The position numbers were made by a program, and so were the translations under genes. Shown here piece after piece: positions 1-64,000 of a DNA stretch of 64,000 bases (position 1 is its first letter; every line of letters starts with the position of its first letter). A model generated the notes under the pieces. That model ran no database searches. It was not told where the DNA came from and saw only the letters and a program-made list of their open reading frames with translations. The stretch covers positions 62,001 to 126,000 of the forward strand of contig NZ_FQYQ01000004.1 in the NCBI RefSeq assembly GCF_900141825.1, read 5' to 3'. The stretch is from Pseudobutyrivibrio xylanivorans DSM 14809 (GTDB lineage: Bacteria > Bacillota > Clostridia > Lachnospirales > Lachnospiraceae).

Positions 1-720
1 GAGATTGAATTTAAGGATGTAAGCTTTTCATATGATAAGAGTAAAAAGCTTATAGAACATCTTAATCTTAAGGTAGAGCCTGGAAAGCGAGTAGCTATTG
101 TAGGTCCAACTGGTGCAGGAAAAAGTACAATCATTAATCTTTTAATGAGATTTTATGATATTGACGCCGGAGAAATTTTAATAGATGGCACAGATATAAG
201 AGATATAGATATAGATAATCTTAGAAGAAACTTTGGAATGGTGCTTCAGGAAACATGGTTGAAGAATGCAACTATCAAAGAAAATCTGAAGATGGCAAGT
301 CCAAATGCCACCGATGATGAGATTATTGAAGCTGCAAAGGCTACACACGCTCATAGCTTCATAAAGAGAATGCCTTATGGCTACGATACAATTCTATCTC
401 CAGAGAATGGATCTCTTTCTCAGGGACAGATGCAGCTTTTGTGTATTACAAGAGTAATGTTAAATATTCCGCGTATGTTGATTTTGGATGAGGCAACCTC
501 ATCAATCGATACCAGAACAGAACAAAAGATACAATCAGCATTTAATAAGATGATGAAAGGCCGAACTACCTTTGTTGTAGCTCACAGACTTTCAACAATA
601 CGTGAGGCTGATGTGATTTTATTCGTCAAGGATGGTCAAATTGTTGAGCAGGGTAATCACACAGAGTTGTTGCAGAAAGACGGATATTATGCTAAATTAT
701 ATCGGAGTCAAATCGCATAG
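1..720 (+). CDS. ABC transporter ATP-binding protein, C-terminal part
   Basis: The open frame runs in from before the window, so only the nucleotide-binding domain of an ABC protein is seen. It shows Walker A (GPTGAGKST, about residue 35 of the visible part), a Q-loop, the signature LSQGQ (LSGGQ in most relatives), Walker B with LILDEATS, and the H-loop VAHRLSTI. The residues before Walker A (EIEFKDVSFSY) are typical of exporters in which a six-helix membrane domain is fused upstream, often one half of a heterodimer. The exported substrate cannot be told. The stop codon lies in the stem of a terminator, so this ends its operon and murA is a separate unit. Confidence 0.93.
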   Translation, partial: EIEFKDVSFSYDKSKKLIEHLNLKVEPGKRVAIVGPTGAGKSTIINLLMRFYDIDAGEILIDGTDIRDIDIDNLRRNFGMVLQETWLKNATIKENLKMASPNATDDEIIEAAKATHAHSFIKRMPYGYDTILSPENGSLSQGQMQLLCITRVMLNIPRMLILDEATSSIDTRTEQKIQSAFNKMMKGRTTFVVAHRLSTIREADVILFVKDGQIVEQGNHTELLQKDGYYAKLYRSQIA

Positions 721-740
721 GGATAACTATGCCCTTTTTT
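715..740 (+). terminator. Intrinsic terminator after the ABC gene
   Basis: GCATAG, a six-base loop, then CTATGC and CC followed by six T. The left arm contains the TAG stop of the ABC gene. The stem is short, so read-through into murA is possible. Confidence 0.55.
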
Positions 741-777
741 GGCTTATAGAGATTTTGAGAGAATTGTAGGAGACAAT

Positions 778-2073
778 ATGGAACAGTATGTGATAAAAGG
801 CGGCACACCACTTTCTGGTGAAGTGGAAATCAGTGGCGCTAAGAATGCGGCACTGGGAATTCTTGCAGGTGCCATAATGACAGACGAAACTGTTACAATT
901 GAAAATCTGCCAAATGTCAAAGATATAAATGTACTTATCGGAGCACTTGAGGATATTGGTGCTTCTATTACTCGCATTGATGAGCACACAGTTAAGATTA
1001 ACGGTTCTAGCATATCAAGACTGTCAGTGGATTATGAATATATTAAGAAGATTCGTGCTTCTTATTATTTAATGGGAGCACTTTTAGGAAAGTATAAGAA
1101 CGCCGAGGTTGCACTTCCAGGTGGATGTCTTATCGGAGCACGTCCTATCGATTTACATGTTAAGGGGCTTAAGGCTCTTGGAGCAAATGTTGACGTATCT
1201 TATGGACTTTGGTCAGCACGTGCTGATAAGCTTGCTGGTAGCCACATTTATCTTGATAAGGTATCTGTTGGTGCTACTATCAATATTATGCTTGCAGCTG
1301 TTCTTGCTGAAGGAAAGACTACTATCGAGAACGCAGCTAAGGAGCCACACGTCGTAGATGTTGCTTCATTCCTTAACAGTATGGGAGCTAACATCCGAGG
1401 CGCAGGTACAGATGTTATTCGTATCGTTGGTGTTCCTGCACTTCACGGTACTACATATGCAGTTATTCCAGATCAGATTGAGGCTGGTACATATATGTGT
1501 GCAGCCGCAGCTACTCATGGAGATATTCTTGTTAAGAATGTTATTCCTAAGCATTTAGAGGCTACTTCTGCTAAGCTTATTGAGGCTGGTTGTGTTATTG
1601 AGGAATATGATGATGCAGTTCGCGTTATCGCAAAGGGACGTAAGCTTACAAAGACTCACGTTACTACGCTTCCTTATCCAGGCTTCCCTACAGATATGCA
1701 GCCTGAGATTACAGCAGTACTTGGTATTGCTGATGGTACAAGTACAGTTACAGAATCGATTTTCGAGAATCGATTCAAGTATGTAGATGAGCTTGCACGC
1801 ATGGGAGCAAATATTAAGGTAGAGAGCACAGTAGCTATTGTTACTGGTGTTGAGAGATATACAGGTGCTCAGGTATGCGCACCAGATCTTCGTGCCGGTG
1901 CTGCACTTATAATTGCAGGTCTTGCTGCAGATGGTATCACTATCATCGATGATATCAAGTATATCCAGCGTGGATATGAAGATATCGTTGGTAAGTTAAA
2001 CAAGCTCGGTGCTGTTATGGAAGAGGTTGATTCCGAGAGGGATCTACAGAAATTTAAACTTAAAGTAAGTTAG
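778..2073 (+). CDS. murA: UDP-N-acetylglucosamine 1-carboxyvinyltransferase MurA
   Basis: MurA transfers enolpyruvate from phosphoenolpyruvate to UDP-GlcNAc, the first committed step of peptidoglycan synthesis in the cytoplasm. The 431-residue product has the usual length. Lys22 lies in SGAKNAA and the catalytic Cys is C117 in LPGGCLIGARP (C115 in E. coli), so the fosfomycin-sensitive Cys form is expected. The ATG at 778 is chosen because AGGAGA stands just upstream; an upstream start in the same frame at 739 has no ribosome site and lies in the terminator. The TAG stop runs directly into a dispersed hairpin repeat, and a Lar-like gene follows 47 bp downstream. Confidence 0.97.
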   Translation: MEQYVIKGGTPLSGEVEISGAKNAALGILAGAIMTDETVTIENLPNVKDINVLIGALEDIGASITRIDEHTVKINGSSISRLSVDYEYIKKIRASYYLMGALLGKYKNAEVALPGGCLIGARPIDLHVKGLKALGANVDVSYGLWSARADKLAGSHIYLDKVSVGATINIMLAAVLAEGKTTIENAAKEPHVVDVASFLNSMGANIRGAGTDVIRIVGVPALHGTTYAVIPDQIEAGTYMCAAAATHGDILVKNVIPKHLEATSAKLIEAGCVIEEYDDAVRVIAKGRKLTKTHVTTLPYPGFPTDMQPEITAVLGIADGTSTVTESIFENRFKYVDELARMGANIKVESTVAIVTGVERYTGAQVCAPDLRAGAALIIAGLAADGITIIDDIKYIQRGYEDIVGKLNKLGAVMEEVDSERDLQKFKLKVS

Positions 2074-2117
2074 CCTTCCCCTTGAGGGGAAGGTGCCCCG
2101 AAGGGGCGGATGAGGTG
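2073..2117 (+). repeat. Dispersed double-hairpin repeat, copy 1
   Basis: Two adjacent hairpins: CCTTCCCC-TTGA-GGGGAAGG, then GCCCC-GAA-GGGGC, then GGATGAGGTG. The same layout returns at 55571 and inverted at 7798. The terminal GAGGTG sits four bases before the ATG at 2121 and so acts as that gene's ribosome site. Confidence 0.8.
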
Positions 2118-2120
2118 TTT

Positions 2121-2342
2121 ATGGATATTACAGAAAAGATTGAACTTGATGATTGCCCAATCTGCGGAGGGGCAGGCCTTATTGAAGAGGAAGATCACGG
2201 ATATTACGTGGCTTGCCTCGATTGTGGAAGCTATACAGGAACTGTTAGCTACAAGGACGAAGATGGTCGTTTACAGGCAGCTGAGAAATCAGCAATGCTT
2301 TGGAACACAGGTAAGGTTATTAACAGTGCTCCAGGAGAATAA
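2121..2342 (+). CDS. Small zinc-ribbon protein, Lar-like
   Basis: A 73-residue protein with two cysteine pairs (CPICGG near residues 12-17 and CLDCGS near 32-37) followed by an A-x-x-x-WN ending. This layout is that of the Lar restriction-alleviation family, common in phages and also as lone chromosomal genes. The Cys pairs should bind one zinc ion. The real start is the ATG at 2121; an open frame from 2082 only translates the repeat. Its ribosome site (GAGGTG) is part of that repeat. It is probably cotranscribed with murA and ends at the terminator at 2364. The function of chromosomal members is not established. Confidence 0.7.
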   Translation: MDITEKIELDDCPICGGAGLIEEEDHGYYVACLDCGSYTGTVSYKDEDGRLQAAEKSAMLWNTGKVINSAPGE

Positions 2343-2363
2343 AAACAAATACGAATAGTTTTA

Positions 2364-2400
2364 GGACATTTCAGAATAGAATTCTGAAATGTCCTTTTTT
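2364..2400 (+). terminator. Intrinsic terminator
   Basis: Perfect 13-bp stem, GGACATTTCAGAA pairing with TTCTGAAATGTCC across a short TAGAA loop, followed by six T. Confidence 0.93.
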
Positions 2401-2462
2401 AGTATTAGAAGAATTATGCTACTAATAGAAAGACGTGTTGGAATATATTCAAAATGAAAGTT

Positions 2463-2490
2463 TTGTGAAAATTCTGCCAAAATTTATAAA
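2463..2490 (+). promoter_or_regulatory. Candidate promoter of the chemoreceptor gene
   Basis: TTGTGA and TATAAA with a 16-bp spacer, 83 bp before the start at 2574, in an AT-rich spacer after a strong terminator. Weak match, read by eye. Confidence 0.3.
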
Positions 2491-2573
2491 ATGACAGAAA
2501 AAGTTGATATACTTATTCTACTAGAGTAGGGGAATAATATGTTTTTTATTTTTATAAATGGAGGACAGAACCT

Positions 2574-4076
2574 ATGCCAGAAAGAGAAGAAATTCGTGAT
2601 GATTCTATGGATTTGAAAACTAAACAGATGCTGGAGAAAAATAGGCTGGCCAGATATTGTGGAACAATTACTTGTCTGGCTTTGATTTTTTGTACGGTAA
2701 GGTCGTTAGTGATAGATGGCATGAATGTGCTGGATTTAATTCGACTTGCTGTTACCATTTTAGATATAATTCTCTTCCAAGTAACATATAAAATGTATGG
2801 AGAGAAATATAGATATAAATATGTGGTGACGCTTTCAATGGTGGCAATGTTTGTTCTTAACATATACGCACCAAATGACCGCAATATGTATATCTTTATG
2901 TATACAATCATTTTGATTGTAATGATATATGGTGAGGCCAATACAGTACGAATTGGTTGCTTTATCGCAAACTTCTGCTTAATCACTTCGGGCTTTATGG
3001 AGCTCAGAAAAGGTAATATTACAGGCCGTGAGCTTGTTACGGAGATGGTATTCAGTCTTATTGCATGTACCATTGCGGTTGTAGTATGTAAGCAGCAGAG
3101 ACGTCAGACAACAGAGGTACTTGATACAATCAAAGAACATGCGGAAGAGCTGAAGGAAACATCTGATACGATTGTTGATTTGGCAGAACAGCTAAATCAG
3201 AAATTTGTTGAGGCAAATGATGTATCTGATAGACTTAACGAGTCAATGGAGGCTACACATTCATCAGTAAATGAAATTGTAGAGGGTACAAAGAATACAG
3301 CTGAGGCTATCGAAAATCAGACAAATAAAACTGCTGTAATTCAGGAAAGCATTCAGGCAGTTGAGCAGGAAGCTAACAATATTGATGATGTTTCTGGCCG
3401 TGTAGAGGAATCTGTTAACGAAGGTGTTGATCTTATTAATCAGCTTAAGAGTCAGGCTGAGGAAGTAGCAAAGATTAACCTGGAGACAGCCTCAACAACA
3501 CAGGCATTAAATACAAGTATTCAGGATGTACAAGCAATTACAGAGACAATTCTTGGTATTTCAAGTCAGACAAATCTTCTTGCATTAAATGCATCAATCG
3601 AAGCTGCAAGAGCTGGTGAGGCCGGCAAGGGCTTCGCAGTAGTAGCGGATGAGATACGAGCTCTTTCAGAAAGCACAAGAGAAGCTACAGAAGAGATTTC
3701 AAGAATTATTGAAAGACTTACAAGTGATGCTCGCTCAGCATCGGCTGCAATGTCGAAATCTGCTGAGTATGCTCAGAAACAGAATGATCTTATTGCAGAA
3801 ACTGGAACTAAGCTAGATGCTATCAAGGAAGGTTCGGATGAACTTAGAGATGGTGTTGTTCAGGTAAAGGGATCTGTTAGCGAAGTACTTAGTGCAAATA
3901 CACAGATTATGGATAATATCACAAATCTTTCTGCAACGTCTGAGGAGGTTGCTGCAGCGGCTGATACAGTAGGTGCAGTAAGTGATGATGCAATGGATGC
4001 CCTTGAAAATATGAATGAGACTCTTAAGGTAATCAATAAGATTGCAAAAGATATGGAAGAGATGGCACTGAAGTAA
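2574..4076 (+). CDS. Methyl-accepting chemotaxis protein without HAMP domain
   Basis: A 500-residue receptor that should control the CheA kinase. About residues 25-185 hold five or six hydrophobic segments with very short loops, so there is no extracellular ligand domain. A long coiled coil follows directly, and the hairpin tip is complete ([19 protein letters not shown]), with the conserved [12 protein letters not shown] beside it. No HAMP is visible between membrane and coiled coil, so it resembles receptors that sense within the membrane or report on energetics. GGAGGA lies 8 bases before the ATG. It stands alone between two terminator-like structures. The signal sensed is unknown. Confidence 0.93.
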
Positions 4077-4099
4077 ACTAAATAATGAACACTGAGAAG

Positions 4100-4198
4100 G
4101 CACTGTTACGCTCTCAATCCTGAGGTATTACTCCGTCGAGCTGAAGAAAGCTCTCCTTGAGTAACACTCAGAGATTGATAGCTACAGTGCTTTTATTT
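4100..4198 (+). terminator. Very long bulged hairpin ending in a T-run
   Basis: GCACTGT (4100-4106) pairs with ACAGTGC (4184-4190). Inside it CTCTCAATC pairs with GATTGATAG (one mismatch), CTGAG with CTCAG, TTACTC with GAGTAA, and the tip is GAGCT-GAAGAA-AGCTC. TTTTATTTT follows. This is far more than a terminator needs; it may be a processed RNA or mRNA-stabilising end. Confidence 0.65.
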
Positions 4199-4266
4199 TG
4201 CACATTTATTTATATTAGAGTAGAATTACCTCATAATCCATTTATTCGTGTTGGGAGGAAATACGT

Positions 4267-6678
4267 ATGGCAGACAGACCAGTATCAAGAAAGAAGAATG
4301 TAACCGGTTCTGGTTCGGTTAATCGCCGTGGTAGTGGACTGGGAAGCGGTCCCGTAGGCGGAGGTTCAGGCGGTCATGTGCCAGGAGGTTCTGGCTCAGG
4401 AGGTTTTAGTGGAAATCGTGATGGAGGCTATGGCGGAGGCGGTGGTCTTGGAAAGCTTATTATCATTGCACTAGTAGTATTACTAGGCGGTGGAGGCGGT
4501 CTTGGTGCGTTCTTTGGGGGCGGCTCAGGCGGAACTGGTACAGGCTCTCTTTCTGGGGATAGTGCTGCAAGTACCATAAATACTATTGGTACGATGGCGT
4601 CTCTGCTTCTAGGTAGTGGAGGCTATACGAGTACGGCTGCCAGTGGAAATTCCAGCTGGAGTAGCAAGGCCAATACTGGTGTTTTGGATGAGACTGTAGC
4701 TGATGGTGCCAGAGATAAATATACTGTGCTTAAAGGGGACGGTAAGGACACAACTACTATCATGGTTTACATGTGTGGTACTGACCTGGAGTCCAGAGGA
4801 GCTATGGCTTCAAAGGATATGCAGGAGATGCTGAATGCAACTGTTGCTGACAACATCAACCTGATTGTTTATACTGGAGGCTGCGTTGGTTGGAAGAATA
4901 ATTTTGTAAGCAACAAAACTAATCAGATATACCAGATTAAAAATGGGAAGGTGAATTTGATTAAGGATAATCTCGGAGATCTTCCTATGACTGATCCTAA
5001 TACTCTTTCAAGCTTTATCAAGTGGGGTGCTCAGAATTATAAAGCTGACAGATATGATCTTATTTTCTGGGATCACGGCGGCGGATCGGTAACAGGCTAT
5101 GGTTATGATGAAAAGCATAGAGAAGCAGGTTCGATGAATCTTGCAGGAATCAATAAGGCTCTTACAGACGGCGGATTGAAATATGATTTTGTGGGCTTTG
5201 ATGCATGTCTAATGGCTACAGTAGAGACAGGGTTGATGCTTGACGCTCACAGCGACTACATGATTGCATCAGAGGAAACAGAGCCTGGTATCGGCTGGTA
5301 TTATACAAACTGGCTTACAGAGCTTAGCAAGAATCCATCTATGTCTACTTTAGAGATAGGCAAGATTATCGTTGATGATTTCGTATCTCAGTGTGGTCAG
5401 CAGTGCGCTGGTCAGAAGACTACTTTGTCAGTGGTAGACTTGGCAGAGCTTAATGCGACAGTACCTGAGGATTTGAAAGGGTTTGCAGATTCTACAGCAA
5501 GTCTTATCGACAAGAAGGAATATAAGGTTGTTTCAAATGCACGCTCATCAACAAGAGAGTTTGCCACATCATCAAAGATTGACCAGATTGACTTGATTGA
5601 TTTTGCAATCAAGATGGATAATGATTCTGGCAAGGAATTGGCTGAGTCATTGAAGGGGGCAGTAAAGTACAACAAGACTTCAAGCAACATGACTAACGCT
5701 TATGGTCTTTCAATCTATTTCCCATATCGTCAGACCAGCAAGGTGGACAATATGGTGGATACCTATGATGAAATAGGTATGGACGAAAGCTACAGTAACT
5801 GCATTCAGAAGTTTGCATCAATGGCTTACTATGGACAGAATTCAACAACCTATGATTCGAATCCAGCCAGCATGCTGTTTGGTGCGGGAAATACTGATGT
5901 TAATACTATGAATTCGCAGGCAATTGCCAGCATATTAAATGCCTATCTATCCTCTTCAGGTAGTTCATCTCCTAGATTTTTGAATAATGGAGTATCGGTG
6001 GACGATGCAGCAGAGTATATAGCAAATAACAACATTAGTAATGTTGCAAATATGGAATGGACTCTGAATTCCGCTGGGCAGCAGGTAATCTCTTTAGATG
6101 AAGATCAGTGGGAGAACGTGCAGGAGATAGAATTTTCTACATTTGTAGATGATGGCGAGGGTTATATCGACCTTGGTCTTGATAATGTATTTGAGTGGGA
6201 TGAGAACAATAATCTTATCGCAAATACAGATAGAAGCTGGCTTGCAATCGATGGTCAGATAGTGGCTTATTATCACATCGATACTACTGGTGATTCTAGC
6301 AATTATACAATCACAGGACGTGTCCCGGTACTCCTTAACGATGAGAGAGCAGATTTGATCCTTGTGTTTGATAGCGAGCATGAGGATGGCTATGTGGCAG
6401 GTGCTACCTATGACTACAAGGATGGTGAGATAGAGGTTATTGCAAAGAATCTTACAGAACTTCAACCTGGGGACACACTTGATTTCATAAGTGATTATTA
6501 TGATTATAGTGGCAGATATACCGATAGCTATTTCCTTGGAGAGCAGATGACTGTTAGCACTGCCATGGAAGATATGAAGATTTCAAATCTTGTAATTGAG
6601 GATAAGGATATATTGATTTCGTATGTCTTTACCGATATATATGGTAACAGCTACTACACCGAGGGACTGTCGGAGTAG
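4267..6678 (+). CDS. Clostripain-family (C11) cysteine peptidase, membrane anchored
   Basis: 803 residues. The first ~60 are rich in Gly and Ser with basic residues, followed by a single membrane segment (LIIIALVVLL, about 64-74) and another Gly stretch, then the C11 peptidase domain from about 160. The catalytic pair is visible: His270 in FWDHGGG and Cys314 in GFDACLM. C11 enzymes cleave after Arg or Lys. The C-terminal ~250 residues look beta-rich and may bind substrate. There is no cleavable signal peptide; the single segment would leave the basic Gly-rich tail in the cytoplasm and the protease outside. The ATG follows GGGAGG. Long hairpins flank the gene on both sides. Confidence 0.9.
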   Translation: MADRPVSRKKNVTGSGSVNRRGSGLGSGPVGGGSGGHVPGGSGSGGFSGNRDGGYGGGGGLGKLIIIALVVLLGGGGGLGAFFGGGSGGTGTGSLSGDSAASTINTIGTMASLLLGSGGYTSTAASGNSSWSSKANTGVLDETVADGARDKYTVLKGDGKDTTTIMVYMCGTDLESRGAMASKDMQEMLNATVADNINLIVYTGGCVGWKNNFVSNKTNQIYQIKNGKVNLIKDNLGDLPMTDPNTLSSFIKWGAQNYKADRYDLIFWDHGGGSVTGYGYDEKHREAGSMNLAGINKALTDGGLKYDFVGFDACLMATVETGLMLDAHSDYMIASEETEPGIGWYYTNWLTELSKNPSMSTLEIGKIIVDDFVSQCGQQCAGQKTTLSVVDLAELNATVPEDLKGFADSTASLIDKKEYKVVSNARSSTREFATSSKIDQIDLIDFAIKMDNDSGKELAESLKGAVKYNKTSSNMTNAYGLSIYFPYRQTSKVDNMVDTYDEIGMDESYSNCIQKFASMAYYGQNSTTYDSNPASMLFGAGNTDVNTMNSQAIASILNAYLSSSGSSSPRFLNNGVSVDDAAEYIANNNISNVANMEWTLNSAGQQVISLDEDQWENVQEIEFSTFVDDGEGYIDLGLDNVFEWDENNNLIANTDRSWLAIDGQIVAYYHIDTTGDSSNYTITGRVPVLLNDERADLILVFDSEHEDGYVAGATYDYKDGEIEVIAKNLTELQPGDTLDFISDYYDYSGRYTDSYFLGEQMTVSTAMEDMKISNLVIEDKDILISYVFTDIYGNSYYTEGLSE

Positions 6679-6683
6679 CTGAG

Positions 6684-6773
6684 GATTCTATTTAGATATG
6701 TGTCAAAGTCCAGACAAGATCCACAGTGACTTGTACCGGGCTTTTGACACATATGAATCTATGTGATAGAATC
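6684..6773 (+). other. Long imperfect hairpin after the C11 peptidase gene
   Basis: GATTCTAT (6684-6691) pairs with ATAGAATC (6766-6773). ATATGTGTCAAAG (6696-6708) pairs with 6741-6754 apart from one bulged T. ACAAG/CTTGT forms the tip. There is no proper T-run, so it may stabilise or be processed from the mRNA rather than end it. Confidence 0.7.
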
Positions 6774-6872
6774 TCTGTGCTGTTAAATTTTTATCAATTA
6801 AATTAGCTTGCAAAAAACTGTTTTAACAGGAGGAGACCCGCCTAAGGGCTTCTACCAGAAGGAGGAAACAAT

Positions 6873-7793
6873 ATGCAAAGCAACAATTCTAAGACCTATG
6901 AGCTCGTGCTCACAGCGTTATTCGTAGCCATTATTGTAGTTATGGCTTCAACACCACTCGGATATATTCCACTTGTAGTTATTAATGCAACAACACTTCA
7001 TATTCCAGTTATCATTGGTTCGTTATTCTTAGGACCAAAGAAGGGAGCTTGCCTCGGCGGAGTATTTGGTATCACAAGCTTTATCAAGAGCTCACTTACA
7101 CCTACTCCATCAGCATTCGCTTTCTCACCAGTGGCTGCACTTACTATGCTTCCACATGATACTGTAGGACAGGCAATCGGACTTGTTTTCAAGAGCACAT
7201 TTATTGCAATCGTTCCTAGAATTCTTATTGGTGTAGTTCCTTACTTTGTATACGTAGGAATCAAGAAGGCAATCAGCTCAGAGAAGAAGGTTGTTTACGG
7301 TTCAATCATCAACGTAATCATCTCTTTCATCATGGGATTTGGTGTATTTGCTTTCTTCAATAAGATGATTTCTGAAGGCAAGGTTGGATTCTCAGTTACA
7401 GCTGCTCAGATTATCGGCGCTGTTGTTGGAATCGCATTTTTCGTGGCTATCGAGTATTTATTTATGAATAAAGATGCTAAGGCACTTGGATTTATCACAG
7501 CTGGTATTTCTGGTGCAATGACAAACACACTTCTTGTTATGGGAAGCATTTACGCATTCTACAGAATCCCATACGCAGAGGTTCTTCAGATCGACCCAAG
7601 TGCTCTCATGGGAGTAATTGGCGGAATCATCAGCTTCAACGGAGTTATCGAAGCTATCGTTGGTGCGGTAATCGTTTACCTTGTTGGTATAGTACTTGAT
7701 AAGATTAAGCCAGCAGGTGTATATTCAGGAAAGAAAAATGGAAAGGTGAATACTGTAGACGGAACAAGCACTGTTCAGGAGATGGCTCAGTAG
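6873..7793 (+). CDS. panT: ECF transporter S component, probably pantothenate (PanT)
   Basis: A 306-residue membrane protein with about eight hydrophobic segments. The N-terminal part (ALFVAIIVVMASTPLGYIPL, then the GSLFLGPKKGACLGGVFG segment) is characteristic of substrate-binding S components of energy-coupling-factor vitamin importers. S components are usually near 200 residues, so this one is long. It would dock onto a shared EcfA-EcfA'-EcfT module encoded elsewhere. Pantothenate is inferred from the next gene, coaBC, which acts on phosphorylated pantothenate. The ribosome site AAGGAGG is 8 bases before ATG. A second GGAGGAG and a small CTGTT-TT-AACAG hairpin lie upstream, so the leader may be regulated. 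Confidence 0.8.
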   Translation: MQSNNSKTYELVLTALFVAIIVVMASTPLGYIPLVVINATTLHIPVIIGSLFLGPKKGACLGGVFGITSFIKSSLTPTPSAFAFSPVAALTMLPHDTVGQAIGLVFKSTFIAIVPRILIGVVPYFVYVGIKKAISSEKKVVYGSIINVIISFIMGFGVFAFFNKMISEGKVGFSVTAAQIIGAVVGIAFFVAIEYLFMNKDAKALGFITAGISGAMTNTLLVMGSIYAFYRIPYAEVLQIDPSALMGVIGGIISFNGVIEAIVGAVIVYLVGIVLDKIKPAGVYSGKKNGKVNTVDGTSTVQEMAQ

Positions 7794-7797
7794 GATA

Positions 7798-7843
7798 CCT
7801 CATCAGTCAGCTAGTTTGACAGCTTCCCTGTGAAGGGAAGCCT
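7798..7843 (-). repeat. Dispersed hairpin repeat, copy 2 (inverted)
   Basis: Reads CCTCATC-AGTCA-GCTAGT-TTGAC-AGCTTCCC-TGTGA-GGGAAGCC. On the minus strand this gives the same order as at 2073 and 55571: the CTTCCC hairpin, a second small hairpin, then GATGAGG. Confidence 0.7.
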
Positions 7844-7898
7844 TTGGTAAGCTAAGATATAAAACAGCAATACAACAGTCCGGAGGTAATAAGGAATT

Positions 7899-9086
7899 AT
7901 GTTAAAGGGTAAATGTGTGGTACTTGGAGTAACAGGCTCCATTGCAGCATATAAGATTGCAAATCTTGCATCAGCCTTAGTGAAATTAGGTGCTGATGTT
8001 AATGTCATCATGACTAAAAATGCCACTAATTTTATCAATCCAATTACCTTTGAAACATTAACAAGTAATAAATGTCTTGTGGACACTTTTGATAGGGATT
8101 TTAAATTTAACGTGGAGCACGTGGCTTTGGCAAAGCGTGCTGATATTTTCATGGTGGCACCAGCCAGTGCAAATGTCATAGGGAAGATGGCGCACGGAAT
8201 AGCTGACGACATGCTCACAACAACTATTCTTGCTGCAAAGTGCAAGAAGCTTGTGAGCCCAGCCATGAACACAAACATGTTTACAAATCCTATCGTCCAG
8301 GACAATTTAGAGATTTTGAAAAAATATGGATTCGAGATTATTCAGCCAGCCAGCGGCTATTTAGCATGCGGCGACACTGGTGCAGGTAAGATGCCTGAGC
8401 CAGAAGTTTTACTACAGTACATACTTAGAGAAATCGCTTTCGACCACGATCTTGAAGGGAAGAAGGTTATGATAACAGCAGGGCCTACTCAGGAGGCAAT
8501 TGACCCAGTTAGATATATAAGCAACCATAGTACAGGCAAGATGGGCTATGCTATCGCCAGAGCGGCAATGCTTAGGGGAGCTGAGGTTACACTCGTAAGC
8601 GGTCCAGTGGCTATTCAGCCACCTATGTTTGTAGATGTAGTAAATATCAAGAGTGCTGCCGAGATGGCTGAAGCGGTGAAATCTCGGGCAGGGGAGATGG
8701 ACATAATAATAAAGAGTGCAGCAGTGGCGGATTATCGACCAGCTACTGTTGCTGCAGAGAAGATTAAGAAAAAAGATGGTGAAGCTTCTTCTATTGAATT
8801 GGAGCGCACGGAAGATATCTTGTCCTATCTTGGGGCAAATAAAAAGCCAGGCCAGTTTATTTGCGGATTCTCCATGGAGACGGAAAACATGCTGGAGAAT
8901 TCCAAAGCCAAGCTCAAGAAAAAGAACGTGGATATGATTGTAGCTAATAACCTGCGCACTGCAGGCGCAGGATTTGGTACTGACACTAATGTGGTAACAT
9001 TAATCACGGCGGAAGATGCCCACGAGCTTCCTATCATGTCTAAGGATGATGTAGCACAGGTTATATTGGATGAAATAGTTAAATAA
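7899..9086 (+). CDS. coaBC: Bifunctional phosphopantothenoylcysteine decarboxylase/synthetase CoaBC
   Basis: CoaB joins 4'-phosphopantothenate to cysteine using CTP, and CoaC decarboxylates the product to 4'-phosphopantetheine in coenzyme A synthesis. The 395-residue length is normal. The flavin-binding CoaC half (1 to ~185) has GVTGSIAAYK, the histidine in NVEHVALAKRADI, the PASAN loop, the MNTNM motif and the Cys of LACGDTGAGKM. The CoaB half begins near 190 with MITAGPTQEAIDPVRYISN. GGAGGT lies upstream of the ATG. It follows the ECF gene with an inverted repeat copy between them, and both likely form one coenzyme A supply unit ending at the terminator at 9095. Confidence 0.96.
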   Translation: MLKGKCVVLGVTGSIAAYKIANLASALVKLGADVNVIMTKNATNFINPITFETLTSNKCLVDTFDRDFKFNVEHVALAKRADIFMVAPASANVIGKMAHGIADDMLTTTILAAKCKKLVSPAMNTNMFTNPIVQDNLEILKKYGFEIIQPASGYLACGDTGAGKMPEPEVLLQYILREIAFDHDLEGKKVMITAGPTQEAIDPVRYISNHSTGKMGYAIARAAMLRGAEVTLVSGPVAIQPPMFVDVVNIKSAAEMAEAVKSRAGEMDIIIKSAAVADYRPATVAAEKIKKKDGEASSIELERTEDILSYLGANKKPGQFICGFSMETENMLENSKAKLKKKNVDMIVANNLRTAGAGFGTDTNVVTLITAEDAHELPIMSKDDVAQVILDEIVK

Positions 9087-9094
9087 TTTGATTT

Positions 9095-9122
9095 GGACCC
9101 ATGTGAGCATGGGTCCTTTTTT
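9095..9122 (+). terminator. Intrinsic terminator after coaBC
   Basis: GGACCCATG-TGAG-CATGGGTCC followed by six T. Confidence 0.95.
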
Positions 9123-9316
9123 GGCTGGAGTTATTAATGCTTTACAATTATGTAATATCATGGTATTCTGTAACGGTTCATTAAGAACTATTCATTAGAC
9201 TTATATTATTTATGGTTTGCGAAGTTCATTCGCAGATAATTTCCCACTTTTTTTTAATATTATATGTGTTTGCTGAAGGCTTTTGGTTAGTACAGGTTGT
9301 GGAAAGAGCTGTTGAG

Positions 9317-9572
9317 CATATAATTTTGGAGATTATTGAAAAATTATATGCTTGGAAGGTAGATTATGGGGTGCTGAAAGGGGAGGCACGCATATAATTT
9401 TTGGGGTTTTTGAAAAATTATATGTTTGAAAGGTAGATTTGGGGTTGTGGAAAGGGTAGGCACGCATATAATTTTGAAGGTTTTTGAAAAATTATATGTT
9501 TGGAAGGTGATTTTGGCCTCAGAGAAAGGGCTAGCGCACATATAATTTTAAAGATTTCAGCAAAATTATATG
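9317..9572 (+). repeat. Tandem array of four 74-bp units, each with a 34-bp palindrome
   Basis: Palindromes lie at 9317-9350, 9391-9424, 9465-9498 and 9539-9572, exactly 74 bp apart. Each has the arms CATATAATTTT and AAAATTATATG (small variations) around a variable centre of about 12 bases. The 40-bp spacers are related to each other (TTTGGAAGGT...GAAAGGG...GCACG), and a decayed spacer at about 9277-9316 shares GGTTGTGGAAAG, so there was once another unit. The array occupies most of the 495-bp stretch between coaBC and the gene at 9618. Seen directly; its role is unknown. Confidence 0.9.
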
Positions 9573-9617
9573 TGCAGGAGCAAGTTTGAAGAATATAAAT
9601 GGTAGTTATGGAGTAGC

Positions 9618-10445
9618 ATGAAAGAAAATAGTAACAAGAATAAGATTTTATTTGATGATAGATATATAGAAAACATAGCGGCGAGAAGGCTCTGTATTGA
9701 GGATTTGATAAGAGATTTGGAGGGAGAAATAAGAAGGGCTCCTGAGGGATCATTAAGGATTGTAGATAAGAAGAGCTATGCACAATATTATTGGTGCAGG
9801 GCAAGTAAAGATACAAATGGAGAATACTTACCAAAGGAAAAAATTGAAATAGCTAAGGCTCTGGCACAGAAGGAATATAACAGGAAAGTGCTAAGGCTGG
9901 CGCAAAAAGAGGAAAGAATCATTTCCAAGTATGATGACTTCCTGAGAAGAGATTCCTATCATAAGATATATGATGGGCTGAGTAGTGCTAAAAAGAAGAT
10001 TGTAAATCCAATTCATCCAGAGATAGATGATATTATTCAATCATGGTTAGCAGAAGAATATGAGCCGATGCCATTTATGGATAATACGGAGTTTTATTCA
10101 ACAAATGGAGTGAGGGTTCGATCAAAATCTGAGTTGATAATAGCTAATTTATTGGAACAATATGATGTTCCCTATAAGTATGAGAAGCCCCTAATACTAA
10201 AGGGAAAGGGAACAGTTAGACCAGATTTTGTGTGTTTGAATAAAAGCCAAAGGAAGGAATATGTTTGGGAGCATTTTGGTATGATGGACAGCAGCGATTA
10301 CGCAAATAAAAATGTCGCTAAACTGAATATGTATCAACAAAATGGTTATTATCTAGGAGTAAATATGATTGCATCCTTTGAGACATCTCAACAACCTATT
10401 AGCTCAAGAAATATTAAGAGTATGATTGAGAAGTATCTCCTTTAA
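9618..10445 (+). CDS. Unknown protein with PD-(D/E)XK nuclease-like C-terminus
   Basis: 275 residues. The N-terminal half is charged and helical (many Lys/Glu/Arg) and not recognised. The C-terminal half (about 165-260) has RSKSELIIANLLEQ, then PYKYEKPL, then RPDFVCLN, then EYVWEHFGMMD. A Glu in a helix, an Asp before a strand and a Glu in the next strand is the usual acid layout of PD-(D/E)XK nucleases, and the WEHFG form recurs in uncharacterised proteins of gut Firmicutes. No signal peptide or membrane segment. The gene follows the 74-bp hairpin array by about 45 bp; no good ribosome site is visible, and the start is uncertain. Confidence 0.6.
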   Translation: MKENSNKNKILFDDRYIENIAARRLCIEDLIRDLEGEIRRAPEGSLRIVDKKSYAQYYWCRASKDTNGEYLPKEKIEIAKALAQKEYNRKVLRLAQKEERIISKYDDFLRRDSYHKIYDGLSSAKKKIVNPIHPEIDDIIQSWLAEEYEPMPFMDNTEFYSTNGVRVRSKSELIIANLLEQYDVPYKYEKPLILKGKGTVRPDFVCLNKSQRKEYVWEHFGMMDSSDYANKNVAKLNMYQQNGYYLGVNMIASFETSQQPISSRNIKSMIEKYLL

Positions 10446-10477
10446 TTGTGATAATTCCGTGTAATCACGGCAAATCG

Positions 10478-10506
10478 TTGAATATGACCACGGTTAAACC
10501 TATAAT
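10478..10506 (+). promoter_or_regulatory. Promoter of the CDP-ribitol cassette
   Basis: TTGAAT and TATAAT separated by 17 bp, about 58 bp before the ATG at 10564. A CCGTG-TAAT-CACGG hairpin lies just upstream at about 10457-10470. Confidence 0.65.
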
Positions 10507-10563
10507 ATTCATATAATAATATCTGGGTATTATCGCTTTATTGTCTATACATGGGGAGTTGGG

Positions 10564-11925
10564 ATGAGGAAGCAAAGGTTCAAGCAGGTAGAGAATTACA
10601 TTGAACTGTTTCGTAAGCTCTGTGAGGGTGTGTATCAGGAGCTTAATAAGAAGGAGTCTGGGATTGCGAAGGCCTGTGAGTACTTGGAAATGGCTCAACA
10701 AAAGGCCATCGATTTAGGAAATTATATAGAGGAAACCGAAGGTGAGGGACATAAAACGGTATCTCACTTAGAGGAATATTGCGAAGTTCTCTTTCAGATA
10801 CATGAAGAAATTCAATCTGATAGAGGACTTTCTGCGTCTTCGGCGAAAAATAGAATTGAGCATTGCATCAATGCTATAGATAAGAGCGCCCACGAAGATA
10901 TAAAGCTTACAAAAGTAGTTGTATTTTTGCCTTACAAGGCATCAATGTGGGATTCCCTTGAGACGGTGTGGATGCGAGCTAAGGATGATAAGAATGTCGA
11001 GGATTTTGTAATACCGATTCCTTACTATGAGAGAGATGATAAGGGAGCATTGTCAAAGATTCATTATGAGGGGGATCAGTATCCAGATTATGTTCCAATT
11101 ACAAGTTTCGAAAAATTTGATTTTGAGCGAGTTCATCCAGACGAGATATATATACACAATCCATATGATGAAATGAACTATGTTACCAGCGTTCACCCGT
11201 ATTTCTATTCTGAGAATTTAAAGAGAATAACAGACAAGCTGATTTATATCCCATATTTTGTGCTGTCAGAACCAAATCTTGATAATGAAGAGGAAATGGA
11301 TCATATATTTGGTTTTGCAGTGACAAAAGGTGTAATAAATGCGGACGAGGTAATCGTTCAATCTGAAAAGATGAAACAGGCCTATGTAGAGTGCCTGGTC
11401 AAGCAGTTTGGAGAAGAGACGAGGGAGGTTTGGGAAAGGAAAATTAAAGGAACAGGTTCTCCGAAGTTTGAACGAATATTGAGGTTGAAGGATGAACCAC
11501 AGGAGATACCCGAAGAGTGGAAGAAAATAATCACCAAACCAGATGGAACAAGGAAGAAAATAGTTTTTTATAATACCAGCGTAGTGGCCATTCTTAATCA
11601 GGAACAAAAAATGATTGATAAGATTAAGGATGTGTTTGAGGTATTTAAGGAGAATAAGGACGAAGTGGCTCTGCTGTGGAGGCCACATCCTTTGATTGAA
11701 GCTACACTTGAAAGCATGGTACCTGAGATTTTAGAGCAATATCGTCAGATTGTGAAAGAGTACAAAGAAGAGGGGTGGGGTATCTATGATGACACCTCGG
11801 ACATTGATAGAGCAATACTAATAAGTGATGCGTATTATGGTGATGGCAGTAGTGTAGTTCAGCTTTATGAGAAATTAGAAAAGCCAATAATGATACAAAA
11901 TGTAGAGGTTTTGTGCTGTGAATAG
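10564..11925 (+). CDS. CDP-glycerol glycerophosphotransferase-like protein
   Basis: 453 residues. About 1-110 are helical and probably coiled coil. From about 118 (KVVVFLPYKASMWDSLETVW) a GT-B-like fold follows, ending with LLWRPHPLIE and SDAYYGDGSSVVQLYEK, the pattern of CDP-glycerol/CDP-ribitol polyol-phosphate transferases of teichoic acid synthesis. No membrane segment is seen. It is the first gene of an operon that next encodes a pentulose-phosphate epimerase, a cytidylyltransferase and a reductase, so a role in using CDP-ribitol is a reasonable inference. Whether it is an active transferase cannot be told. The closing ~10 residues differ from typical family ends. Confidence 0.6.
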   Translation: MRKQRFKQVENYIELFRKLCEGVYQELNKKESGIAKACEYLEMAQQKAIDLGNYIEETEGEGHKTVSHLEEYCEVLFQIHEEIQSDRGLSASSAKNRIEHCINAIDKSAHEDIKLTKVVVFLPYKASMWDSLETVWMRAKDDKNVEDFVIPIPYYERDDKGALSKIHYEGDQYPDYVPITSFEKFDFERVHPDEIYIHNPYDEMNYVTSVHPYFYSENLKRITDKLIYIPYFVLSEPNLDNEEEMDHIFGFAVTKGVINADEVIVQSEKMKQAYVECLVKQFGEETREVWERKIKGTGSPKFERILRLKDEPQEIPEEWKKIITKPDGTRKKIVFYNTSVVAILNQEQKMIDKIKDVFEVFKENKDEVALLWRPHPLIEATLESMVPEILEQYRQIVKEYKEEGWGIYDDTSDIDRAILISDAYYGDGSSVVQLYEKLEKPIMIQNVEVLCCE

Positions 11926-11934
11926 GAGAGGGGT

Positions 11935-12597
11935 ATGGAGTTTGAATTAAATGCTTCGATGATGTGCGCAAACTATGGTCATTTGGCACGCGAAATAAAT
12001 GAGCTTGAGGAGGGGGGAATCGATTCATTCCATATTGATATTATGGATGGTCGATTTGTTCCTAATTTTGCCATGTCTTTAAATGACATGAGTTATATCG
12101 CCAGTGTGACTTTTAAACCGTTGGATGTACATCTGATGGTTGAGCACCCTAATAATACAATTGATTTGTTCATTAAGAACCTTCGCAAGGGTGATACCAT
12201 TTATATTCATCCTGAGGCAGAGTATCACCCATCTACGACTCTACAAAAGGTAATAGATGCTGGAATGGTGCCAGGCATTGCTATAAATCCAGGCACAAGT
12301 ATTGAGACGGTTAAAGAGATGCTGAAGATAGTAGATAAAGTTTTGGTCATGTCGGTAAATCCTGGTAATGCAGGACAGATGTATCTGCCGTACGTTGGTG
12401 AGAAAATCGACAAGCTTCTAAAGTTAAAGGAACGCTATGGATTTAAGATTTATTGGGATGGAGCGTGCTCTGGAAGTAAGATTTTGGAATTTGCACCAAA
12501 GGGAGTAGATGGTTTCGTTCTTGGAACCACATTGCTTTTTGGAAGAGGACGTGGTTATAAGGATATCTTAGCTGATATTAGGAAGATGAGAGTATGA
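11935..12597 (+). CDS. Ribulose-phosphate 3-epimerase family protein
   Basis: 220-residue TIM-barrel protein. The motifs HIDIMDGRFVPNFAMS, VHLMVEHP and MSVNPGNAGQ are those of pentulose-5-phosphate 3-epimerases, which interconvert D-ribulose 5-phosphate and D-xylulose 5-phosphate using a metal bound by His and Asp residues. Position inside the cassette suggests a dedicated copy that supplies ribulose 5-phosphate for ribitol phosphate formation rather than the housekeeping rpe. Members with other sugar phosphates, such as allulose 6-phosphate, are possible. The start is 9 bp after the previous stop, with GAGAGGGG as ribosome site, and the stop overlaps the next start. Confidence 0.85.
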   Translation: MEFELNASMMCANYGHLAREINELEEGGIDSFHIDIMDGRFVPNFAMSLNDMSYIASVTFKPLDVHLMVEHPNNTIDLFIKNLRKGDTIYIHPEAEYHPSTTLQKVIDAGMVPGIAINPGTSIETVKEMLKIVDKVLVMSVNPGNAGQMYLPYVGEKIDKLLKLKERYGFKIYWDGACSGSKILEFAPKGVDGFVLGTTLLFGRGRGYKDILADIRKMRV

Positions 12598-13298
12598 CGA
12601 TAGCGATTGTTCTTTCCGGTGGAACTGGTAGTAGAGTGGGGGCAGTTGTCCCGAAGCAGTATATAGAAGTAAATGGTATGCCGTTAATACTCTATTGCAT
12701 TGAAAAACTGGATGAAAGTGAAAAAATTGATCAGATACAGATTGTGGCAGAGGTTGAATGGCATGACAGGATTATGGACTGGCTGGAGTCCTTTGGTTTG
12801 GATGCGAAAATCCTTGGATTTTCTGAGCCGGGGGAGAATCGTCAGTGTTCAATTTTAAATGCCCTTAAGGATATCTGCGATGTAGCCGAGGATGATGATT
12901 ATGTCTTCATACATGATGCCGCAAGACCATTGCTGTCACTAGAGCTGATAGATGAAGCTGTGAATGGTATGAAAGGCTATGATGGGGTAATACCTGTGCT
13001 GCCAATGAAGGATACAGTTTATCTTTCAAAGGATGGTCAGAGCATTTCATCCCTATTGGAGAGGTCGGAGGTATTTGCTGGACAGGCACCAGAAGTGTTT
13101 GTATATGGCGAATACTGTAAGGCTAATAAGGTATTGGAGGATTCAGGCAGAATCAGAGCAATAAATGGCTCTACTGAGCCAGCCGTTTTGGCGGGAATGA
13201 AAATCCATATGATAGATGGAGATGAGAGGAATTTCAAGATAACAACACAGGCAGACTTGGAAAGATTTGTGGAAATAGTGAAGCAGGATGAGCAGTAA
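12594..13298 (+). CDS. tarI: Ribitol-5-phosphate cytidylyltransferase (TarI-like, IspD family)
   Basis: 234 residues of the IspD/TarI nucleotidyltransferase fold. The N-terminus carries VLSGGTGSRVGAVVPKQY, the CTP-binding loop, followed by FIHDAARPL and VPVLPMKDTVY. TarI joins CTP to D-ribitol 5-phosphate to give CDP-ribitol. IspD (MEP pathway) shares the same motifs, so TarI is assigned from the neighbours: a zinc-type reductase like TarJ directly follows. The ATG overlaps the preceding TGA (ATGA), so translation is coupled. Confidence is high for the family and moderate for the substrate. Confidence 0.82.
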   Translation: MTIAIVLSGGTGSRVGAVVPKQYIEVNGMPLILYCIEKLDESEKIDQIQIVAEVEWHDRIMDWLESFGLDAKILGFSEPGENRQCSILNALKDICDVAEDDDYVFIHDAARPLLSLELIDEAVNGMKGYDGVIPVLPMKDTVYLSKDGQSISSLLERSEVFAGQAPEVFVYGEYCKANKVLEDSGRIRAINGSTEPAVLAGMKIHMIDGDERNFKITTQADLERFVEIVKQDEQ

Positions 13299-13324
13299 AC
13301 CAAGGGTTGGTAGAGGATATTGGG

Positions 13325-14380
13325 ATGAAAGCTTTAGTCTTGAAAGATATTGAAAAATTAGAAATAGAAAATATTGATAAACCTTCTCCGGAGCCGGGGG
13401 AGGTTTTAGTTAACGTGAAAGCTTGCGGCATCTGCGGCTCAGATATTCCAAGAGCGTATAAGGATGGAGCTCACAACATGCCTCTAGTAATTGGCCATGA
13501 GTTTGCAGGAGTGGTGGAGGCTTGCGGTCAAGAAGTTGACGAGGGTTGGATTGGAAAGCGAGTGGGTGTTTTTCCGCTAATTCCATGTGGAGAATGCGAG
13601 TGCTGCAAAATTCGTAAATACGAAATGTGCAAGAGATATTCCTATAATGGCTCCCGTCGAAATGGTGGATTTGCTGAGTATGTTACTGTTCCAGAATGGA
13701 ATTTGATTGAGCTACCAGAGACAGTGACTATGGAACAGGCGGCAATGCTGGAGCCGATGGCCGTGGCGGTGCATGCAATCAGAAGAGTGAATCCATCCAG
13801 CGAAGACGCTGTGGTAGTGATGGGACTAGGAACAATCGGGTTGTTGGCTGTTATGTTCCTAATTGATATGGGGGTAAAAAATATTTTTGCTATCGGCAAC
13901 AAGGATTTCCAAAAGAAAATGGTAATGGAGCTGGGTGTACCAGAGGAGCATTACTTTGATGGCAGTAAAGATAATGCGGCTGAATGGATTATCGCAAATA
14001 CGAATTATTTGGGCGCAGATGTTTTCTTTGAATGTATAGGAAAGAATGAATCATTAGCTGTGGGTATCGAGGCCGCGGCACCACTAGGAAAGATTTGTTC
14101 AGTGGGAAATCCTCATTCAGATATGGGATTGGATAGAGATGTTTATTGGAAGATACTTAGGAATCAGTTAACAGTGAAGGGGACCTGGAACTCATCATTT
14201 ACACATGAGGTGGATGACGACTGGCACTATGTTCTGGACAGGTTGCAGCAGGGCAGGATTCACCCAGAGAAGTTGATTACACATCGTTATGATTTGGAAA
14301 ACATAGTGGATGGCTTTGAGATTATGAGGGATAAAAAAGAGCCTTATGTCAAAGTGATGTGTATGACTGATAAATATTAG
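13325..14380 (+). CDS. tarJ: Zinc-dependent dehydrogenase, probable ribulose-5-phosphate reductase (TarJ-like)
   Basis: 351 residues of the medium-chain dehydrogenase family. CGICGSD (about 37-43) and GHEFAGVV (about 60-67) carry the catalytic zinc ligands, and the structural zinc site is complete (CGECECCKIRKYEMC, about 89-103). The NAD(P)-binding loop is VMGLGTIGLLAV. TarJ reduces D-ribulose 5-phosphate to D-ribitol 5-phosphate for TarI. The ATG at 13325 is preferred, with AGAGGA upstream, over a TTG at 13307. Similar reductases act on other polyols, so the assignment leans on the TarI-like gene 26 bp upstream. Confidence 0.8.
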   Translation: MKALVLKDIEKLEIENIDKPSPEPGEVLVNVKACGICGSDIPRAYKDGAHNMPLVIGHEFAGVVEACGQEVDEGWIGKRVGVFPLIPCGECECCKIRKYEMCKRYSYNGSRRNGGFAEYVTVPEWNLIELPETVTMEQAAMLEPMAVAVHAIRRVNPSSEDAVVVMGLGTIGLLAVMFLIDMGVKNIFAIGNKDFQKKMVMELGVPEEHYFDGSKDNAAEWIIANTNYLGADVFFECIGKNESLAVGIEAAAPLGKICSVGNPHSDMGLDRDVYWKILRNQLTVKGTWNSSFTHEVDDDWHYVLDRLQQGRIHPEKLITHRYDLENIVDGFEIMRDKKEPYVKVMCMTDKY

Positions 14381-14402
14381 AATGAAATAGGAGATTACGC
14401 AT

Positions 14403-14921
14403 ATGCAAATTGGAATTATAGGAACAGGAAGGATTGCAAAGAAGTTTTTGCAGGAGGTGGAGTTTATATAGCCAGTCCACATGGTACTCACTTCACATAT
14501 ACGAAAGCAGCACTGCAAAAAGGTAAGCATGTTTTGTGCGAAAAGCCGCTGGCATTCACCAAGAAGGAAGCAAAGGCGCTATTTACACTGGCTAAGAAAA
14601 ATAATCTCGTGCTTATGGAAGGTCTTTGGTACTGCGGTGTCGGGCCTTGGTGTGAAGACTGAAGGAGAGATGATAGTGGCAGGCACAAATGGTTACATCA
14701 TCGCAAAGTCACCTTGGTGGCTGACGAAACACTTCGAGGTTCATTTCGAGGATCCAAACAGAATTATTTCTTATGATGAGGACTTCGCTGGTACGGGAAT
14801 GCGCTATGAAATCCAACATTTCGTGAAGAAGGTCCAAGGTCAGGACGATGGTGTGGATTATGAAAATCTCAGTGTAGAAATCGCCGGGGTTATGGAGAAG
14901 TTTTTGAGTGGTAGGGAGTAG
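14403..14921 (+). pseudogene. Gfo/Idh/MocA oxidoreductase, broken by two internal deletions
   Basis: The ATG at 14403 opens a normal Rossmann start (MQIGIIGTGRIAKKF) but stops after about 22 codons. Another frame, from about 14461, continues with YIASPHGTHFTY and KHVLCEKPLAF, the core of the Gfo/Idh/MocA family, and stops near 14660. A third frame, from about 14645, gives the family's C-terminus (GYIIAKSPWW ... VEIAGVMEKFL) up to 14921. About 45 and about 100 codons are missing at the joins. The intact gene would be near 320-330 codons. It is the last gene of the CDP-ribitol cassette, so the cassette has lost one enzyme. Confidence 0.88.
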
Positions 14922-15160
14922 ATGGGTTGCTAAAGGTTGCACTAGGCAGAATCTCTCACATCTTATTAAAACAGATATACTTCATCCTTTAAAAGAAGGC
15001 TGGAGAGAGAATATGTTTCTTAAGGGGGAGGTAACTAGCGGAGATTAAGAATTTGGAAAGAATAGTAGTGATTCTAATAAATATGACAGAATCTAATTAA
15101 TATTGTATAGTATAATTACAAAGAGTTGTAGGAATAACTACTATTATCAGGAGTAAAGAG

Positions 15161-15496
15161 ATGAACAGAGTAGATGATTTGTTAACAAAGTATATAGAAG
15201 AAATCAAGGCTATTTATGGTTCGAGTCTTGTAAAAGTTATTTTGTTTGGATCATATGCAAGAGGGGATAATAGCGTTGATTCTGATATAGATATTATGAT
15301 TCTGGTTAATATCAGTGATTTAGAAGCAAAAGAATATCAAAAAAAGTTATTTGATGAGACATATGATTTTAATATGAATAACGATGTTGAAATTAATCCG
15401 ATGACTCATAGCGATGAGCTTTTTGAAAAGTGGGTAGATAACTATCCATTTTTCAATAATATTGAAAGAGAGGGAGTTGTGTTATATGCAGCATAA
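15161..15496 (+). CDS. MNT-type nucleotidyltransferase, antitoxin of a HEPN/MNT pair
   Basis: 111-residue minimal nucleotidyltransferase. LFGSYARGDNSVDSDIDIMI holds the GS motif and two of the metal-binding Asp residues. In MntA/HepT-type systems such proteins block the HEPN RNase by adding AMP groups to it. The ribosome site CAGGAG lies 10 bases before the ATG. A TATAAT at 15111-15116 is a likely -10 box, without a clear -35. The 239 bp before the gene otherwise show nothing I recognise. The 3' end overlaps the HEPN gene by 11 bp, as is usual for these pairs. Confidence 0.85.
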   Translation: MNRVDDLLTKYIEEIKAIYGSSLVKVILFGSYARGDNSVDSDIDIMILVNISDLEAKEYQKKLFDETYDFNMNNDVEINPMTHSDELFEKWVDNYPFFNNIEREGVVLYAA

Positions 15497-15899
15497 TGAA
15501 GATGTTGGCACACGTGTAGATTTGTGTAGATATAGACTAGAGGTTGCTAGAAAAGATGTTGAGTCTGCAAAGGTACTTCTTGGGATAGATGACTATAGAG
15601 GTGCTAACAATAGGGCTTATTACGCAATATTTCATGGTATAAATGCAATTCATGCTCTTGATGGAATGTCATATAAGAAGCATAAGGATGCAATAGCCAA
15701 TTTTAATAAGAATTATATAAAAACAGAAATATTTTCTAGAGATTGGGGCCGTAAGATAAATGAGGCTGAACAGATAAGACATGCAAGCGATTACGATGAC
15801 TTTTATATAGCAAATAAAGAAGAGGCAAAAAATCAGGTACAGCTGGCTCAAATGTTACTTGATGAGATAGAAAAATATGTTGAAAAAGTAAGTTCGTAA
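15486..15899 (+). CDS. HEPN-domain protein, toxin of the pair
   Basis: 137 residues, all-helical HEPN fold. The R-x6-H signature of the RNase active site is visible in NNRAYYAIFH (about residues 40-50), and the rest (SAKVLLGIDDYRGANNRAY, then QIRHASDYDDFY) matches the HEPN family paired with MNT proteins. The ATG at 15486 is chosen because GAGGGA precedes it and the overlap with the MNT stop is then 11 bp; an upstream ATG at 15462 is less well placed. Expected action: RNA cleavage when not neutralised by the MNT partner. Confidence 0.85.
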   Translation: MQHNEDVGTRVDLCRYRLEVARKDVESAKVLLGIDDYRGANNRAYYAIFHGINAIHALDGMSYKKHKDAIANFNKNYIKTEIFSRDWGRKINEAEQIRHASDYDDFYIANKEEAKNQVQLAQMLLDEIEKYVEKVSS

Positions 15900-15959
15900 A
15901 ATATAACAATGTCCAAGATATTTACGAAGAATTAACTAAATATGAGATTAAGGCTCCTG

Positions 15960-15993
15960 ATGAGAATATAAAGTTCTCATTGGGATTTTTTTT
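15960..15993 (+). terminator. Probable terminator after the HEPN gene
   Basis: ATGAGAA-TATAAAG-TTCTCAT, then TGGGA and a run of eight to nine T. The same bases lie in a short open frame without a start (15898-16029), perhaps a gene remnant. Confidence 0.65.
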
Positions 15994-16033
15994 TACATAT
16001 TTGAACGTTTATATGAGTGAGGGAGAATAAATA

Positions 16034-16150
16034 AAATCCAAAGAAAAATGTAAAAGATAGCTTGTCTACCCATATGTTTGGTGATGAAAGCAAAGAATAT
16101 ATACTTATGCTATAACAAGCTTTACATCCAACAGCTCATTTTTATATCTA
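16034..16150 (+). pseudogene. Relic of an Rpn/PD-(D/E)XK nuclease-transposase gene
   Basis: In one frame the sequence reads KNVKDSLSTHMFGDESKEY, ILML, a TAA stop, then QALHPTA. This is the opening of the Rpn-type family, whose members commonly start with KNVKDSVF..LFSD and continue with YxALHP; the stop stands where Tyr is expected. Nothing after 16150 is recognisable. The rest of the 314-bp spacer 15900-16213 holds the terminator at 15960 and AT-rich sequence without other features. Confidence 0.45.
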
Positions 16151-16213
16151 AGTAATTTTTATAAGATAAAGCTATAGGATAAGAAAATTCAATTGTGTAA
16201 GGAGGGGATTTTT

Positions 16214-16855
16214 ATGGTGGATTTTTGGGTTGGTGAAAATGTTAGCACTTCGAAGAAAAAGATACTAATACTAGGAGAGTCTCATTATGATGAAAAAAAG
16301 CTTGAAGGTGAAGAAGTAACTGAGGACTGCACACGATACGTCATGAATAGTTATTTTACAAAGGAATATAAATATGTTTTCTTCGACCGAATATCTGCAA
16401 GCTTTGGATTTAAAAATCATGGGGATGCTGTTGTATTTTACAACAAGGTGTATTTTGGAAATTACATAACACATTATTGTGAATCCCATGGAGGTAAAGT
16501 AGCTGAAAAAATGATAAAAGAGCATCGTACTGATTATAATAATCGTCTGTTTAAATTTATAAATGAAAATAAAATAGATATTGTGGTCTGTTTTAGCAAA
16601 AGATCTTATTGGAGCTTACCGGGAAGGAACGAGCTCGAAGACAATGGTATTACATATAAGATAAATGGTAGTGGGGCAAGAAGATCCCGTACGATTCATA
16701 AATATGTATATAGGAAGAACTTAGAGCACAATGGCTGCGATGAAATTTTGACTAACGATTTGATTGTATATGGGATAGCACATCCATCAGATAGTTTTGG
16801 TTATAGGCCTGATGCTGTGTATGAGTATTTGAAAGATGAGGGAGTAGCAAATTAG
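16214..16855 (+). CDS. Unknown protein, possibly uracil-DNA-glycosylase fold
   Basis: 213 residues. It opens with KKKILILGESHYDE, which resembles the first strand and loop of the uracil-DNA-glycosylase superfamily (G-E-S/A-P pattern), and has IDIVVCFSKRSYWSLPG in the middle and GIAHPSDSFGYRPD near the end. The Pro of the usual motif is replaced, so glycosylase activity is not implied. No membrane segment or signal peptide. The ATG at 16214 follows GGAGGGGAT; an in-frame start at 16193 has no ribosome site. It stands alone, with a relic before and a terminator after it, and is probably mobile accessory content. Confidence 0.5.
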   Translation: MVDFWVGENVSTSKKKILILGESHYDEKKLEGEEVTEDCTRYVMNSYFTKEYKYVFFDRISASFGFKNHGDAVVFYNKVYFGNYITHYCESHGGKVAEKMIKEHRTDYNNRLFKFINENKIDIVVCFSKRSYWSLPGRNELEDNGITYKINGSGARRSRTIHKYVYRKNLEHNGCDEILTNDLIVYGIAHPSDSFGYRPDAVYEYLKDEGVAN

Positions 16856-16867
16856 AAAGAGATGATG

Positions 16868-16892
16868 GCCAGCCGATGAGGCTGGCATTTCT
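16868..16892 (+). terminator. Intrinsic terminator
   Basis: GCCAGCC-GATGA-GGCTGGC followed by ATTTCTT; strong stem with an imperfect T-run. Confidence 0.7.
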
Positions 16893-17005
16893 TATACCCT
16901 TAAAATCTGATAGTTTCAAGAAAATTCGCAACATTCTGTGAAAATAGGAGTATTTTCCGACAAGATGCGATAAAATAGAAAAAAAGCTTCTAATGGAGAG
17001 CAGAT

Positions 17006-18100
17006 ATGGGGAAAATAATTAGACAAGGAGCAGTAGAAACATTATATGAAATGCCACTAAAGGTTAATTGGGGCATAACAACAATGTGTAACTATGCTTG
17101 CGAGTATTGTTATGGACAAAACCCAATAGATAAGAATAAATTTACTACTAGGGAACAATTGAAAAAAGCAGTTGAGCACATTGCAAAAAGCAATAGGACT
17201 AAATATGAATTTACATTAGTAGGAGGAGAGCCGACTGTTCATCCGGAATTTTGGTATTTGATGGATGAGTTGTATAGTCAATTGGGAGAACGAATAGAGA
17301 GTGTATTTATAATTACGAATGGATCTAAATCTAGTGAGTGGTTTAGCAACTTAAAAAAGTATTTAGACAAAATGCATATTAGAGTAGTCATTTCTATTCA
17401 TTTACAATATGCAAAATTTGAACATATCGAAAAGATTATTAAGGATTTGTCGGGAGATATTGGTATTACATTAAATTTAATGCTAGAGATTGATAGGTTT
17501 GAAGATGTTAAAACATTCTTCTATAAAGCATTAGAGTTAAGAAAATTATATTCGTTTAATTTGTCAATAAATCTTTTGAGAGAAGCACCAAATTTCGATG
17601 CTGTTGATAGTAGGTACACCAATGAGATTCTTGAGTGGAGAGATGACGCTAGTAAAATTTTTAGAAAAGTTGTGGATGACGAGAGTAAAAAGCTACCAAT
17701 AGCGTATGATAGGGCTACCTTTACAATATTTGAAGAAATCGAGAATCTCGATAGTACAACATTTAATACTGATTATGATCGTAATAAATGGTTGATTGAA
17801 GGAAAACTAAATTGCAAAGGAATGAAATGTATTTCTGGAGCATCTATATTAAAAATTGGCCCAAATGGTGAATGTAAAGGTATGGTTTGTACAGCGACAA
17901 AAAAACAATCAAATATCTTTGAATGTAATCCATTTTTGGAAGAAGATTGGATTCATATTGTTGAATGTCCTTACCGAAATTGTGGATGTAATGTAAATCA
18001 TATTATTCCGAAATTTGAAAGTGAAATTGAAGCTGAATTGTTTTTAGAAATTGTGAGAAGCAAACAAGAGAAGATGCTAGATGCCAATAAAAAAAATTAA
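17006..18100 (+). CDS. Radical SAM protein with Cys-rich C-terminus
   Basis: 364 residues. The [4Fe-4S]-SAM motif is C28-x3-C32-x2-C35 (CNYACEYC), followed by a VGGEPTVHPEF loop for SAM binding. The last ~100 residues hold about nine cysteines (CKGMKC, GECKGMVC, ECPYRNCGC), a SPASM/Twitch-like pattern that would hold extra clusters, as in enzymes that modify peptides or proteins. No precursor peptide gene is evident in the next 350 bp. Composition is AT-rich. The nearest genes downstream encode exported proteins, but a separate promoter and a 350-bp gap argue against one operon. The substrate is unknown. Confidence 0.82.
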   Translation: MGKIIRQGAVETLYEMPLKVNWGITTMCNYACEYCYGQNPIDKNKFTTREQLKKAVEHIAKSNRTKYEFTLVGGEPTVHPEFWYLMDELYSQLGERIESVFIITNGSKSSEWFSNLKKYLDKMHIRVVISIHLQYAKFEHIEKIIKDLSGDIGITLNLMLEIDRFEDVKTFFYKALELRKLYSFNLSINLLREAPNFDAVDSRYTNEILEWRDDASKIFRKVVDDESKKLPIAYDRATFTIFEEIENLDSTTFNTDYDRNKWLIEGKLNCKGMKCISGASILKIGPNGECKGMVCTATKKQSNIFECNPFLEEDWIHIVECPYRNCGCNVNHIIPKFESEIEAELFLEIVRSKQEKMLDANKKN

Positions 18101-18190
18101 CAGATTTTACTAAATATTGAACTTATTTATAGTTAAAATATATCATCGCAGCTTGATAAATGAATAAAGATAGGGCGCCATAAAACTCCT

Positions 18191-18202
18191 TGAAACGTTT
18201 CC
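18191..18202. promoter_or_regulatory. Palindrome resembling a LacI/GalR-family operator
   Basis: TGAAACGTTTCC differs by one base from the perfect palindrome TGAAACGTTTCA. It lies in the 349-bp spacer 18101-18449, about 120 bp upstream of the conserved promoter element at 18301. The rest of that spacer has no recognised gene. Confidence 0.35.
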
Positions 18203-18300
18203 CAGAAAACAGAACAAAGTTTTCTCGCAAAATGCCAAAAATAGCTACGTCGTTTTTGTGAACTGTTACAAAAGATTAAAAGTAATGAAAAAATTAACAG

Positions 18301-18328
18301 TTTTTTAACAGATAGGGTTTATTATAAT
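18301..18328 (+). promoter_or_regulatory. Promoter element shared with the exported-protein gene at 44924
   Basis: TTTTTTAACAGATAGGG followed by TATAAT at 18323. The same block with one change (TTTTTTAACACATAGGG) and TATAAT lies at 44852. The gap between block and TATAAT is 3 bp longer here. Downstream, CTCAC at about 18332 and GTGAG at about 18361 can form a hairpin in the leader. Confidence 0.55.
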
Positions 18329-18449
18329 CACACTCACACCGATATAGATACTATAAGGGGGTGAGTCGCGCGGAACAAGAACGCAAAGATTTAAAACTTA
18401 ATATTGTAAGAATGGAGAATGAACACAGAAGAATTTGGAGGGCTTAGTC

Positions 18450-18971
18450 GTGTCAGATACAAACAGCAAGGGAAGTAACGGTTTAAAAATTGCGATAGCA
18501 GTTGGCGTAGTTGTTATAGTAGCTTTGTTGGGAGTAGTAATATTCCTATTAGTAGGAAAAGACAAGGAAGAGCCTGAAAGAAGAAATGTGGTCGTTACTC
18601 AAGACAATGTCGATGAAGTTGTCGAAGAAATGGACAATCAAGAGTATATTGAACCAGGATATTATGAGGCATCAATGAACACAACATGGACGTTTGCTAC
18701 GGGTTCTGACGTATCAGAAGATGCATATGTTGCAAATGTTGAAGGAAACACCAATGATGTGTATTTTGATGTTGTCTTGGCAGAGGACGAAGATCAGGTG
18801 ATATATAAGTCTCCAGTACTCCCAAGGGGTAGCGAACTAGAAAATATTGCACTTGACACTCCATTAGATGCGGGAACGTATAATTGTGTTTGTATTTATC
18901 ATCTTATTGATGAGGAGCAAAAAACAGTAAGTACGGTCCGCGTAGGTATCACTATAGTAGTGAACCAATAA
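18450..18971 (+). CDS. Membrane-anchored extracellular protein of unknown function
   Basis: 173 residues with a short cytoplasmic N-terminus, one membrane segment (IAVGVVVIVALLGVVIFLLV, about 15-34) and an acidic linker. The outer ~100-residue domain looks like a beta-sandwich (VYFDVVLAEDEDQVIYKSP ... LDAGTYNCVCIYHLID). The start is GTG at 18450, with GGAGGG 7 bases upstream; a TTG 15 bp earlier lies inside the ribosome site. It is followed after 87 bp by a gene for a secreted protein, and the two probably share the promoter at 18301. Not recognised beyond a resemblance to uncharacterised Lachnospiraceae surface proteins. Confidence 0.75.
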   Translation: MSDTNSKGSNGLKIAIAVGVVVIVALLGVVIFLLVGKDKEEPERRNVVVTQDNVDEVVEEMDNQEYIEPGYYEASMNTTWTFATGSDVSEDAYVANVEGNTNDVYFDVVLAEDEDQVIYKSPVLPRGSELENIALDTPLDAGTYNCVCIYHLIDEEQKTVSTVRVGITIVVNQ

Positions 18972-19058
18972 GCTTGAAAATTTAATATTGGGGAACGTAT
19001 TAACAAGCACCTCGACATGGATGGCGAGGGAAGGTTATGTTTTCAAGGAGGAAACTTT

Positions 19059-20144
19059 ATGAAGTTAAAAAGAATTTTAGCAGTTGCAATGGCAACAACT
19101 ATGGTTATGGCAATGTCTATTACAGCATTAGCAGAAGATACAGCACCTGCTACCGAAGGTGCAGCATCTGGAGCTGGCGCATCAGAGGGACATGTTGAGC
19201 AGAAGCATCCTAATGTTGTATTGCCTACTACAGGAGATACAAGTACTTTTGCATACACTATGGATCCAGAACGTCTTATTTCGACAACATCTGCTGCTAA
19301 ACATGCAAATTCAGAGTATCCAGCAGCTGCTAGTGATACGGGTGTTTATTTTAATAATGGACCAAAAGCTGCATCAGGAGCTGATGCTGCCATTACTGTA
19401 TATGCAAATAAAAGTAAGGATTTAACAGTTACAAATAAAAGTAGTTTTGATATTGATTTAACTGTTACAGCAGAAGCTGAGGCAAGTACAGGTGGAAAAG
19501 ATATTCCATTGGTAGAAAAGACTGCTATTGGTACTGCTACAGCAGCAGCTTTAAATCTTGGTCTTATCATTGACACAGGAGTTGAAGCTACAACATCTAC
19601 TACTGATATTTTGTCGGATGCACCTGTAACTAAGAAAATCACTTTGGCAGGTAATGCTGATAACTATTTCATCACTGTAGAGAGTGGCGAATATGTTTAT
19701 AGAGCAAGAACATATGATGAGTATAAGGCATTAGACGAAAATGGTTCTAAAACTGAAGACGATTATGAAGATACATGGAAGAGTATGACATTTGCTGTAG
19801 AGGGTAGTGCTACATCTGGAAAGGCTATTGCAGATGGTACAACAGCACCTACACTTAAAGTTACATGGTCATGGGTTGATCCAACAGCAGGTCCTAGTAT
19901 AACAACAAAGACTGCTACAGCTAAAGCAGGAGTAAATACAGATATTGCATTTAGTGGTGTAATCGCAGATATTTCCGACATTAAGCTTGATACAACATCA
20001 GTAAAATCTAAGACTACCATTACAGATGGAAAAATTACAGTATTGTCGTCATGGACTGACAAATGGACTTCTGGACAAAAGAGAGTACTCACTGTAGAAT
20101 TTGTTGGTGGAAAAACAGATACAGTTGAAATCACAAAGGAATAG
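19059..20144 (+). CDS. Secreted protein related to the product at 44924
   Basis: 361 residues. A clear signal peptide (MKLKRILAVAMATTMVMAM, cleavage after ALA near residue 25) precedes a low-complexity Ala/Thr/Glu linker and a beta-rich body. The segment VVLPTTGDTSTFAYTMDPE, then RLI, a TSAAKH stretch, a short F-x-N strand and LTVTNKSSFDIDLTVTAEA match the order of motifs in the protein at 44924, so the two are paralogues. Composition (Thr, Ala, Asp, Lys; no Cys in the body) suits a wall-associated or fibre-forming protein; no LPXTG sorting signal is seen. AAGGAGG precedes the ATG at 19059. The function is unknown. Confidence 0.8.
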   Translation: MKLKRILAVAMATTMVMAMSITALAEDTAPATEGAASGAGASEGHVEQKHPNVVLPTTGDTSTFAYTMDPERLISTTSAAKHANSEYPAAASDTGVYFNNGPKAASGADAAITVYANKSKDLTVTNKSSFDIDLTVTAEAEASTGGKDIPLVEKTAIGTATAAALNLGLIIDTGVEATTSTTDILSDAPVTKKITLAGNADNYFITVESGEYVYRARTYDEYKALDENGSKTEDDYEDTWKSMTFAVEGSATSGKAIADGTTAPTLKVTWSWVDPTAGPSITTKTATAKAGVNTDIAFSGVIADISDIKLDTTSVKSKTTITDGKITVLSSWTDKWTSGQKRVLTVEFVGGKTDTVEITKE

Positions 20145-20183
20145 TTATACAAGAATGACGGAAAAAGCGTAGTAATATTATGG

Positions 20184-20216
20184 CGGAGTCGACGGTATAG
20201 TCGGCTCCGTTTTGTT
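20184..20216 (+). terminator. Intrinsic terminator of the secreted-protein operon
   Basis: CGGAGTCGAC-GGTATA-GTCGGCTCCG with one G-T pair, followed by TTTTGTT. Confidence 0.75.
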
Positions 20217-20272
20217 AATTAAAAAGAAAAATAGATGCATAGATATTAATAACTTTATTGTGGGGGTGACAT

Positions 20273-23200
20273 ATGACTTTTTATGCAGCGGCTTCAAGAG
20301 ATGAGGTGAATGTGAGAGCTTCTTCATCAGGAGGCGTTTTTTTTGAATTGAGTAAAGAAATATTAAATCGAGAAGGAGTTATTTATGGGGCGGCACAACT
20401 CACACCTACAAAGGTGATACATGAACGAGCAGTATCATTGGATGAGATAAAAAGATTTAGAAAGTCAAAGTATATTAGAAGCAAAATCACATCATATGCA
20501 CCTATAGAAAATGATTTAAAAAATGGTAAATGGGTACTTTTTTCTGGTACAGGTTGTCAAATAAATGGCTTGTATGAATATTTAAATGGAAAGACATATG
20601 ATGAGCGTTTGTTAACTGTTGAAGTTGTATGTCATGGCGTACCTACTACTAAGGCGTTAATAAAATATCTTGAATTATGTGAAAAAAAACACAATTCAAA
20701 AATAGTATCTATAGACTATAGGGATAAACAGTTCGGTTGGGAAAATAATGCAATTTGCGAAACATATGAGAACGGTGAACAAGATGTTTGTATTAGTAAA
20801 AATCATATACTTCATAGATTATACCTTAAGGGTATTAATATGGAAAGAGGATGCGGATATTGCAAGTTTGCAAGATTGCCAAGAATTGCAGATATTACAT
20901 TAGCCGATTTTTGGACGAATAAGGGGGATTTTATTCCTACAGGAAGAGAGTTAGGAATCTCTTTAGTAGTTGCCTCATCTAGTAAAGGAGAAAAATTTAT
21001 TGAGATAATTAAAAATTCGCTTTATATAAAAAAGGTACAGAAGGAGGAGGCAGAATTAAGTTGTAGACATTTGACAAACTCTCCACGTTTACACTGTAGT
21101 CAAAAAGCTTTTGATCAACTCATGGACTATGTAGATTTTTCAAAGGCTTCGGAATTATGTTCTAGGTTTGGAATAGTATGTACGACATCGGAACTGTGCA
21201 TAATGCATGATGTAAATATTATACAAATTGCTGAAAAATTATACAGAAATGGACAAGAAATAATTTACATAGTAGATAAAGATAATTGTGTAAAAGGAAT
21301 TGTGACATTGGGAGCATTTATAAATGCGAATGTCAATGATAAATCTATTGTTAATTCAGAGTTTAAAAAATTCAGCATCAGTGAGAAAGAATTAATTTTG
21401 AAAATAGAAGAGGTTTTCAAATCAAATAAAAAAATATTAAGAATTCCGATAACGGATGATGAAGGTAGAATCATTTTTGAAGTAAGGAGAAATAACATAG
21501 AGGTTGATAATAATGATGCAAGGAGATGGATACTTCCTTTCATCATAATGAAGTTCAACCATATCAAAATGTTTTATTTTAGACGTCCTGATATAAAAAA
21601 AGATTTTCCTTACACTGATGCTCAGAAAAAGAGAATACATGAGCACTTATCATTTCCAGTGATGACTTCTGATATTGATAGTTATTCGTATATTTTAAAA
21701 GATATTTTGAACAAGCGTTATTCAAATGAATATTTAGAGGATTTGATGAACGTATCAGCAATAGTAAAAATTGGGAATCGATATTGTCATATGGATGAAT
21801 GTAATAGGCTGATAAATATCGTTAATGGACAAAGAGTAGTATGTAATCAACCTGATTGTTTTGGCTATTCTGTCCATATATATGGAAGGTGTGGGGTATT
21901 TGGATATGCAGTAGAAGATTCTGAAAATATGCCATCACAGCTACAGAAGATACTAAAAGATAGAGGTGTTAGAGTTGTAAATCATGGAACTTGGGGAGCA
22001 GAGGATAAGTTCATTTTTGAGAATCTATATGAAGACATATTAGATGGAACGATTAGTGGAAATGATATGGTACTTCTATATATGGGAGATATTCCATTTT
22101 TTGATATTGCAGAAAAGCTTGGGATATATTCTGATGACACTACAATGGCGTTTCATGAGGCTTTAGAAGGTGGTAATGTAGATTTTTACGATATCCCTGG
22201 ACATATGAATGCTGAAGGGTATTCAGTGATCGCTAATTATATATATAAAACTCTAGAAAGTGATTTCGATGTGCAATGCCTTAAGGTAGGTAAGGTATTA
22301 AAGAAGGGTGAGGAATCACAGCATAAGAAGCTGATAAGCGTAAATTTAGAGGAGGTTAATGCATATATTTCATCGTATTCTAAAATACTCCCAGTAAGAC
22401 AACTAAAAGGGAAAAAGGTGGGCGCAGTTGTAATGAACTGCAATCCATTTACAAAAGGACATAGGTATCTGATTGAAAATGCTGCCGCAAGAGAGGATTA
22501 TTTAATTGTATTTGTTGTAGAAGAAGATAGATCAGAGTTTTCGTTTGCTGATAGATTCGAAATGGTTAAACTAGGAACAAAAGACTTGGAAAATGTGTTT
22601 GTAATACCAAGTGGAAAATACGTCCTTTCTACGTACACAATGCCAGAATACTTTTTCAAGTCTCAAGAAAAAGCAAAGGTTATTGATATGTCAAAAGATC
22701 TTGAGATATTTGGAGACTATATTGCGCCAGCATTTAATATTTCTAGACGATATGTTGGAGAGGAACCACTTGATTATATAACAAATACATATAACAAAGA
22801 ACAAAAGAGATATCTTGAAGAAAAAGGAATAGAAGTAATAGAAATAAAAAGACTAAATGTAGATGGAGCAGTTATATCTGCATCAGCAGTACGGAAAATG
22901 ATTGAGAATAAAGATGTTGTAGGACTCAAGTTGTTTCTGCCTAAATCGACTATGGAGTATATCGAAAGGAATAATCCAAAAATTAGAAAGAATAGAACAG
23001 AGAGAGTATTTGGAAATAATAATACACTCATTTGCAACGGAACAAATTTAGAAGGATGTACAATTAACTGGAGAGGAAAAGACTCTACTGTGGAGATAGG
23101 ATGTGATTTTTCGGCATTTGGTTTAACTATAGATGTTTATTCAGGAGTACATATCAGCATAGGAGATCGGGCTGAAATTCATAATGCAAAGTGGAGGTTT

Positions 23201-23686
23201 GCTGATAAGGCAACCTGTTTTATTGGAGATGATTTTTCTTGGGGCCATGATATTGATGAGGTAGATTGGGGTGATGGCTCGGAGATGTATGTAGGAGCAA
23301 ATGGGAAGGTAATTATAGGCAATACAACACATTTCAATAAAACGGATTTATTAGTAGTCTATAAAGATTCTATGATACGTGTAGGGGAAAACGTTTTGTT
23401 TGCTCGGCATGTAACAATTAGAACAGGTGATGGGCATAAGATTTTTGACAAGGAGTCAGGTAAACAGATTAATGAAACAGCTGGAATTATTGAAATAGGA
23501 AACCATGTTTGGCTGTCTGAGCATGTTAAGATATTAGGGACGACAAACATAGGTGAAGGTAGTGTTATTGGAGCTAATAGTCTTATAAAAGGGGATGTTC
23601 CTGATCATTGTATATATGCAGGTATTGCTGGCAATGCACGTGTGATAAGGGAAAATATTGAATGGAGAAGGCATAGTGATGAGTGA
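20273..23686 (+). CDS. Five-part fusion: F420-hydrogenase-beta-like, CBS-like, SGNH-like, citrate-lyase-ligase-like and hexapeptide acyltransferase
   Basis: 1137 residues. About 1-290 match the FrhB/FpoF beta-subunit family found beside pyruvyl transferases (ASSSGGVFFELSKEIL, SGTGCQI, VVCHGVP, GYCKFARLPRIADITLADFW), but the usual N-terminal ferredoxin is absent. About 298-420 resemble paired CBS domains (IIYIVDKDNCVKGIVTLG). About 520-660 resemble an SGNH hydrolase, with DIPGHMNAEGYSVIANYI as its last block. About 710-895 match the nucleotidyltransferase part of citrate lyase ligase (VVMNCNPFTKGHRYLIE; ISASAVRKM). From about 920 to the end there is a left-handed beta-helix with hexapeptide repeats and the usual GANSLIKGDVPDHCIYAG ending. 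It is the first gene of the glycan locus. Each part has a known family; their union in one chain is unusual and its reaction cannot be stated. Confidence 0.8.
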   Translation: MTFYAAASRDEVNVRASSSGGVFFELSKEILNREGVIYGAAQLTPTKVIHERAVSLDEIKRFRKSKYIRSKITSYAPIENDLKNGKWVLFSGTGCQINGLYEYLNGKTYDERLLTVEVVCHGVPTTKALIKYLELCEKKHNSKIVSIDYRDKQFGWENNAICETYENGEQDVCISKNHILHRLYLKGINMERGCGYCKFARLPRIADITLADFWTNKGDFIPTGRELGISLVVASSSKGEKFIEIIKNSLYIKKVQKEEAELSCRHLTNSPRLHCSQKAFDQLMDYVDFSKASELCSRFGIVCTTSELCIMHDVNIIQIAEKLYRNGQEIIYIVDKDNCVKGIVTLGAFINANVNDKSIVNSEFKKFSISEKELILKIEEVFKSNKKILRIPITDDEGRIIFEVRRNNIEVDNNDARRWILPFIIMKFNHIKMFYFRRPDIKKDFPYTDAQKKRIHEHLSFPVMTSDIDSYSYILKDILNKRYSNEYLEDLMNVSAIVKIGNRYCHMDECNRLINIVNGQRVVCNQPDCFGYSVHIYGRCGVFGYAVEDSENMPSQLQKILKDRGVRVVNHGTWGAEDKFIFENLYEDILDGTISGNDMVLLYMGDIPFFDIAEKLGIYSDDTTMAFHEALEGGNVDFYDIPGHMNAEGYSVIANYIYKTLESDFDVQCLKVGKVLKKGEESQHKKLISVNLEEVNAYISSYSKILPVRQLKGKKVGAVVMNCNPFTKGHRYLIENAAAREDYLIVFVVEEDRSEFSFADRFEMVKLGTKDLENVFVIPSGKYVLSTYTMPEYFFKSQEKAKVIDMSKDLEIFGDYIAPAFNISRRYVGEEPLDYITNTYNKEQKRYLEEKGIEVIEIKRLNVDGAVISASAVRKMIENKDVVGLKLFLPKSTMEYIERNNPKIRKNRTERVFGNNNTLICNGTNLEGCTINWRGKDSTVEIGCDFSAFGLTIDVYSGVHISIGDRAEIHNAKWRFADKATCFIGDDFSWGHDIDEVDWGDGSEMYVGANGKVIIGNTTHFNKTDLLVVYKDSMIRVGENVLFARHVTIRTGDGHKIFDKESGKQINETAGIIEIGNHVWLSEHVKILGTTNIGEGSVIGANSLIKGDVPDHCIYAGIAGNARVIRENIEWRRHSDE

Positions 23687-24764
23687 ATGTTTACATTTTT
23701 TAGACGGAATAGCCATAGATGAATATATATATTTTGCTTCATCTGACTTTAACGCTTTATTTAGATGGAATATTTCTAGTCATGAAACGGAATTTTTGTC
23801 TTTTTTTCCTGACGAAGAAGTGTTTGTACACAATATATATGGCCATGTTATTCGGCAAGGAGAGAATATTTTTTTTCTGCCTATTCATGGGAAAACAATT
23901 AGTGTTTATGATATACAAAATCATAAAATAGATAGTATTACATTTAGAGAAGGTGGTAATGAATCAATGCATATATCTTCGTATATACCACTCGAAGACA
24001 AGTATCTACTAATACCAGCATATCTAGAAAAAGACTTTTGGTTTCTTTATCCTGAAGAAAGGAGAGTTGAAAAGGCATCGCAAATAAGTAAGGAGATTTC
24101 GTGCCTTATTGAAGGTGAAGGTAGTGCGATTTGTAGATATCAAGGGGCCTGTACTTTCAAAGGAGAAATATTGATATCTGTTGTAAATCAGGAGTACTTC
24201 CTTGCTATTAATATCGTAAGCGAGAAAGCCAGAAAGATACCTATTAATTCGTTTAAGACAAATAATATGTACGCAGGAAGTGATAATTTATGGTTAGTTT
24301 CTTCTGATGGACGAGAAATTGTTAAATGGTATAGTGAAGAGAATTATGAAAGAACTACATTTAACGATGTAGAAGACAAGGCTTTTTTTACGGTTACACC
24401 TTATATTGACACGTTTTTACTTCTTCCCTGGAGGGGAAACGAAGTAAAGAAATACGACAAAGAAGAAGGTATTTGGAAGACATTCATAATATTAGATAAT
24501 AAGGAGGAAAAGAGAGCATTAGTAAAATATTGTGCTTGCGGTAATTATGAGAATTTTATATTTTTATATCCTTCTTCTTGTAATGAGTTGATTTGTATTA
24601 ATACGGATAATGATTATGTGGAAATGATGCAACTTCACCCAGGGGAAAACTTTGAGAATATGCTATATCAACTTCATTTTAACACAAACAACTGTATATA
24701 TGAATCAATGTTTGATGATGCTAAATTAACTTCCTTTTTAAAAATAATTTTGGATGAAGGGTAA
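23679..24764 (+). CDS. Predicted beta-propeller-like protein of the glycan locus
   Basis: 361 residues with repeated strands of the pattern hydrophobic-G-polar-hydrophobic and recurring Trp/Tyr-rich motifs (YFASSDFNALFRWNI, NIYGHVIRQGENIFFLP, YAGSDNLWLVSSDGREIVKW, DTFLLLPWRGNEVKKYD), suggesting a six- or seven-bladed propeller. No signal peptide. The start overlaps the previous stop by 8 bp (ATG at 23679), so it is translated with the fusion protein and may act as its partner. I know no characterised homologue. AT-rich like the rest of the locus. Confidence 0.6.
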   Translation: MSECLHFLDGIAIDEYIYFASSDFNALFRWNISSHETEFLSFFPDEEVFVHNIYGHVIRQGENIFFLPIHGKTISVYDIQNHKIDSITFREGGNESMHISSYIPLEDKYLLIPAYLEKDFWFLYPEERRVEKASQISKEISCLIEGEGSAICRYQGACTFKGEILISVVNQEYFLAINIVSEKARKIPINSFKTNNMYAGSDNLWLVSSDGREIVKWYSEENYERTTFNDVEDKAFFTVTPYIDTFLLLPWRGNEVKKYDKEEGIWKTFIILDNKEEKRALVKYCACGNYENFIFLYPSSCNELICINTDNDYVEMMQLHPGENFENMLYQLHFNTNNCIYESMFDDAKLTSFLKIILDEG

Positions 24765-24781
24765 GAGTGTGAGGGTAAACT

Positions 24782-26257
24782 ATGAATGTACTGATAACAG
24801 GAGGAACAGGAACAATTAGTTCTGGACTTGTGAGAGAATCTGTACGAAGAGGCTTTAATACTTATGCAATAACGAGGGGAAATCATTCTCATAAAAACAT
24901 AGAAGGCGCTACATATATTACAGGTAATGTATGGGATAGAGATAGCTATTTAGATGGAATAAAGAATATACATTTTGATGTAGTTGTTGAATGTTTGGTA
25001 TTTAATCCACTCCAGTTAGAGTATTCTTTGGCATCATTCTGTGACATATGTGATCAATATATTTTTATATCGACAGCAGTTTTGGAAATTCCATCGGATA
25101 ATAGTACGGTTTCCGAAGATTCCGCTCTAGACTATGGTGGACGAGAGTATGTGCGTAATAAAATTGCCTGCGAGGAATTATTGGCTACTTATTTTAAAAA
25201 GAAAAAGGAGAAATATACAATCGTACGTCCTTTTTTTACCTATGGTGCCTATCACATTAGGTATGGAGTAGATAGCTCTTATGATGAATATGCAAATATA
25301 TATAGAATTAAAAGCAAAAAACCGCTGATATGTTTTAAAACTTATAAGGTTCCCTTTGTAAATATTGAGGATTTTTCTAGAGGAGTGGTTTCTTTATTCA
25401 AAAATTCTTTAGCGTACGGAGAAGTTTTTCATATTGCAGAACAGGGAAAAGAAACCACATGGGAGGAAGTATATAAACTTGTGGCTAAGTCATTAGATAC
25501 AGATGCATATGTAATTCATTTACCAAAATTATTATTCCAAATGTTTGTACCTAGAAGGTATGAGGCGATTATAGGAGAAAGAGGAAGAAATTATTCTGTA
25601 ATTGATAATAAATTAAAAAAGGCAGTGCCAGGTTTTAGTCAGTTAATAAGTAATGAAATAGGAATTGCCAACACTGTAGGAAAAATAGTTGATGAATATA
25701 AGGCTAATGAATTACCTAGAGACGAGGAGTATCAGCTAGGCATAGAAGATGCGATTATTCACGCATATAACAGACAATTGATAACACAAGAAGAAAAGGA
25801 AATGGTGGAAAAATATTTTGAGAAAACTGATTCTTTTTTAGATGAAAAGAATGTAAAAAGGACAAAAAGTAAGTTACAAGAATTTTATGATGTTCTTATA
25901 AAATGGATTGGGCTTAAACAAAAGAAACAAGAGATAGGAGAATTTTTAAAACATAATGGATTTGATACTGTAGCGATATATGGAATGAAAGAACTTGGTA
26001 AGACACTTTACAATGATTTAAAGCTATGTGGAATGACGATACCTTATTGTATAGATGCTAGAGTAGATGATGTTTGTAAAGACGTAGCAACGACAGTTAT
26101 TACACCTGATGAATATTCAGATGCCTGTGATGTGGACGTTGTAATAGTGACAGCTATTCATTACTATGAGGATATTTTTTTACAATTGTGGAAGAAAAAA
26201 AAAGATATACCTATTTTGTCATTAGAATTCATAATTGATGAAATGCTAATGAGGTAA
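24782..26257 (+). CDS. NAD-dependent epimerase/dehydratase with C-terminal Rossmann-like module
   Basis: 491 residues. About 1-300 form a short-chain nucleotide-sugar epimerase/dehydratase (VLITGGTGTISSG nucleotide loop; RPFFTYGAYH region). The classical Tyr-x3-Lys seems to be in YVRNKIACEE. A helical linker (about 300-395) leads to a second Rossmann-like module (TVAIYGMKELGKTLYNDL ... VVIVTAIHYYEDI) that recurs in six neighbours. The first domain would alter a sugar nucleotide; the second may bind a nucleotide or NAD. GAGGGTAAACT precedes the ATG. Confidence 0.8.
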   Translation: MNVLITGGTGTISSGLVRESVRRGFNTYAITRGNHSHKNIEGATYITGNVWDRDSYLDGIKNIHFDVVVECLVFNPLQLEYSLASFCDICDQYIFISTAVLEIPSDNSTVSEDSALDYGGREYVRNKIACEELLATYFKKKKEKYTIVRPFFTYGAYHIRYGVDSSYDEYANIYRIKSKKPLICFKTYKVPFVNIEDFSRGVVSLFKNSLAYGEVFHIAEQGKETTWEEVYKLVAKSLDTDAYVIHLPKLLFQMFVPRRYEAIIGERGRNYSVIDNKLKKAVPGFSQLISNEIGIANTVGKIVDEYKANELPRDEEYQLGIEDAIIHAYNRQLITQEEKEMVEKYFEKTDSFLDEKNVKRTKSKLQEFYDVLIKWIGLKQKKQEIGEFLKHNGFDTVAIYGMKELGKTLYNDLKLCGMTIPYCIDARVDDVCKDVATTVITPDEYSDACDVDVVIVTAIHYYEDIFLQLWKKKKDIPILSLEFIIDEMLMR

Positions 26258-26312
26258 CTTACCATTGAAACAAATACTAGACAAGATGTTTGTTTAATAA
26301 AGAGGAATGACA

Positions 26313-27875
26313 ATGGATAAAAGTTTGATTATGTATAGAAATTTTACATACTTATATATTTCAAAAGAAGAACTAATTAAAACTTTTGATTTGCTAGGTA
26401 TGTCTAAAATTTATATTTATGGTTTGGGTGAATTTGGAAAGATACTTATATCTTGTCTTAAGGATGAGAAAATCATAGAAGGTTTATCTGACAGAAAAAT
26501 AGAAAGTACAGGTACAGCTATAGACGATGTATTAGGAACAGTAAAAGTTTATAGACCAGAGGAAATACCAAATGATGGGAATCCTATAATAGTTACTGTT
26601 TCAAAGGAATATTCTGTTATTAGAGATGGTTTAGTAAAAAAGGGGATAGAATTAAAAAGAATTATTTCATTAAATTTAATTTTAAGGTATGCGGTTTATT
26701 TTACAAAAGAAAAAGAATGTTTTAATCCAGCAAAATTAAAAGAATACCTTATTGTTGGGGCTAACTTTAAAAACAAAGGATCACAGGCGATGGCATTTGT
26801 GACCATGAATGAAATTAGGAGAAATGATAAAAATGCAATAATATGGTGTTGTCCTAATATTAGTGATCAGATATATTCTAAAAATGATTACAGAATGATA
26901 TTTTTAGAAGATGGATTTACGAATGAAGCCTCTGTGAATGAAATTATTCCTAGGTTGACAGCAATTATCGACGTAAGTGGGTATGCAATATCATCTAGAG
27001 ATGGTTTTGGGAAAACTGAGAGGGTAATGAATTTTTTGAAGATGGCTTATGAATATAATGTGCCCTTTTTTTTAATGCCGCAATCGTTTGGACCATTAGA
27101 TTATCCTAAATATAAGCTTGCTGAGATGGAAGCCTTATTAAAAAGTTGTAAAAAAATTTTTGCTAGAGAAGAGCAAGGCTATAATCTGTTGAGGAGTCTT
27201 TTTGATTTAGATAATTTAGAGTTGTCTAATGATATGGTTTTACAAAGTAAAATAATAGATGAGAATAATATTTATTTTAACAATCATAGTGAAAATGTAA
27301 TTCGAATAGAAAATGATAATAGTGTTGGAATTATCCCAAATAGAAATCTTTTATTGTATTTGAGTGAAGAAAAATGTATTGAATTATATATTCAAATAAT
27401 AGATGGATTACTAAAAGAAAATATAGATGTTTATATTGTTCCACATAGCGATGATAATGTTATATGTGACAAGATTTATGAAAACTATAATCAGAATAAA
27501 AAAGTACTTTACATTAAAGAGAAATTCGATTGTTTAGAGTTTGAGAAGATAATAAAACAGTTTAGGTTTATTGTTGCTTCAAGATATCACTCTATAGTTC
27601 ATGCATTTAAGGTTGGTATTCCATGTATCATAATAGGTTGGGCAGATAAATATAATGAACTTGCAAAACTTATGGATCAGGAATGCTTTTTAACTGATGT
27701 TCGAAATGTTATTGATGTAAATGCTATACCTAATCAATTAGAGGAAATAAAAGACAATAATGTACAGATAAGAAAAAAAATAGAGCAAAAAATAGAAGAA
27801 TTGCAAGAAGAATCTTGTTTTCAAGTGGTATGGAAAGAACTATTGGATAATGAGAAAAAGGGTTACTATTTATGA
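26313..27875 (+). CDS. Polysaccharide pyruvyl transferase with N-terminal Rossmann-like module
   Basis: 520 residues. Residues about 20-130 are the shared module (KIYIYGLGEFGKILISCLK ... IPNDGNPIIVTVSKEYSVI). Residues about 140-480 are the PS_pyruv_trans family (GANFKNKGSQAMAFVTMNE, MPQSFGPLDYP, VASRYHSIVHAFKVGIPCI), which transfers pyruvate from phosphoenolpyruvate to sugars as a ketal, giving acidic glycans. The ATG at 26313 is taken, since GAGGA is then at a normal distance; an ATG two codons earlier touches the ribosome site. The 3' end overlaps the next start (ATGA). Confidence 0.88.
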   Translation: MDKSLIMYRNFTYLYISKEELIKTFDLLGMSKIYIYGLGEFGKILISCLKDEKIIEGLSDRKIESTGTAIDDVLGTVKVYRPEEIPNDGNPIIVTVSKEYSVIRDGLVKKGIELKRIISLNLILRYAVYFTKEKECFNPAKLKEYLIVGANFKNKGSQAMAFVTMNEIRRNDKNAIIWCCPNISDQIYSKNDYRMIFLEDGFTNEASVNEIIPRLTAIIDVSGYAISSRDGFGKTERVMNFLKMAYEYNVPFFLMPQSFGPLDYPKYKLAEMEALLKSCKKIFAREEQGYNLLRSLFDLDNLELSNDMVLQSKIIDENNIYFNNHSENVIRIENDNSVGIIPNRNLLLYLSEEKCIELYIQIIDGLLKENIDVYIVPHSDDNVICDKIYENYNQNKKVLYIKEKFDCLEFEKIIKQFRFIVASRYHSIVHAFKVGIPCIIIGWADKYNELAKLMDQECFLTDVRNVIDVNAIPNQLEEIKDNNVQIRKKIEQKIEELQEESCFQVVWKELLDNEKKGYYL

Positions 27876-29218
27876 AACTAAGTGTAATAATCCCAATTTA
27901 CAATTCGGAAAAGCATATTGACAGGTGTTTGCAAAGTGTTGCGCGCCAGAATTTAGATGATATGGAAATTATATGTGTAGATGATGGCTCAACAGATAAT
28001 TCCTATAACATCCTTTTGTGGTACCAGCAACATAATCCAAAGATAAAAGTATATAGACAATCTAGAAAGTATGCTGGTTCAGCTAGAAATTTGGGATTGA
28101 GTAAAGCATCTGGGGAGTATATACACTTTTTGGATTCAGATGACTATTTATATGACAATGTATATTCTCAGATATATATGCAAGCAGCGGAAAATAAATT
28201 GGACTACCTTAAATTCAGATGTTTTTGTTTTATGGCTGGTAGTGGAATACAAAATGAAGATCATTTGGAGTATTCGCTACTCAATGTCCCTGAAAAATAC
28301 TTTGATGGAAGGTTATTAAATGTCGAAGAGGACATAGATTTAATAGTAAAACAATTCTCCCATACACCATGGAGTGGAATATATAGACGGGAATTTTTAG
28401 AAAAAAACAACATTCTATTTAATGAATTGATTTGTGTTAATGACAGGTCATTTTATGCTACCGTGATTGCAAATGCTGAAAAAATTTCATTGAGTAATAT
28501 TGCTGTTGTGAATCATCAAATAGGGCGAGAAACATCGTTAGTTGGAATAAGGGCCAAAAATTTCGAATGTCATTATAAGTCTTTTTACATTATAGAAAAT
28601 GCAATGAAAAATGTTAGCGAAAAAGTTCGAAAGACAATAATTCAAAGTGAATTGCTTGATACCATATATTGGTTTAATAATATGCCTGAATATTTAAAGA
28701 CAAAAGAACAAGATCGCTTTAATGATTTTATAGATAAACTCGATATGAAATACATTGACCAAAATGAGATTACTAACTTAAATCAAAATATATCGAGAGA
28801 AAAGAGGCTTGAATTGATTCGTGAAGATGTATCAGGTGAATGTTATTATCGTTATTCAAAATTAACTTCAGCTGGTAAGCGAATAGAAGATATATTAAAC
28901 AAAGAAGAATTAAAAGAGATATATGTGTACGGTGTGGGGGAAATTGGAAGAATGGTCCTATCTGATTTGAGTTTATCTGGCTCGAGTAGGGTAAAAGGAA
29001 TATTTGATAAAAGGGCTGCGAATGAGAAGATAGTTGTAGAAGGCTATGAAAATGTAGGAATCAAGACTCCAGAAAATATACCAAGAGATAATGTGCCTGT
29101 TGTTATTACCCCATCGAGAAATTATACAGGAATAATACGAGAGCTAGTTGATAACGGAATTGAGCAAAGCAGGATAGTTTTATTTAATGATTTGTTGAAA
29201 ATAGTAGATGAACTATAA
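27872..29218 (+). CDS. Family 2 glycosyltransferase with C-terminal Rossmann-like module
   Basis: 448 residues. The GT-A domain starts at once (KLSVIIPIYNSEKHIDRCL; CVDDGSTDNS; the metal-binding FLDSDD). The middle is helical. About 345-448 is the shared module (EIYVYGVGEIGRMVLSDL ... VPVVITPSRNYTGIIREL). The enzyme should add a sugar from a nucleotide donor on the inner face of the membrane; donor and acceptor are unknown. No membrane segment. It is coupled to the pyruvyl transferase by a 4-bp overlap and is the last gene before the ADP-ribosylation module. Confidence 0.9.
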   Translation: MKLSVIIPIYNSEKHIDRCLQSVARQNLDDMEIICVDDGSTDNSYNILLWYQQHNPKIKVYRQSRKYAGSARNLGLSKASGEYIHFLDSDDYLYDNVYSQIYMQAAENKLDYLKFRCFCFMAGSGIQNEDHLEYSLLNVPEKYFDGRLLNVEEDIDLIVKQFSHTPWSGIYRREFLEKNNILFNELICVNDRSFYATVIANAEKISLSNIAVVNHQIGRETSLVGIRAKNFECHYKSFYIIENAMKNVSEKVRKTIIQSELLDTIYWFNNMPEYLKTKEQDRFNDFIDKLDMKYIDQNEITNLNQNISREKRLELIREDVSGECYYRYSKLTSAGKRIEDILNKEELKEIYVYGVGEIGRMVLSDLSLSGSSRVKGIFDKRAANEKIVVEGYENVGIKTPENIPRDNVPVVITPSRNYTGIIRELVDNGIEQSRIVLFNDLLKIVDEL

Positions 29219-29303
29219 AGCGAGATGAATATATAAATGCATACATAATGGAAAAAAATTGTAGTATACGATATTATATGTTAAAAGACAAAGGAAGAAT
29301 ATT

Positions 29304-29951
29304 ATGGATAAAATTGTTCTTTATCATGGTTCATTAACTAAAACATTTACTCCAAGGTACGGACTAGGAGAGGAAAAACATGATTACGGAAAAGGATTCT
29401 ATTTAACTGAGAATGATGATTTGGCTCAAGAATGGGCTGTTTGCCGACCAGACGTAAAAAATGGATACGTACATCAATATGAATTAGATTTAGATGGACT
29501 TAAAGTATTAGATTTTCAAAAAGAAGATGTTTTAGCCTGGTTGGCAGAGCTGATGAAACATAGAGATGCAGATGATTCAAAACGATATCGTGTGTTAGCT
29601 ACAAAATTTATTGAAAAATATGGTATTGATACATCAGGGTATGATGTTATTAAAGGGTGGAGAGCTGATGCTTCATATTTCTATATAGCTAAGGAGTTTG
29701 TCAGAGACAACAAAGACATTAGAATTTTAAAAGATTTACTGTCGCTAGGAGGATTAGGAATACAATATTGTATAAAAAGTGAAAAGGCTTATTCTCAGCT
29801 GAAAGAAATAGAAAATGGGCTACGTATTGTTGATTATGAAGTTTTTAATGAAAAATACAACAGTAGGGATGCAGAAGCTAGAAAGAAAATGAGAGAATTA
29901 GTTGATTCTGATGCAAATGAAGTTGAAAAAGTGTTTAGTACATTACTATAA
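29304..29951 (+). CDS. DUF3990 protein, ADP-ribosyltransferase-like
   Basis: 215 residues. The start (IVLYHGSLTKTFTPRYG, then HDYGKGFYLTENDDLAQEWA) matches the DUF3990 family, which has an ADP-ribosyltransferase-like fold: the YHGS strand corresponds to the NAD-binding start and GKGFYLT to the second motif. YDVIKGWRAD follows in the middle. A toxin role is inferred because the third gene of this small operon encodes a NADAR protein, and NADAR enzymes reverse guanine ADP-ribosylation in DarT1/DarG1-type systems. AAGGAAG precedes the ATG. The 85-bp spacer upstream is very AT-rich and may hold the promoter. Confidence 0.78.
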   Translation: MDKIVLYHGSLTKTFTPRYGLGEEKHDYGKGFYLTENDDLAQEWAVCRPDVKNGYVHQYELDLDGLKVLDFQKEDVLAWLAELMKHRDADDSKRYRVLATKFIEKYGIDTSGYDVIKGWRADASYFYIAKEFVRDNKDIRILKDLLSLGGLGIQYCIKSEKAYSQLKEIENGLRIVDYEVFNEKYNSRDAEARKKMRELVDSDANEVEKVFSTLL

Positions 29952-29963
29952 GAGGAATGTTTT

Positions 29964-30380
29964 ATGCAGGCATATTCTAAGGACTACTTGAATGATGTAG
30001 TGGAGAATCAGGGAAAGTTATTTGATTACATAGCCCAGTATTATCCAGATAAAGATACAAAGGATTTTATTAATTCATATATGAAAAGTAAGACACGAAA
30101 GAGTGTGGATAAAGGTCAGGCTTATGTTATGACCATGGATACCAACTATTTGTGGGATTATTTCATTAAAACTGATAAATATAAATTAAAAGAGGGAAAA
30201 TCTTTAGAGGGATTTGTTCCAGATTGGATAGGTGAATTTTATGCTTATTATCAATGGTATTATAATATGCCAAGTTCTGAGGTTATAAAAAAAGTACCTA
30301 TCGATTTTTTATGTAAAGCATACCATGGGCTTCATGACCTTGAATTAGATCTCGCAGTGAAAAAAGTGGGGATGCAATGA
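29964..30380 (+). CDS. Small unknown protein between DUF3990 and NADAR genes
   Basis: 138 residues, mostly helical and rich in aromatic residues (DWIGEFYAYYQWYYNMPSS, then KAYHGLHDLELDLAVKKVG). I do not recognise the family with certainty; the end resembles small partners commonly encoded with DUF3990 proteins. No signal peptide or membrane segment. It starts 12 bp after the DUF3990 stop with AAGAGGAATG as ribosome site, and its stop overlaps the NADAR start. It is likely an antitoxin subunit or adaptor. Confidence 0.6.
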   Translation: MQAYSKDYLNDVVENQGKLFDYIAQYYPDKDTKDFINSYMKSKTRKSVDKGQAYVMTMDTNYLWDYFIKTDKYKLKEGKSLEGFVPDWIGEFYAYYQWYYNMPSSEVIKKVPIDFLCKAYHGLHDLELDLAVKKVGMQ

Positions 30381-30862
30381 TGAATATCATTACCTTTCAT
30401 AATCCTGATGAAGAGAATGGATACTTAAGTAATTGGTATCTATCAGAGTTTTTTATTGATAATAAAAAGTTTTCTTCAATGGAACAATATATGATGTATA
30501 TGAAAGCTAAATGTTTTGCAGATGAAGAGATAGCTGAAAGGATAATGTCAACTACAGATGTTGCTGAGATAAAAAGTTTGGGTAGATTGGTAAAAGGCTA
30601 TAATGAAAATATCTGGAATGGGATGAGACAAGTTATTGTGTATGAGGGGCTTTTAGCTAAATTTTCACAAAACAAAGAGCTAAGAGAAAGGCTTATAGCA
30701 ACAGGGAATGATATTATAGCAGAATGTGCGGTCAAGGATACAGTTTGGGGTATAGGAGTATCTATGAAAGATGACCGAAAGACCGATATAACTGCATGGA
30801 GAGGCAATAATTTGTTGGGATACGCGCTAATGTGTGTTAGAAAAAAAATAGCAATGTTGTGA
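30377..30862 (+). CDS. NADAR (YbiA-like) family protein
   Basis: 161 residues of the NADAR family: GYLSNWYLSEFFIDNKKFSS near the start, then SMEQYMMYMKA, and near the end VWGIGVS and AWRGNNLLGYALM. NADAR proteins act on ADP-ribose-linked substrates; some remove ADP-ribose from guanine and serve as antitoxins to DarT1-like toxins, others (YbiA/RibX) act on riboflavin intermediates. Placement directly after an ART-like gene favours the first. The ATG overlaps the previous TGA; a second ATG follows at once. A hairpin terminator at 30911 closes the module. Confidence 0.85.
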   Translation: MMNIITFHNPDEENGYLSNWYLSEFFIDNKKFSSMEQYMMYMKAKCFADEEIAERIMSTTDVAEIKSLGRLVKGYNENIWNGMRQVIVYEGLLAKFSQNKELRERLIATGNDIIAECAVKDTVWGIGVSMKDDRKTDITAWRGNNLLGYALMCVRKKIAML

Positions 30863-30910
30863 CAATTATAATAAGCAGTCGATGGGGAGTAAAAAGGTAA
30901 TATTGTTTTG

Positions 30911-30950
30911 AAAAGCGCTTCGCATCGTTATGATGGGAGGCGCTTTTATT
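30911..30950. terminator. Terminator after the NADAR gene
   Basis: AAAAGCGC and GCGCTTTT around a loop of about 21 bases; the A and T flanks make it work in both directions. Confidence 0.7.
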
Positions 30951-30966
30951 ACATTGGGGATTATAT

Positions 30967-32256
30967 ATGAATAACTCTTTAGTAAGTGTTGTAATGCCTG
31001 TTTATAATACAGGGGTATTATTGAAGGAGAGTATAGGAAGTTTATTAAATCAAACCTATACAAATATAGAGTTGTTATGTGTTGATGATGCATCGAATGA
31101 TACGTTGACAAAAGAAATTCTTGCAGAATATTTAAATGCAGACGCAAGGGTAAAGCTAATTGTGCTTGAGAAAAATATAGGCGCTGGTGGAGCTAGAAAT
31201 ATAGGGTTAGAAGCTGCAGAAGGAAAATATATTTTATTTTTTGATTCAGATGATTACGCATTTCCATCTATGCTAGAAAAGCTGATTAATCAGTGTGAGA
31301 AAAATGAATTGGATTTGTGTATTTGTAGTGCTGTTGTGTGTGATGTTGAATCTAAAGGTTATATTACATCAATCATTCATAAAGAAGAAAGGGGAACTAC
31401 TGACGGTTATTTTTCTGTAAAAAATTTGAGCGAAGATGCTTTGCTGCATTGGAACACAGCACCTTGGAATAAGCTCTTCAGATTAGATTTTGTGAAAGAA
31501 ATATCATGCCACTTTCAAGAGATAGCATCATGTAATGATGTCTATTTTACAATAATGTGCGCTATGAAAGCCACTCGTATTATGTATTGCGAAAATGGAA
31601 ATCCATTAGTTGAGTATCGGAAAGGTAGAAGCAATCAGATATCCAGAAACAAGAAAATATCTGATCTATTTTTAGCGTTTGACAAGTTGTTTCAGGATTT
31701 GAAAGATGTATCAAATGAGGAAAAGAACCAATTAGTAACAGCTCTAATTTATTTATCGATTGCTGAATTAATGGCGAGCAAAGATATACAAGAAAAGAAA
31801 AAATTATACGGATTTGTCAGTGATTTTATTAGAAATCAAGTTAGAGTTGAAGGTATTAAGAGTGAAAAAACGAAAGAAATCTGCATATCATTTAGAGATG
31901 AGAAATTTGAGAGTGGATGGTTTGAAAAAAATAATAATGATGAGATAGATATTCATAGTGTTCTTAAGCAGTTGATAGACCAGAATGCGATAATAATTTG
32001 GGGGTATGGCCATAACGGAGTAATTCTAGATAGAAAAATACATGAAATGGAATGCTCAAAAAAAATATATGTGACTGATAAAAAAGATATTATGCTCGGA
32101 AGAAAGACACAGTATGAATCGACAATTATTGAAACAAAAAGTGCACTGGAAATGGATGCCGCATTAATAGCTACAAATAAAGAAATATATGAATATTTGA
32201 GTGAAATACTTAAGGACAACACAAAAAAGATATTGATTAAAGGTTGGATTGGCTAA
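30967..32256 (+). CDS. Family 2 glycosyltransferase with C-terminal Rossmann-like module
   Basis: 429 residues. GT-A domain: SVVMPVYNTGVLLKESIGSL, CVDDASNDT, and the metal site FFDSDD. Residues about 340-429 are a degenerate copy of the shared module (IIIWGYGHNGVILDRKIHE ... AALIATNKEIYEYLSEI). It restarts the glycan locus 20 bp after the terminator of the ADP-ribosylation module, with a weak ribosome site (GGGGATTATAT). Donor and acceptor are unknown. It differs clearly from the GT2 at 27872, so it is not a recent duplicate. Confidence 0.88.
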   Translation: MNNSLVSVVMPVYNTGVLLKESIGSLLNQTYTNIELLCVDDASNDTLTKEILAEYLNADARVKLIVLEKNIGAGGARNIGLEAAEGKYILFFDSDDYAFPSMLEKLINQCEKNELDLCICSAVVCDVESKGYITSIIHKEERGTTDGYFSVKNLSEDALLHWNTAPWNKLFRLDFVKEISCHFQEIASCNDVYFTIMCAMKATRIMYCENGNPLVEYRKGRSNQISRNKKISDLFLAFDKLFQDLKDVSNEEKNQLVTALIYLSIAELMASKDIQEKKKLYGFVSDFIRNQVRVEGIKSEKTKEICISFRDEKFESGWFEKNNNDEIDIHSVLKQLIDQNAIIIWGYGHNGVILDRKIHEMECSKKIYVTDKKDIMLGRKTQYESTIIETKSALEMDAALIATNKEIYEYLSEILKDNTKKILIKGWIG

Positions 32257-32267
32257 GGGGAGTCGAT

Positions 32268-33179
32268 ATGGAGAAGATATTATTTGGAGCAGGTGAGGTT
32301 GGAAGAGAGCTACTAAGAAATGGAACTATTAGTCCTGTAGCATATTTCTGTGACAATAAGAAAAGTGGCGAAGTTATTGATGGAGTAGAAGTTATTTCGT
32401 TTGAGCAACTCAAGAAGATTCATTTCAATTATGAGGTTATTATAGCCGTTAGGAACAGAAAAGTACGACAGGAGATAAAGGAATTATTAGCTAACAATAA
32501 GATTGGCTATAGAGAACTTGATGAGCTTGACGAAGTGAAGTATGCAGGGGAATTAGGCTATTGGGAAGATGTATACAATAGAGAAAACCACAGTTTCAAA
32601 AACGAGTTTTACAAGAGACTAATGTTAGGTATAGCAGAAGAGAAGAACGATAGATTTCTGTCTGAAAAAGTCGTATGCGATTTTGGTTGTGGGCCTAGGG
32701 GAAGCTTAACTTGGATGAAAAGTCCAGCTGTGAAAATTGGAGTGGATGTGCTGGTGCCAAAGTATTTTGAGCATTTTGGTGAGACAATGATAAATCATGA
32801 GATGATTTATGTTACGTCTACAGAAAAATATATTCCTTTGCCAGATGAATTTGTAGATTGTTTATTAACTATAAATTCATTGGACCATGTGAGAAATCTG
32901 GAAATAATATCTTCGGAGTTAAATCGAATACTCAAAAAGGGTGGACGACTACTGGCTAGTTTTAATTTATTTGAACCAGTGACAGAATGCGAACCACAGA
33001 CTTTGACAGAAGAAATTATAAATGAGGTATTATTAAAAAATTTTGAAATAGAAACATATAGAATTGCTGAAAGAGATGAAAAAGAGACATACAAAAATTT
33101 AATAGACAAAAATTTGCTCGAAAAAGCCAATAAAGATTGTCCGTGTATTTTGTGGGTCAGTGCCGTAAAAAAGGATTAG
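32268..33179 (+). CDS. SAM-dependent methyltransferase with N-terminal Rossmann-like module
   Basis: 303 residues. About 1-95 is the shared module (KILFGAGEVGRELLRNG; YEVIIAVRNRKVRQEI). About 135-300 is a class I methyltransferase: VVCDFGCGPRGSL is the SAM-binding glycine loop, VDCLLTINSLDHVRN motif II, and LKKGGRLLASFN motif III. It would methylate a sugar or terminal group of the glycan. The ATG at 32268 follows AAGGGGAG; a TTG in the same frame at 32244 lies inside the preceding gene. It starts 11 bp after that gene's stop. Confidence 0.85.
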   Translation: MEKILFGAGEVGRELLRNGTISPVAYFCDNKKSGEVIDGVEVISFEQLKKIHFNYEVIIAVRNRKVRQEIKELLANNKIGYRELDELDEVKYAGELGYWEDVYNRENHSFKNEFYKRLMLGIAEEKNDRFLSEKVVCDFGCGPRGSLTWMKSPAVKIGVDVLVPKYFEHFGETMINHEMIYVTSTEKYIPLPDEFVDCLLTINSLDHVRNLEIISSELNRILKKGGRLLASFNLFEPVTECEPQTLTEEIINEVLLKNFEIETYRIAERDEKETYKNLIDKNLLEKANKDCPCILWVSAVKKD

Positions 33180-33189
33180 GAGAATATCT

Positions 33190-34428
33190 ATGCGGGTTCT
33201 TTGGATTTGTAATATTGTTGTACCGGAATATTCACATGTGTTTAACATCAAAAAAAATAATGTAGCAGGTTGGATTTCTGGACAGTTAAAGGCATTATTG
33301 GATAGTGATTTAAGGGTTGAGATTGGCCTTGTGTTTCCAATTTATGATGTTGAACGAAGAAAAGACACACAGAGTGATGATGTGCAAATATTTTCTATTG
33401 ATGGAAACATGAATCATCTTGATAGGAATGATAAATATATAAACCAATTTATTGATATTTATGAAAAGTTTAGACCAGACATAATACAAATTTGGGGGAC
33501 AGAGTATAAACACGCCTTTTACGCTACTATGGCAGCAAATAAGATTGGATTATTAAGTAAAGTTGTGGTTCATATCCAAGGTATAGTGACATGTTATTCG
33601 AGTCATTTTTTTGATGGTGTACATTATGAGTGGAGAAAACAAATAATGGAACACTACGAAAGATTTATAGAACAAGGTTCTTTAGAAGAGCAGACTTTGA
33701 AGCTTGTTCAGAATGTGCTTGGAAGAACTGAGTGGGATAGAGGTACTACGAAATTATTCAATGATTCGGTTAATTATTTGTACTGTCCTGAAATATTAAG
33801 AGATGCATTCTACGAAAATGCAGGGAGATGGAATTATAGTGAATGTCAAAAACATTCTATTTTTATAAGTAGTGCTGCATATTCTATAAAAGGATTTCAC
33901 TCATTCGTAGAAGTAATAGAGATAGTGAGAAAAAAGTATCCAGATATAAAAGTTACAATAGCTGGAAGAAACCCTATAGAAGCAAATAGCGAAGGGGAGA
34001 TAAGTGGCTACGGAAAGTATATTAGTCATCTTATTGATGAAAAAGGAATAGCTGATAGTTTACAGTTTACAGGAATGCTTACTGAAGAGGAAATGATAAA
34101 CCATATGCTTATGGCAAATGTTTTTGTGGTGCCTTCTCTTGTAGAAAATTCTTGTAATTCTTTATGTGAAGCTATGATGCTTGGCGTTCCTATTGTGGCT
34201 ACTTATACAGGCGGTACTCCAAGTATGGTTGACCATGGTGTAACAGGTCTTTTGTATCAGGGTAATGCGGGGTATATGGGCGCGTATTACATAAGGGAAT
34301 TATTTGAAGACCAGGAATTAGTGATGACGTTATCAAAAAATGGAGTACAAACAGCATTGAGAAGGCATGATAGGAAAACGGTAACGGAAGGATTATTGGA
34401 AATATACAAGAATTTGGTTTATGTGTAG
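33190..34428 (+). CDS. Family 4 glycosyltransferase (GT-B)
   Basis: 412 residues with two Rossmann-like halves. The C-terminal half has the retaining GT4 signature: FTGMLTEEEMINHMLMANVF, then VVPSLVENSCNSLCEAM and GVPIVATYTGGTPSMV, with the Glu pair that holds the donor nucleotide. The N-terminal half opens with RVLWICNIVVPEYSHVF. It lacks the extra module of its neighbours. It starts 10 bp after the methyltransferase gene. The sugar transferred is unknown. Confidence 0.9.
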   Translation: MRVLWICNIVVPEYSHVFNIKKNNVAGWISGQLKALLDSDLRVEIGLVFPIYDVERRKDTQSDDVQIFSIDGNMNHLDRNDKYINQFIDIYEKFRPDIIQIWGTEYKHAFYATMAANKIGLLSKVVVHIQGIVTCYSSHFFDGVHYEWRKQIMEHYERFIEQGSLEEQTLKLVQNVLGRTEWDRGTTKLFNDSVNYLYCPEILRDAFYENAGRWNYSECQKHSIFISSAAYSIKGFHSFVEVIEIVRKKYPDIKVTIAGRNPIEANSEGEISGYGKYISHLIDEKGIADSLQFTGMLTEEEMINHMLMANVFVVPSLVENSCNSLCEAMMLGVPIVATYTGGTPSMVDHGVTGLLYQGNAGYMGAYYIRELFEDQELVMTLSKNGVQTALRRHDRKTVTEGLLEIYKNLVYV

Positions 34429-34470
34429 TGCTTCCATAGTGGTAGAAGCATTTGGATAAGGAAAAGATAA

Positions 34471-35664
34471 ATGAAACCTAAAGTATCAATTATCATACCC
34501 GTATATAATGGCTCCAATTATTTGCAGCAGGCAATTGACAGTGCCCTGGCTCAAACATACGAAAACATAGAAATCGTTGTAGTAAATGATGGCTCTGATG
34601 ATAATAAGGCTACCAGAGAAGTGGCATTGAGGTATGGTGATAGAATTAGGTATTTTGAAAAAGAAAATGGCGGTACATCATCAGCATTAAATTATGGAAT
34701 TCAAAGAATGACAGGGGAGTACTTTGCCTGGCTTTCGCACGATGACGTCTATTTACCAGAAAGAATAAAAAGGCATATGGATGCTATTTTGGAATCTGGA
34801 GATAAATTAGCTCCTGTATACAGTAAATACGTGAGATGGATTGATAGTAAGGAATTGTATGCGCCAAATCAAAGTTACAATTATGATATTAAATTATACC
34901 AGTCAGGACTAACCGCAGTAGTGCTAGGATTGATAGATGGTTTGTCACTAACCTTTCATAAAAGTTATTTTGATGAAAATGGACTCTTTGACGAATCGTT
35001 GCGAACAACACAGGATTACATGAAGTGGTTTGAGATGTTTCATGGTAAGAGGATGATTTATTTAGATGAGCATCTTGCGAAAAATCGTGTTCATGAGGAG
35101 CAACAAGGCAGGCGTATTTCTACTGTTTGGGAGAAAGAATCAGATAAGCTTTATAGCAGGGTGATGGGGGAGTTCAGAGATGAAGATTTAGCGGCATCAG
35201 GAATGGATTTATATACATTCTTGGGACTAGCAGTGCTTCGATTTGAAAGTCTTGGACGATATGGAGCTGCAAAAATTGCTGAAACAAGATTGCTTAATGT
35301 GGAGGTATCAGATGGACAAGAGCAGCGTAAGAAGCTACAAGAAGTAATAAAACCACAAAGAGAGACAATTACTTTGTATTGTATCGGTAAGAGGGGGCGT
35401 GCTCTTCTAAAGGGATTATATTTACGAGGTATTAAGGTGGATTATATTTCTGATAAGTCTTCGCAGCTGGATTACACAAATACGTATGGTGCTACTGTAA
35501 TTAGACCAGAAGATATTCCCTATGATTCTAAAGTAATAATTACGAAGGATAGACCAGATGAAATAGTTGATGAATTTATTCAAAAAGGATATAGGAATGT
35601 GTCTACATATGATGAGATAATAAACAGTGTAATGATGACTCCTATAGATAAATGCAAGTTGTAA
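34471..35664 (+). CDS. Family 2 glycosyltransferase with C-terminal Rossmann-like module
   Basis: 397 residues. GT-A domain: KVSIIIPVYNGSNYLQQAI, VVVNDGSDDN, and AWLSHDD at the metal site (HDD, in place of SDD). LRTTQDYMKWFEM marks the acceptor helix. About 290-390 is the shared module (TITLYCIGKRGRALLKGL ... SKVIITKDRPDEIVDEFI). A weak TGCTTC/GAAGCA hairpin (34429-34450) lies in the 42-bp spacer before it. Base composition is less AT-rich than in the genes before 33 kb. Confidence 0.9.
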   Translation: MKPKVSIIIPVYNGSNYLQQAIDSALAQTYENIEIVVVNDGSDDNKATREVALRYGDRIRYFEKENGGTSSALNYGIQRMTGEYFAWLSHDDVYLPERIKRHMDAILESGDKLAPVYSKYVRWIDSKELYAPNQSYNYDIKLYQSGLTAVVLGLIDGLSLTFHKSYFDENGLFDESLRTTQDYMKWFEMFHGKRMIYLDEHLAKNRVHEEQQGRRISTVWEKESDKLYSRVMGEFRDEDLAASGMDLYTFLGLAVLRFESLGRYGAAKIAETRLLNVEVSDGQEQRKKLQEVIKPQRETITLYCIGKRGRALLKGLYLRGIKVDYISDKSSQLDYTNTYGATVIRPEDIPYDSKVIITKDRPDEIVDEFIQKGYRNVSTYDEIINSVMMTPIDKCKL

Positions 35665-35681
35665 AAATTGGGGGAAATTAG

Positions 35682-36686
35682 ATGAATCAACCAATAGATA
35701 TTGTTATTCCCTGGGTAGATGAAAAGGATATAAAATGGCAGCATGAAAAGCAGAAGTATGAGAGCCCTAAGGATTTTGAGGCTTCAAATATGCGTTTTCA
35801 AAGCTGGGATAATTTACAGTTATGGTTCAGGGCTATCGAGGAGTGTATGCCTTGGATTAATGATATCTATTTGATTACCTGCGGTCAGATTCCTGAATTT
35901 TTAGATGAGAATAATCCAAAATTAAAAATAGTATTTCATACTGATTTCATTCCAAAAGAATACCTTCCAACATTTAATTCCAACACTATAGAGATGAACA
36001 TTCATCGAATACCGTCACTATCAGAGAACTTTATTTTATTCAGTGATGATGTTTTTCCTTTGAAGAAAATCGAGGAAGAGTATTATTTTAAAAATAACAT
36101 GGTATGCGATGAGGCTGTAGAAAATATAATCACCACATCTTCATTTGGAGCAGTTTCTAGAAATACACGCTATGCGCAGGTAAACAACATGTTTATCATA
36201 AATAAATATTTCAAGAAACGAGAGGTGCAGGAAAAGAACAGGGATAAATGGTATTGTGAGGATTACGGTGATAGGCTAGAGCGAACAAAGGCCTGTGCTT
36301 ATTGGTACGATTTCCCAGGTTTTTATGATCCTCATATGGCAAATGCAATGAAGAAATCTACACTGTCTAAATTATGGGAGCTAGAACCAGAAGCATTGGA
36401 TGCAGGTTCACGTGATAGATTCAGGGGACATGCAGATGTGACACAGTATCTAATTCGTTACTGGCAAATCTGTTCAGGAGAGTTTGTTCCAAGACGTACA
36501 CAAGGAAAGGTGTTTTTTCCTACGATTGATACATATCATGAGGTTGTCGAGGCGATAGATAATCATCTATATACTATGATAAGTTTTAACGAAAATTGTA
36601 CACCAGAGGAGTTTGAGAGAATGAAGGCTGCAATCAATGGAGCGCTGGAAAGAAGATATCCAAATAAGTGCAGGTTTGAACGATGA
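35682..36686 (+). CDS. Stealth-family sugar phosphotransferase
   Basis: 334 residues. All conserved Stealth blocks are visible: CR1 (IDIVIPWVDEKD), CR2 (FQSWDNLQLWFRAIEECMPW, then INDIYLITCGQIPEFL, LPTFNSNTIEMNIHRIPSLS and ILFSDDVFPLK), and later HADVTQYLIRYWQ. Stealth enzymes transfer sugar 1-phosphates, forming phosphodiester-linked polymers such as capsules and exopolysaccharides. The presence here implies phosphodiester links in the glycan. GGGGGAAATTAG precedes the ATG. The stop overlaps the next start. Confidence 0.93.
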   Translation: MNQPIDIVIPWVDEKDIKWQHEKQKYESPKDFEASNMRFQSWDNLQLWFRAIEECMPWINDIYLITCGQIPEFLDENNPKLKIVFHTDFIPKEYLPTFNSNTIEMNIHRIPSLSENFILFSDDVFPLKKIEEEYYFKNNMVCDEAVENIITTSSFGAVSRNTRYAQVNNMFIINKYFKKREVQEKNRDKWYCEDYGDRLERTKACAYWYDFPGFYDPHMANAMKKSTLSKLWELEPEALDAGSRDRFRGHADVTQYLIRYWQICSGEFVPRRTQGKVFFPTIDTYHEVVEAIDNHLYTMISFNENCTPEEFERMKAAINGALERRYPNKCRFER

Positions 36687-38707
36687 TGGAATGGATTACT
36701 TCAGATAAAATTGCATTATATGGTCTAGGCACAGAAACTGAAAGGCTCATTTCCCAGTGGGGAGGTGGGCCTAAAATTATTGGATTGTTAGATGGGTTTA
36801 GAGAAGAAGGGGAGCTTTATGGCTATCCAATTATTTCACTGCAGCAGGCGGTGGATGCAGGAGTGCAGCAGATACTTGTTGTGGCTAGGCCAGGGTCTTG
36901 TAAAGTTATTGCCAAGAGGATAGGAGAAGTCTGTCGTGAAAACGGGATTTCTGTTTATGATGTCCGTGGCAATGATTTATTAGAAGAGAAAGAAGCTAAA
37001 TTTGATTTTAGTGGGATTAACGTATATACGAAGCAGAGTCTGCTAGCTGCTATTGATGATGTGGATGTAGTAAGTTTTGATTTGTTTGACACACTTATTG
37101 TGAGAAAAGTGTTGTATTACACTGATGTTTTTCAACTGGTGGAATCCAGATTGAAAGCTAACGGTATAGTCATAGATGATTTTGCGTCAAAACGAATTGC
37201 TGCTGAAAAAGAGCTTTCTGTGGGAGCTGCGCCAAAGCTTTCAGATATTTATGAAAGGTTGTTGGCTGAGGAGTCTGTCAAAGAAATAACGGATGGTGAA
37301 TTGGCAGAATTGGAATGGGAAATAGATTCATCATTATTTATTCCTAGAGACGGCATGTTAGAAGTAATTAAGTACGCCAAGGATAGTGGGAAAAAGGTAG
37401 TAGTCACAACAGACTGCTATTACGCCAAGTCACAGCTTGTGGAGATGCTTAGAAGATTTGACTTGGATGTCTTTGATGAAATCTTTGTATCTTCAGAATA
37501 TGGAAAATCAAAGGCAGATGGTCTGTTTGGCGTTGTAAAAGACCAATTTACAGGCAAAAGAATTCTCCATATCGGTGATGATGAATATGTGGATGTGGAG
37601 AAAGCTGCAGAAGCAGGAGTGGACGATTATCGTATATACGGTGCAAAGGATTTGTATGACGCAGTAGGTTGTTTAGGACTGGATGGCTGTGGAGACAGTT
37701 TTGCTGATAAAGTGAAAATTGGCTTGTTGCTCTCGAAATTATTTAATAATCCATTTTTATTTGAGGAAGAAGATAAAAGAATCAAAATAGAAGATGCTAA
37801 GAATATTGGGTATTTTATCTGTGGACCTATGATTTTAGATTTCGCTTTTTGGTTCAGAGAAAAGGTTCAGAAAAACGAAATGGTCAATGTATTGCTATGT
37901 GCAAGAGATGGCTATCTGATGGAGAAGATTTTTGAGAGGCTTTCGCTTGATGTGCAGGGGAGGGTTGCATATTTTCTTACATCCAGAACAGCAGCTATTA
38001 GAGCTGGTATAGATAGTCAGGAAGATTTGGACTATGTGGATAGCATGAAATTCTTTGGAACCGATGATGAGAATCTGAAGACCCGCTTTGGGATTAGTAT
38101 TAGGCCTGAGGAAGATAGAGCACAGGCTATTTTAGAGAAGTCTAAAATCCAAAAGGAGAATTATAAGAGATATTTAGTTGGACTTGGATTGTCAAATGGA
38201 AGAACGGCAGTCTTTGATTTTGTTGCCAAGGGAACCACTCAGCTGTTTTTGAAAAAGATTATTTCACAGGAATTATACGGATTGTATTTTCTACAGCTTG
38301 AACCGGAATTTATGGACAACAAGGGCTTGGAAATAGAATCATTTTATACGGAAGCTGAAAGAGATAAGAGTGTAATCTTTGACAATTACTATATTTTGGA
38401 GACAATTCTTACATCACCAATGCCATCAGTTGATGAGTTTGATGAGAATGGAAATCCTGTATATGCGGCTGAGACAAGAAGCTCAGCTAATTTGTCATGC
38501 GTGGAGCTGATGCAGGAAGGAATCCTGGAGTACGTAGAAGATTATCTAAGCATTGTGCCAGAGGAGCAGCGCGTGAGTAATAAGCAGCTAGACGAGGCGT
38601 TGTTGTCATTGGTTGGAAAGCTTGAAATAACAGATAGCAAATTCAAGGAGCTTGTAGTGGAGGATCCATTTTTTGGAAGAATGACGAATATGGTGGATGT
38701 GTTGTAG
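36683..38707 (+). CDS. HAD-superfamily protein with N-terminal Rossmann-like module
   Basis: 674 residues. About 1-105 is the shared module (KIALYGLGTETERLISQW; QILVVARPGSCKVIAKRI). About 125-320 is a HAD hydrolase: VVSFDLFDTLIV (nucleophile Asp), VVVTTDCYYAKSQL, and HIGDDEYVDVEKAAEAG. About 330-674 is an extra domain seen in large HAD proteins of polysaccharide loci (LLCARDGYLMEKIFERL; VFDFVAKGTTQLFLKKI). The reaction is not known; dephosphorylation of a glycan intermediate is an inference. Two ATG codons overlap the Stealth stop, so the pair is coupled. It ends the glycan locus. Confidence 0.82.
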   Translation: MMEWITSDKIALYGLGTETERLISQWGGGPKIIGLLDGFREEGELYGYPIISLQQAVDAGVQQILVVARPGSCKVIAKRIGEVCRENGISVYDVRGNDLLEEKEAKFDFSGINVYTKQSLLAAIDDVDVVSFDLFDTLIVRKVLYYTDVFQLVESRLKANGIVIDDFASKRIAAEKELSVGAAPKLSDIYERLLAEESVKEITDGELAELEWEIDSSLFIPRDGMLEVIKYAKDSGKKVVVTTDCYYAKSQLVEMLRRFDLDVFDEIFVSSEYGKSKADGLFGVVKDQFTGKRILHIGDDEYVDVEKAAEAGVDDYRIYGAKDLYDAVGCLGLDGCGDSFADKVKIGLLLSKLFNNPFLFEEEDKRIKIEDAKNIGYFICGPMILDFAFWFREKVQKNEMVNVLLCARDGYLMEKIFERLSLDVQGRVAYFLTSRTAAIRAGIDSQEDLDYVDSMKFFGTDDENLKTRFGISIRPEEDRAQAILEKSKIQKENYKRYLVGLGLSNGRTAVFDFVAKGTTQLFLKKIISQELYGLYFLQLEPEFMDNKGLEIESFYTEAERDKSVIFDNYYILETILTSPMPSVDEFDENGNPVYAAETRSSANLSCVELMQEGILEYVEDYLSIVPEEQRVSNKQLDEALLSLVGKLEITDSKFKELVVEDPFFGRMTNMVDVL

Positions 38708-38729
38708 AATATGTAAATTAATTAATAAG

Positions 38730-38758
38730 TTGACAAATGGTTTTCCGGCCTCCATAAT
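38730..38758 (+). promoter_or_regulatory. Promoter of the HTH-HipA-like kinase operon
   Basis: TTGACA (38730-38735), a 17-bp spacer and CATAAT (38753-38758). Transcription should start near 38765, only about 15 bases before the ATG at 38780. Confidence 0.8.
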
Positions 38759-38772
38759 CAAATTATGGAGGC
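38748..38772. promoter_or_regulatory. Perfect 11-bp palindrome over the -10 box (operator)
   Basis: GCCTCCATAAT-CAA-ATTATGGAGGC. It covers the -10 box, the expected start of transcription and the GGAGG ribosome site of the kinase gene. Binding by the kinase's own N-terminal HTH domain would shut off the operon. Since the left arm lies upstream of the expected start site, a DNA operator is more likely than an mRNA hairpin. Confidence 0.75.
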
Positions 38773-38779
38773 TATCTTT

Positions 38780-39865
38780 ATGTCTAATGAGAGAAATGCA
38801 GGGCGAAAGCCATTAATAAGCGAAGAGCAGATAAATGAAATAGAAGAGCGATACAATGGTGGCGAAAGTCTTAGTGCCATTGCTAAGGAGTATGGTGTTA
38901 CTCGTCAGGCGCTTCATAAGAGATTGCAGGATAAATCCAATAAGCCAGTGAAAATTGACTGGATTGAGGATGGAGAATGTGTATCCTCTATGGAGGTTGA
39001 TTTCAAGAGGAGAGGTATAGTTCTTGCAAATTATGCAGTAGAAATATCAAGGCTTCCATTTGGATTTAATGTCCATCCAACATGGCAAAATTTCATTAGC
39101 TTATTGGAAGAAAAATACTTAAAAGAACACGGTGTTGATGAACCTGGAACATATCTGGTTACAGATGATGGGAAAGGTTTTCAGGTAGATGAAGTGCTGG
39201 ATTTGCCCGAAGATTTCCAAGGAGAAATCCCAGTTTTCGAATTTCAAAAGAAAGACCTTATTCTCACCAGAACAGATACTGACGGCTTCCAGATGAAAGC
39301 TATGTCTTCTGATAGAAGGTTATTTATAAAATCTCAGGCAGTGATTTCAGGAGTGGAAATGCAGGATTGGGCAGTGGAGATAATAGCGTCAGATTTGGCA
39401 GAGCAGTTGGGAATTCCATGTGTTAAACAACATCAGTGTAAATTTGCTTTCGGAAATAGAAAGTGGGAAGGTGTATATTCAAAGAATTTTGAGATTGATG
39501 GGTACACATTTTTGTCATTTGAATCATTGATATCAACAGAGCATCTTTCTACTAAAGATGATGCCTTTATAAGAATGGGTAGTCTGGAAAAACTAGAATG
39601 GTGTGCTAATCAGTTGGCACGAATTGGCGGTATTTCCTGTGCGCAGGCAGAGAAATACATGATAGATTTGGCAGTGATAGATTGCCTGGTTGGAAATGTG
39701 GACAGGCATACAAGAAACTTCGGTTTATTCTTTAATTCAAACAAAGGTGAATACTCGATTCCACTAGTGTTTGATAATGGTATGGGCTTGTTTGAGCATG
39801 ACTATTACAGGGACAATTATAAGAGCTTCGAGGAAGCAATGAACAATGTATATGTTTCGCCATAA
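38780..39865 (+). CDS. HTH-HipA-like kinase fusion, ended early by an in-frame TAA
   Basis: 361 residues as read. About 8-50 are a helix-turn-helix (SLSAIAKEYGVTRQALHKRL). From about 60 the chain resembles HipA/CtkA-type protein kinases: LPFGFNVHPTWQNF, a Lys in FIKSQ, the catalytic loop VGNVDRHTRNFG and the metal-binding VFDNGMG. HipA toxins phosphorylate cytosolic targets such as GltX; normally the DNA-binding antitoxin HipB is separate. The TAA at 39863 interrupts the frame, which then stays open and protein-like to 40027. The ATG at 38780 follows GGAGG; the ATG at 38765 precedes it. A small gene follows and is likely its partner. Confidence 0.75.
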   Translation: MSNERNAGRKPLISEEQINEIEERYNGGESLSAIAKEYGVTRQALHKRLQDKSNKPVKIDWIEDGECVSSMEVDFKRRGIVLANYAVEISRLPFGFNVHPTWQNFISLLEEKYLKEHGVDEPGTYLVTDDGKGFQVDEVLDLPEDFQGEIPVFEFQKKDLILTRTDTDGFQMKAMSSDRRLFIKSQAVISGVEMQDWAVEIIASDLAEQLGIPCVKQHQCKFAFGNRKWEGVYSKNFEIDGYTFLSFESLISTEHLSTKDDAFIRMGSLEKLEWCANQLARIGGISCAQAEKYMIDLAVIDCLVGNVDRHTRNFGLFFNSNKGEYSIPLVFDNGMGLFEHDYYRDNYKSFEEAMNNVYVSP

Positions 39866-40027
39866 GGAGAGGATCCTTTTGATTTCTTACTTGAGTTAAA
39901 TAAAAAGTATCATCTAAAGGTAATTTATGAGGGAGTGGAGGAAATTCATTACCTAAAAATTTTGCACACACCATTTGCTGAAGAATACGAAAGGAGGATG
40001 CAGCAGTTATGGCAGAAGTTAGATTAA
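39866..40027 (+). other. Continuation of the kinase frame beyond the TAA stop
   Basis: 53 sense codons in the same frame, opening GEDPFDFLLELNKKYHLKV and ending RMQQLWQKLD before TAA at 40025. The composition is protein-like and the end overlaps the next gene's ATG by 19 bp, as a natural operon end would. Probably the lost C-terminus of the kinase. Confidence 0.7.
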
Positions 40028-40365
40028 TAAATAATCTAAAGGGGATTCTTTATTACATAGATACACCACTGATGGATTTTGAAATAAAGAATCGTGAGCT
40101 TGTAAAGGCTGAAGATATGAGTAAAGGAAAGCTATATCCATGGGAATTAGCCAAGCTGGGTGTATCCTATGGTAGCTTCAATCAGTTTTTTCAGCGCAGA
40201 ACTATGCGCGAGGGTTGCATGTTTTACAGAGAACATCTCAAGGCATTGGGGATGGACAAAATGGATTTTGATTTATATATCAAAAAGAATAATGGAAATA
40301 ATCACTTGGATAATTACTGGGTGAAGTTTGAGGATTTTGGGGCTAAGTGCTTTAATGAACTGTAA
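40009..40365 (+). CDS. Unknown 118-residue partner of the HipA-like kinase
   Basis: Small protein without signal peptide or membrane segment. It opens with RLINNLKGILYYIDTPLMDFEI, followed by LYPWELAKLGVSYGSFNQFF, REHLKALGMDKMDFDLYIKK and NNHLDNYWVKFEDFGAKC. I do not know a characterised family; similar small proteins accompany HipA-like genes in Firmicutes, so an antitoxin or cofactor role is inferred. GGAGG stands 12 bases before the ATG, inside the lost kinase C-terminus. Transcription must come from the kinase promoter at 38730. Confidence 0.65.
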   Translation: MAEVRLINNLKGILYYIDTPLMDFEIKNRELVKAEDMSKGKLYPWELAKLGVSYGSFNQFFQRRTMREGCMFYREHLKALGMDKMDFDLYIKKNNGNNHLDNYWVKFEDFGAKCFNEL

Positions 40366-40373
40366 TCATATGA

Positions 40374-40402
40374 TTGCAGATATATACATATGATGATATA
40401 CT
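40374..40402 (+). promoter_or_regulatory. Promoter of the RelB/PIN pair, with two CATATGAT repeats
   Basis: TTGCAG, 17-bp spacer, TATACT, 30 bp before the ATG at 40433. CATATGAT occurs at 40367-40374 and 40387-40394, two helical turns apart and overlapping the promoter, a likely site for self-repression by the antitoxin. Confidence 0.6.
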
Positions 40403-40432
40403 GTATGTACAAAAGGAGAAAGGAGATTTAAT

Positions 40433-40720
40433 ATGGCAAGTACATTAATTCAATTTCGTGCCGATGATATGGAAAAGTTAGAAGCAATTAAAATTTGCGA
40501 CAAGCTTGGGATAAATCTACAGGCATATCTAAGAATGTGTTTATCTCGTCTTATTTCGGAAAACGGCATTCCATTTAGTATGAATGTTACAGAGATTGAA
40601 GATAATCAGGCTATACGCACAATGCGAGAAATAAGTAGACGATCTGCTGAAAACGGGCTATCAGAAATGTCTTTAGAAGAGATAAATGCTGAGATACAGG
40701 AGGTACGTCGCAATAAATGA
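40433..40720 (+). CDS. RelB/DinJ-family antitoxin
   Basis: 95 residues. The N-terminal ribbon-helix-helix (STLIQFRADDMEKLEAIKIC, then DKLGINLQAYLRMCLSRLI) matches the RelB/DinJ family, which binds DNA as a dimer and masks the toxin through its C-terminal part. Here the next gene encodes a PIN-domain protein rather than the usual RelE/YafQ, an unusual pairing. AAAGGAG lies 8 bases before the ATG. The stop overlaps the toxin start by 4 bp. Confidence 0.85.
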   Translation: MASTLIQFRADDMEKLEAIKICDKLGINLQAYLRMCLSRLISENGIPFSMNVTEIEDNQAIRTMREISRRSAENGLSEMSLEEINAEIQEVRRNK

Positions 40721-41133
40721 TTAAGTACTATGTTGTTTTAGATACTAATGTTATCGTTTCTGCTTTGTTAAAAGCTCAATCAGTGCCTGGAATTATCCTA
40801 GAATTTGTATATAGAGGGATGATAGTTCCAATATACAATAGTGAAATAATTGAAGAGTATAAAGATGTTTTAACTCGACCCAAATTTAAAATACCAGACG
40901 AGGAAGTAGATATTCTTGTTGGGAGGATAACAGAGTTGGGAATCGAATCTACAAGGAAAACGGTTAATGAATACTTCCCAGATTTTAAGGATGTAGTTTT
41001 CTACGAAGTCACAATGAGCGCCAAGGAGAAATATGATGCTAAATTAGTTACAGGAAATACAAAGCATTTTCCAGAAAAAGAATATGTTTTGACACCAAGA
41101 GAATTTTTGGAATTGATAATTAATAATTCGTAA
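40717..41133 (+). CDS. PIN-domain protein, putative toxin RNase
   Basis: 138 residues of the PIN family annotated as putative toxin-antitoxin component. YYVVLDTNVIVSALL carries the first metal-binding Asp (residue 9), a Glu lies in NSEIIEEYKDVLTRPKF, and later acids lie near AKEKYDAKLVTGNTKHF. The last motif has Asp and Asn where family members often have two acids. Such proteins cleave RNA unless bound by the antitoxin. It is coupled to the RelB-like gene by an ATGA overlap and closed by a terminator. Confidence 0.82.
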   Translation: MIKYYVVLDTNVIVSALLKAQSVPGIILEFVYRGMIVPIYNSEIIEEYKDVLTRPKFKIPDEEVDILVGRITELGIESTRKTVNEYFPDFKDVVFYEVTMSAKEKYDAKLVTGNTKHFPEKEYVLTPREFLELIINNS

Positions 41134-41144
41134 ACGTATAAGAG

Positions 41145-41171
41145 TACACCTAAAAGAAGGTGTAATTTTTT
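41145..41171 (+). terminator. Intrinsic terminator
   Basis: TACACCT-AAAAGA-AGGTGTA followed by A and a run of five to six T. Confidence 0.8.
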
Positions 41172-41240
41172 ATAACACCAAATCCGATAAAGCGGATATA
41201 GAAAAATGAATTCGAAATATAGTTAAAGGGATTAGGGAAA

Positions 41241-43073
41241 ATGAATCATATATTTGATAAAGACTATCTGCAGTCTTTGTATTGTCAGTGTGTTAACTTA
41301 TGTGGACCGAGAAAATCTGGAAAAACTACATGGCTAAATGAGGCAAGAGGATATTATTCAGATAATGGGCATCCGGTGATTTACATGGATTTCTCAGATT
41401 GTAGAATAAATAATTATGAAAAGTTTGTATTGTACATAAAAAAGAAGATGTCAAAAGTATACTTAGATGTATTCAAATGCTTTGACAAACCGACAGTTTA
41501 TTATCAAACGATAGAGCATGCACTTAAAATAATCACTGGAGAATGCAATGAAGAAGAGTTGAGAGAAAGCTTGCAATTTATTGTCAATTATTATAGAGGA
41601 AGGCTTCAACAACGTGATAAACGTGCTATGATTTTTATCGATGAAATATCTAAGCCATTGTTATATGCTGCAAAGTATGATTTTTTAGAAGATGTTTACG
41701 ATTTCTATGATGATTTTTTAGATATTGATCATTATGAATTATCAGGTGGAATATTGACTACATCTTTTTTACCAGCAGAAGTGGAATGTCAATTTTATTT
41801 AAAATACATTAGTAGCAAACATGTAAGAAATGTGAAGCCTATAGCTGATTATTGTGTAAATGAGGGGATTAATATAGGTGTTGAGGCAGAGATGGATATG
41901 GGATGGTATAGAACATATGCAGTGACGGAGAGTATGAAGAAATATTTTCAAACTATTTTAGTGTTAAGTGACGAGAATGGAAGTGCATCTCCTGATTATG
42001 ATATTGCTTTAGATGATGAGACAAAAGCTCATATTGCAAGGATGAGAGCATGGGTAGCAGAAGAGAAGATGCTTGAGGCTGAAAGAAAGCGTATTGCAAA
42101 GGAAAAAGAAATTGCTGAATATGCTACGTTGTATGAGGATAATGGGCAGGTGCCATCTTCATTTGTTGGGTTAAGAAATCTTGATATAAACGTAGAAGTA
42201 TGTCCAAAATATGAGGCTATAAATAATATATTAAAGGAAGCATACAAAGCGCTTGGACGTGACACACACTTCTCAGGTGTTTATGATTATTTTCAAAAAT
42301 TGGGGCAAGATGAAGAAATAATCGAAGGCGTTAATAAAGTTTTATGCGAATTAAAAGAAAAGGCGGACGCTTTGGAGACAATAAAAAGCTGCAATATAAG
42401 TTTGCACGACGTTTATTGGGGACGATTTGATGTTCAAAGAACCGATGAGAAAAGAAATGTTAGTGATTTGGCGTTAATAAAAATGTACCTTTCCGCAAAG
42501 GATATATCTGATGCGTTAGCGATATTTTATGATGCTGTGGAATTTATGATAGAAGAGGGGAGAGGTCTTTTTCACGCAAAAGTTACAAGAATTAGTCGTG
42601 ATGATCAGATTTGTATGTGGGTGACAAGAGAAGACTTTTTTGTTTTAGAAAAGTATTTGAAGAAATATGAGGATTTGTTACATAGACCTTTGCAATTTAT
42701 TCCTTATAGAGGATCAATAGGAATTAGTCGAGAATTTTATGATTGGACGAGTCATAATGGGGTTCAGGCGCAGCTGATTAGTACATATTTTTCTAGTGTA
42801 GATTCAGTTGAGAAAATAGATGTTGTTGATATGTATAGCAAGTATGTAAAAGCTTGGAATGGCGAATTTCCGGAAGGAGATGTCTTCACGAGAAAGTTCA
42901 AAGAAAGTAATGCACAGGAATTTATAATACTTATAGAGTCCTTCAGTCTTTTGTTTGGCAAAACAATTATTGATGATAATAACATTTTGCTTAATGGTGA
43001 TGGAAAGCTTTGGCATGCTTTAGGATGTTCCAATAATTGGTACCAGTTAAATAAAAACTTACAGATTGCATAG
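41241..43073 (+). CDS. Orphan P-loop ATPase, large C-terminal region unknown
   Basis: 610 residues. Walker A is GPRKSGKTTW (about 21-30) and Walker B is AMIFIDEIS (about 130-138), as in AAA/ORC-like ATPases; a TTSFLP stretch near 171 could be the sensor. A charged helical segment with AEEKMLEAERKRIAKEKEIA (about 267-292) separates the ATPase part from about 300 residues I cannot assign. No signal peptide. The layout of an N-terminal ATPase with a long unknown effector-like part recalls anti-phage ATPases, but no nuclease or protease motif is visible. Very AT-rich. Placed after a toxin-antitoxin pair and before an XRE regulator. Confidence 0.65.
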   Translation: MNHIFDKDYLQSLYCQCVNLCGPRKSGKTTWLNEARGYYSDNGHPVIYMDFSDCRINNYEKFVLYIKKKMSKVYLDVFKCFDKPTVYYQTIEHALKIITGECNEEELRESLQFIVNYYRGRLQQRDKRAMIFIDEISKPLLYAAKYDFLEDVYDFYDDFLDIDHYELSGGILTTSFLPAEVECQFYLKYISSKHVRNVKPIADYCVNEGINIGVEAEMDMGWYRTYAVTESMKKYFQTILVLSDENGSASPDYDIALDDETKAHIARMRAWVAEEKMLEAERKRIAKEKEIAEYATLYEDNGQVPSSFVGLRNLDINVEVCPKYEAINNILKEAYKALGRDTHFSGVYDYFQKLGQDEEIIEGVNKVLCELKEKADALETIKSCNISLHDVYWGRFDVQRTDEKRNVSDLALIKMYLSAKDISDALAIFYDAVEFMIEEGRGLFHAKVTRISRDDQICMWVTREDFFVLEKYLKKYEDLLHRPLQFIPYRGSIGISREFYDWTSHNGVQAQLISTYFSSVDSVEKIDVVDMYSKYVKAWNGEFPEGDVFTRKFKESNAQEFIILIESFSLLFGKTIIDDNNILLNGDGKLWHALGCSNNWYQLNKNLQIA

Positions 43074-43133
43074 TAATAAAGGATACTTTTACGATATAAT
43101 AAGGATTACTAAGATATAGAAAAGGAATCCTAT

Positions 43134-43469
43134 ATGCAAAAACAAGTTTATGAAAAGATATTTGAATTATTGCAGGCTAAGGGAATGTCTCAAAAGGAGT
43201 TTTCTAAACTAACGGGGATATCTGAAAGCACTATTAGTGACTGGAAACACAAGAGGTTTAATCCAGGGGCAGATAAAATTCCCGTAATCTGTAGAGTTTT
43301 AAATATTTCAGCAGAAGAGCTTTTTGAATTAGATTCACTAGAAAAAGAAGAGGGCAAATATAGATATTACTTATCTAGTGATGAAGCTGAGGTTATAGAT
43401 ATATTCCGTGCCGCTGACAAGGAAAGCAAGAAACATCTATTGTCATATGCGAAGTTTTTGCTTAAATAA
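43134..43469 (+). CDS. XRE-family transcriptional regulator
   Basis: 111 residues. The N-terminal HTH is complete (AKGMSQKEFSKLTGISESTI, then SDWKHKRFNPGADKIPVI), and the rest is helical and may dimerise (EVIDIFRAADKESKKHLLSY). It most likely controls one or both ATPase genes around it. The ATG follows AAAAGGAATCCT. A TATAAT at about 43095 may be its -10 box. A hairpin lies directly downstream. Confidence 0.88.
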   Translation: MQKQVYEKIFELLQAKGMSQKEFSKLTGISESTISDWKHKRFNPGADKIPVICRVLNISAEELFELDSLEKEEGKYRYYLSSDEAEVIDIFRAADKESKKHLLSYAKFLLK

Positions 43470-43478
43470 GAAATGATT

Positions 43479-43510
43479 TCACCTAGCACTAATAATAGAA
43501 CACTAGGTGA
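43479..43510 (+). terminator. Hairpin after the regulator gene
   Basis: TCACCTAG and CTAGGTGA around a 16-base loop, followed by TAAATTTT. The T-run is poor, so it could be a partial terminator. Confidence 0.45.
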
Positions 43511-43584
43511 TAAATTTTACAAATAAAATTCGATAAATAGGATTATTAATAAAAGTTTATAAACACGAACAAAGGAGAGACATA

Positions 43585-44694
43585 ATGAAAGTAATAAGTA
43601 CAGGTTCAAAATTTGATATATTTCCAGATGATTTAAAGACATATGAGAAACTTCCGGCTGATTATTATGTGGTTAGATTTAATAAGACGGAAGGATTCTA
43701 TTTGGAAAAATATTATGAATTTAAAATGACAGAATCTAAGATTTATGGAGTTCATGTTTCAAAAGTTGAAAAAGTAATCAAATCTTATAAGGAGTTTAAT
43801 CGAAATTTGGGAATTATCTTGAGTGGAGATAAGGGAATAGGAAAATCATTATTTGCAAGAATGATTGGAAATCGAGCAGTTGAAACAGGGATACCAGTGG
43901 TGATTGTGGATAAGTACATTGAAGGGATAGGCTCCTTTGTCGATAGTATTGATCAAGAAGTCATGATTCTATTTGATGAATTCGACAAAACATTTTCTTC
44001 AAAGAATCACGATGGACCTAATCCGCAATCTAGTATGCTGTCATTGTTTGATGGTGTTTCACAAGGAAAGAAATTGTTTGTAGTTACTTGTAATGAGCTG
44101 AGAGGATTGAACGATTTCTTGGTAAACAGGCCAGGTAGATTTCATTATCACTTTAGATTTGATTATCCAACAGCAAAAGATATCAGAATTTATTTGGAAG
44201 ATAAGCTTCGCCCTGAATATGAAAAAGAAATTAATAATGTGATTAAATTTTCAAATAGAGTTGCGTTGAATTATGATTGCTTACGAGCCATTGCTTTTGA
44301 AATAAATCAAGGTCTTCCTTTTTCAGAAGCGATAAAAGATTTAAATATTCTAAATATAGAAAAGGAAAAGTATAGTTTACAGGCATATTTTATGGACGGT
44401 AGTATGCTGATAAATAGATGTTTCTATATGAATTCATTTAGTAATGAGGAAGTGACATTTCATTTAAAGGAAAAGAATGGGGAATATGCTGGCGAAGTAT
44501 CATTTTGTCCAACGGATATTACAATGGATTATGCGTCGGGGACAATGGTTCTAGAGGCTAAGAATGTTAGTCTCGGTTATGATACATATGATGATGAAGA
44601 AGATGCAAAGAAGAAAAATGCACTTATTGAAAGAGGACTTCAGAAAATAGTCATTACACGAGTGACAAATAATCAATTATATTATGCTGTGTAA
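43585..44694 (+). CDS. Orphan AAA+ ATPase with C-terminal unknown domain
   Basis: 369 residues. About 50-230 form an AAA+ domain: Walker A GDKGIGKSLFARM (about 81-93), Walker B MILFDEFDK (about 127-135), an NELRGLNDFLVNRPGRFHYH stretch that holds sensor 1 and the arginine finger, as in FtsH- or BCS1-like members. The C-terminal ~110 residues look beta-rich (FHLKEKNGEYAGEVSFCP ... ASGTMVLEAKNVSLGYDTY) and are not recognised. No membrane segment. GGAGAG precedes the ATG. A phage-like or defence role is possible; no partner protease or nuclease is encoded beside it. Confidence 0.7.
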   Translation: MKVISTGSKFDIFPDDLKTYEKLPADYYVVRFNKTEGFYLEKYYEFKMTESKIYGVHVSKVEKVIKSYKEFNRNLGIILSGDKGIGKSLFARMIGNRAVETGIPVVIVDKYIEGIGSFVDSIDQEVMILFDEFDKTFSSKNHDGPNPQSSMLSLFDGVSQGKKLFVVTCNELRGLNDFLVNRPGRFHYHFRFDYPTAKDIRIYLEDKLRPEYEKEINNVIKFSNRVALNYDCLRAIAFEINQGLPFSEAIKDLNILNIEKEKYSLQAYFMDGSMLINRCFYMNSFSNEEVTFHLKEKNGEYAGEVSFCPTDITMDYASGTMVLEAKNVSLGYDTYDDEEDAKKKNALIERGLQKIVITRVTNNQLYYAV

Positions 44695-44721
44695 GTAGAT
44701 TACCGTAGGAAATCTAATGAT

Positions 44722-44758
44722 AAAAATCACTATATTTCTGAAAAACAGTGATTTTTTT
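44722..44758 (+). terminator. Intrinsic terminator
   Basis: AAAAATCACT and AGTGATTTTTTT around a loop of about 15 bases. Confidence 0.85.
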
Positions 44759-44851
44759 ATTAAAACAGACCCTAAATTCACTAAAACAGTGAAAAACTGA
44801 TTTCAAATAACAAAAATACCTCCATCATCCGATATATATTACACATCAAAG

Positions 44852-44876
44852 TTTTTTAACACATAGGGAGTATAAT
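44852..44876 (+). promoter_or_regulatory. Promoter element shared with the exported-protein operon at 18450
   Basis: TTTTTTAACACATAGGG, two bases, then TATAAT (44871-44876), 48 bp before the ATG. The block matches 18301-18317 in 16 of 17 positions. A CAGATTA/TAATCTG hairpin lies in the leader (about 44885-44911). Confidence 0.55.
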
Positions 44877-44923
44877 GCTTATAACAGATTAGTATGTAGT
44901 TTTATAATCTGCGAGGCATTGCT

Positions 44924-46060
44924 ATGAAGAAATATCGATTTATTAAGGGTATAGAGGTATTGGTGATGGTTGCTATTTTGGCAGCTCCAGTTAATGTGCT
45001 CGCAAGTGAGCCAGAAGAAGTAGTTGAGGAAGTACCAGCAGAAGATAAGCAGGAAACTGAAGCTGCAGAAACAACAGAAACAACTCCAATTCTAAATACA
45101 ATTCTAGAAACAACTCCGGTAACTGAGGAGCAGCCAACTCCTGCAGAGCAAAACCCAGCAACAACAGAAACTACACAGGCCCCAGAAAACCAACAGGCTT
45201 CAGAGACACCAGAGACTCCAGAAACTCCAGAGTACAAAGAGCCGGTAGTCTCAGTTATATTCCCATCGCTTCCAGAGGATGGTGAATCTCCATTAGATTT
45301 CCTTATTGATCCGGAGCAGCTCATATATCTAACAGATGCAGCAGCATACGGTGGTGGTCGTGTAGATAGTGGCGCCACAATCTTATTCAGAAATCATGAC
45401 AGAGATTACGATTTTTCCCGCTACAGCGACAGATTTGAAGTATTAAACCAAAGTGAAGTGCCTGTAAAGGTTACAGTTACGGCACAGATTACCAATCTAG
45501 GTGAAATCGAGATGGTGGGCAGTCCTTACATTTGGGATGATGAAGCTTGCCAAATGTATATGGCTGTTGTAGACAACGAAGGCCATGAACGACCATTAAT
45601 CGAAGATGGAACAGTAAAAATAGAAGTTGAGATGGCAGAGATTGATCAGTATTCCTTTGGTCTTGTGGGCTACTGTAATCCAATGGGGCGTTGGCAAGAT
45701 ATCTATGTAGGACCACGTGTAACACTGACATGGGACATGGAGCCAGTAATCCCAGAGGAACTCGAAACGCCAGAGATAGAAATATACAATGAGATTCTCG
45801 AGACAGTACCGGTAGAAGAAATAGGAGAACCAGAGCCTGACTCAGAACCAGAACCTGATACCGGCTCAGAACCAGAGTCTGCTACAGAAACAACTCAAGA
45901 AACAAACAAAACTACCGAGAATAAACAGCAAGAATCAACCTCAGAAACACAAGAAAATACAGTGCCAGAATCGCCCGCTGAGGGGGAACAATCAAGCCTG
46001 GATGAAGAGCCTCCACCACCAGAAGACTATTCAGAACCAGGCCCACCTAGCGATGATTAA
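44924..46060 (+). CDS. Secreted protein with Pro/Glu/Thr-rich linkers, related to that at 19059
   Basis: 378 residues. Signal peptide (KGIEVLVMVAILAAPVNVLA, cleavage after residue 27), then ~70 residues rich in Glu, Thr and Pro, a globular beta-rich core (about 100-270) and a long Glu/Pro/Ser/Thr tail ending in EEPPPPEDYSEPGPPSDD. The core shares with the protein at 19059 the order VSVIFPSL ... FLIDPEQLI ... T-x-AA ... SGATILFRN ... LNQSEVPVKVTVTAQI. No sortase motif or membrane anchor at the C-terminus, so it is released or held non-covalently. It is a single-gene unit with its own promoter. The function is unknown. Confidence 0.78.
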   Translation: MKKYRFIKGIEVLVMVAILAAPVNVLASEPEEVVEEVPAEDKQETEAAETTETTPILNTILETTPVTEEQPTPAEQNPATTETTQAPENQQASETPETPETPEYKEPVVSVIFPSLPEDGESPLDFLIDPEQLIYLTDAAAYGGGRVDSGATILFRNHDRDYDFSRYSDRFEVLNQSEVPVKVTVTAQITNLGEIEMVGSPYIWDDEACQMYMAVVDNEGHERPLIEDGTVKIEVEMAEIDQYSFGLVGYCNPMGRWQDIYVGPRVTLTWDMEPVIPEELETPEIEIYNEILETVPVEEIGEPEPDSEPEPDTGSEPESATETTQETNKTTENKQQESTSETQENTVPESPAEGEQSSLDEEPPPPEDYSEPGPPSDD

Positions 46061-46093
46061 AAAATATTAGCGTTATATATAAACTTTCCAATT

Positions 46094-46196
46094 CATCATC
46101 CGATAATATAAGTAACAAAACAAAAATGAATTATCCAACAAAGCAAGCGGACCAATTCTCCGTTATCAGGTTTGGCAAAGGTCTTATCGGATGATG
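46094..46196. repeat. Inverted repeat CATCATCCGATA
   Basis: CATCATCCGATA at 46094-46105 and its complement at 46185-46196, with about 79 bp between; a third copy stands at 44823-44834 before the secreted-protein gene. The copies thus flank that gene. The 391-bp spacer 46061-46451 holds this repeat and the hairpin at 46264, and no gene I can support. Confidence 0.6.
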
Positions 46197-46263
46197 TGAA
46201 GGGAAAGTAACTTTGAAGGATGATTCGGCAGAAAGGACCATATAAATGAATATCACAGTTTTT

Positions 46264-46327
46264 GTTTAGGAGCTGCTTTTCGACTTCGAATACCGAGGCC
46301 GGAGGGCAGCTCAATTTTTGCCTAAAC
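46264..46327 (+). terminator. Long hairpin with T-run, likely terminator
   Basis: GAGCTGC (46270-46276) pairs with GCAGCTC (46306-46312), followed by AATTTTTG. An outer GTTTAGG/CCTAAAC pair (46264-46270 and 46321-46327) extends the stem. Confidence 0.5.
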
Positions 46328-46451
46328 ACGCTGCTTTCAAATGTCTTCGCCAAATTCCACACCTAATCTCAACACATTAATTCGATAGAAAGTTCACAAT
46401 TGAGTGCTAAAATAAAATGACTCAAAATGGAAGCTTTAGAGGATAAAACTT

Positions 46452-49400
46452 ATGGGGGACTTTCGTGAGTTCAGAATGTCTACAGATGAACTGACAGGTT
46501 TGTTAGATAAGCAGACCTTTTTAGAGTGCGCCCAAAATCTGATAAATACAGCTCCTGCGAATCAGGAATATGCTTTTATTTTCTTTGATCTGGAAAACTT
46601 CAAAATTTTTAATGCTAATTATGGATATGAGATAGGTGATGAGCTATTAACATCCATCGCATATATTCTTAAGGAAGAATTTGAGGGTCAGCTGATTTCC
46701 CACTTTTCAGGGGATCATTTTGTGGCCTGCGTTAATACAATTCAGGTTATTCAATCAATCAAATCCATACGCGATAGAATCAAGTTAATCAGAAAGAGTG
46801 TAAGTGTTGAGCTAAAGGCAGGCATTTACCTATACGACGGAGAAGAGAAGGACGTAATAAAATGCTGCGACAGAGCACGTATGGCCTGTATCAGCATCAA
46901 GAAGAAATATGATGTTGGATATCGTGTGTACGATAAGGAGCTTGGTGGAAGCATTCAGCGAAAACAGTCGATTCTTGACAGACTGGATGAAGCGATAGCA
47001 AAAAGATACATAAAGGTATACTATCAGCCAATCGTCCGCTCGTTCACAGGCGAGGTGTGTGCCTGGGAAGCCCTTGTAAGATGGCAAGATCCAATACGAG
47101 GTGTTGTTTATCCGAATGAGTTTATCCCTGTTTTGGAGGAGTATAGGCTGATTCAAAAAATAGATATGTTTGTAATTGACGAGGTGTTCGGCCGATATCA
47201 TCGTGAGGTGGAAGGAAGGATGCCTGCTGTACCAGTTTCCATAAATCTTTCAAGAATTGATTTTGAGGTTATGGATTTGGTTGAATTTCTAGAAACTAAG
47301 ATTCGTCAGTACAAATGTCCAAAGAATATGTTCCATCTGGAAATCACAGAAAGTGCCTTGATGGATAACACTGAGCACATCATGACACAGATTGAAAAGC
47401 TACGCCAAAACGGGTTTGAAGTATGGATGGATGATTTTGGAAGTGGTTTTTCATCATTGAATCTGCTCAAGAATTATCAGTTTGACCTTGTAAAGATAGA
47501 TATGGATTTCCTTAGTGAATTTGAGGAATCTGAAAATGACAAGATTATTCTTAAGCATATCGTATCAATGATAAAGAATCTTGGCTCTCATACCTTAATC
47601 GAAGGTGTAGAGACAAAGGCACAGTTTGATTTCATGAAGAGCATAGGCTGTGAGATGATACAGGGATACCTCATAGGTAGACCTATGCCATATCTAGAAG
47701 GCCTAGATAGCATGAAAAAAAGCGGAAGAACGCTAGAAACCTATGATGAGCGTATCTTTAATGATGAAATTGGAAAGATTGATATTTTAAGACAGAATCC
47801 ACTGCAGAATGTAGCACATCCTGATGATGACAGCGCTTTACCACTTGCAGTTCTTGTTGTGGAAAACGAGGTGTGGAGTCTTAAATACACCAATCAGGAA
47901 TTCATGGAAACCATGCTTATCTTTGGCTACAAGGATGAGGAAGACATCGAGCTTATGTTAAATAAGGATCATAAAAGATGGCTTCAGTATCACCACTTTA
48001 TAGATATATGTGCCCACAGTAAAAAAGAGCAAATATCGGAAAGCATGGATTATATAAGCAACGGACGAATTGTAAACATGCGAGTACGTCATATGGGTGA
48101 GTCTAAAGAAGGAAAGCGCGATGCTTACATGGTTTCATGTAGATTATTATCACGCTTTATAAACTCAAATTATGACAACAGAATTACTGAAATCAGCCGT
48201 TCCATGTTTTCTCTATATGAAAGCGTAGATTTATTTGGAATACATGATGATTTCTATGAGAATATTTATTTGAATGATAGCCGACTCTACACTGAATTTG
48301 ACGAAGGAAAGAGAAAATCTAAAGAGGTTATTGAAGGAATATGTGAGAAGCTGGTTCATGAAGATGACCGTGTTTATTTTAGACAAATGTTTGATATGGA
48401 CACAATTGAGCAGCGAATTGCAGAAGAACCAAATGGAGCCACAATAGGATTCTTTAGAATTATGGATTCCAGATACAATTATGTATGGAAGACAGTAACT
48501 CTATCCATAATGCATTTTGAAAATAACGATTGTGTGCTTTGTTGTGTAAACGAGGCGCCAAATGAAATTGCAAGGCGTATGGCTAATAGCCAGCAGGAGA
48601 GACGTAATTTAGATGAGGATAGCAGAATTGATGCAATAAACATGAATCCTACATTTGAAAACATTTTGCAGCTGATTCCTGTAGGTGTTTTCTGGAAGGA
48701 CAGGGAGCGAAAATTCCTTGGTGCAAACCAGATGTTTTTGGATTACTATGGCCTTCAATCAGTTCAGGAAATTATAGGAAAAACAGATGAGGACATGGGT
48801 TGGCACATAAACCCAGACGCCTTCAAGAAGGATGAACTGGAGGTAATCAATAATGGTCGTACTATCGAAAATGTCCGTGGAGAATGCATTGTCAGAGGTA
48901 GCGTAAGAAAGATTGCAGCCAGCAAACAGCCTTACGTTGTGGATAGAAAAATAGTTGGTTTGGTAGGCTATTTCAAGGATGTTACTGATGAACTGAAGGA
49001 GCAGGAAAAGCTGGAACTTTTAACTATGACAGATGCTCTTACAGGACTATACAATCGACGTGCTTTTGCGGAGATAGTTGATAAATTCATGAGTCAGTAT
49101 GTCTCTGATAGAACAGATTTCGCATTATTGATGATTGATATTGATAAATTCAAGCAGATAAATGATTTGTACGGTCATGACTATGGTGATATAGTACTGA
49201 CAAAAATCAGTCGTATCCTAAAGCATGTTGCATCTGATAATAGCGTTGTTTTCAGATTTGGAGGTGACGAGTTCGTAATTCTCCACCAGCAAAAAAATGA
49301 AGCCGAGCTTGAAAGCATAAAGCTGGAAATCCTGGCCGAATTAAACAGAGCAAATCAAATGGCCAGTGTTTCAATAACTATTCAATTGTCAATCGGTGTT

Positions 49401-49496
49401 GCAATTTATTCAGAATATGGAAACCTGAGAGATTGCCTTGAAGCAGCTGATAAAGAGATGTATGTGGAGAAGGAACAGCATAAAAAGGAGCAATAG
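46452..49496 (+). CDS. Cyclic-di-GMP protein: degenerate GGDEF, EAL, PAS, GGDEF
   Basis: 1014 residues, cytoplasmic. About 9-165 are a GGDEF domain with a changed active site (SGDHF near 86), probably inactive. About 180-430 are an EAL phosphodiesterase with WEALVRW (about 205), DDFGSGFSS (about 326) and EGVET (about 383), so hydrolysis of c-di-GMP is likely. About 450-730 are less conserved, perhaps PAS-like. A PAS domain follows (IPVGVFWKDRERKFLGANQM, about 740-830), then a canonical GGDEF (TDALTGLYNRRAF at about 858; FGGDEF at about 935). Having EAL before the active GGDEF with an extra dead GGDEF in front is the reverse of the common order. Single-gene unit. Confidence 0.92.
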   Translation: MGDFREFRMSTDELTGLLDKQTFLECAQNLINTAPANQEYAFIFFDLENFKIFNANYGYEIGDELLTSIAYILKEEFEGQLISHFSGDHFVACVNTIQVIQSIKSIRDRIKLIRKSVSVELKAGIYLYDGEEKDVIKCCDRARMACISIKKKYDVGYRVYDKELGGSIQRKQSILDRLDEAIAKRYIKVYYQPIVRSFTGEVCAWEALVRWQDPIRGVVYPNEFIPVLEEYRLIQKIDMFVIDEVFGRYHREVEGRMPAVPVSINLSRIDFEVMDLVEFLETKIRQYKCPKNMFHLEITESALMDNTEHIMTQIEKLRQNGFEVWMDDFGSGFSSLNLLKNYQFDLVKIDMDFLSEFEESENDKIILKHIVSMIKNLGSHTLIEGVETKAQFDFMKSIGCEMIQGYLIGRPMPYLEGLDSMKKSGRTLETYDERIFNDEIGKIDILRQNPLQNVAHPDDDSALPLAVLVVENEVWSLKYTNQEFMETMLIFGYKDEEDIELMLNKDHKRWLQYHHFIDICAHSKKEQISESMDYISNGRIVNMRVRHMGESKEGKRDAYMVSCRLLSRFINSNYDNRITEISRSMFSLYESVDLFGIHDDFYENIYLNDSRLYTEFDEGKRKSKEVIEGICEKLVHEDDRVYFRQMFDMDTIEQRIAEEPNGATIGFFRIMDSRYNYVWKTVTLSIMHFENNDCVLCCVNEAPNEIARRMANSQQERRNLDEDSRIDAINMNPTFENILQLIPVGVFWKDRERKFLGANQMFLDYYGLQSVQEIIGKTDEDMGWHINPDAFKKDELEVINNGRTIENVRGECIVRGSVRKIAASKQPYVVDRKIVGLVGYFKDVTDELKEQEKLELLTMTDALTGLYNRRAFAEIVDKFMSQYVSDRTDFALLMIDIDKFKQINDLYGHDYGDIVLTKISRILKHVASDNSVVFRFGGDEFVILHQQKNEAELESIKLEILAELNRANQMASVSITIQLSIGVAIYSEYGNLRDCLEAADKEMYVEKEQHKKEQ

Positions 49497-49548
49497 TGTA
49501 CAAAAATAAAAGTCAAAAAATGTGTAATATGACAGAATTTGATTTTTT

Positions 49549-49578
49549 ATGATTGAAAATGATTGAATATGATTGCCA
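49549..49578 (+). promoter_or_regulatory. Three 10-bp tandem repeats, probable FruR operator
   Basis: ATGATTGAAA, ATGATTGAAT and ATGATTGCCA directly adjoining, in phase with the DNA helix and running into the -35 box. A further GATT/AATC inverted pair lies at 49604-49616, after the -10 box. DeoR-family regulators commonly bind such multiple short sites. Confidence 0.6.
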
Positions 49579-49601
49579 CTGTGATTTAGTAATGTTATAT
49601 T
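49573..49601 (+). promoter_or_regulatory. Promoter of the fru operon
   Basis: TTGCCA (49573-49578), 17-bp spacer, TATATT (49596-49601), about 53 bp before the fruR ATG. Confidence 0.65.
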
Positions 49602-49653
49602 TTGATTGTATTAATCATAAATGAGCAGAAATGCTCAAAGGGGTGGTGACTAG

Positions 49654-50406
49654 ATGCTTACTGAAGAGAGAAGGACACGAATAATCGAAATCGTCAATGA
49701 AAAGAAGGCTGTTTCCGTAAATGAGCTGGTTGAGCTTTTGGATACATCGGCAGCCACAATCAGACGAGATATCAATGAGCTTAATCGTTCTCACAAATTA
49801 ATAAAGGTGTTCGGTGGAGCTACTTCAATCTCAGCGAAGGATGTCATCACCAAAGAAGATGCCGTTAAGCAAAAGGCTCAGAAGAATGTCACCGAAAAAG
49901 GTAACATCAGTCGCTATGCAGCGAGCCTTATACAGGATAATGATTTTGTTTATATCGATGCTGGTACTACTACACTTGCCATGCTGGAATATATCAATAA
50001 TCACAAGGCAAAGTACATCACAAACGGCGTTGTACACGCGAGAATCCTTATGGAAAAAGGTCTTGAGGTTATTATGATTGGTGGAAGGCTGAAAGCATCC
50101 ACTGAGGCAGTTGTCGGACCAGATTGTACAGAGTTCATTCGTAAGTATCATTTCACAAAAGCCTTTATGGGTACCAATGGTATCTCTGTTTTCGCAGGCT
50201 TTACAACACCTGATGCTGACGAGGCGATGATTAAGACAGCCGCCATCAGACATGCATACAAGTCATTTATTTTGGCGGATCACTCTAAGTTTGATGAGGT
50301 TAATTCTGTGACATTTGCAGAGATAGGTGATTGCACCATCATCACAGATAAGCTTCCATCAAAGGAATATATGAACAACACTACAGTAAAAATCTGTAGC
50401 GAATAG
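49654..50406 (+). CDS. fruR: DeoR-family regulator of the fructose operon
   Basis: 250 residues. The N-terminal winged HTH of the DeoR/GlpR family (VSVNELVELLDTSAATIRRD) is followed by the sugar-phosphate-sensing DeoRC domain (YIDAGTTTLAMLEYI; GPDCTEFIRKYHFTKAFMG). In related operons fructose 1-phosphate is the inducer. Position directly before fruK and fruA makes it their regulator; repeats at 49549 overlap the promoter. GGGGTGGTGA precedes the ATG. Confidence 0.9.
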   Translation: MLTEERRTRIIEIVNEKKAVSVNELVELLDTSAATIRRDINELNRSHKLIKVFGGATSISAKDVITKEDAVKQKAQKNVTEKGNISRYAASLIQDNDFVYIDAGTTTLAMLEYINNHKAKYITNGVVHARILMEKGLEVIMIGGRLKASTEAVVGPDCTEFIRKYHFTKAFMGTNGISVFAGFTTPDADEAMIKTAAIRHAYKSFILADHSKFDEVNSVTFAEIGDCTIITDKLPSKEYMNNTTVKICSE

Positions 50407-50430
50407 GAAATAGAATACGGAGGTACGAAG

Positions 50431-51339
50431 ATGGTTTATACGGTTACATTTAACCCTGCAATCGATTATGTAGTACGAATGGATGGAGATTTACTCCCAG
50501 GTATGACGAATCGTTCTGCTAGCGAGGAGTATTATTTTGGCGGAAAGGGTATCAATGTATCCATGGTTTTAGCTGAGCTTGGCGTTAAGAGCACAGCCCT
50601 TGGTTTTGTAGCTGGTTTCACTGGCAAGGCGATCGAGGAAGGTGTTCGCGAGCAGGGCATTGATGCAGATTTCATTAAGCTTAAGGAAGGCAATTCCAGA
50701 ATCAATGTTAAGCTCAAAGCATCAGAGGAAACAGAGATTAATGCACAGGGACCTAAGATTGATGAGGCTTCTCAGATGGAGCTTTTCAACAAGCTTTCAA
50801 AGCTAGTTGAGGGTGATGTTCTTATTCTTGCAGGTTCTATTCCAAATTCACTTCCAGATGATGTGTATGAAAGAATTCTTTCAGCTCTCGATGGAAAGGG
50901 GATTGAGTTTGTTGTTGATGCAACAAAGGATTTGCTTACAAACGTTTTGAAGTATCATCCATTCCTTATCAAGCCAAACAATTTTGAGCTTGGCGAGATT
51001 GTTGGAAAGGTACTTACAACAGACGATGAGATATACGAGGGAGCTTTAAAGCTTCAGGAAATGGGAGCTAGAAATGTTCTTATTTCAATGGCAGGTGATG
51101 GCGCTATGCTGGTTGATGAAAACGGCCAGAGATACCGCATCGGTGTGCCAAAGGGACAGGTTAGAAATTCAGTTGGTGCCGGTGATTCAATGGTAGCAGG
51201 CTTTGTGGCAGGTTACATGAAGGAAAAGAATTACGACACAGCACTTAAGATGGGTACAGCAGCAGGTTCAGCTACAGCTTTCTCAGACGGACTAGCAAAG
51301 GCAGCTGATATCGAAGCCTTGTATAAAACATTGAAATAA
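50431..51339 (+). CDS. fruK: 1-phosphofructokinase FruK
   Basis: FruK phosphorylates fructose 1-phosphate made by the PTS to fructose 1,6-bisphosphate with ATP. 302 residues of the PfkB family: TFNPAIDYVV start, GGKGINVSMVLAELG, and the ATP-site motif GAGDSMVAGFVAGY with the catalytic Asp. Lengths and motifs are normal; tagatose-6-phosphate kinase is a close relative, but context decides for FruK. GGAGG precedes the ATG; 24 bp after fruR. Confidence 0.95.
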   Translation: MVYTVTFNPAIDYVVRMDGDLLPGMTNRSASEEYYFGGKGINVSMVLAELGVKSTALGFVAGFTGKAIEEGVREQGIDADFIKLKEGNSRINVKLKASEETEINAQGPKIDEASQMELFNKLSKLVEGDVLILAGSIPNSLPDDVYERILSALDGKGIEFVVDATKDLLTNVLKYHPFLIKPNNFELGEIVGKVLTTDDEIYEGALKLQEMGARNVLISMAGDGAMLVDENGQRYRIGVPKGQVRNSVGAGDSMVAGFVAGYMKEKNYDTALKMGTAAGSATAFSDGLAKAADIEALYKTLK

Positions 51340-51382
51340 ATGTTTATATAAAAATATTAATGTTTTTAATGTAGGAGGGAAT

Positions 51383-53287
51383 ATGAAAATTTCAGAGTTT
51401 ATCGATCCTAAAGGGATCAAGCTTCAGGTTGCGTTAGCAGACCAGAATGATGCAATTGATCAACTTATTGCACTTCATGATTCTGTTGGTAACTTGAAAG
51501 ACGCAGCACAGTTCAAGGAGGCTATCCTTGCTCGTGAGGCAAAGGGTTCAACAGCTATCGGAAATGGTATTGCTGTTCCTCACGGAAAGTCAGCTGCAGT
51601 AGCAAAGGCAGCTGTTACAGCTATTACTTGCCCAGCAGGTGTTGATTATAAGGCGCTTGATGGCAAGCCAAGCAATCTTTTATTTATGATTGCAGCTCCA
51701 GAGGGTGGAGCAGACACTCATCTTGAGGTGCTTTCAAAGCTTATGACTATGCTTATGGATGCATCATTCTGCAAGACTCTTGTAGAGGCTAAGACAGTTG
51801 ACGAGTTCCTTGGACTTATCGATAAGAAGGAAGCTGAGAAGGATGCAGCTTCTGGCGTGAAGGCAGCTTCTGGTTCTAATAAGAAGATTGTTGCCGTTAC
51901 AGCTTGCCCTACAGGTATTGCTCATACATTCATGGCAGCTGAGGCCCTTGAGCAGAAGGCTAAGGAACTTGGCATTGGTTTCAGAGTAGAGAAGGATGGT
52001 TCTGGCGGAGCTAAGGATCCTCTAACAGCAGCTGAAATCGCAGAGGCAGATGCAGTTATCGTTGCATGCGATAAAAATATCGATATGAGCGTTTTCGATG
52101 GCAAGAAGGTTGTGCTTGCTTCTACAAAGGAAGCAATCCACACACCAGAGAAGCTTTTCGAGAAGGCTGAGACAGCTTCTGTATATCATCACACAGGAGC
52201 AGTCACAAAGAGAGCAGATGATTCTAATGAGACATTAGGACGTCAGCTTTACAAGCACTTAATGAATGGTGTATCACACATGCTTCCATTCGTTATTGGT
52301 GGTGGTATCCTTATCGCTATCGCATTCTTGCTTGATGATTATTCAATTGATCCTAGCAACTTCGGTTCTAATACACCTGTAGCTGCTTGGTTCAAGACAA
52401 TTGGTGGTGGAGCATTTGGATTTATGCTTCCTATCCTTGCTGGTTTCATTGCTCAGTCAATTGCTGACAGACCAGGTCTTGCAGTTGGTTTCGTAGGTGG
52501 TCTTCTTGCATCAACAGGAGCTACTTTCGCTAACCCAGGTGGAGCTATTCCATCAGCCTTCCTTGGTGCATTAGTAGCAGGTTTTGCAGCTGGTTACTTT
52601 ATGAAGTGGCTCGAGAAGGTTTGCGACGTACTTCCACAGTCTCTTGAAGGTATCAAGCCAGTACTTATTTACCCACTTTGCGGTATCACAGTAATCGGTA
52701 TTATAATGTGCGCAATCAACCCAATCGTTGGTGCCCTTAACGCATGGATTTCAGGTGTTCTTACAGGAATGGGAACAACATCACTTATTCCTCTTGGAAT
52801 CATCCTTGGTGCTATGATGGCTACAGATATGGGTGGTCCACTTAACAAGGCAGCATATGTATTCGGTACAGCTGCTCTTGCAGAGCAGAACGAAGTAGGC
52901 TGGATGATTATGGCAGCAGTTATGGTTGGTGGTATGGTTCCTCCAATCGCTATCGCTCTTGCTACACTTATCTTCCCTAAGAAGTTCACAGTTGCTGAGA
53001 GAAAGGCTGGTCCTGTTAACTTTATCATGGGCTTCTGCTTCATCACTGAGGGTGCTATTCCTTACGCAGCAGCAGATCCACTTCACGTTATCCCATCACT
53101 TATGATTGGTTCAGGCGTGGCAGGTGCTCTTTCAATGGCATTCAAGTGCACACTTATGGCTCCACACGGTGGAATCTTCGTATTCCCAGTAGTAGGTCAT
53201 GCTGTACTTTACCTTGTAGCTCTTGCAATTGGTTCAGCTGTTAGCTGCTTACTTCTTGGTGTATTAAAGAAGACAGTAGAGGATTAA
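51383..53287 (+). CDS. fruA: Fructose PTS transporter, subunits IIA-IIB-IIC
   Basis: 634 residues in one chain. About 1-150 are IIA with His67 in GIAVPHGKS as phosphate carrier. About 165-265 are IIB with Cys175 in TACPTGIAHTFMAA. About 285-634 are IIC, the membrane channel with about nine or ten segments (MLPFVIGGGILIAIAFLLDD; GGPLNKAAYVFG; EGAIPYAA). The protein imports fructose and phosphorylates it at C1 using phosphate from enzyme I and HPr, encoded just downstream. TAGGAGGG precedes the ATG. It is the third gene of fruR-fruK-fruA. Confidence 0.96.
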   Translation: MKISEFIDPKGIKLQVALADQNDAIDQLIALHDSVGNLKDAAQFKEAILAREAKGSTAIGNGIAVPHGKSAAVAKAAVTAITCPAGVDYKALDGKPSNLLFMIAAPEGGADTHLEVLSKLMTMLMDASFCKTLVEAKTVDEFLGLIDKKEAEKDAASGVKAASGSNKKIVAVTACPTGIAHTFMAAEALEQKAKELGIGFRVEKDGSGGAKDPLTAAEIAEADAVIVACDKNIDMSVFDGKKVVLASTKEAIHTPEKLFEKAETASVYHHTGAVTKRADDSNETLGRQLYKHLMNGVSHMLPFVIGGGILIAIAFLLDDYSIDPSNFGSNTPVAAWFKTIGGGAFGFMLPILAGFIAQSIADRPGLAVGFVGGLLASTGATFANPGGAIPSAFLGALVAGFAAGYFMKWLEKVCDVLPQSLEGIKPVLIYPLCGITVIGIIMCAINPIVGALNAWISGVLTGMGTTSLIPLGIILGAMMATDMGGPLNKAAYVFGTAALAEQNEVGWMIMAAVMVGGMVPPIAIALATLIFPKKFTVAERKAGPVNFIMGFCFITEGAIPYAAADPLHVIPSLMIGSGVAGALSMAFKCTLMAPHGGIFVFPVVGHAVLYLVALAIGSAVSCLLLGVLKKTVED

Positions 53288-53318
53288 AAAGAATTTTTAA
53301 CTTCATGTATTATTTATA

Positions 53319-53354
53319 CCATTCCGAGGGGGCGCCCCCTCGGGGTGGGTTTTT
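53319..53354 (+). terminator. Intrinsic terminator of the fru operon
   Basis: CCATTCCGAGGGGGC pairs with GCCCCCTCGGGGTGG with small bulges, followed by GTTTTTG. Very GC-rich stem in AT-rich surroundings. Confidence 0.93.
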
Positions 53355-53493
53355 GTTTATATTTGTTAGAATTTTGAAAAAACTTGTATTTTTTTTAGAG
53401 AAACAATTATAGACAAATGGGTTGTTTTTCTATAAAGTATATAAGTACTTTTTTAGGGATAATTACGTTTATTGAAACGAAAGGAGTTTTATT

Positions 53494-53757
53494 ATGGTTT
53501 CAAAAGTAGTTAAGGTTACAAACGAGCAGGGTATGCACATGCGTCCAGCTACAGTTTTCAGCGCAGCTGTTACACCATTCGAGTCAGATGTTAAGATTGG
53601 TTACAATGGTATGCAGTACGATGGAAAGAGCGTTATGATGCTTATGGCAGCTTGCATCAAGTGTGGTGCTGAGATCGAGATCATCTGCGATGGTTCTGAT
53701 GAAGAAGCAGCACTTGCTAAGGCTGTTGAGCTCGTTGAGAGCGGTTTAGGAGACTAA
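53494..53757 (+). CDS. ptsH: Phosphocarrier protein HPr
   Basis: 87 residues. His15 in GMHMRPAT takes phosphate from enzyme I and passes it to PTS transporters. Ser46 in DGKSVMMLM is the position phosphorylated by HPr kinase in Firmicutes for carbon-catabolite control. The region around Ser46 (VMMLMAACIKC) differs from the usual IMGVMSL and has extra cysteines. AAAGGAG precedes the ATG; the spacer after the fru terminator holds a possible promoter (TTGTAT at 53384, 17 bp, TTATAG). Confidence 0.94.
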   Translation: MVSKVVKVTNEQGMHMRPATVFSAAVTPFESDVKIGYNGMQYDGKSVMMLMAACIKCGAEIEIICDGSDEEAALAKAVELVESGLGD

Positions 53758-53793
53758 TCGTTACACTATTCATATTTAGAGGGAGGAACATCT

Positions 53794-55497
53794 ATGTACA
53801 AGGGCATAGAAGCATCTAGAGGAATAGGTATTGGAAGTATCTGCCTCATCGTAGAGCGCGACTTATCTTTTGAGTCAAAGCACATTGATGACACAGATGC
53901 AGAAAAAGCAAGATTTAACTCAGCTATCGATAAGTTCAAGGCTGAGACAGCCGAGATGGCTGAAAATATTAGAAAGAACATCGGTCCTAAAGAGGCTGAA
54001 ATTATGGAAGGTCACTTAGCTATGATCAACGATCCAACAATGGCTGGTGAAATGACAAAGATGATTGAGGCTGGTCAGTGTGCAGAAGCTGCAGTTACAG
54101 CTGTATGCGACATGTTCATTGGCATGTTCTCTAAGATGGAAGATGATATGATGCGTCAGCGTGCATCAGACATTTCTGATATTAAGATTAGCTTGCTTAA
54201 GATTTTACTTGGGGTTGAAGATGTTGATATTAGTAAGGTTGCACCAGGCACAGTTTTAGTTGCCCACGATCTGACACCTTCTATGACATCTCAAATTGTA
54301 AAAGAGAATGTTGTTGGTATTATCACAGAGGTTGGAGGTAAGACTTCACATTCTGCTATTCTTGCAAGAGCCTTAGAGATACCTGCTGTTCTTTCAGTTC
54401 CTGGTATTACAGAGCTTGTTAAGGACAAGGATACTGCTATCGTCGACGGTACAGAGGGTGATGTATATATCAATCCAGACGGTGACGTAGTTTCGAAGTA
54501 CGTCATCAAGCGTGAGGAGTTTATCCGCGCACAGGCTGAGCTTAAGAACTTCTTTGGTAAGGAGACAGTTACAGCTGATGGCGACAGAGTAGAGCTCTTC
54601 TGCAACATTGGAACACCTAAGGACGCTAAGAAGGCTATCGAATGTGATGGCGAAGGTATCGGCCTTTTCCGTTCAGAGTTCTTATTTATGGACAAGCCAC
54701 ATCTTCCAACAGAGGATGAGCAGTTCGAGGCTTACAAGGAAGCCGTTGAGACAATGAGTGGAAAGACAGTTATCATCCGTACTCTTGATATTGGTGGTGA
54801 TAAGGATATCCCATATCTCGGTCTCGAGAAAGAGGAGAATCCATTCTTAGGATACAGAGCAGTTCGTTACTGCTTAGCTAATAAGGATATTTACAAGACA
54901 CAGCTTAGAGGTCTCCTCAGAGCTAGTGCTTATGGAAAAGTTAAGATCATGGTACCACTTGTTACTTGTGTTGATGAGGTTCGTGCTGTTAAGGCTCTCG
55001 TTGAGGAGTGCAAGCAGGAGCTTAAGGCAGAGGGTATCAAGTATGATGAGAACATTGAGGTTGGTTGCATGGTAGAGACAGCTGCAGCTTCTCTTATTGC
55101 AGATCTTCTTGCAAAGGAAGCAGACTTCTTCTCAATCGGTACAAACGACTTAACTCAGTATACAATGAGTGTTGATAGAGGAAATGCTAACGTTGCATAC
55201 CTTTACTCAGCATTCCAGCCAGCAGTTCTTCGTTCAATCAAGAACATCATTCAGGCTGGTAACGCAGCTGGTATTCCAGTTGGTATGTGTGGTGAGGCAG
55301 CAGCAGATCCACTCATGATTCCACTTCTTATGTCATTCGGTCTTGATGAGTACTCAGTGAACCCAGTTCTCGTACTCACAGCCCGCAGCATTATTTCTAA
55401 GTGGTCTAAGGCTGAGGCAGACGCTTTAGCTGAGAAGGCTCTTAGCCTTTCAACAGAGGCTGAGGTTGTAGCTCTTCTTAAGGCTTCAGCAAAATAA
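53794..55497 (+). CDS. ptsI: PTS enzyme I
   Basis: 567 residues. Enzyme I takes phosphate from phosphoenolpyruvate on His186 (GGKTSHSAILARALEIPAV) and passes it to HPr. Order: N-terminal HPr-binding domain, the phospho-His domain, then the PEP-binding barrel with GLFRSEFLFMD, IRTLDIGGDKDIPY, FFSIGTNDLTQYTM and the Cys of GMCGEAA. Normal length. GGGAGGA precedes the ATG; 36 bp after ptsH, same operon, closed by the terminator at 55527. Confidence 0.97.
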   Translation: MYKGIEASRGIGIGSICLIVERDLSFESKHIDDTDAEKARFNSAIDKFKAETAEMAENIRKNIGPKEAEIMEGHLAMINDPTMAGEMTKMIEAGQCAEAAVTAVCDMFIGMFSKMEDDMMRQRASDISDIKISLLKILLGVEDVDISKVAPGTVLVAHDLTPSMTSQIVKENVVGIITEVGGKTSHSAILARALEIPAVLSVPGITELVKDKDTAIVDGTEGDVYINPDGDVVSKYVIKREEFIRAQAELKNFFGKETVTADGDRVELFCNIGTPKDAKKAIECDGEGIGLFRSEFLFMDKPHLPTEDEQFEAYKEAVETMSGKTVIIRTLDIGGDKDIPYLGLEKEENPFLGYRAVRYCLANKDIYKTQLRGLLRASAYGKVKIMVPLVTCVDEVRAVKALVEECKQELKAEGIKYDENIEVGCMVETAAASLIADLLAKEADFFSIGTNDLTQYTMSVDRGNANVAYLYSAFQPAVLRSIKNIIQAGNAAGIPVGMCGEAAADPLMIPLLMSFGLDEYSVNPVLVLTARSIISKWSKAEADALAEKALSLSTEAEVVALLKASAK

Positions 55498-55526
55498 TGT
55501 GAATTAAATCAAGAAATGGTATAATA

Positions 55527-55561
55527 AACCTTGAGCAATTTAGTTGCTCAAGGTTTTTTTA
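55527..55561 (+). terminator. Intrinsic terminator of ptsHI
   Basis: AACCTTGAGCAA-TTTAG-TTGCTCAAGGTT, the right arm running into a T-run to 55561. Confidence 0.95.
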
Positions 55562-55570
55562 TTATAAAAA

Positions 55571-55615
55571 GCCTTCCCCTTGAGGGGAAGGTGGCCCATA
55601 GGGCCGGATGAGGTG
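55571..55615 (+). repeat. Dispersed double-hairpin repeat, copy 3
   Basis: CCTTCCCC-TTGA-GGGGAAGG, then GGCCC-ATA-GGGCC, then GGATGAGGTG. The first 23 bases equal copy 1; the second stem differs in bases but keeps its pairing. GAGGTG is the ribosome site of the ATG at 55619. Confidence 0.85.
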
Positions 55616-55618
55616 AAT

Positions 55619-56758
55619 ATGAAAAATACAAACATGAATGTAGCAGACGCAGTAGATAATCGTAACCATGTTATTGTTAGAACAAGTATCATAGGAATCG
55701 TGGCTAATCTTTTATTGGCAGGATTTAAGGCATTGGTAGGATTATTATCTGGTTCGATCGCCATTATTCTTGATGCAGTTAATAACTTATCAGATGCCCT
55801 TTCATCTGTAGTTACAATTATAGGAACCAAGCTGGCAGGTAAAATGCCTGACAAGGAACATCCTATGGGGCACGGACGCGCAGAATATTTGAGTGCTCTT
55901 TTGGTGTCGGCTATTATTATTTATGCAGGTCTTACATCTTTAAATGAGTCAATTTTGAAAATCATTCATCCTTCAGAGGTTCAGTACGAGACACTTACAC
56001 TAGTAGTTTTGATAGCTGCTATTTTTGTAAAATTCTTCCTTGGAAGATATGTAAAAGCAACAGGTGAAAAGGTAAATTCTAGTGCACTTATAGCTTCAGG
56101 TGCAGATGCAAGCTTTGATGCTATAATTTCTACCTCTGTTTTGGCATCAGCTATAATCTATCTTGTTTTTGGTGTATCTCTAGAAGCATGGGTTGGTGTG
56201 CTTATTTCTGTAATCATCGTTAAGGCTGGTTGGGAAATGATGTCAGATACACTTGATGATATTCTTGGACGACGCCCAGACAGAGAGCTTACTGTTGGAA
56301 TAAAGAGATTAATTTGCGAGGAGCCAGAGGTTCGTGGAGCTTATGATTTAGTTCTAAATAACTATGGTCCTAATAAGTTTTTTGGTTCTGTTCATGTAGA
56401 GCTTCCTGATACCATGACGGTAGAAGAGGTAGATGTCATAACACGTCGAATTCAGGCAAAGGTTTTCAAGGAGACAGGAGTAGTATTGTCTGGTGTAGGT
56501 GTTTATTCATATAATACAAAGGATGATGAGGCTGCCAGAATCAGAAATCGTGTGCTAGAGATTGTAAAACAGCATGATTGGGCGCTACAGCTTCATGGCT
56601 TTTATGTAAATACAGAGACAAAAGAAATGCGTTTTGACGTAGTACTTAGCTTTGAAATCAATCACACAGAAGGTGTTGAAATAATACATAACCAGGTATT
56701 GGTAGAATATCCAGAATACGATATCCAGATTGCCGCTGATGTAGATGTGGCAGACTAG
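55619..56758 (+). CDS. Cation diffusion facilitator transporter
   Basis: 379 residues. About 15-225 hold six membrane segments with the CDF motifs GSIAIILDAVNNLSDALSS and KEHPMGHGRAEYL in the first half and IASGADASFDAIIS in the fourth/fifth segments, giving the Asp/His metal sites. The rest is the cytoplasmic dimerisation domain. CDF proteins export Zn, Mn, Fe or Co against protons; the metal is not clear here. The ATG at 55619 uses the repeat-borne GAGGTG; the open frame from 55580 is only translated repeat. The next gene starts 22 bp downstream. Confidence 0.93.
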   Translation: MKNTNMNVADAVDNRNHVIVRTSIIGIVANLLLAGFKALVGLLSGSIAIILDAVNNLSDALSSVVTIIGTKLAGKMPDKEHPMGHGRAEYLSALLVSAIIIYAGLTSLNESILKIIHPSEVQYETLTLVVLIAAIFVKFFLGRYVKATGEKVNSSALIASGADASFDAIISTSVLASAIIYLVFGVSLEAWVGVLISVIIVKAGWEMMSDTLDDILGRRPDRELTVGIKRLICEEPEVRGAYDLVLNNYGPNKFFGSVHVELPDTMTVEEVDVITRRIQAKVFKETGVVLSGVGVYSYNTKDDEAARIRNRVLEIVKQHDWALQLHGFYVNTETKEMRFDVVLSFEINHTEGVEIIHNQVLVEYPEYDIQIAADVDVAD

Positions 56759-56780
56759 GATAGGACAGGAGAATGGCGTA

Positions 56781-58283
56781 ATGAAACAGACACAGGATAA
56801 AGAAAGAAATCTTACCATGATGATGGATGAGTATGAGCTTACCATGGCTAATGCTTATTTTAATGATCCATCTATCGACCCTAATACAAAGGTAAGCTTT
56901 GATGTATTTTACAGAAAGAATCCTGATGGAGGCGGTTTTGCAATCTTTGCAGGACTTCAGCAGATTAAGGATTATCTTTTAAATATGCACTTCACTGATG
57001 AGGATATTGCATATCTTAGAAGTGTAGGTCATTTTACAGAGGACTTTTTAAAGTACCTTAAGAATTTCAAATTTACAGGTGATGTGGATGCATTCCCAGA
57101 GGGAACTATCATGTATCCAAACGAGCCAATTATTACAGTTACAGCCCCTATTATTGAGGCTCAGCTTGTGGAAACAGAGATTCTCGCTCAGGTAAATCAT
57201 CAGTCCCTTATAGCTACAAAGACCAGCCGTATCGTAAGAGCTGCAGCAGGTCGCCCTGTTTCAGATTTCGGAGCAAGACGTGCCCACAATAATGATGCAG
57301 CTATTTACGGCGCAAGAGCAGCTTACATCGGTGGTGCAGCAGGTACAGCTACAGTTTCAGCTGGACAGTATTTTGATATTCCTATTGGCGGAACAATGGC
57401 CCACAGCTATGTAATGTATTTTACAAGTGATAATAATGATTATAGTAAGTCTGAGCTTCAGGCATTCCGAAGCTTTGCAAAGAGCTATCCTAACAACTGT
57501 ATTCTTCTAGTGGATACTTACAATGTTCTTAAGTGTGGTGTGCCAAACGCTATAAAAGTATTCCAGGAGATGAAGGATGCTGGTATCCAGTCAAAGAGCT
57601 TTGGAATCAGAATCGATTCAGGTGACTTGGCATATCTTACAAAGAAGTCCCGTCAGATGCTTGATGCAGCAGGGTTTACAGATGCAAAGATTATCGTAAG
57701 TAACTCACTTGATGAGTACACAATCACATCTATCCTTCAGCAGGGAGGACAGGTTAATTCATTCGGCGTTGGTGAGCGTCTTATTACAGCTAAGTCTGAG
57801 CCTGTATTTGGTGCGGTTTACAAGCTTTGCGCTGTCACTGATGCAAAGACAGGAAAGACTATTCCAAAGATTAAGATTTCTGAGACAGTGGAAAAGATTA
57901 CAAATCCAGGCCTCAAGGATGTATATCGAATCAAGGATGAGCACGGTAGAGCTGTTGCAGATATGCTTGCAATCAAAGGCGAGCAGGTAGATATGTCTGT
58001 GGCAGGTGGATATAAGTTTGTAGATCCAGAGCAGCCATGGAAGAGTACACATGTATTTGATAATTGCACTGCAGAGCTTCTTCAGAAGCCTCTTATCAGA
58101 GGTGGTAAGGCCGCATGTGAGGATGAGGATATTCAGATAATTCGTGCTAGAGTAAAGGAACAGCTGGAGACCAGTGTATGGCCTGAAGAGCAGCGTTTCG
58201 AGAATCCTCATAAGCACTATTTGGATATGACTCCAGCATATTACAACATGAAGATGGAACTCTTACGTGAAGAGGATAAATAA
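56781..58283 (+). CDS. pncB: Nicotinate phosphoribosyltransferase
   Basis: 500 residues. The enzyme makes nicotinate mononucleotide from nicotinate and PRPP with ATP use, in NAD salvage. Motifs: DEYELTMANAYF, FDVFYRKNPDGGGFAIFAGL, SDFGARRAHNNDA, and GIRIDSGDLAYL. Length fits the bacterial long form. The ATG at 56781 follows AGGAG at normal spacing; the frame is open from 56745 but that part overlaps the CDF gene's end. Probably cotranscribed with the CDF gene and rsmJ. Confidence 0.95.
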   Translation: MKQTQDKERNLTMMMDEYELTMANAYFNDPSIDPNTKVSFDVFYRKNPDGGGFAIFAGLQQIKDYLLNMHFTDEDIAYLRSVGHFTEDFLKYLKNFKFTGDVDAFPEGTIMYPNEPIITVTAPIIEAQLVETEILAQVNHQSLIATKTSRIVRAAAGRPVSDFGARRAHNNDAAIYGARAAYIGGAAGTATVSAGQYFDIPIGGTMAHSYVMYFTSDNNDYSKSELQAFRSFAKSYPNNCILLVDTYNVLKCGVPNAIKVFQEMKDAGIQSKSFGIRIDSGDLAYLTKKSRQMLDAAGFTDAKIIVSNSLDEYTITSILQQGGQVNSFGVGERLITAKSEPVFGAVYKLCAVTDAKTGKTIPKIKISETVEKITNPGLKDVYRIKDEHGRAVADMLAIKGEQVDMSVAGGYKFVDPEQPWKSTHVFDNCTAELLQKPLIRGGKAACEDEDIQIIRARVKEQLETSVWPEEQRFENPHKHYLDMTPAYYNMKMELLREEDK

Positions 58284-58285
58284 TA

Positions 58286-58975
58286 TTGATATCAGATTTA
58301 CAGATTAAAGAATATAATAAAAAGCTTGCGCAGCATGATTTAGCCCTTGTGTTTTCGGACCAAGGGCTTTGCCTTACTGATGGCAAGCTTCAAATAATGG
58401 CAGATTTCAGGGAAATGCTTCCTAGATTAAAACAGAGTAATCTTCAAAGAGAAATGCTTGTGAAGGCTGCAAGGATAAAGGGGCAGGAGATGCCTCAGAC
58501 TCTAGTGGATGCCACGGCAGGCTTTGGAGAGGATTCCCTTATATTGGCGGCCGCTGGATTTCAGGTTCGTCTATATGAATTTGATGAAATAATCGCAGTG
58601 TTGCTGCAGGATTGCATGGAAAGAGCAGCGGAAATTCCAGAGCTAAAGGCGGCAGTAGGTCGCATGGAGCTTATTTGTGGAGACAGTGTGGAGGGCATGA
58701 AGAATCTGGATTATACGCCGGATATTGTTCTTCTTGACCCAATGTTTCCAGCACGTCAGAAGAGCGGGCTGATTAAAAAGAAATTCCAGCTGATTCAAAG
58801 GCTTGAAAGTCCATGTAGCACTGAAAATGAGCTGTTAGAAGCAGCTGAGATGGCTGGACCTAAGCGAATAGTAATCAAACGTCCTCTCAAGGGACCATAT
58901 CTGGCTGACAGAAAGCCAAGCTACAGTTTAGAGGGGAAAGCTATTAGGTACGATTGCATGGTTTACGCAAGATAA
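58286..58975 (+). CDS. rsmJ: 16S rRNA methyltransferase RsmJ-like
   Basis: 229 residues. DATAGFGEDSLILAAAGFQV is the SAM loop, and LLDPMFPARQKSGLIKKKF is the substrate motif typical of RsmJ, which methylates N2 of G1516 in 16S rRNA of E. coli. RsmJ is best known from proteobacteria, so its use here rests on these motifs. The start is TTG at 58286, 8 bases after AGAGGA and 2 bp after the pncB stop; the next ATG lies well inside conserved sequence. Confidence 0.85.
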   Translation: MISDLQIKEYNKKLAQHDLALVFSDQGLCLTDGKLQIMADFREMLPRLKQSNLQREMLVKAARIKGQEMPQTLVDATAGFGEDSLILAAAGFQVRLYEFDEIIAVLLQDCMERAAEIPELKAAVGRMELICGDSVEGMKNLDYTPDIVLLDPMFPARQKSGLIKKKFQLIQRLESPCSTENELLEAAEMAGPKRIVIKRPLKGPYLADRKPSYSLEGKAIRYDCMVYAR

Positions 58976-59095
58976 AGGGCCGTTGAGTATAATTCATCAA
59001 ATGGCATTTTTTGTTCACGGAATACCCTTATTTTTATACTAAAATCAATGATATATAACACAAGTAGTGTGCGTGTCTTTAAAAAGAGGGTAAAA

Positions 59096-60547
59096 ATGAA
59101 AAAGAATAAGCGTACAACAGTCAGAAGAAGAATAACTAGGCATGTAGTAATTGCAATTGCAATTACTATCACGGTTATGACTATTGTTAATCTTATATAT
59201 TTGTCTCGACGAATTATCGAGCAGCAGGAGATGAAGCTGGAGCTTGCTACTCAAATGAGTGCTAGCGAAGTGCAGAATTGGATTAGGGACATGTCTACTG
59301 TTACAGAAGATATGGCAAGTTCTCTTACTGCTTTAGGTGATTTGAATGAGGTTACCGTGCGAGCCGTCGTAGACAGAGTGGCATTGAATCATCCTGAGTT
59401 CTATTATGTATATTTCTCAGACAGACTGGGTAATGCGACTATGGCTAGAGGAGTTCAGTTTGTTGAAGGGGTAGACCCTAGAGAACGAGTTTGGTATAAG
59501 ACTGCAGAAGCGCTAGGCCATACGGTAGTAATAGATCCTTATTCCAGCGCATCGCGACCAGACATTATGATGGTAACAGTTGCCACCCCTGTTTATTGGG
59601 GAACAATGCTAGTTGGAGTTGTTGCTGTTGATGCAGATATTGCAACTGTTCAGGATTTTATTAATTCGATAGATTTTGAAAATGGTTCCTATGGGTTCCT
59701 TTTAGATAGCAAAAATAATATAATCGCTCATCCAAACGCCGATTTTAATCCAAAGAAAGGAAACATAACATCAGCAGTAGATGTTATGCCTGAACTGGAT
59801 GATATTTTATCCACTTCAAAGCAGGATAAATATATAACAGCTCCTGACTATACAGGTAAAAGAATGGTATATTCAGCTCAAACGCTTGAGGGTAGCAGGT
59901 GGACAGTGGCTGTGGCCTATCCAGAGTCTAACTTTCTTTCGCATGTGGATCGAGGAATTCGAATTAGTTTGTTTGTGGCAATACTGTGTGCAATTCTAGC
60001 AGTTGGTGATATTACAGTTACAGTTAGAAGAGTACTGAAGCCTCTAGGTAAGATTAATCCGGCAATGCAAAAAATCGTGGAAGGCGATTTCTCTACCAAG
60101 CTAAATTTCGCTGAAGCAAATGATGAGATTGGTGATTTACAGGATGAACTAGCTGTTGTGTTAGAGGCTTTGTCAAAGGTAATTGACAAGCAGGCTTATG
60201 TGCTTTCTGAGATGGAAAATGGAAATCTTATTGTGGAGGATATTGAGAACTTCCCAGGAGAATTGAATCAGATTGCCAAGTCAGTTAATTCAATCAAGGA
60301 AACCTTCAACGATATTATTTCAGATATTCAGTTCTCAGCAATCAATTTACAAAGCTATGCTATGGGTATTAATGAGACAACTGATATGGATGAAATGAGG
60401 ATGATATTTGAGGAGCTTTCTGCGGAAGCAAACGCATTAATGGATAAGACATCAAAGTTCATCACAATGCCAGGTGGACCAAAGACTACAGACTATGATT
60501 CAACTGGTGCATATAGCAGTCAGAATGATTTTCGTGATGATTTTTAA
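59096..60547 (+). CDS. Cache-HAMP receptor lacking a methyl-accepting domain
   Basis: 483 residues. One membrane segment near 16-40, an extracellular dCache domain (about 45-285; YYVYFSDRLGNATMARG, RERVWYKTAEALG, DPYSSASRPDIMMVTVATPV, GFLLDSKNNIIAHP), a second segment near 295-315, a HAMP domain (RRVLKPLGKINPAMQKIVEG) and a second HAMP-like stretch (LSEMENGNLIVEDI). It then ends with about 80 weakly conserved residues; the MCP hairpin seen in the gene at 2574 is absent, as are kinase or GGDEF motifs. The ATG at 59096 follows AGAGGG. Natural adaptor or truncated MCP remains open; the stop is followed by a normal terminator. Confidence 0.85.
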   Translation: MKKNKRTTVRRRITRHVVIAIAITITVMTIVNLIYLSRRIIEQQEMKLELATQMSASEVQNWIRDMSTVTEDMASSLTALGDLNEVTVRAVVDRVALNHPEFYYVYFSDRLGNATMARGVQFVEGVDPRERVWYKTAEALGHTVVIDPYSSASRPDIMMVTVATPVYWGTMLVGVVAVDADIATVQDFINSIDFENGSYGFLLDSKNNIIAHPNADFNPKKGNITSAVDVMPELDDILSTSKQDKYITAPDYTGKRMVYSAQTLEGSRWTVAVAYPESNFLSHVDRGIRISLFVAILCAILAVGDITVTVRRVLKPLGKINPAMQKIVEGDFSTKLNFAEANDEIGDLQDELAVVLEALSKVIDKQAYVLSEMENGNLIVEDIENFPGELNQIAKSVNSIKETFNDIISDIQFSAINLQSYAMGINETTDMDEMRMIFEELSAEANALMDKTSKFITMPGGPKTTDYDSTGAYSSQNDFRDDF

Positions 60548-60580
60548 TTATTGACAGAAATGGAATAAGAAACAGATTTA

Positions 60581-60611
60581 GAGTCTCTGACGAAAATCAG
60601 AGGCTCTTTTT
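60581..60611 (+). terminator. Intrinsic terminator
   Basis: GAGTCTCTGA-CGAAAA-TCAGAGGCTC with one G-T pair, followed by five T. Confidence 0.93.
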
Positions 60612-60633
60612 GTGTTGTTTTTACAAAAATAGC

Positions 60634-60645
60634 GCAACCGATTGC
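60634..60645. promoter_or_regulatory. LacI-type operator before its own regulator gene
   Basis: GCAACCGATTGC, close to the palindrome GCAACCGGTTGC and to the site at 61770. It lies 47 bp before the regulator start and suggests self-regulation. Confidence 0.6.
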
Positions 60646-60691
60646 AACGTGGAGTTTGATGTGCTAAGGTGTGTACTGAGGTGGAAAATAT

Positions 60692-61681
60692 ATGGGACAT
60701 ACATTAGATTCAATAGCAAAAGAGCTTGGACTTTCTAAAACAACAGTAAGCCGAGCAATATCTGGAAAAGGTCGTATTTCTGAGGAAACAAGACAAAAGG
60801 TTAATGCGTATATCAATGAGATAAACTACAGACCAAGCGCTGTAGCGCGCTCTCTAGCGGCTAATCGCACCTTCAATGTGGGGCTTGTTGTGCCTGCAGA
60901 TTCGGCTTTGGGAGAAATGCCATATTTCCAAACACTTATGACAGGTGTTTGCGATAGAGCTATGGAATATGATTATGATGTCCTTATTTTGCTTGCAGAT
61001 AACGACGGGATTACTCCATTAAAACATGCGGTAGAGAACAAGAAAATAGATGCTGTAATTGTCAGTCGATGTGAGAAGGATTCTAAGGTTATAGGCTTTT
61101 TGAGGGAGTCTAATATTCCCTATGTAGTAGTGGGAGACCCTATAGATGAATCAGTTTTACACGTGGACCATGACAATCAAGGAGCAGCAGCTAGAATGAT
61201 TGAAACCCTTATAGATAAAGGGATTAATCGCATGGCACTTATCGGTGGTGGTGAGAATATTAACGTTACTCACAGTCGTTTAGCAGGCTTCAGAGAAGGG
61301 TTTAAAAACAAAGGCCTTAAAGCAGACGAAAGTCTGATTTTCTTAAATATGCACAAGAGCGCAAGAATGGATTCAGTGCTGAGGGAAGCAATTTCAGAAG
61401 GAGCAGAGTGTATTGTTTGTATGGACGATATGCTTTGTAATTCTGCGTTAAATTGCCTTCACAATGACGGAATTGCTGTCCCAGATGACGTAAAGCTGTG
61501 CTCTTTCTACGATTCAAATTTATTGTCTACATCAAAACCATCTATTACTAGTCTTTATTTTGATGCAAAGAAACTAGGAGCAGAGTGTATAGAGCTTCTT
61601 ATGCGCAACTTAGATGGAAAAAGTGTCACAAATTTATTGCTCACAGATTTTAATATCCAAATGCGTGATAGCACAACTTAG
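60692..61681 (+). CDS. LacI-family transcriptional regulator
   Basis: 329 residues. HTH with hinge: LDSIAKELGLSKTTVSRAIS, GKGRISEETRQKV, INYRPSAVARSLA. The rest is a periplasmic-binding-like sensor (FNVGLVVPADSALGEMPYFQ; DAVIVSRCE; MALIGGGENINVTHSRLAGF). It stands 153 bp before a sugar-binding protein gene, and similar palindromes lie before both, so it most likely represses the ABC operon until a sugar or sugar phosphate binds. GAGGTGG precedes the ATG. Confidence 0.93.
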   Translation: MGHTLDSIAKELGLSKTTVSRAISGKGRISEETRQKVNAYINEINYRPSAVARSLAANRTFNVGLVVPADSALGEMPYFQTLMTGVCDRAMEYDYDVLILLADNDGITPLKHAVENKKIDAVIVSRCEKDSKVIGFLRESNIPYVVVGDPIDESVLHVDHDNQGAAARMIETLIDKGINRMALIGGGENINVTHSRLAGFREGFKNKGLKADESLIFLNMHKSARMDSVLREAISEGAECIVCMDDMLCNSALNCLHNDGIAVPDDVKLCSFYDSNLLSTSKPSITSLYFDAKKLGAECIELLMRNLDGKSVTNLLLTDFNIQMRDSTT

Positions 61682-61727
61682 TAAAAATTCATAAATATTT
61701 CGCACAATACTCGTACAAATTGCTGTG

Positions 61728-61756
61728 TTGACGAAAAACGCCACAAGGGATAGGAT
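61728..61756 (+). promoter_or_regulatory. Promoter of the sugar ABC transporter operon
   Basis: TTGACG (61728-61733), 17-bp spacer, TAGGAT (61751-61756); start of transcription near 61763. Confidence 0.65.
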
Positions 61757-61769
61757 TATGTATGTAGAA

Positions 61770-61779
61770 CAACCGGTTG
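61770..61779. promoter_or_regulatory. LacI-type operator just after the promoter
   Basis: CAACCGGTTG, perfect palindrome with the central CCGG expected for LacI/GalR sites, placed about 7-17 bases after the expected transcription start, where binding would block RNA polymerase. Confidence 0.75.
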
Positions 61780-61834
61780 CACAATGACGACAACCTGGGA
61801 GTATAAATAACATGTAAAAAATGGAGGAATAATC

Positions 61835-63118
61835 ATGAAGAAAAAGTTAGTTTCAGCACTTCTTGTTTCTACAATGGCAGTTTCTGCATTCGTAGGATGT
61901 GGTGCAGCAGCTGAGGAAACACCAGCAGCAGATTCAACAGAGACTACAGAGGAGACAGCAGAGGCATCTACAGAGGATGCAATCGCAAATCTTATTGCAG
62001 CAACAGAGGGAACAGTAAACATTGACCTTTGGTGCTCAGAGACAGAAGAATATCAGACAGTTATGAAGAAGCTTTGCGATGATTTCGCAGCTCAGTATCC
62101 AGATGTAGATTTCAACATCACACTTGGTGCTGTTTCAGAAGCTGATATGAAAGATAGAGTTTTAGAGGATGTTGAGGCAGCAGCTGATGTATTCATATTC
62201 CCAGATGATCAGCTTGAGGCACTTGTTAAGGCAGGCGCTCTTAACGAGGTAGCTGCTCAGTATACTTATGATATGAACGAGACAGATACTCCAGCAACAG
62301 TTGAGGCTGCTCAGTACGATGGAAAGCAGTATGGCTATCCATTCACAGCTTCTAATGGATATTTCTTATACTATGATAAGAACCAGTTATCTGATGAGGA
62401 TGTAGCTTCTTGGGAAGCACTTACAGCTAAGGCTGAGGAGCTTGGCAAGGAAGTTGGTTGTGAGACAGCAAACGGCTGGTACTTATATGGATTCTTCAAG
62501 GGCGCTGGTTGCAACCTTACAGAGAACGAAGATCAGTCAAACAACTGTGATTGGAACAATGAGACAGGTCTTGCAGCAGCAGAGGCACTTCAGGAAATCG
62601 CTTCTTCTAAGGCATACAAGAGCTACGGAAACGATGACCTTCTTGCAAACCTTAACGATGGCAAGGTTGTAGCTTATGTATCTGGTACATGGAATGTAAA
62701 CGCATTCTCAGAGGCTTATGGTGATGGCTATGCAGCTACAAAGCTACCTACATTCAAGGTAAATGGTGAAGACAAGCAGATGGCTTCTTACTCAGGATAC
62801 AAGTTCGTAGGTGTTAACGCATACGCAGAGAACACAGGTTGGTCAATGCTTCTTGCTGAGTACCTTACAAACGCAACATCTCAGGAAGCTGTTTACGAAG
62901 CAACAGGTGAGGGTCCTTCAAACACAGAGGCACTTGCAAAGGCTTCTTCTCCAGCACTTGATGCTCTTGCAGCACAGTCTGAGTTCGCAGAGCTTCAGAG
63001 AGTTGGTGGCAACTACTGGACACCAGCAGAGTCACTTGGAAAGAACATCCTTGAGGGCAAGGTAAGCCAGCAGGTACTTGATGATGCTGTAGCAGGTATT
63101 ACACAGCCTGTTGAGTAA
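61835..63118 (+). CDS. Sugar-binding lipoprotein of an ABC importer (maltose type)
   Basis: 427 residues. A lipoprotein signal peptide ends in AFVGCG with Cys22 as lipid site. An acidic, Thr-rich linker follows (about 25-50) and then a family 1 solute-binding domain (VNIDLWCSETEEYQTVMKKL; AADVFIFPDDQLEALVKAGAL; GKQYGYPFTASNGYFLYYDK). The family binds maltodextrins and related oligosaccharides outside the membrane and hands them to the permeases. Strong codon bias to GCA/ACA suggests high expression. GGAGGAAT precedes the ATG. The permease gene follows after a structured spacer. Confidence 0.92.
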   Translation: MKKKLVSALLVSTMAVSAFVGCGAAAEETPAADSTETTEETAEASTEDAIANLIAATEGTVNIDLWCSETEEYQTVMKKLCDDFAAQYPDVDFNITLGAVSEADMKDRVLEDVEAAADVFIFPDDQLEALVKAGALNEVAAQYTYDMNETDTPATVEAAQYDGKQYGYPFTASNGYFLYYDKNQLSDEDVASWEALTAKAEELGKEVGCETANGWYLYGFFKGAGCNLTENEDQSNNCDWNNETGLAAAEALQEIASSKAYKSYGNDDLLANLNDGKVVAYVSGTWNVNAFSEAYGDGYAATKLPTFKVNGEDKQMASYSGYKFVGVNAYAENTGWSMLLAEYLTNATSQEAVYEATGEGPSNTEALAKASSPALDALAAQSEFAELQRVGGNYWTPAESLGKNILEGKVSQQVLDDAVAGITQPVE

Positions 63119-63131
63119 GCAAATATTTTGT

Positions 63132-63212
63132 CTAGCGGAGCGAAGGCAAAATGTTTGCCACGACGCAGCCTCTTTGCCGAAGGCAATCATAATGGCTGCG
63201 TCTTCCCGCTAG
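63132..63212 (+). other. Three-way-junction RNA element between binding-protein and permease genes
   Basis: P1: CTAGCGG (63132-63138) with CCGCTAG (63206-63212). P2: GGCAAA-ATG-TTTGCC (63145-63159). P3: GACGCAGCC (63162-63170) with GGCTGCGTC (63194-63202), topped by TTGCC/GGCAA. All stems are perfect. It probably protects the upstream mRNA end so that binding protein is made in excess of permease. Confidence 0.8.
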
Positions 63213-63223
63213 TATGATGTAGA

Positions 63224-63251
63224 CTTCCCCCTGATAAGGGGGAAGCCTTTT
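63224..63251. repeat. Partial copy of the dispersed hairpin repeat
   Basis: CTTCCCCCT-GATA-AGGGGGAAG then CCTTTT. It has only the first hairpin of the repeat family at 2073, 7798 and 55571, and could act as a weak terminator before the permease gene. Confidence 0.5.
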
Positions 63252-63269
63252 ATATGAAGAGGACTATGT

Positions 63270-64000
63270 ATGAAGAAAATCGGTAATTACTTTAAAGACT
63301 TTGGGCAAGCAATAGCCCACGGCGACATCTGGGTCAAGTTATCATTAATCATAATGGGCGCAGGCTACTTTGGTAGAAAGCAGATTATGCGCGGTATTTT
63401 AATGACATTACTTCAGGTTGGAGTGTTAGCATCAATCTTTGGTGTATTCGCACCTTATATGTCAAAGCTCAATACTCTTGGAACGGTTCAGAGAGAAGAG
63501 ATTTTTGATATTGTAACTATGAAAAAAACTGTAAATAATTACGATAATTCCCTTTTGATTCTTCTTTATGGAATCATTGGAATTCTTGTAATTATTGCAT
63601 TTATCGCATTATATATTGGTAATATTAAAGCAACATATCGCCTTCAGAAGATGCAGGAGAATGGTGAAAAGCTAAATACATTTGTAGATGATATTGTTTC
63701 ATTCAAAAATGAAAGATTCCACATCACCCTCCTTACTCTTCCAAGCTTAGGCGTAATTCTTATCAACATCATACCTATTTTATTTATGGTATGTATCGCA
63801 TTTACGAATTATGATGAAAATCATCAGCCACCTACATATTTGTTTACATGGGTTGGTATTAAAAACTTCGTAAATCTTTTTACAACAAGCCAGACAATCA
63901 CATTTGGTTACGCTTTTGTAAGAGTATTAATTTGGACATTGATTTGGGCTGTTCTTGCAACAGCAACAACCTTCCTTGGCGGTATCTTACTTGCCCAGTT
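63270..64000 (+). CDS. Sugar ABC transporter permease (MalF-like), 3' truncated by window
   Basis: The frame is open to the window end (about 243 codons). The ATG at 63270 has AAGAGGA 7 bases upstream; an ATG at 63266 in another frame stops at once. Visible: a cytoplasmic start (KKIGNYFKDFGQAIAHGDIW), two early membrane segments (about 40-60 and 90-112), then PSLGVILINIIPILFMVCIA, FTWVGIKNFVNLFTTSQT and the segment VLIWTLIWAVLATATTFLGG. The WVGIKNF motif is typical of MalF-type permeases in maltodextrin importers. It belongs with the binding-protein gene upstream. Confidence 0.9.
   Translation, partial: MKKIGNYFKDFGQAIAHGDIWVKLSLIIMGAGYFGRKQIMRGILMTLLQVGVLASIFGVFAPYMSKLNTLGTVQREEIFDIVTMKKTVNNYDNSLLILLYGIIGILVIIAFIALYIGNIKATYRLQKMQENGEKLNTFVDDIVSFKNERFHITLLTLPSLGVILINIIPILFMVCIAFTNYDENHQPPTYLFTWVGIKNFVNLFTTSQTITFGYAFVRVLIWTLIWAVLATATTFLGGILLAQ

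Follow-up and report, generated by a model that had tools for sequence, protein, structure and literature searches.

CoA_binding_3 (PF13727) is the DUF of WbaP/CpsE and of the PglF/CapD-like dehydratases. In one study, the WbaP domain is reported to bind uridine nucleotides and to dimerise, and it is termed puzzling that WbaP-type transferases and PglF-type dehydratases should share an accessory domain (PMC10942596). PglD_N (PF17836) is the N-terminal domain of the NeuD/PglD sugar acetyltransferases, and Rex has a C-terminal NAD(H)-binding domain (CoA_binding, PF02629). Methyltransf_14 (PF08484) is a Rossmann-like unit, the C-terminal domain of C-methyltransferases; KijD1 and TcaB9 likewise end in Rossmann-like domains.

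In the window, the whole 64,000-nucleotide stretch of DNA from a gut-type bacterium that was analysed here, a small Rossmann-like module is found on seven putative surface-glycan enzymes of one gene cluster. We found no description of this module in open-access PMC papers. The arrangement suggests that a whole pathway may have a switch or a meeting point in common and touches, as we frame it, on the question of how cytosolic surface-glycan enzymes stay together and in step.

Seven module copies in one operon

The operon and its module copies are as follows, with the evidence in brackets.

24782..26257, + strand: EPI, SDR-type NAD-dependent epimerase, module C-terminal (PF01370, E 9e-13, residues 3-218)
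25943..26245, + strand: module copy EPI, 'QWL' subtype (profile without window sequences)
26307..27875 (or from 26313), + strand: PVT, polysaccharide pyruvyl transferase, module N-terminal (PF04230, E 1.6e-23, residues 156-445)
26388..26684, + strand: module copy PVT (single-sequence and profile searches, genome-wide search)
27872..29218, + strand: GTa, GT2 glycosyltransferase, module C-terminal (PF00535, E 2.3e-31)
28895..29200, + strand: module copy GTa (profile searches, genome-wide search; AlphaFold2 model)
29304..30862, + strand: three-gene insert without modules (DUF3990, unassigned 138-aa ORF, NADAR)
30967..32256, + strand: GTb, GT2 glycosyltransferase, probable degenerate module, C-terminal (PF00535, E 2.8e-35)
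31978..32232, + strand: probable module copy GTb, which has diverged furthest and is the least secure of the seven (profile, E 6e-4)
32268..33179, + strand: MT, SAM methyltransferase, module N-terminal (PF08241, E 7e-8)
32268..32537, + strand: module copy MT (profile searches, genome-wide search)
33190..34428, + strand: GT4 glycosyltransferase (PF00534, E 2e-26)
34471..35664, + strand: GTc, GT2 glycosyltransferase, module C-terminal (PF00535, E 4.4e-30)
35350..35628, + strand: module copy GTc (single-sequence and profile searches, genome-wide search)
35682..36686, + strand: Stealth-family protein (PF11380, E 1.8e-37)
36683..38707, + strand: HAD-family protein, module N-terminal (PF00702, E 3.4e-8)
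36698..36967, + strand: module copy HAD (profile searches)

The three-gene insert is outside the module system, and neither the GT4 protein nor the Stealth-family protein had a module match in the profile searches. The EPI copy has a helical prefix (EFYDVLIKWIGLKQ) that begins near 25880. For MT, an alternative TTG start is also open at 32244. A first-pass annotation had spoken of seven different enzymes; the seven proteins stand, and they represent five enzyme kinds, with GT2 present three times.

Compared as single sequences, the window copies gave clear matches only between GTa and PVT (E 9e-14) and between GTa and GTc (2e-4). EPI matched GTc at 6e-3 and MT matched GTa at 0.06, while unrelated window ORFs reached 0.004 and 0.019 in those same searches, and the HAD and GTb copies found no sibling module. 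The ranking profile was built from 51 copies in other genomes of the same genus, gathered in searches that began with the window copies; it is free of window sequences, if not of their seed. This profile placed exactly the seven claimed proteins, with the module at the ends that the first pass had assigned, at the top of the 237 window ORFs (PVT 6e-16, EPI 2e-15, GTa 1e-13, GTc 3e-13, MT 2e-11, HAD 2e-9 and GTb 6e-4), the eighth-ranked ORF having an E of 0.11. Among 4,977 decoys made by shuffling or reversal, the top scorer reached 9e-4 at the scale of the window search (0.02 when all 4,977 sequences are counted), barely below GTb (14.2 bits against 13.6), in keeping with the earlier description of that copy as degenerate. 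When the close orthologue of HAD was left out, the profile gave 1.8e-5 for HAD, 2e-4 for GTb and 2.4e-3 for the best decoy; in bits, the second profile scored GTb at 15.7 and the best decoy at 12.3.

A search of the whole genome with a window-free profile of 46 copies recovered PVT, EPI, GTa, GTc and MT at 3.8e-15 to 1.9e-9. All five strong matches lie in this operon, so that in this genome the module is not equally common on unrelated proteins elsewhere. HAD and GTb were absent from the 12 matches at E<=0.01; the weaker matches fall in seven places. Scans of four of these identified KARI, Rex and two TrkA proteins, and the other three match CoA_binding_3 or PglD_N. On the profile ranking, the decoys and the genome-wide search, six copies are firm and GTb is probably a seventh, and chance resemblance is rejected for the six. 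These results uphold the first-pass view that a single homologous Rossmann-like module recurs on unrelated catalysts within the cluster.

A good predicted structure was obtained for one of the seven copies: the AlphaFold2 model of GTa (28826-29215; pLDDT 93, pTM 0.86) is a compact Rossmann-like domain, and the full-length GTb model is poor (pLDDT 50.3). The strand-2 aspartate is present in all seven window copies and a complete GxGxxG in four (PVT, GTa, MT and GTb). Seven proteins (six Rex, one PglD) were removed before the column, residue, nearest-neighbour and locus-similarity counts. Among the columns listed for the remaining 220 copies, two loop glycines and the strand-2 aspartate are the least variable. 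The copies are strongly diverged, with a mean column identity of 24%, and some have lost pocket residues.

Spread and shuffling in relatives

HMM searching beyond the window, one of the checks proposed at the outset, found the module at either terminus of various proteins in relatives: its hosts include GT2, GT4, GT8, GT9, WbsX, LicD, FkbM and radical-SAM proteins, among others. Hosts scanned individually were picked among the matches listed (E<=3.6e-10). All five relatives found for the HAD protein (46-93% identity) keep the N-terminal module. In the counted regions, the module is present on 58-66% of the ORFs (120 aa or longer) that lie between the outermost module ORFs, and runs of module-bearing genes are up to eight genes long. 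Twenty regions (L072-L091) were picked for density; less biased samples are those picked by standalone copies (L160-L179) and by the HAD protein (L067-L071). The profile behind the partner spread and the nearest-neighbour, standalone-region and ORF-share counts contains the window copies; the 237-ORF ranking, the decoy control and the genome-wide search were made without them.

Unrelated catalysts have exchanged the module: in 75 of 183 cases the nearest neighbour of a copy is attached to an unrelated partner. BLAST at 1e-3 may miss distant kin and partner classes were therefore merged by cluster HMMs, which left the figure unchanged. Nearest neighbours came from the same locus in 15 of 220 cases (expected 2.2%, about 5), three of them on a different partner, and within-locus duplication was rejected as the source of the modules. 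Modules on unrelated partners score 12.19 bits within a locus and 11.96 between loci (168 of 500 permutations as high), or 12.03 and 11.93 with stricter partner classes (201 of 500), pairs without a BLAST match being scored as 0. A locus-specific docking code is thus unsupported, since modules of one locus are no more alike than those of different loci.

The module also exists alone. Standalone proteins of the QWL type number 37 unique sequences, 110-259 aa long, and 21 of them have a 17-residue hydropathy of at least 1.6 within the first 30 residues, a test that 1 of the 187 fused hosts passes, as do 6% of shuffles. A looser test (at least 1.3, first 55 residues) is passed by 28 of the 37, but 29% of shuffles pass it as well, and the stricter test is therefore the one quoted. 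In 26 of those 28 the K/R balance places the module inside the cell. Many standalone proteins are, by these sequence signals, likely to carry a membrane anchor. Of 20 regions picked by a standalone copy (18 genomes), 18 contain further module ORFs. QWL-type modules occur in 40 of 299 genomes of the family; the QWL-type profile finds only the epimerase in the present genome, with no standalone copy.

Role of the module

The reading that we prefer, to which we give an about even chance, is a mobile, non-catalytic, Rossmann-like accessory domain that serves as a nucleotide-sensing and pairing module across a glycan pathway. Fused to the majority of the enzymes in a surface-glycan operon, it would bind a nucleotide common to the whole pathway in a pocket that the GxGxxG loop makes with the strand-2 aspartate; the ligand may be a uridine nucleotide or an NDP-sugar, with NAD(H) less likely. 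Binding would be coupled both to module pairing and to how active each host enzyme is, and many unrelated enzymes might thereby answer one signal. Homology, the predicted fold of one copy, spread, shuffling and the conserved pocket residues come from this analysis; nucleotide binding and dimerisation are published for a homologue, the WbaP domain, and we infer the ligand, the pairing and the regulation in this locus. The shared-ligand role envisaged in the first-pass annotation fits both the identity of the least variable columns and the uridine nucleotide binding described for the homologous WbaP domain.

The main rival is docking, a possibility that we would entertain only tentatively: modules would pair, and membrane-anchored standalone modules would tether soluble enzymes beside the lipid-linked glycan as a membrane-bound assembly line. 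It draws on the hydrophobic N-termini of the standalone proteins and the inward placement of their modules, on the company that these proteins keep in 18 of 20 regions, on the density and length of the module runs, and on the window epimerase, which has the same QWL subtype and helical prefix as the standalone copies. Against it, 16 of the 37 standalone copies do not pass the stricter test of hydropathy, QWL-type modules occur in 40 of 299 family genomes and are represented here by the epimerase alone, conservation is highest in the columns of the nucleotide loop and not at a visible interface, and modules of one locus lack locus-specific similarity. A locus-specific code for the assembly line suggested in the first-pass annotation is not supported; docking through a general pairing surface is plausible given the membrane-anchored standalone copies. 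A little less probable still is a general plug-in system, with a module common to most pathway enzymes and dedicated membrane-anchored standalone copies, in which glycosyl-, pyruvyl-, methyl- and radical-SAM enzymes would gather at the membrane and be switched jointly by one nucleotide signal.

We consider it improbable that the module is a redox sensor that binds NAD(H) as Rex does and links glycan synthesis to redox state: similar residues are also found in PglD_N and CoA_binding_3, and where the partner could be named it is mostly a glycosyl- or methyltransferase, enzymes that do not have NAD as their common currency, although radical SAM proteins make up 20 of 188 among the matches listed. 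Slightly more improbable is a purely structural role, in which a folded remnant would keep the enzymes stable or soluble without a ligand or partner; the high divergence and the loss of pocket residues in some copies would suit it, but the best-kept columns are pocket residues and the module has been fused repeatedly to many folds and exists alone. That a generic Rossmann motif of separate origins was seen seven times is far-fetched, and hard to hold for six copies: HAD and GTb were missed by the single-sequence and genome-wide searches and the profiles also match Rex, PglD, KARI and TrkA, yet exactly the seven claimed proteins lead the ranking and the five strong genome-wide matches are all in this operon.

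The modules, many and short, offer material for asking which nucleotide they respond to and whether they bind one another.

Comparison with known families

The module is remotely related to Rex, PglD_N and CoA_binding_3. None of the seven window modules reaches a Pfam cut-off, and annotators could name a domain that Pfam fails to call on these proteins. Like the NAD(H)-binding domain of Rex, to which it scores below the cut-off, the module is a Rossmann domain with GxGxxG and Asp; the Rex DNA-binding domain (PF06971) was not found in the seven window proteins by the Pfam scan, but the six Rex proteins also caught by the module profile do have it. The C2185-like N-terminal domain (PF22674; structure 2g6t) has, on the predicted model, the same fold (the VIA-align structure list is a second pass over the top 1000 chains); MT is the sole window protein with a PF22674 line, at 13.4 bits, and none reaches the cut-off of 27 bits. 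Methyltransf_14 sits behind a sugar methyltransferase, whereas the module is found on many kinds of catalyst; PF08484 gave no lines for window proteins in the Pfam scan, matches 4 of 54 module copies at E<=0.1 and exceeds its cut-off on one radical SAM host (region L104).

PglD_N is homologous to the module in profile-profile comparison (hhalign 98.2%, E 6e-14). Its best window score is that of MT (16.6 bits; cut-off 23.4), and some copies in relatives exceed the cut-off (28.1 bits in L087, 30.0 bits in L098); among the matches listed, Pfam names PglD_N at E<=1e-5 on 3 of 100 module hosts scanned. The partner of PglD_N is a hexapeptide acetyltransferase, whereas the window partners are GT2, PS_pyruv_trans, epimerase, methyltransferase and HAD. 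CoA_binding_3 is likewise homologous (hhalign 96.0%, E 4e-9, 67 columns), and a Pfam scan as far as E 1 gave no PF13727 line in any of the seven proteins of the window. Unlike CoA_binding_3 proteins, with their four-helix membrane bundle, the seven have no 19-residue window of hydropathy of at least 1.6, and the module differs from CoA_binding_3 in occurring at either end of many enzyme folds, many times per operon, and also as a standalone protein.

Detection and annotation of the module in the glycan operon

The module, a Rossmann-like unit of about 100 residues with a GxGxxG loop and a strand-2 aspartate, is carried by seven products of a glycan operon, which lies among the following genes.

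24782-38707, + strand: glycan operon encoding an SDR epimerase (EPI), a polysaccharide pyruvyl transferase (PVT), three GT2s (GTa, GTb, GTc), a GT4, a methyltransferase (MT), a Stealth protein and a HAD protein (HAD)
29304-30862: three-gene insert interrupting the operon: a DUF3990 gene (E 9e-37), a 138-aa ORF and a NADAR-domain gene (E 2e-48)
20273-23686: 1137-aa ORF with FrhB_FdhB_C, a CBS-like stretch, a citrate lyase ligase C-terminal domain and an end that resembles a hexapeptide acyltransferase
38765-39865 and 40717-41133, downstream: a HipA_C kinase-like protein that also has an HTH_7 helix-turn-helix of the resolvase type, and a PIN_3 protein
10564-11925 and 13307-14380, upstream: a glycerophosphotransferase-like match (PF04464, weak, below cut-off) and a zinc alcohol dehydrogenase

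The DUF3990 and NADAR families are both linked to ADP-ribose chemistry, and the insert could represent a short cassette for defence or of toxin-antitoxin type; the HipA_C and PIN_3 genes look like toxin-antitoxin type genes. The upstream pair is perhaps part of the same surface-polymer locus. The 1137-aa ORF just before the operon is an unusual fusion, its CBS-like stretch scoring 23.3 bits against a cut-off of 24.

In single-sequence searches only the pairs GTa-PVT (9e-14) and GTa-GTc (2e-4) stood clear; EPI-GTc (6e-3) and MT-GTa (0.06) were on a par with some unrelated window ORFs (0.004 and 0.019), and no sibling module was found in this way for HAD or GTb. A starting alignment of four module copies (A2) found relatives in 23 of the 29 genomes of the genus, our own included, and from these relatives a profile of 51 copies was built that contained no window sequence. 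The top seven of 237 window ORFs were then exactly the proteins claimed in the first-pass annotation (E 6e-16 to 6e-4; next 0.11), whose pattern and coordinates are right. It had called the GTb copy degenerate, and this too is borne out. GTb is the lowest of the seven, and its 6e-4 is only just ahead of the best of 4,977 decoys (9e-4 when expressed on the same scale), which weakens the case for it. Leaving the near orthologue of the HAD copy out of the profile gave 1.8e-5 for HAD and 2e-4 for GTb, with the best decoy at 2.4e-3.

Over the module region, none of the seven proteins had a Pfam family above cut-off; PglD_N (16.6 bits) and CoA_binding (14.1 bits), both in MT, came closest. Among the NCBIfam matches listed, at most 25 per protein, Rex or NeuD appeared weakly in MT, GTa and PVT, and EPI had one match at chance level. 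Individual scans of 54 copies, the window's seven included, gave 19 with a match to PglD_N at E<=0.1 (best 1e-8), others matching 2-Hacid_dh_C, CoA_binding, C2185-like_N and Methyltransf_14.

Distribution, fusion partners and gene density

In our own genome (3.42 Mb), profile A3, which includes the window copies, found all seven at 2.2e-10 or better (next 2.2e-6). This seven-of-seven count is weakened by a search with 46 copies and no window sequences, in which PVT, EPI, GTa, GTc and MT were found at 3.8e-15 to 1.9e-9 and HAD and GTb were absent from the 12 matches at E<=0.01. The remaining seven matches scored 4.7e-6 or worse: four, when scanned, were ketol-acid reductoisomerase, Rex and two TrkA proteins, while a 654-aa frame on C24 matched CoA_binding_3 and C24:5431 and C18:1660 matched PglD_N. 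At 1e-5 there was a match in 135 of 150 genomes of the family sample, the weak ones including Rex; at 1e-10 there were 42, with Rex the best match in four. The phylum sample gave 20 of 199 genomes at 1e-10, including our own and one other of the family, some matches again being clusters and several being solitary frames of about 220 aa.

Across 62 regions, 220 modules were found in 219 host ORFs: 106 lie at the N terminus, 86 at the C terminus and 8 internally, and 20 are in ORFs of less than 200 aa. Pfam partners were sought for 188 of these 219 hosts, and the counts are lower bounds from the first 25 of 42 families listed per scan: at least 41 GT2, 20 radical SAM, 14 GT4 (Glycos_transf_1), 11 FkbM, 7 GT9, 6 WbsX, 6 GT8, 4 LicD and 4 RgpF, at least three each of DUF4422, Gly_transf_sug, Caps_synth, TylF, MptE-like and HAD, plus families seen in one host, for example GT-D and TupA. 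One would not expect radical SAM proteins at a glycan locus, but they are the second commonest named partner among the families listed (regions L067-L128). Individual scans of twenty hosts, for the most part from regions poor in matches, gave six Rex, a PglD-type acetyltransferase, a C-methyltransferase with its PF08484 domain, two TylF, two FkbM, a LicD, a hexapeptide acyltransferase, two radical SAM and four without a named partner. Of these twenty, Rex is the only one that clearly does something other than glycan or small-molecule transfer chemistry.

Counting ORFs of at least 120 aa from the first to the last module ORF of a region, 7 of 12 carry the module in the window. The fraction is 27/41 over five loci picked by means of the HAD protein, 109/168 over twenty regions located through a standalone copy and 126/214 over twenty regions selected for density. 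In one region (L070) it is on eight consecutive genes, encoding a Gly_transf_sug protein, three GT2s, a GT8, an FkbM, a GT4 and a protein without a Pfam family that is related to the window's HAD protein at 46% identity. For the latter, the closest records that carry a name come from Pseudobutyrivibrio and further Lachnospiraceae, with identities from 93 down to 46%. A 566-aa GT2 host at L087:13032-14729 has two tandem modules.

Proposed ligand sensing, possible membrane docking and the probable role of the module

The three least variable of the listed columns in 220 aligned copies are loop G1 (94%), the strand-2 aspartate (84%) and G2 (83%). G1, G2 and an acidic residue are retained together in 147 copies, and no conserved polar residue suggesting catalysis was seen elsewhere among the listed columns. 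The window copies have the aspartate in 7/7 and the full GxGxxG in 4/7. We propose that the module is a nucleotide-sensing and pairing unit common to the enzymes of one pathway, whose shared currency is NDP-sugars; the ligand may be an NDP-sugar or one of the nucleotides UMP and UDP.

The leading alternative is docking at the membrane through standalone copies. A 17-residue hydropathy of at least 1.6 in the first 30 residues was found in 21 of 37 unique standalone proteins (110-259 aa) of the QWL subtype defined below, in 1 of 187 fused hosts and in 6% of shuffles; flanking positive charges predict a cytosolic module in 26 of the 28 standalone proteins passing 1.3 in the first 55 residues. Twenty regions, from 18 genomes, were picked by such a copy, and 18 of them contain further module ORFs; the search of our own genome gave no standalone copy. 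A second standalone kind, of about 120 aa and without an obvious membrane helix, is seen at L125:5032-5394 and L086:3465-3818; the two are 48% identical and have DYIGTIEQD shortly before the module. A QWL subtype, with the helical prefix F..YY..L.QWL..K..G..L..YF...GY, also occurs alone and is otherwise carried by WbsX proteins (7 of 10 proteins queried), the window EPI and other enzymes; it was matched at 1e-10 in 40 of the 299 genomes sampled from the family, and at 1e-12 in 4 of 299 drawn from the phylum. Nucleotide sensing and membrane docking could both be true together. The decoy and genome-wide checks did not change the relative likelihood of these mechanisms.

NAD(H), as in Rex, is a further possible ligand. 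The first-pass annotation had suggested a shared ligand, scaffold or docking function, and a ligand or surface common to all modules fits better than a docking code private to each operon. That code is not supported, because same-locus modules on unrelated partners are no more alike than those from separate loci: the scores are 12.19 against 11.96 bits, a result equalled or exceeded in 168 of 500 label permutations, and 12.03 against 11.93 bits (201 of 500) with merged classes. The module has nevertheless been shuffled among partners of different kinds. A partner of 150 aa or more was present for 196 modules. Of these, 183 had a nearest neighbour at E<1e-6, and in 75 of these pairs the partners were of different BLAST classes, a count that stays at 75 after classes are merged with cluster HMMs; 27 of the 75 pairs join an N-terminal with a C-terminal module.

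The superfamily of the module is already known; we found no description in the open-access literature of such a domain serving as a plug-in both for membrane anchors and for the majority of the enzymes in a glycan operon. Its closest relative with tests in print is the WbaP domain, and we read the module as a nucleotide-sensing and pairing unit because that domain binds nucleotides and pairs, and models of EpsZ likewise pair. In WbaP, the cut-out domain is stabilised by UMP, UDP and UTP and supplies most dimer contacts, the enzyme is inhibited by UMP with an IC50 of 4.1 uM, perhaps through the active site as well, and the domain's presence on PglF-like dehydratases is called puzzling (PMC10942596). 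For EpsZ, models put dimer pairing in the related domain, with the regulator EpsW helping (PMC12802240).
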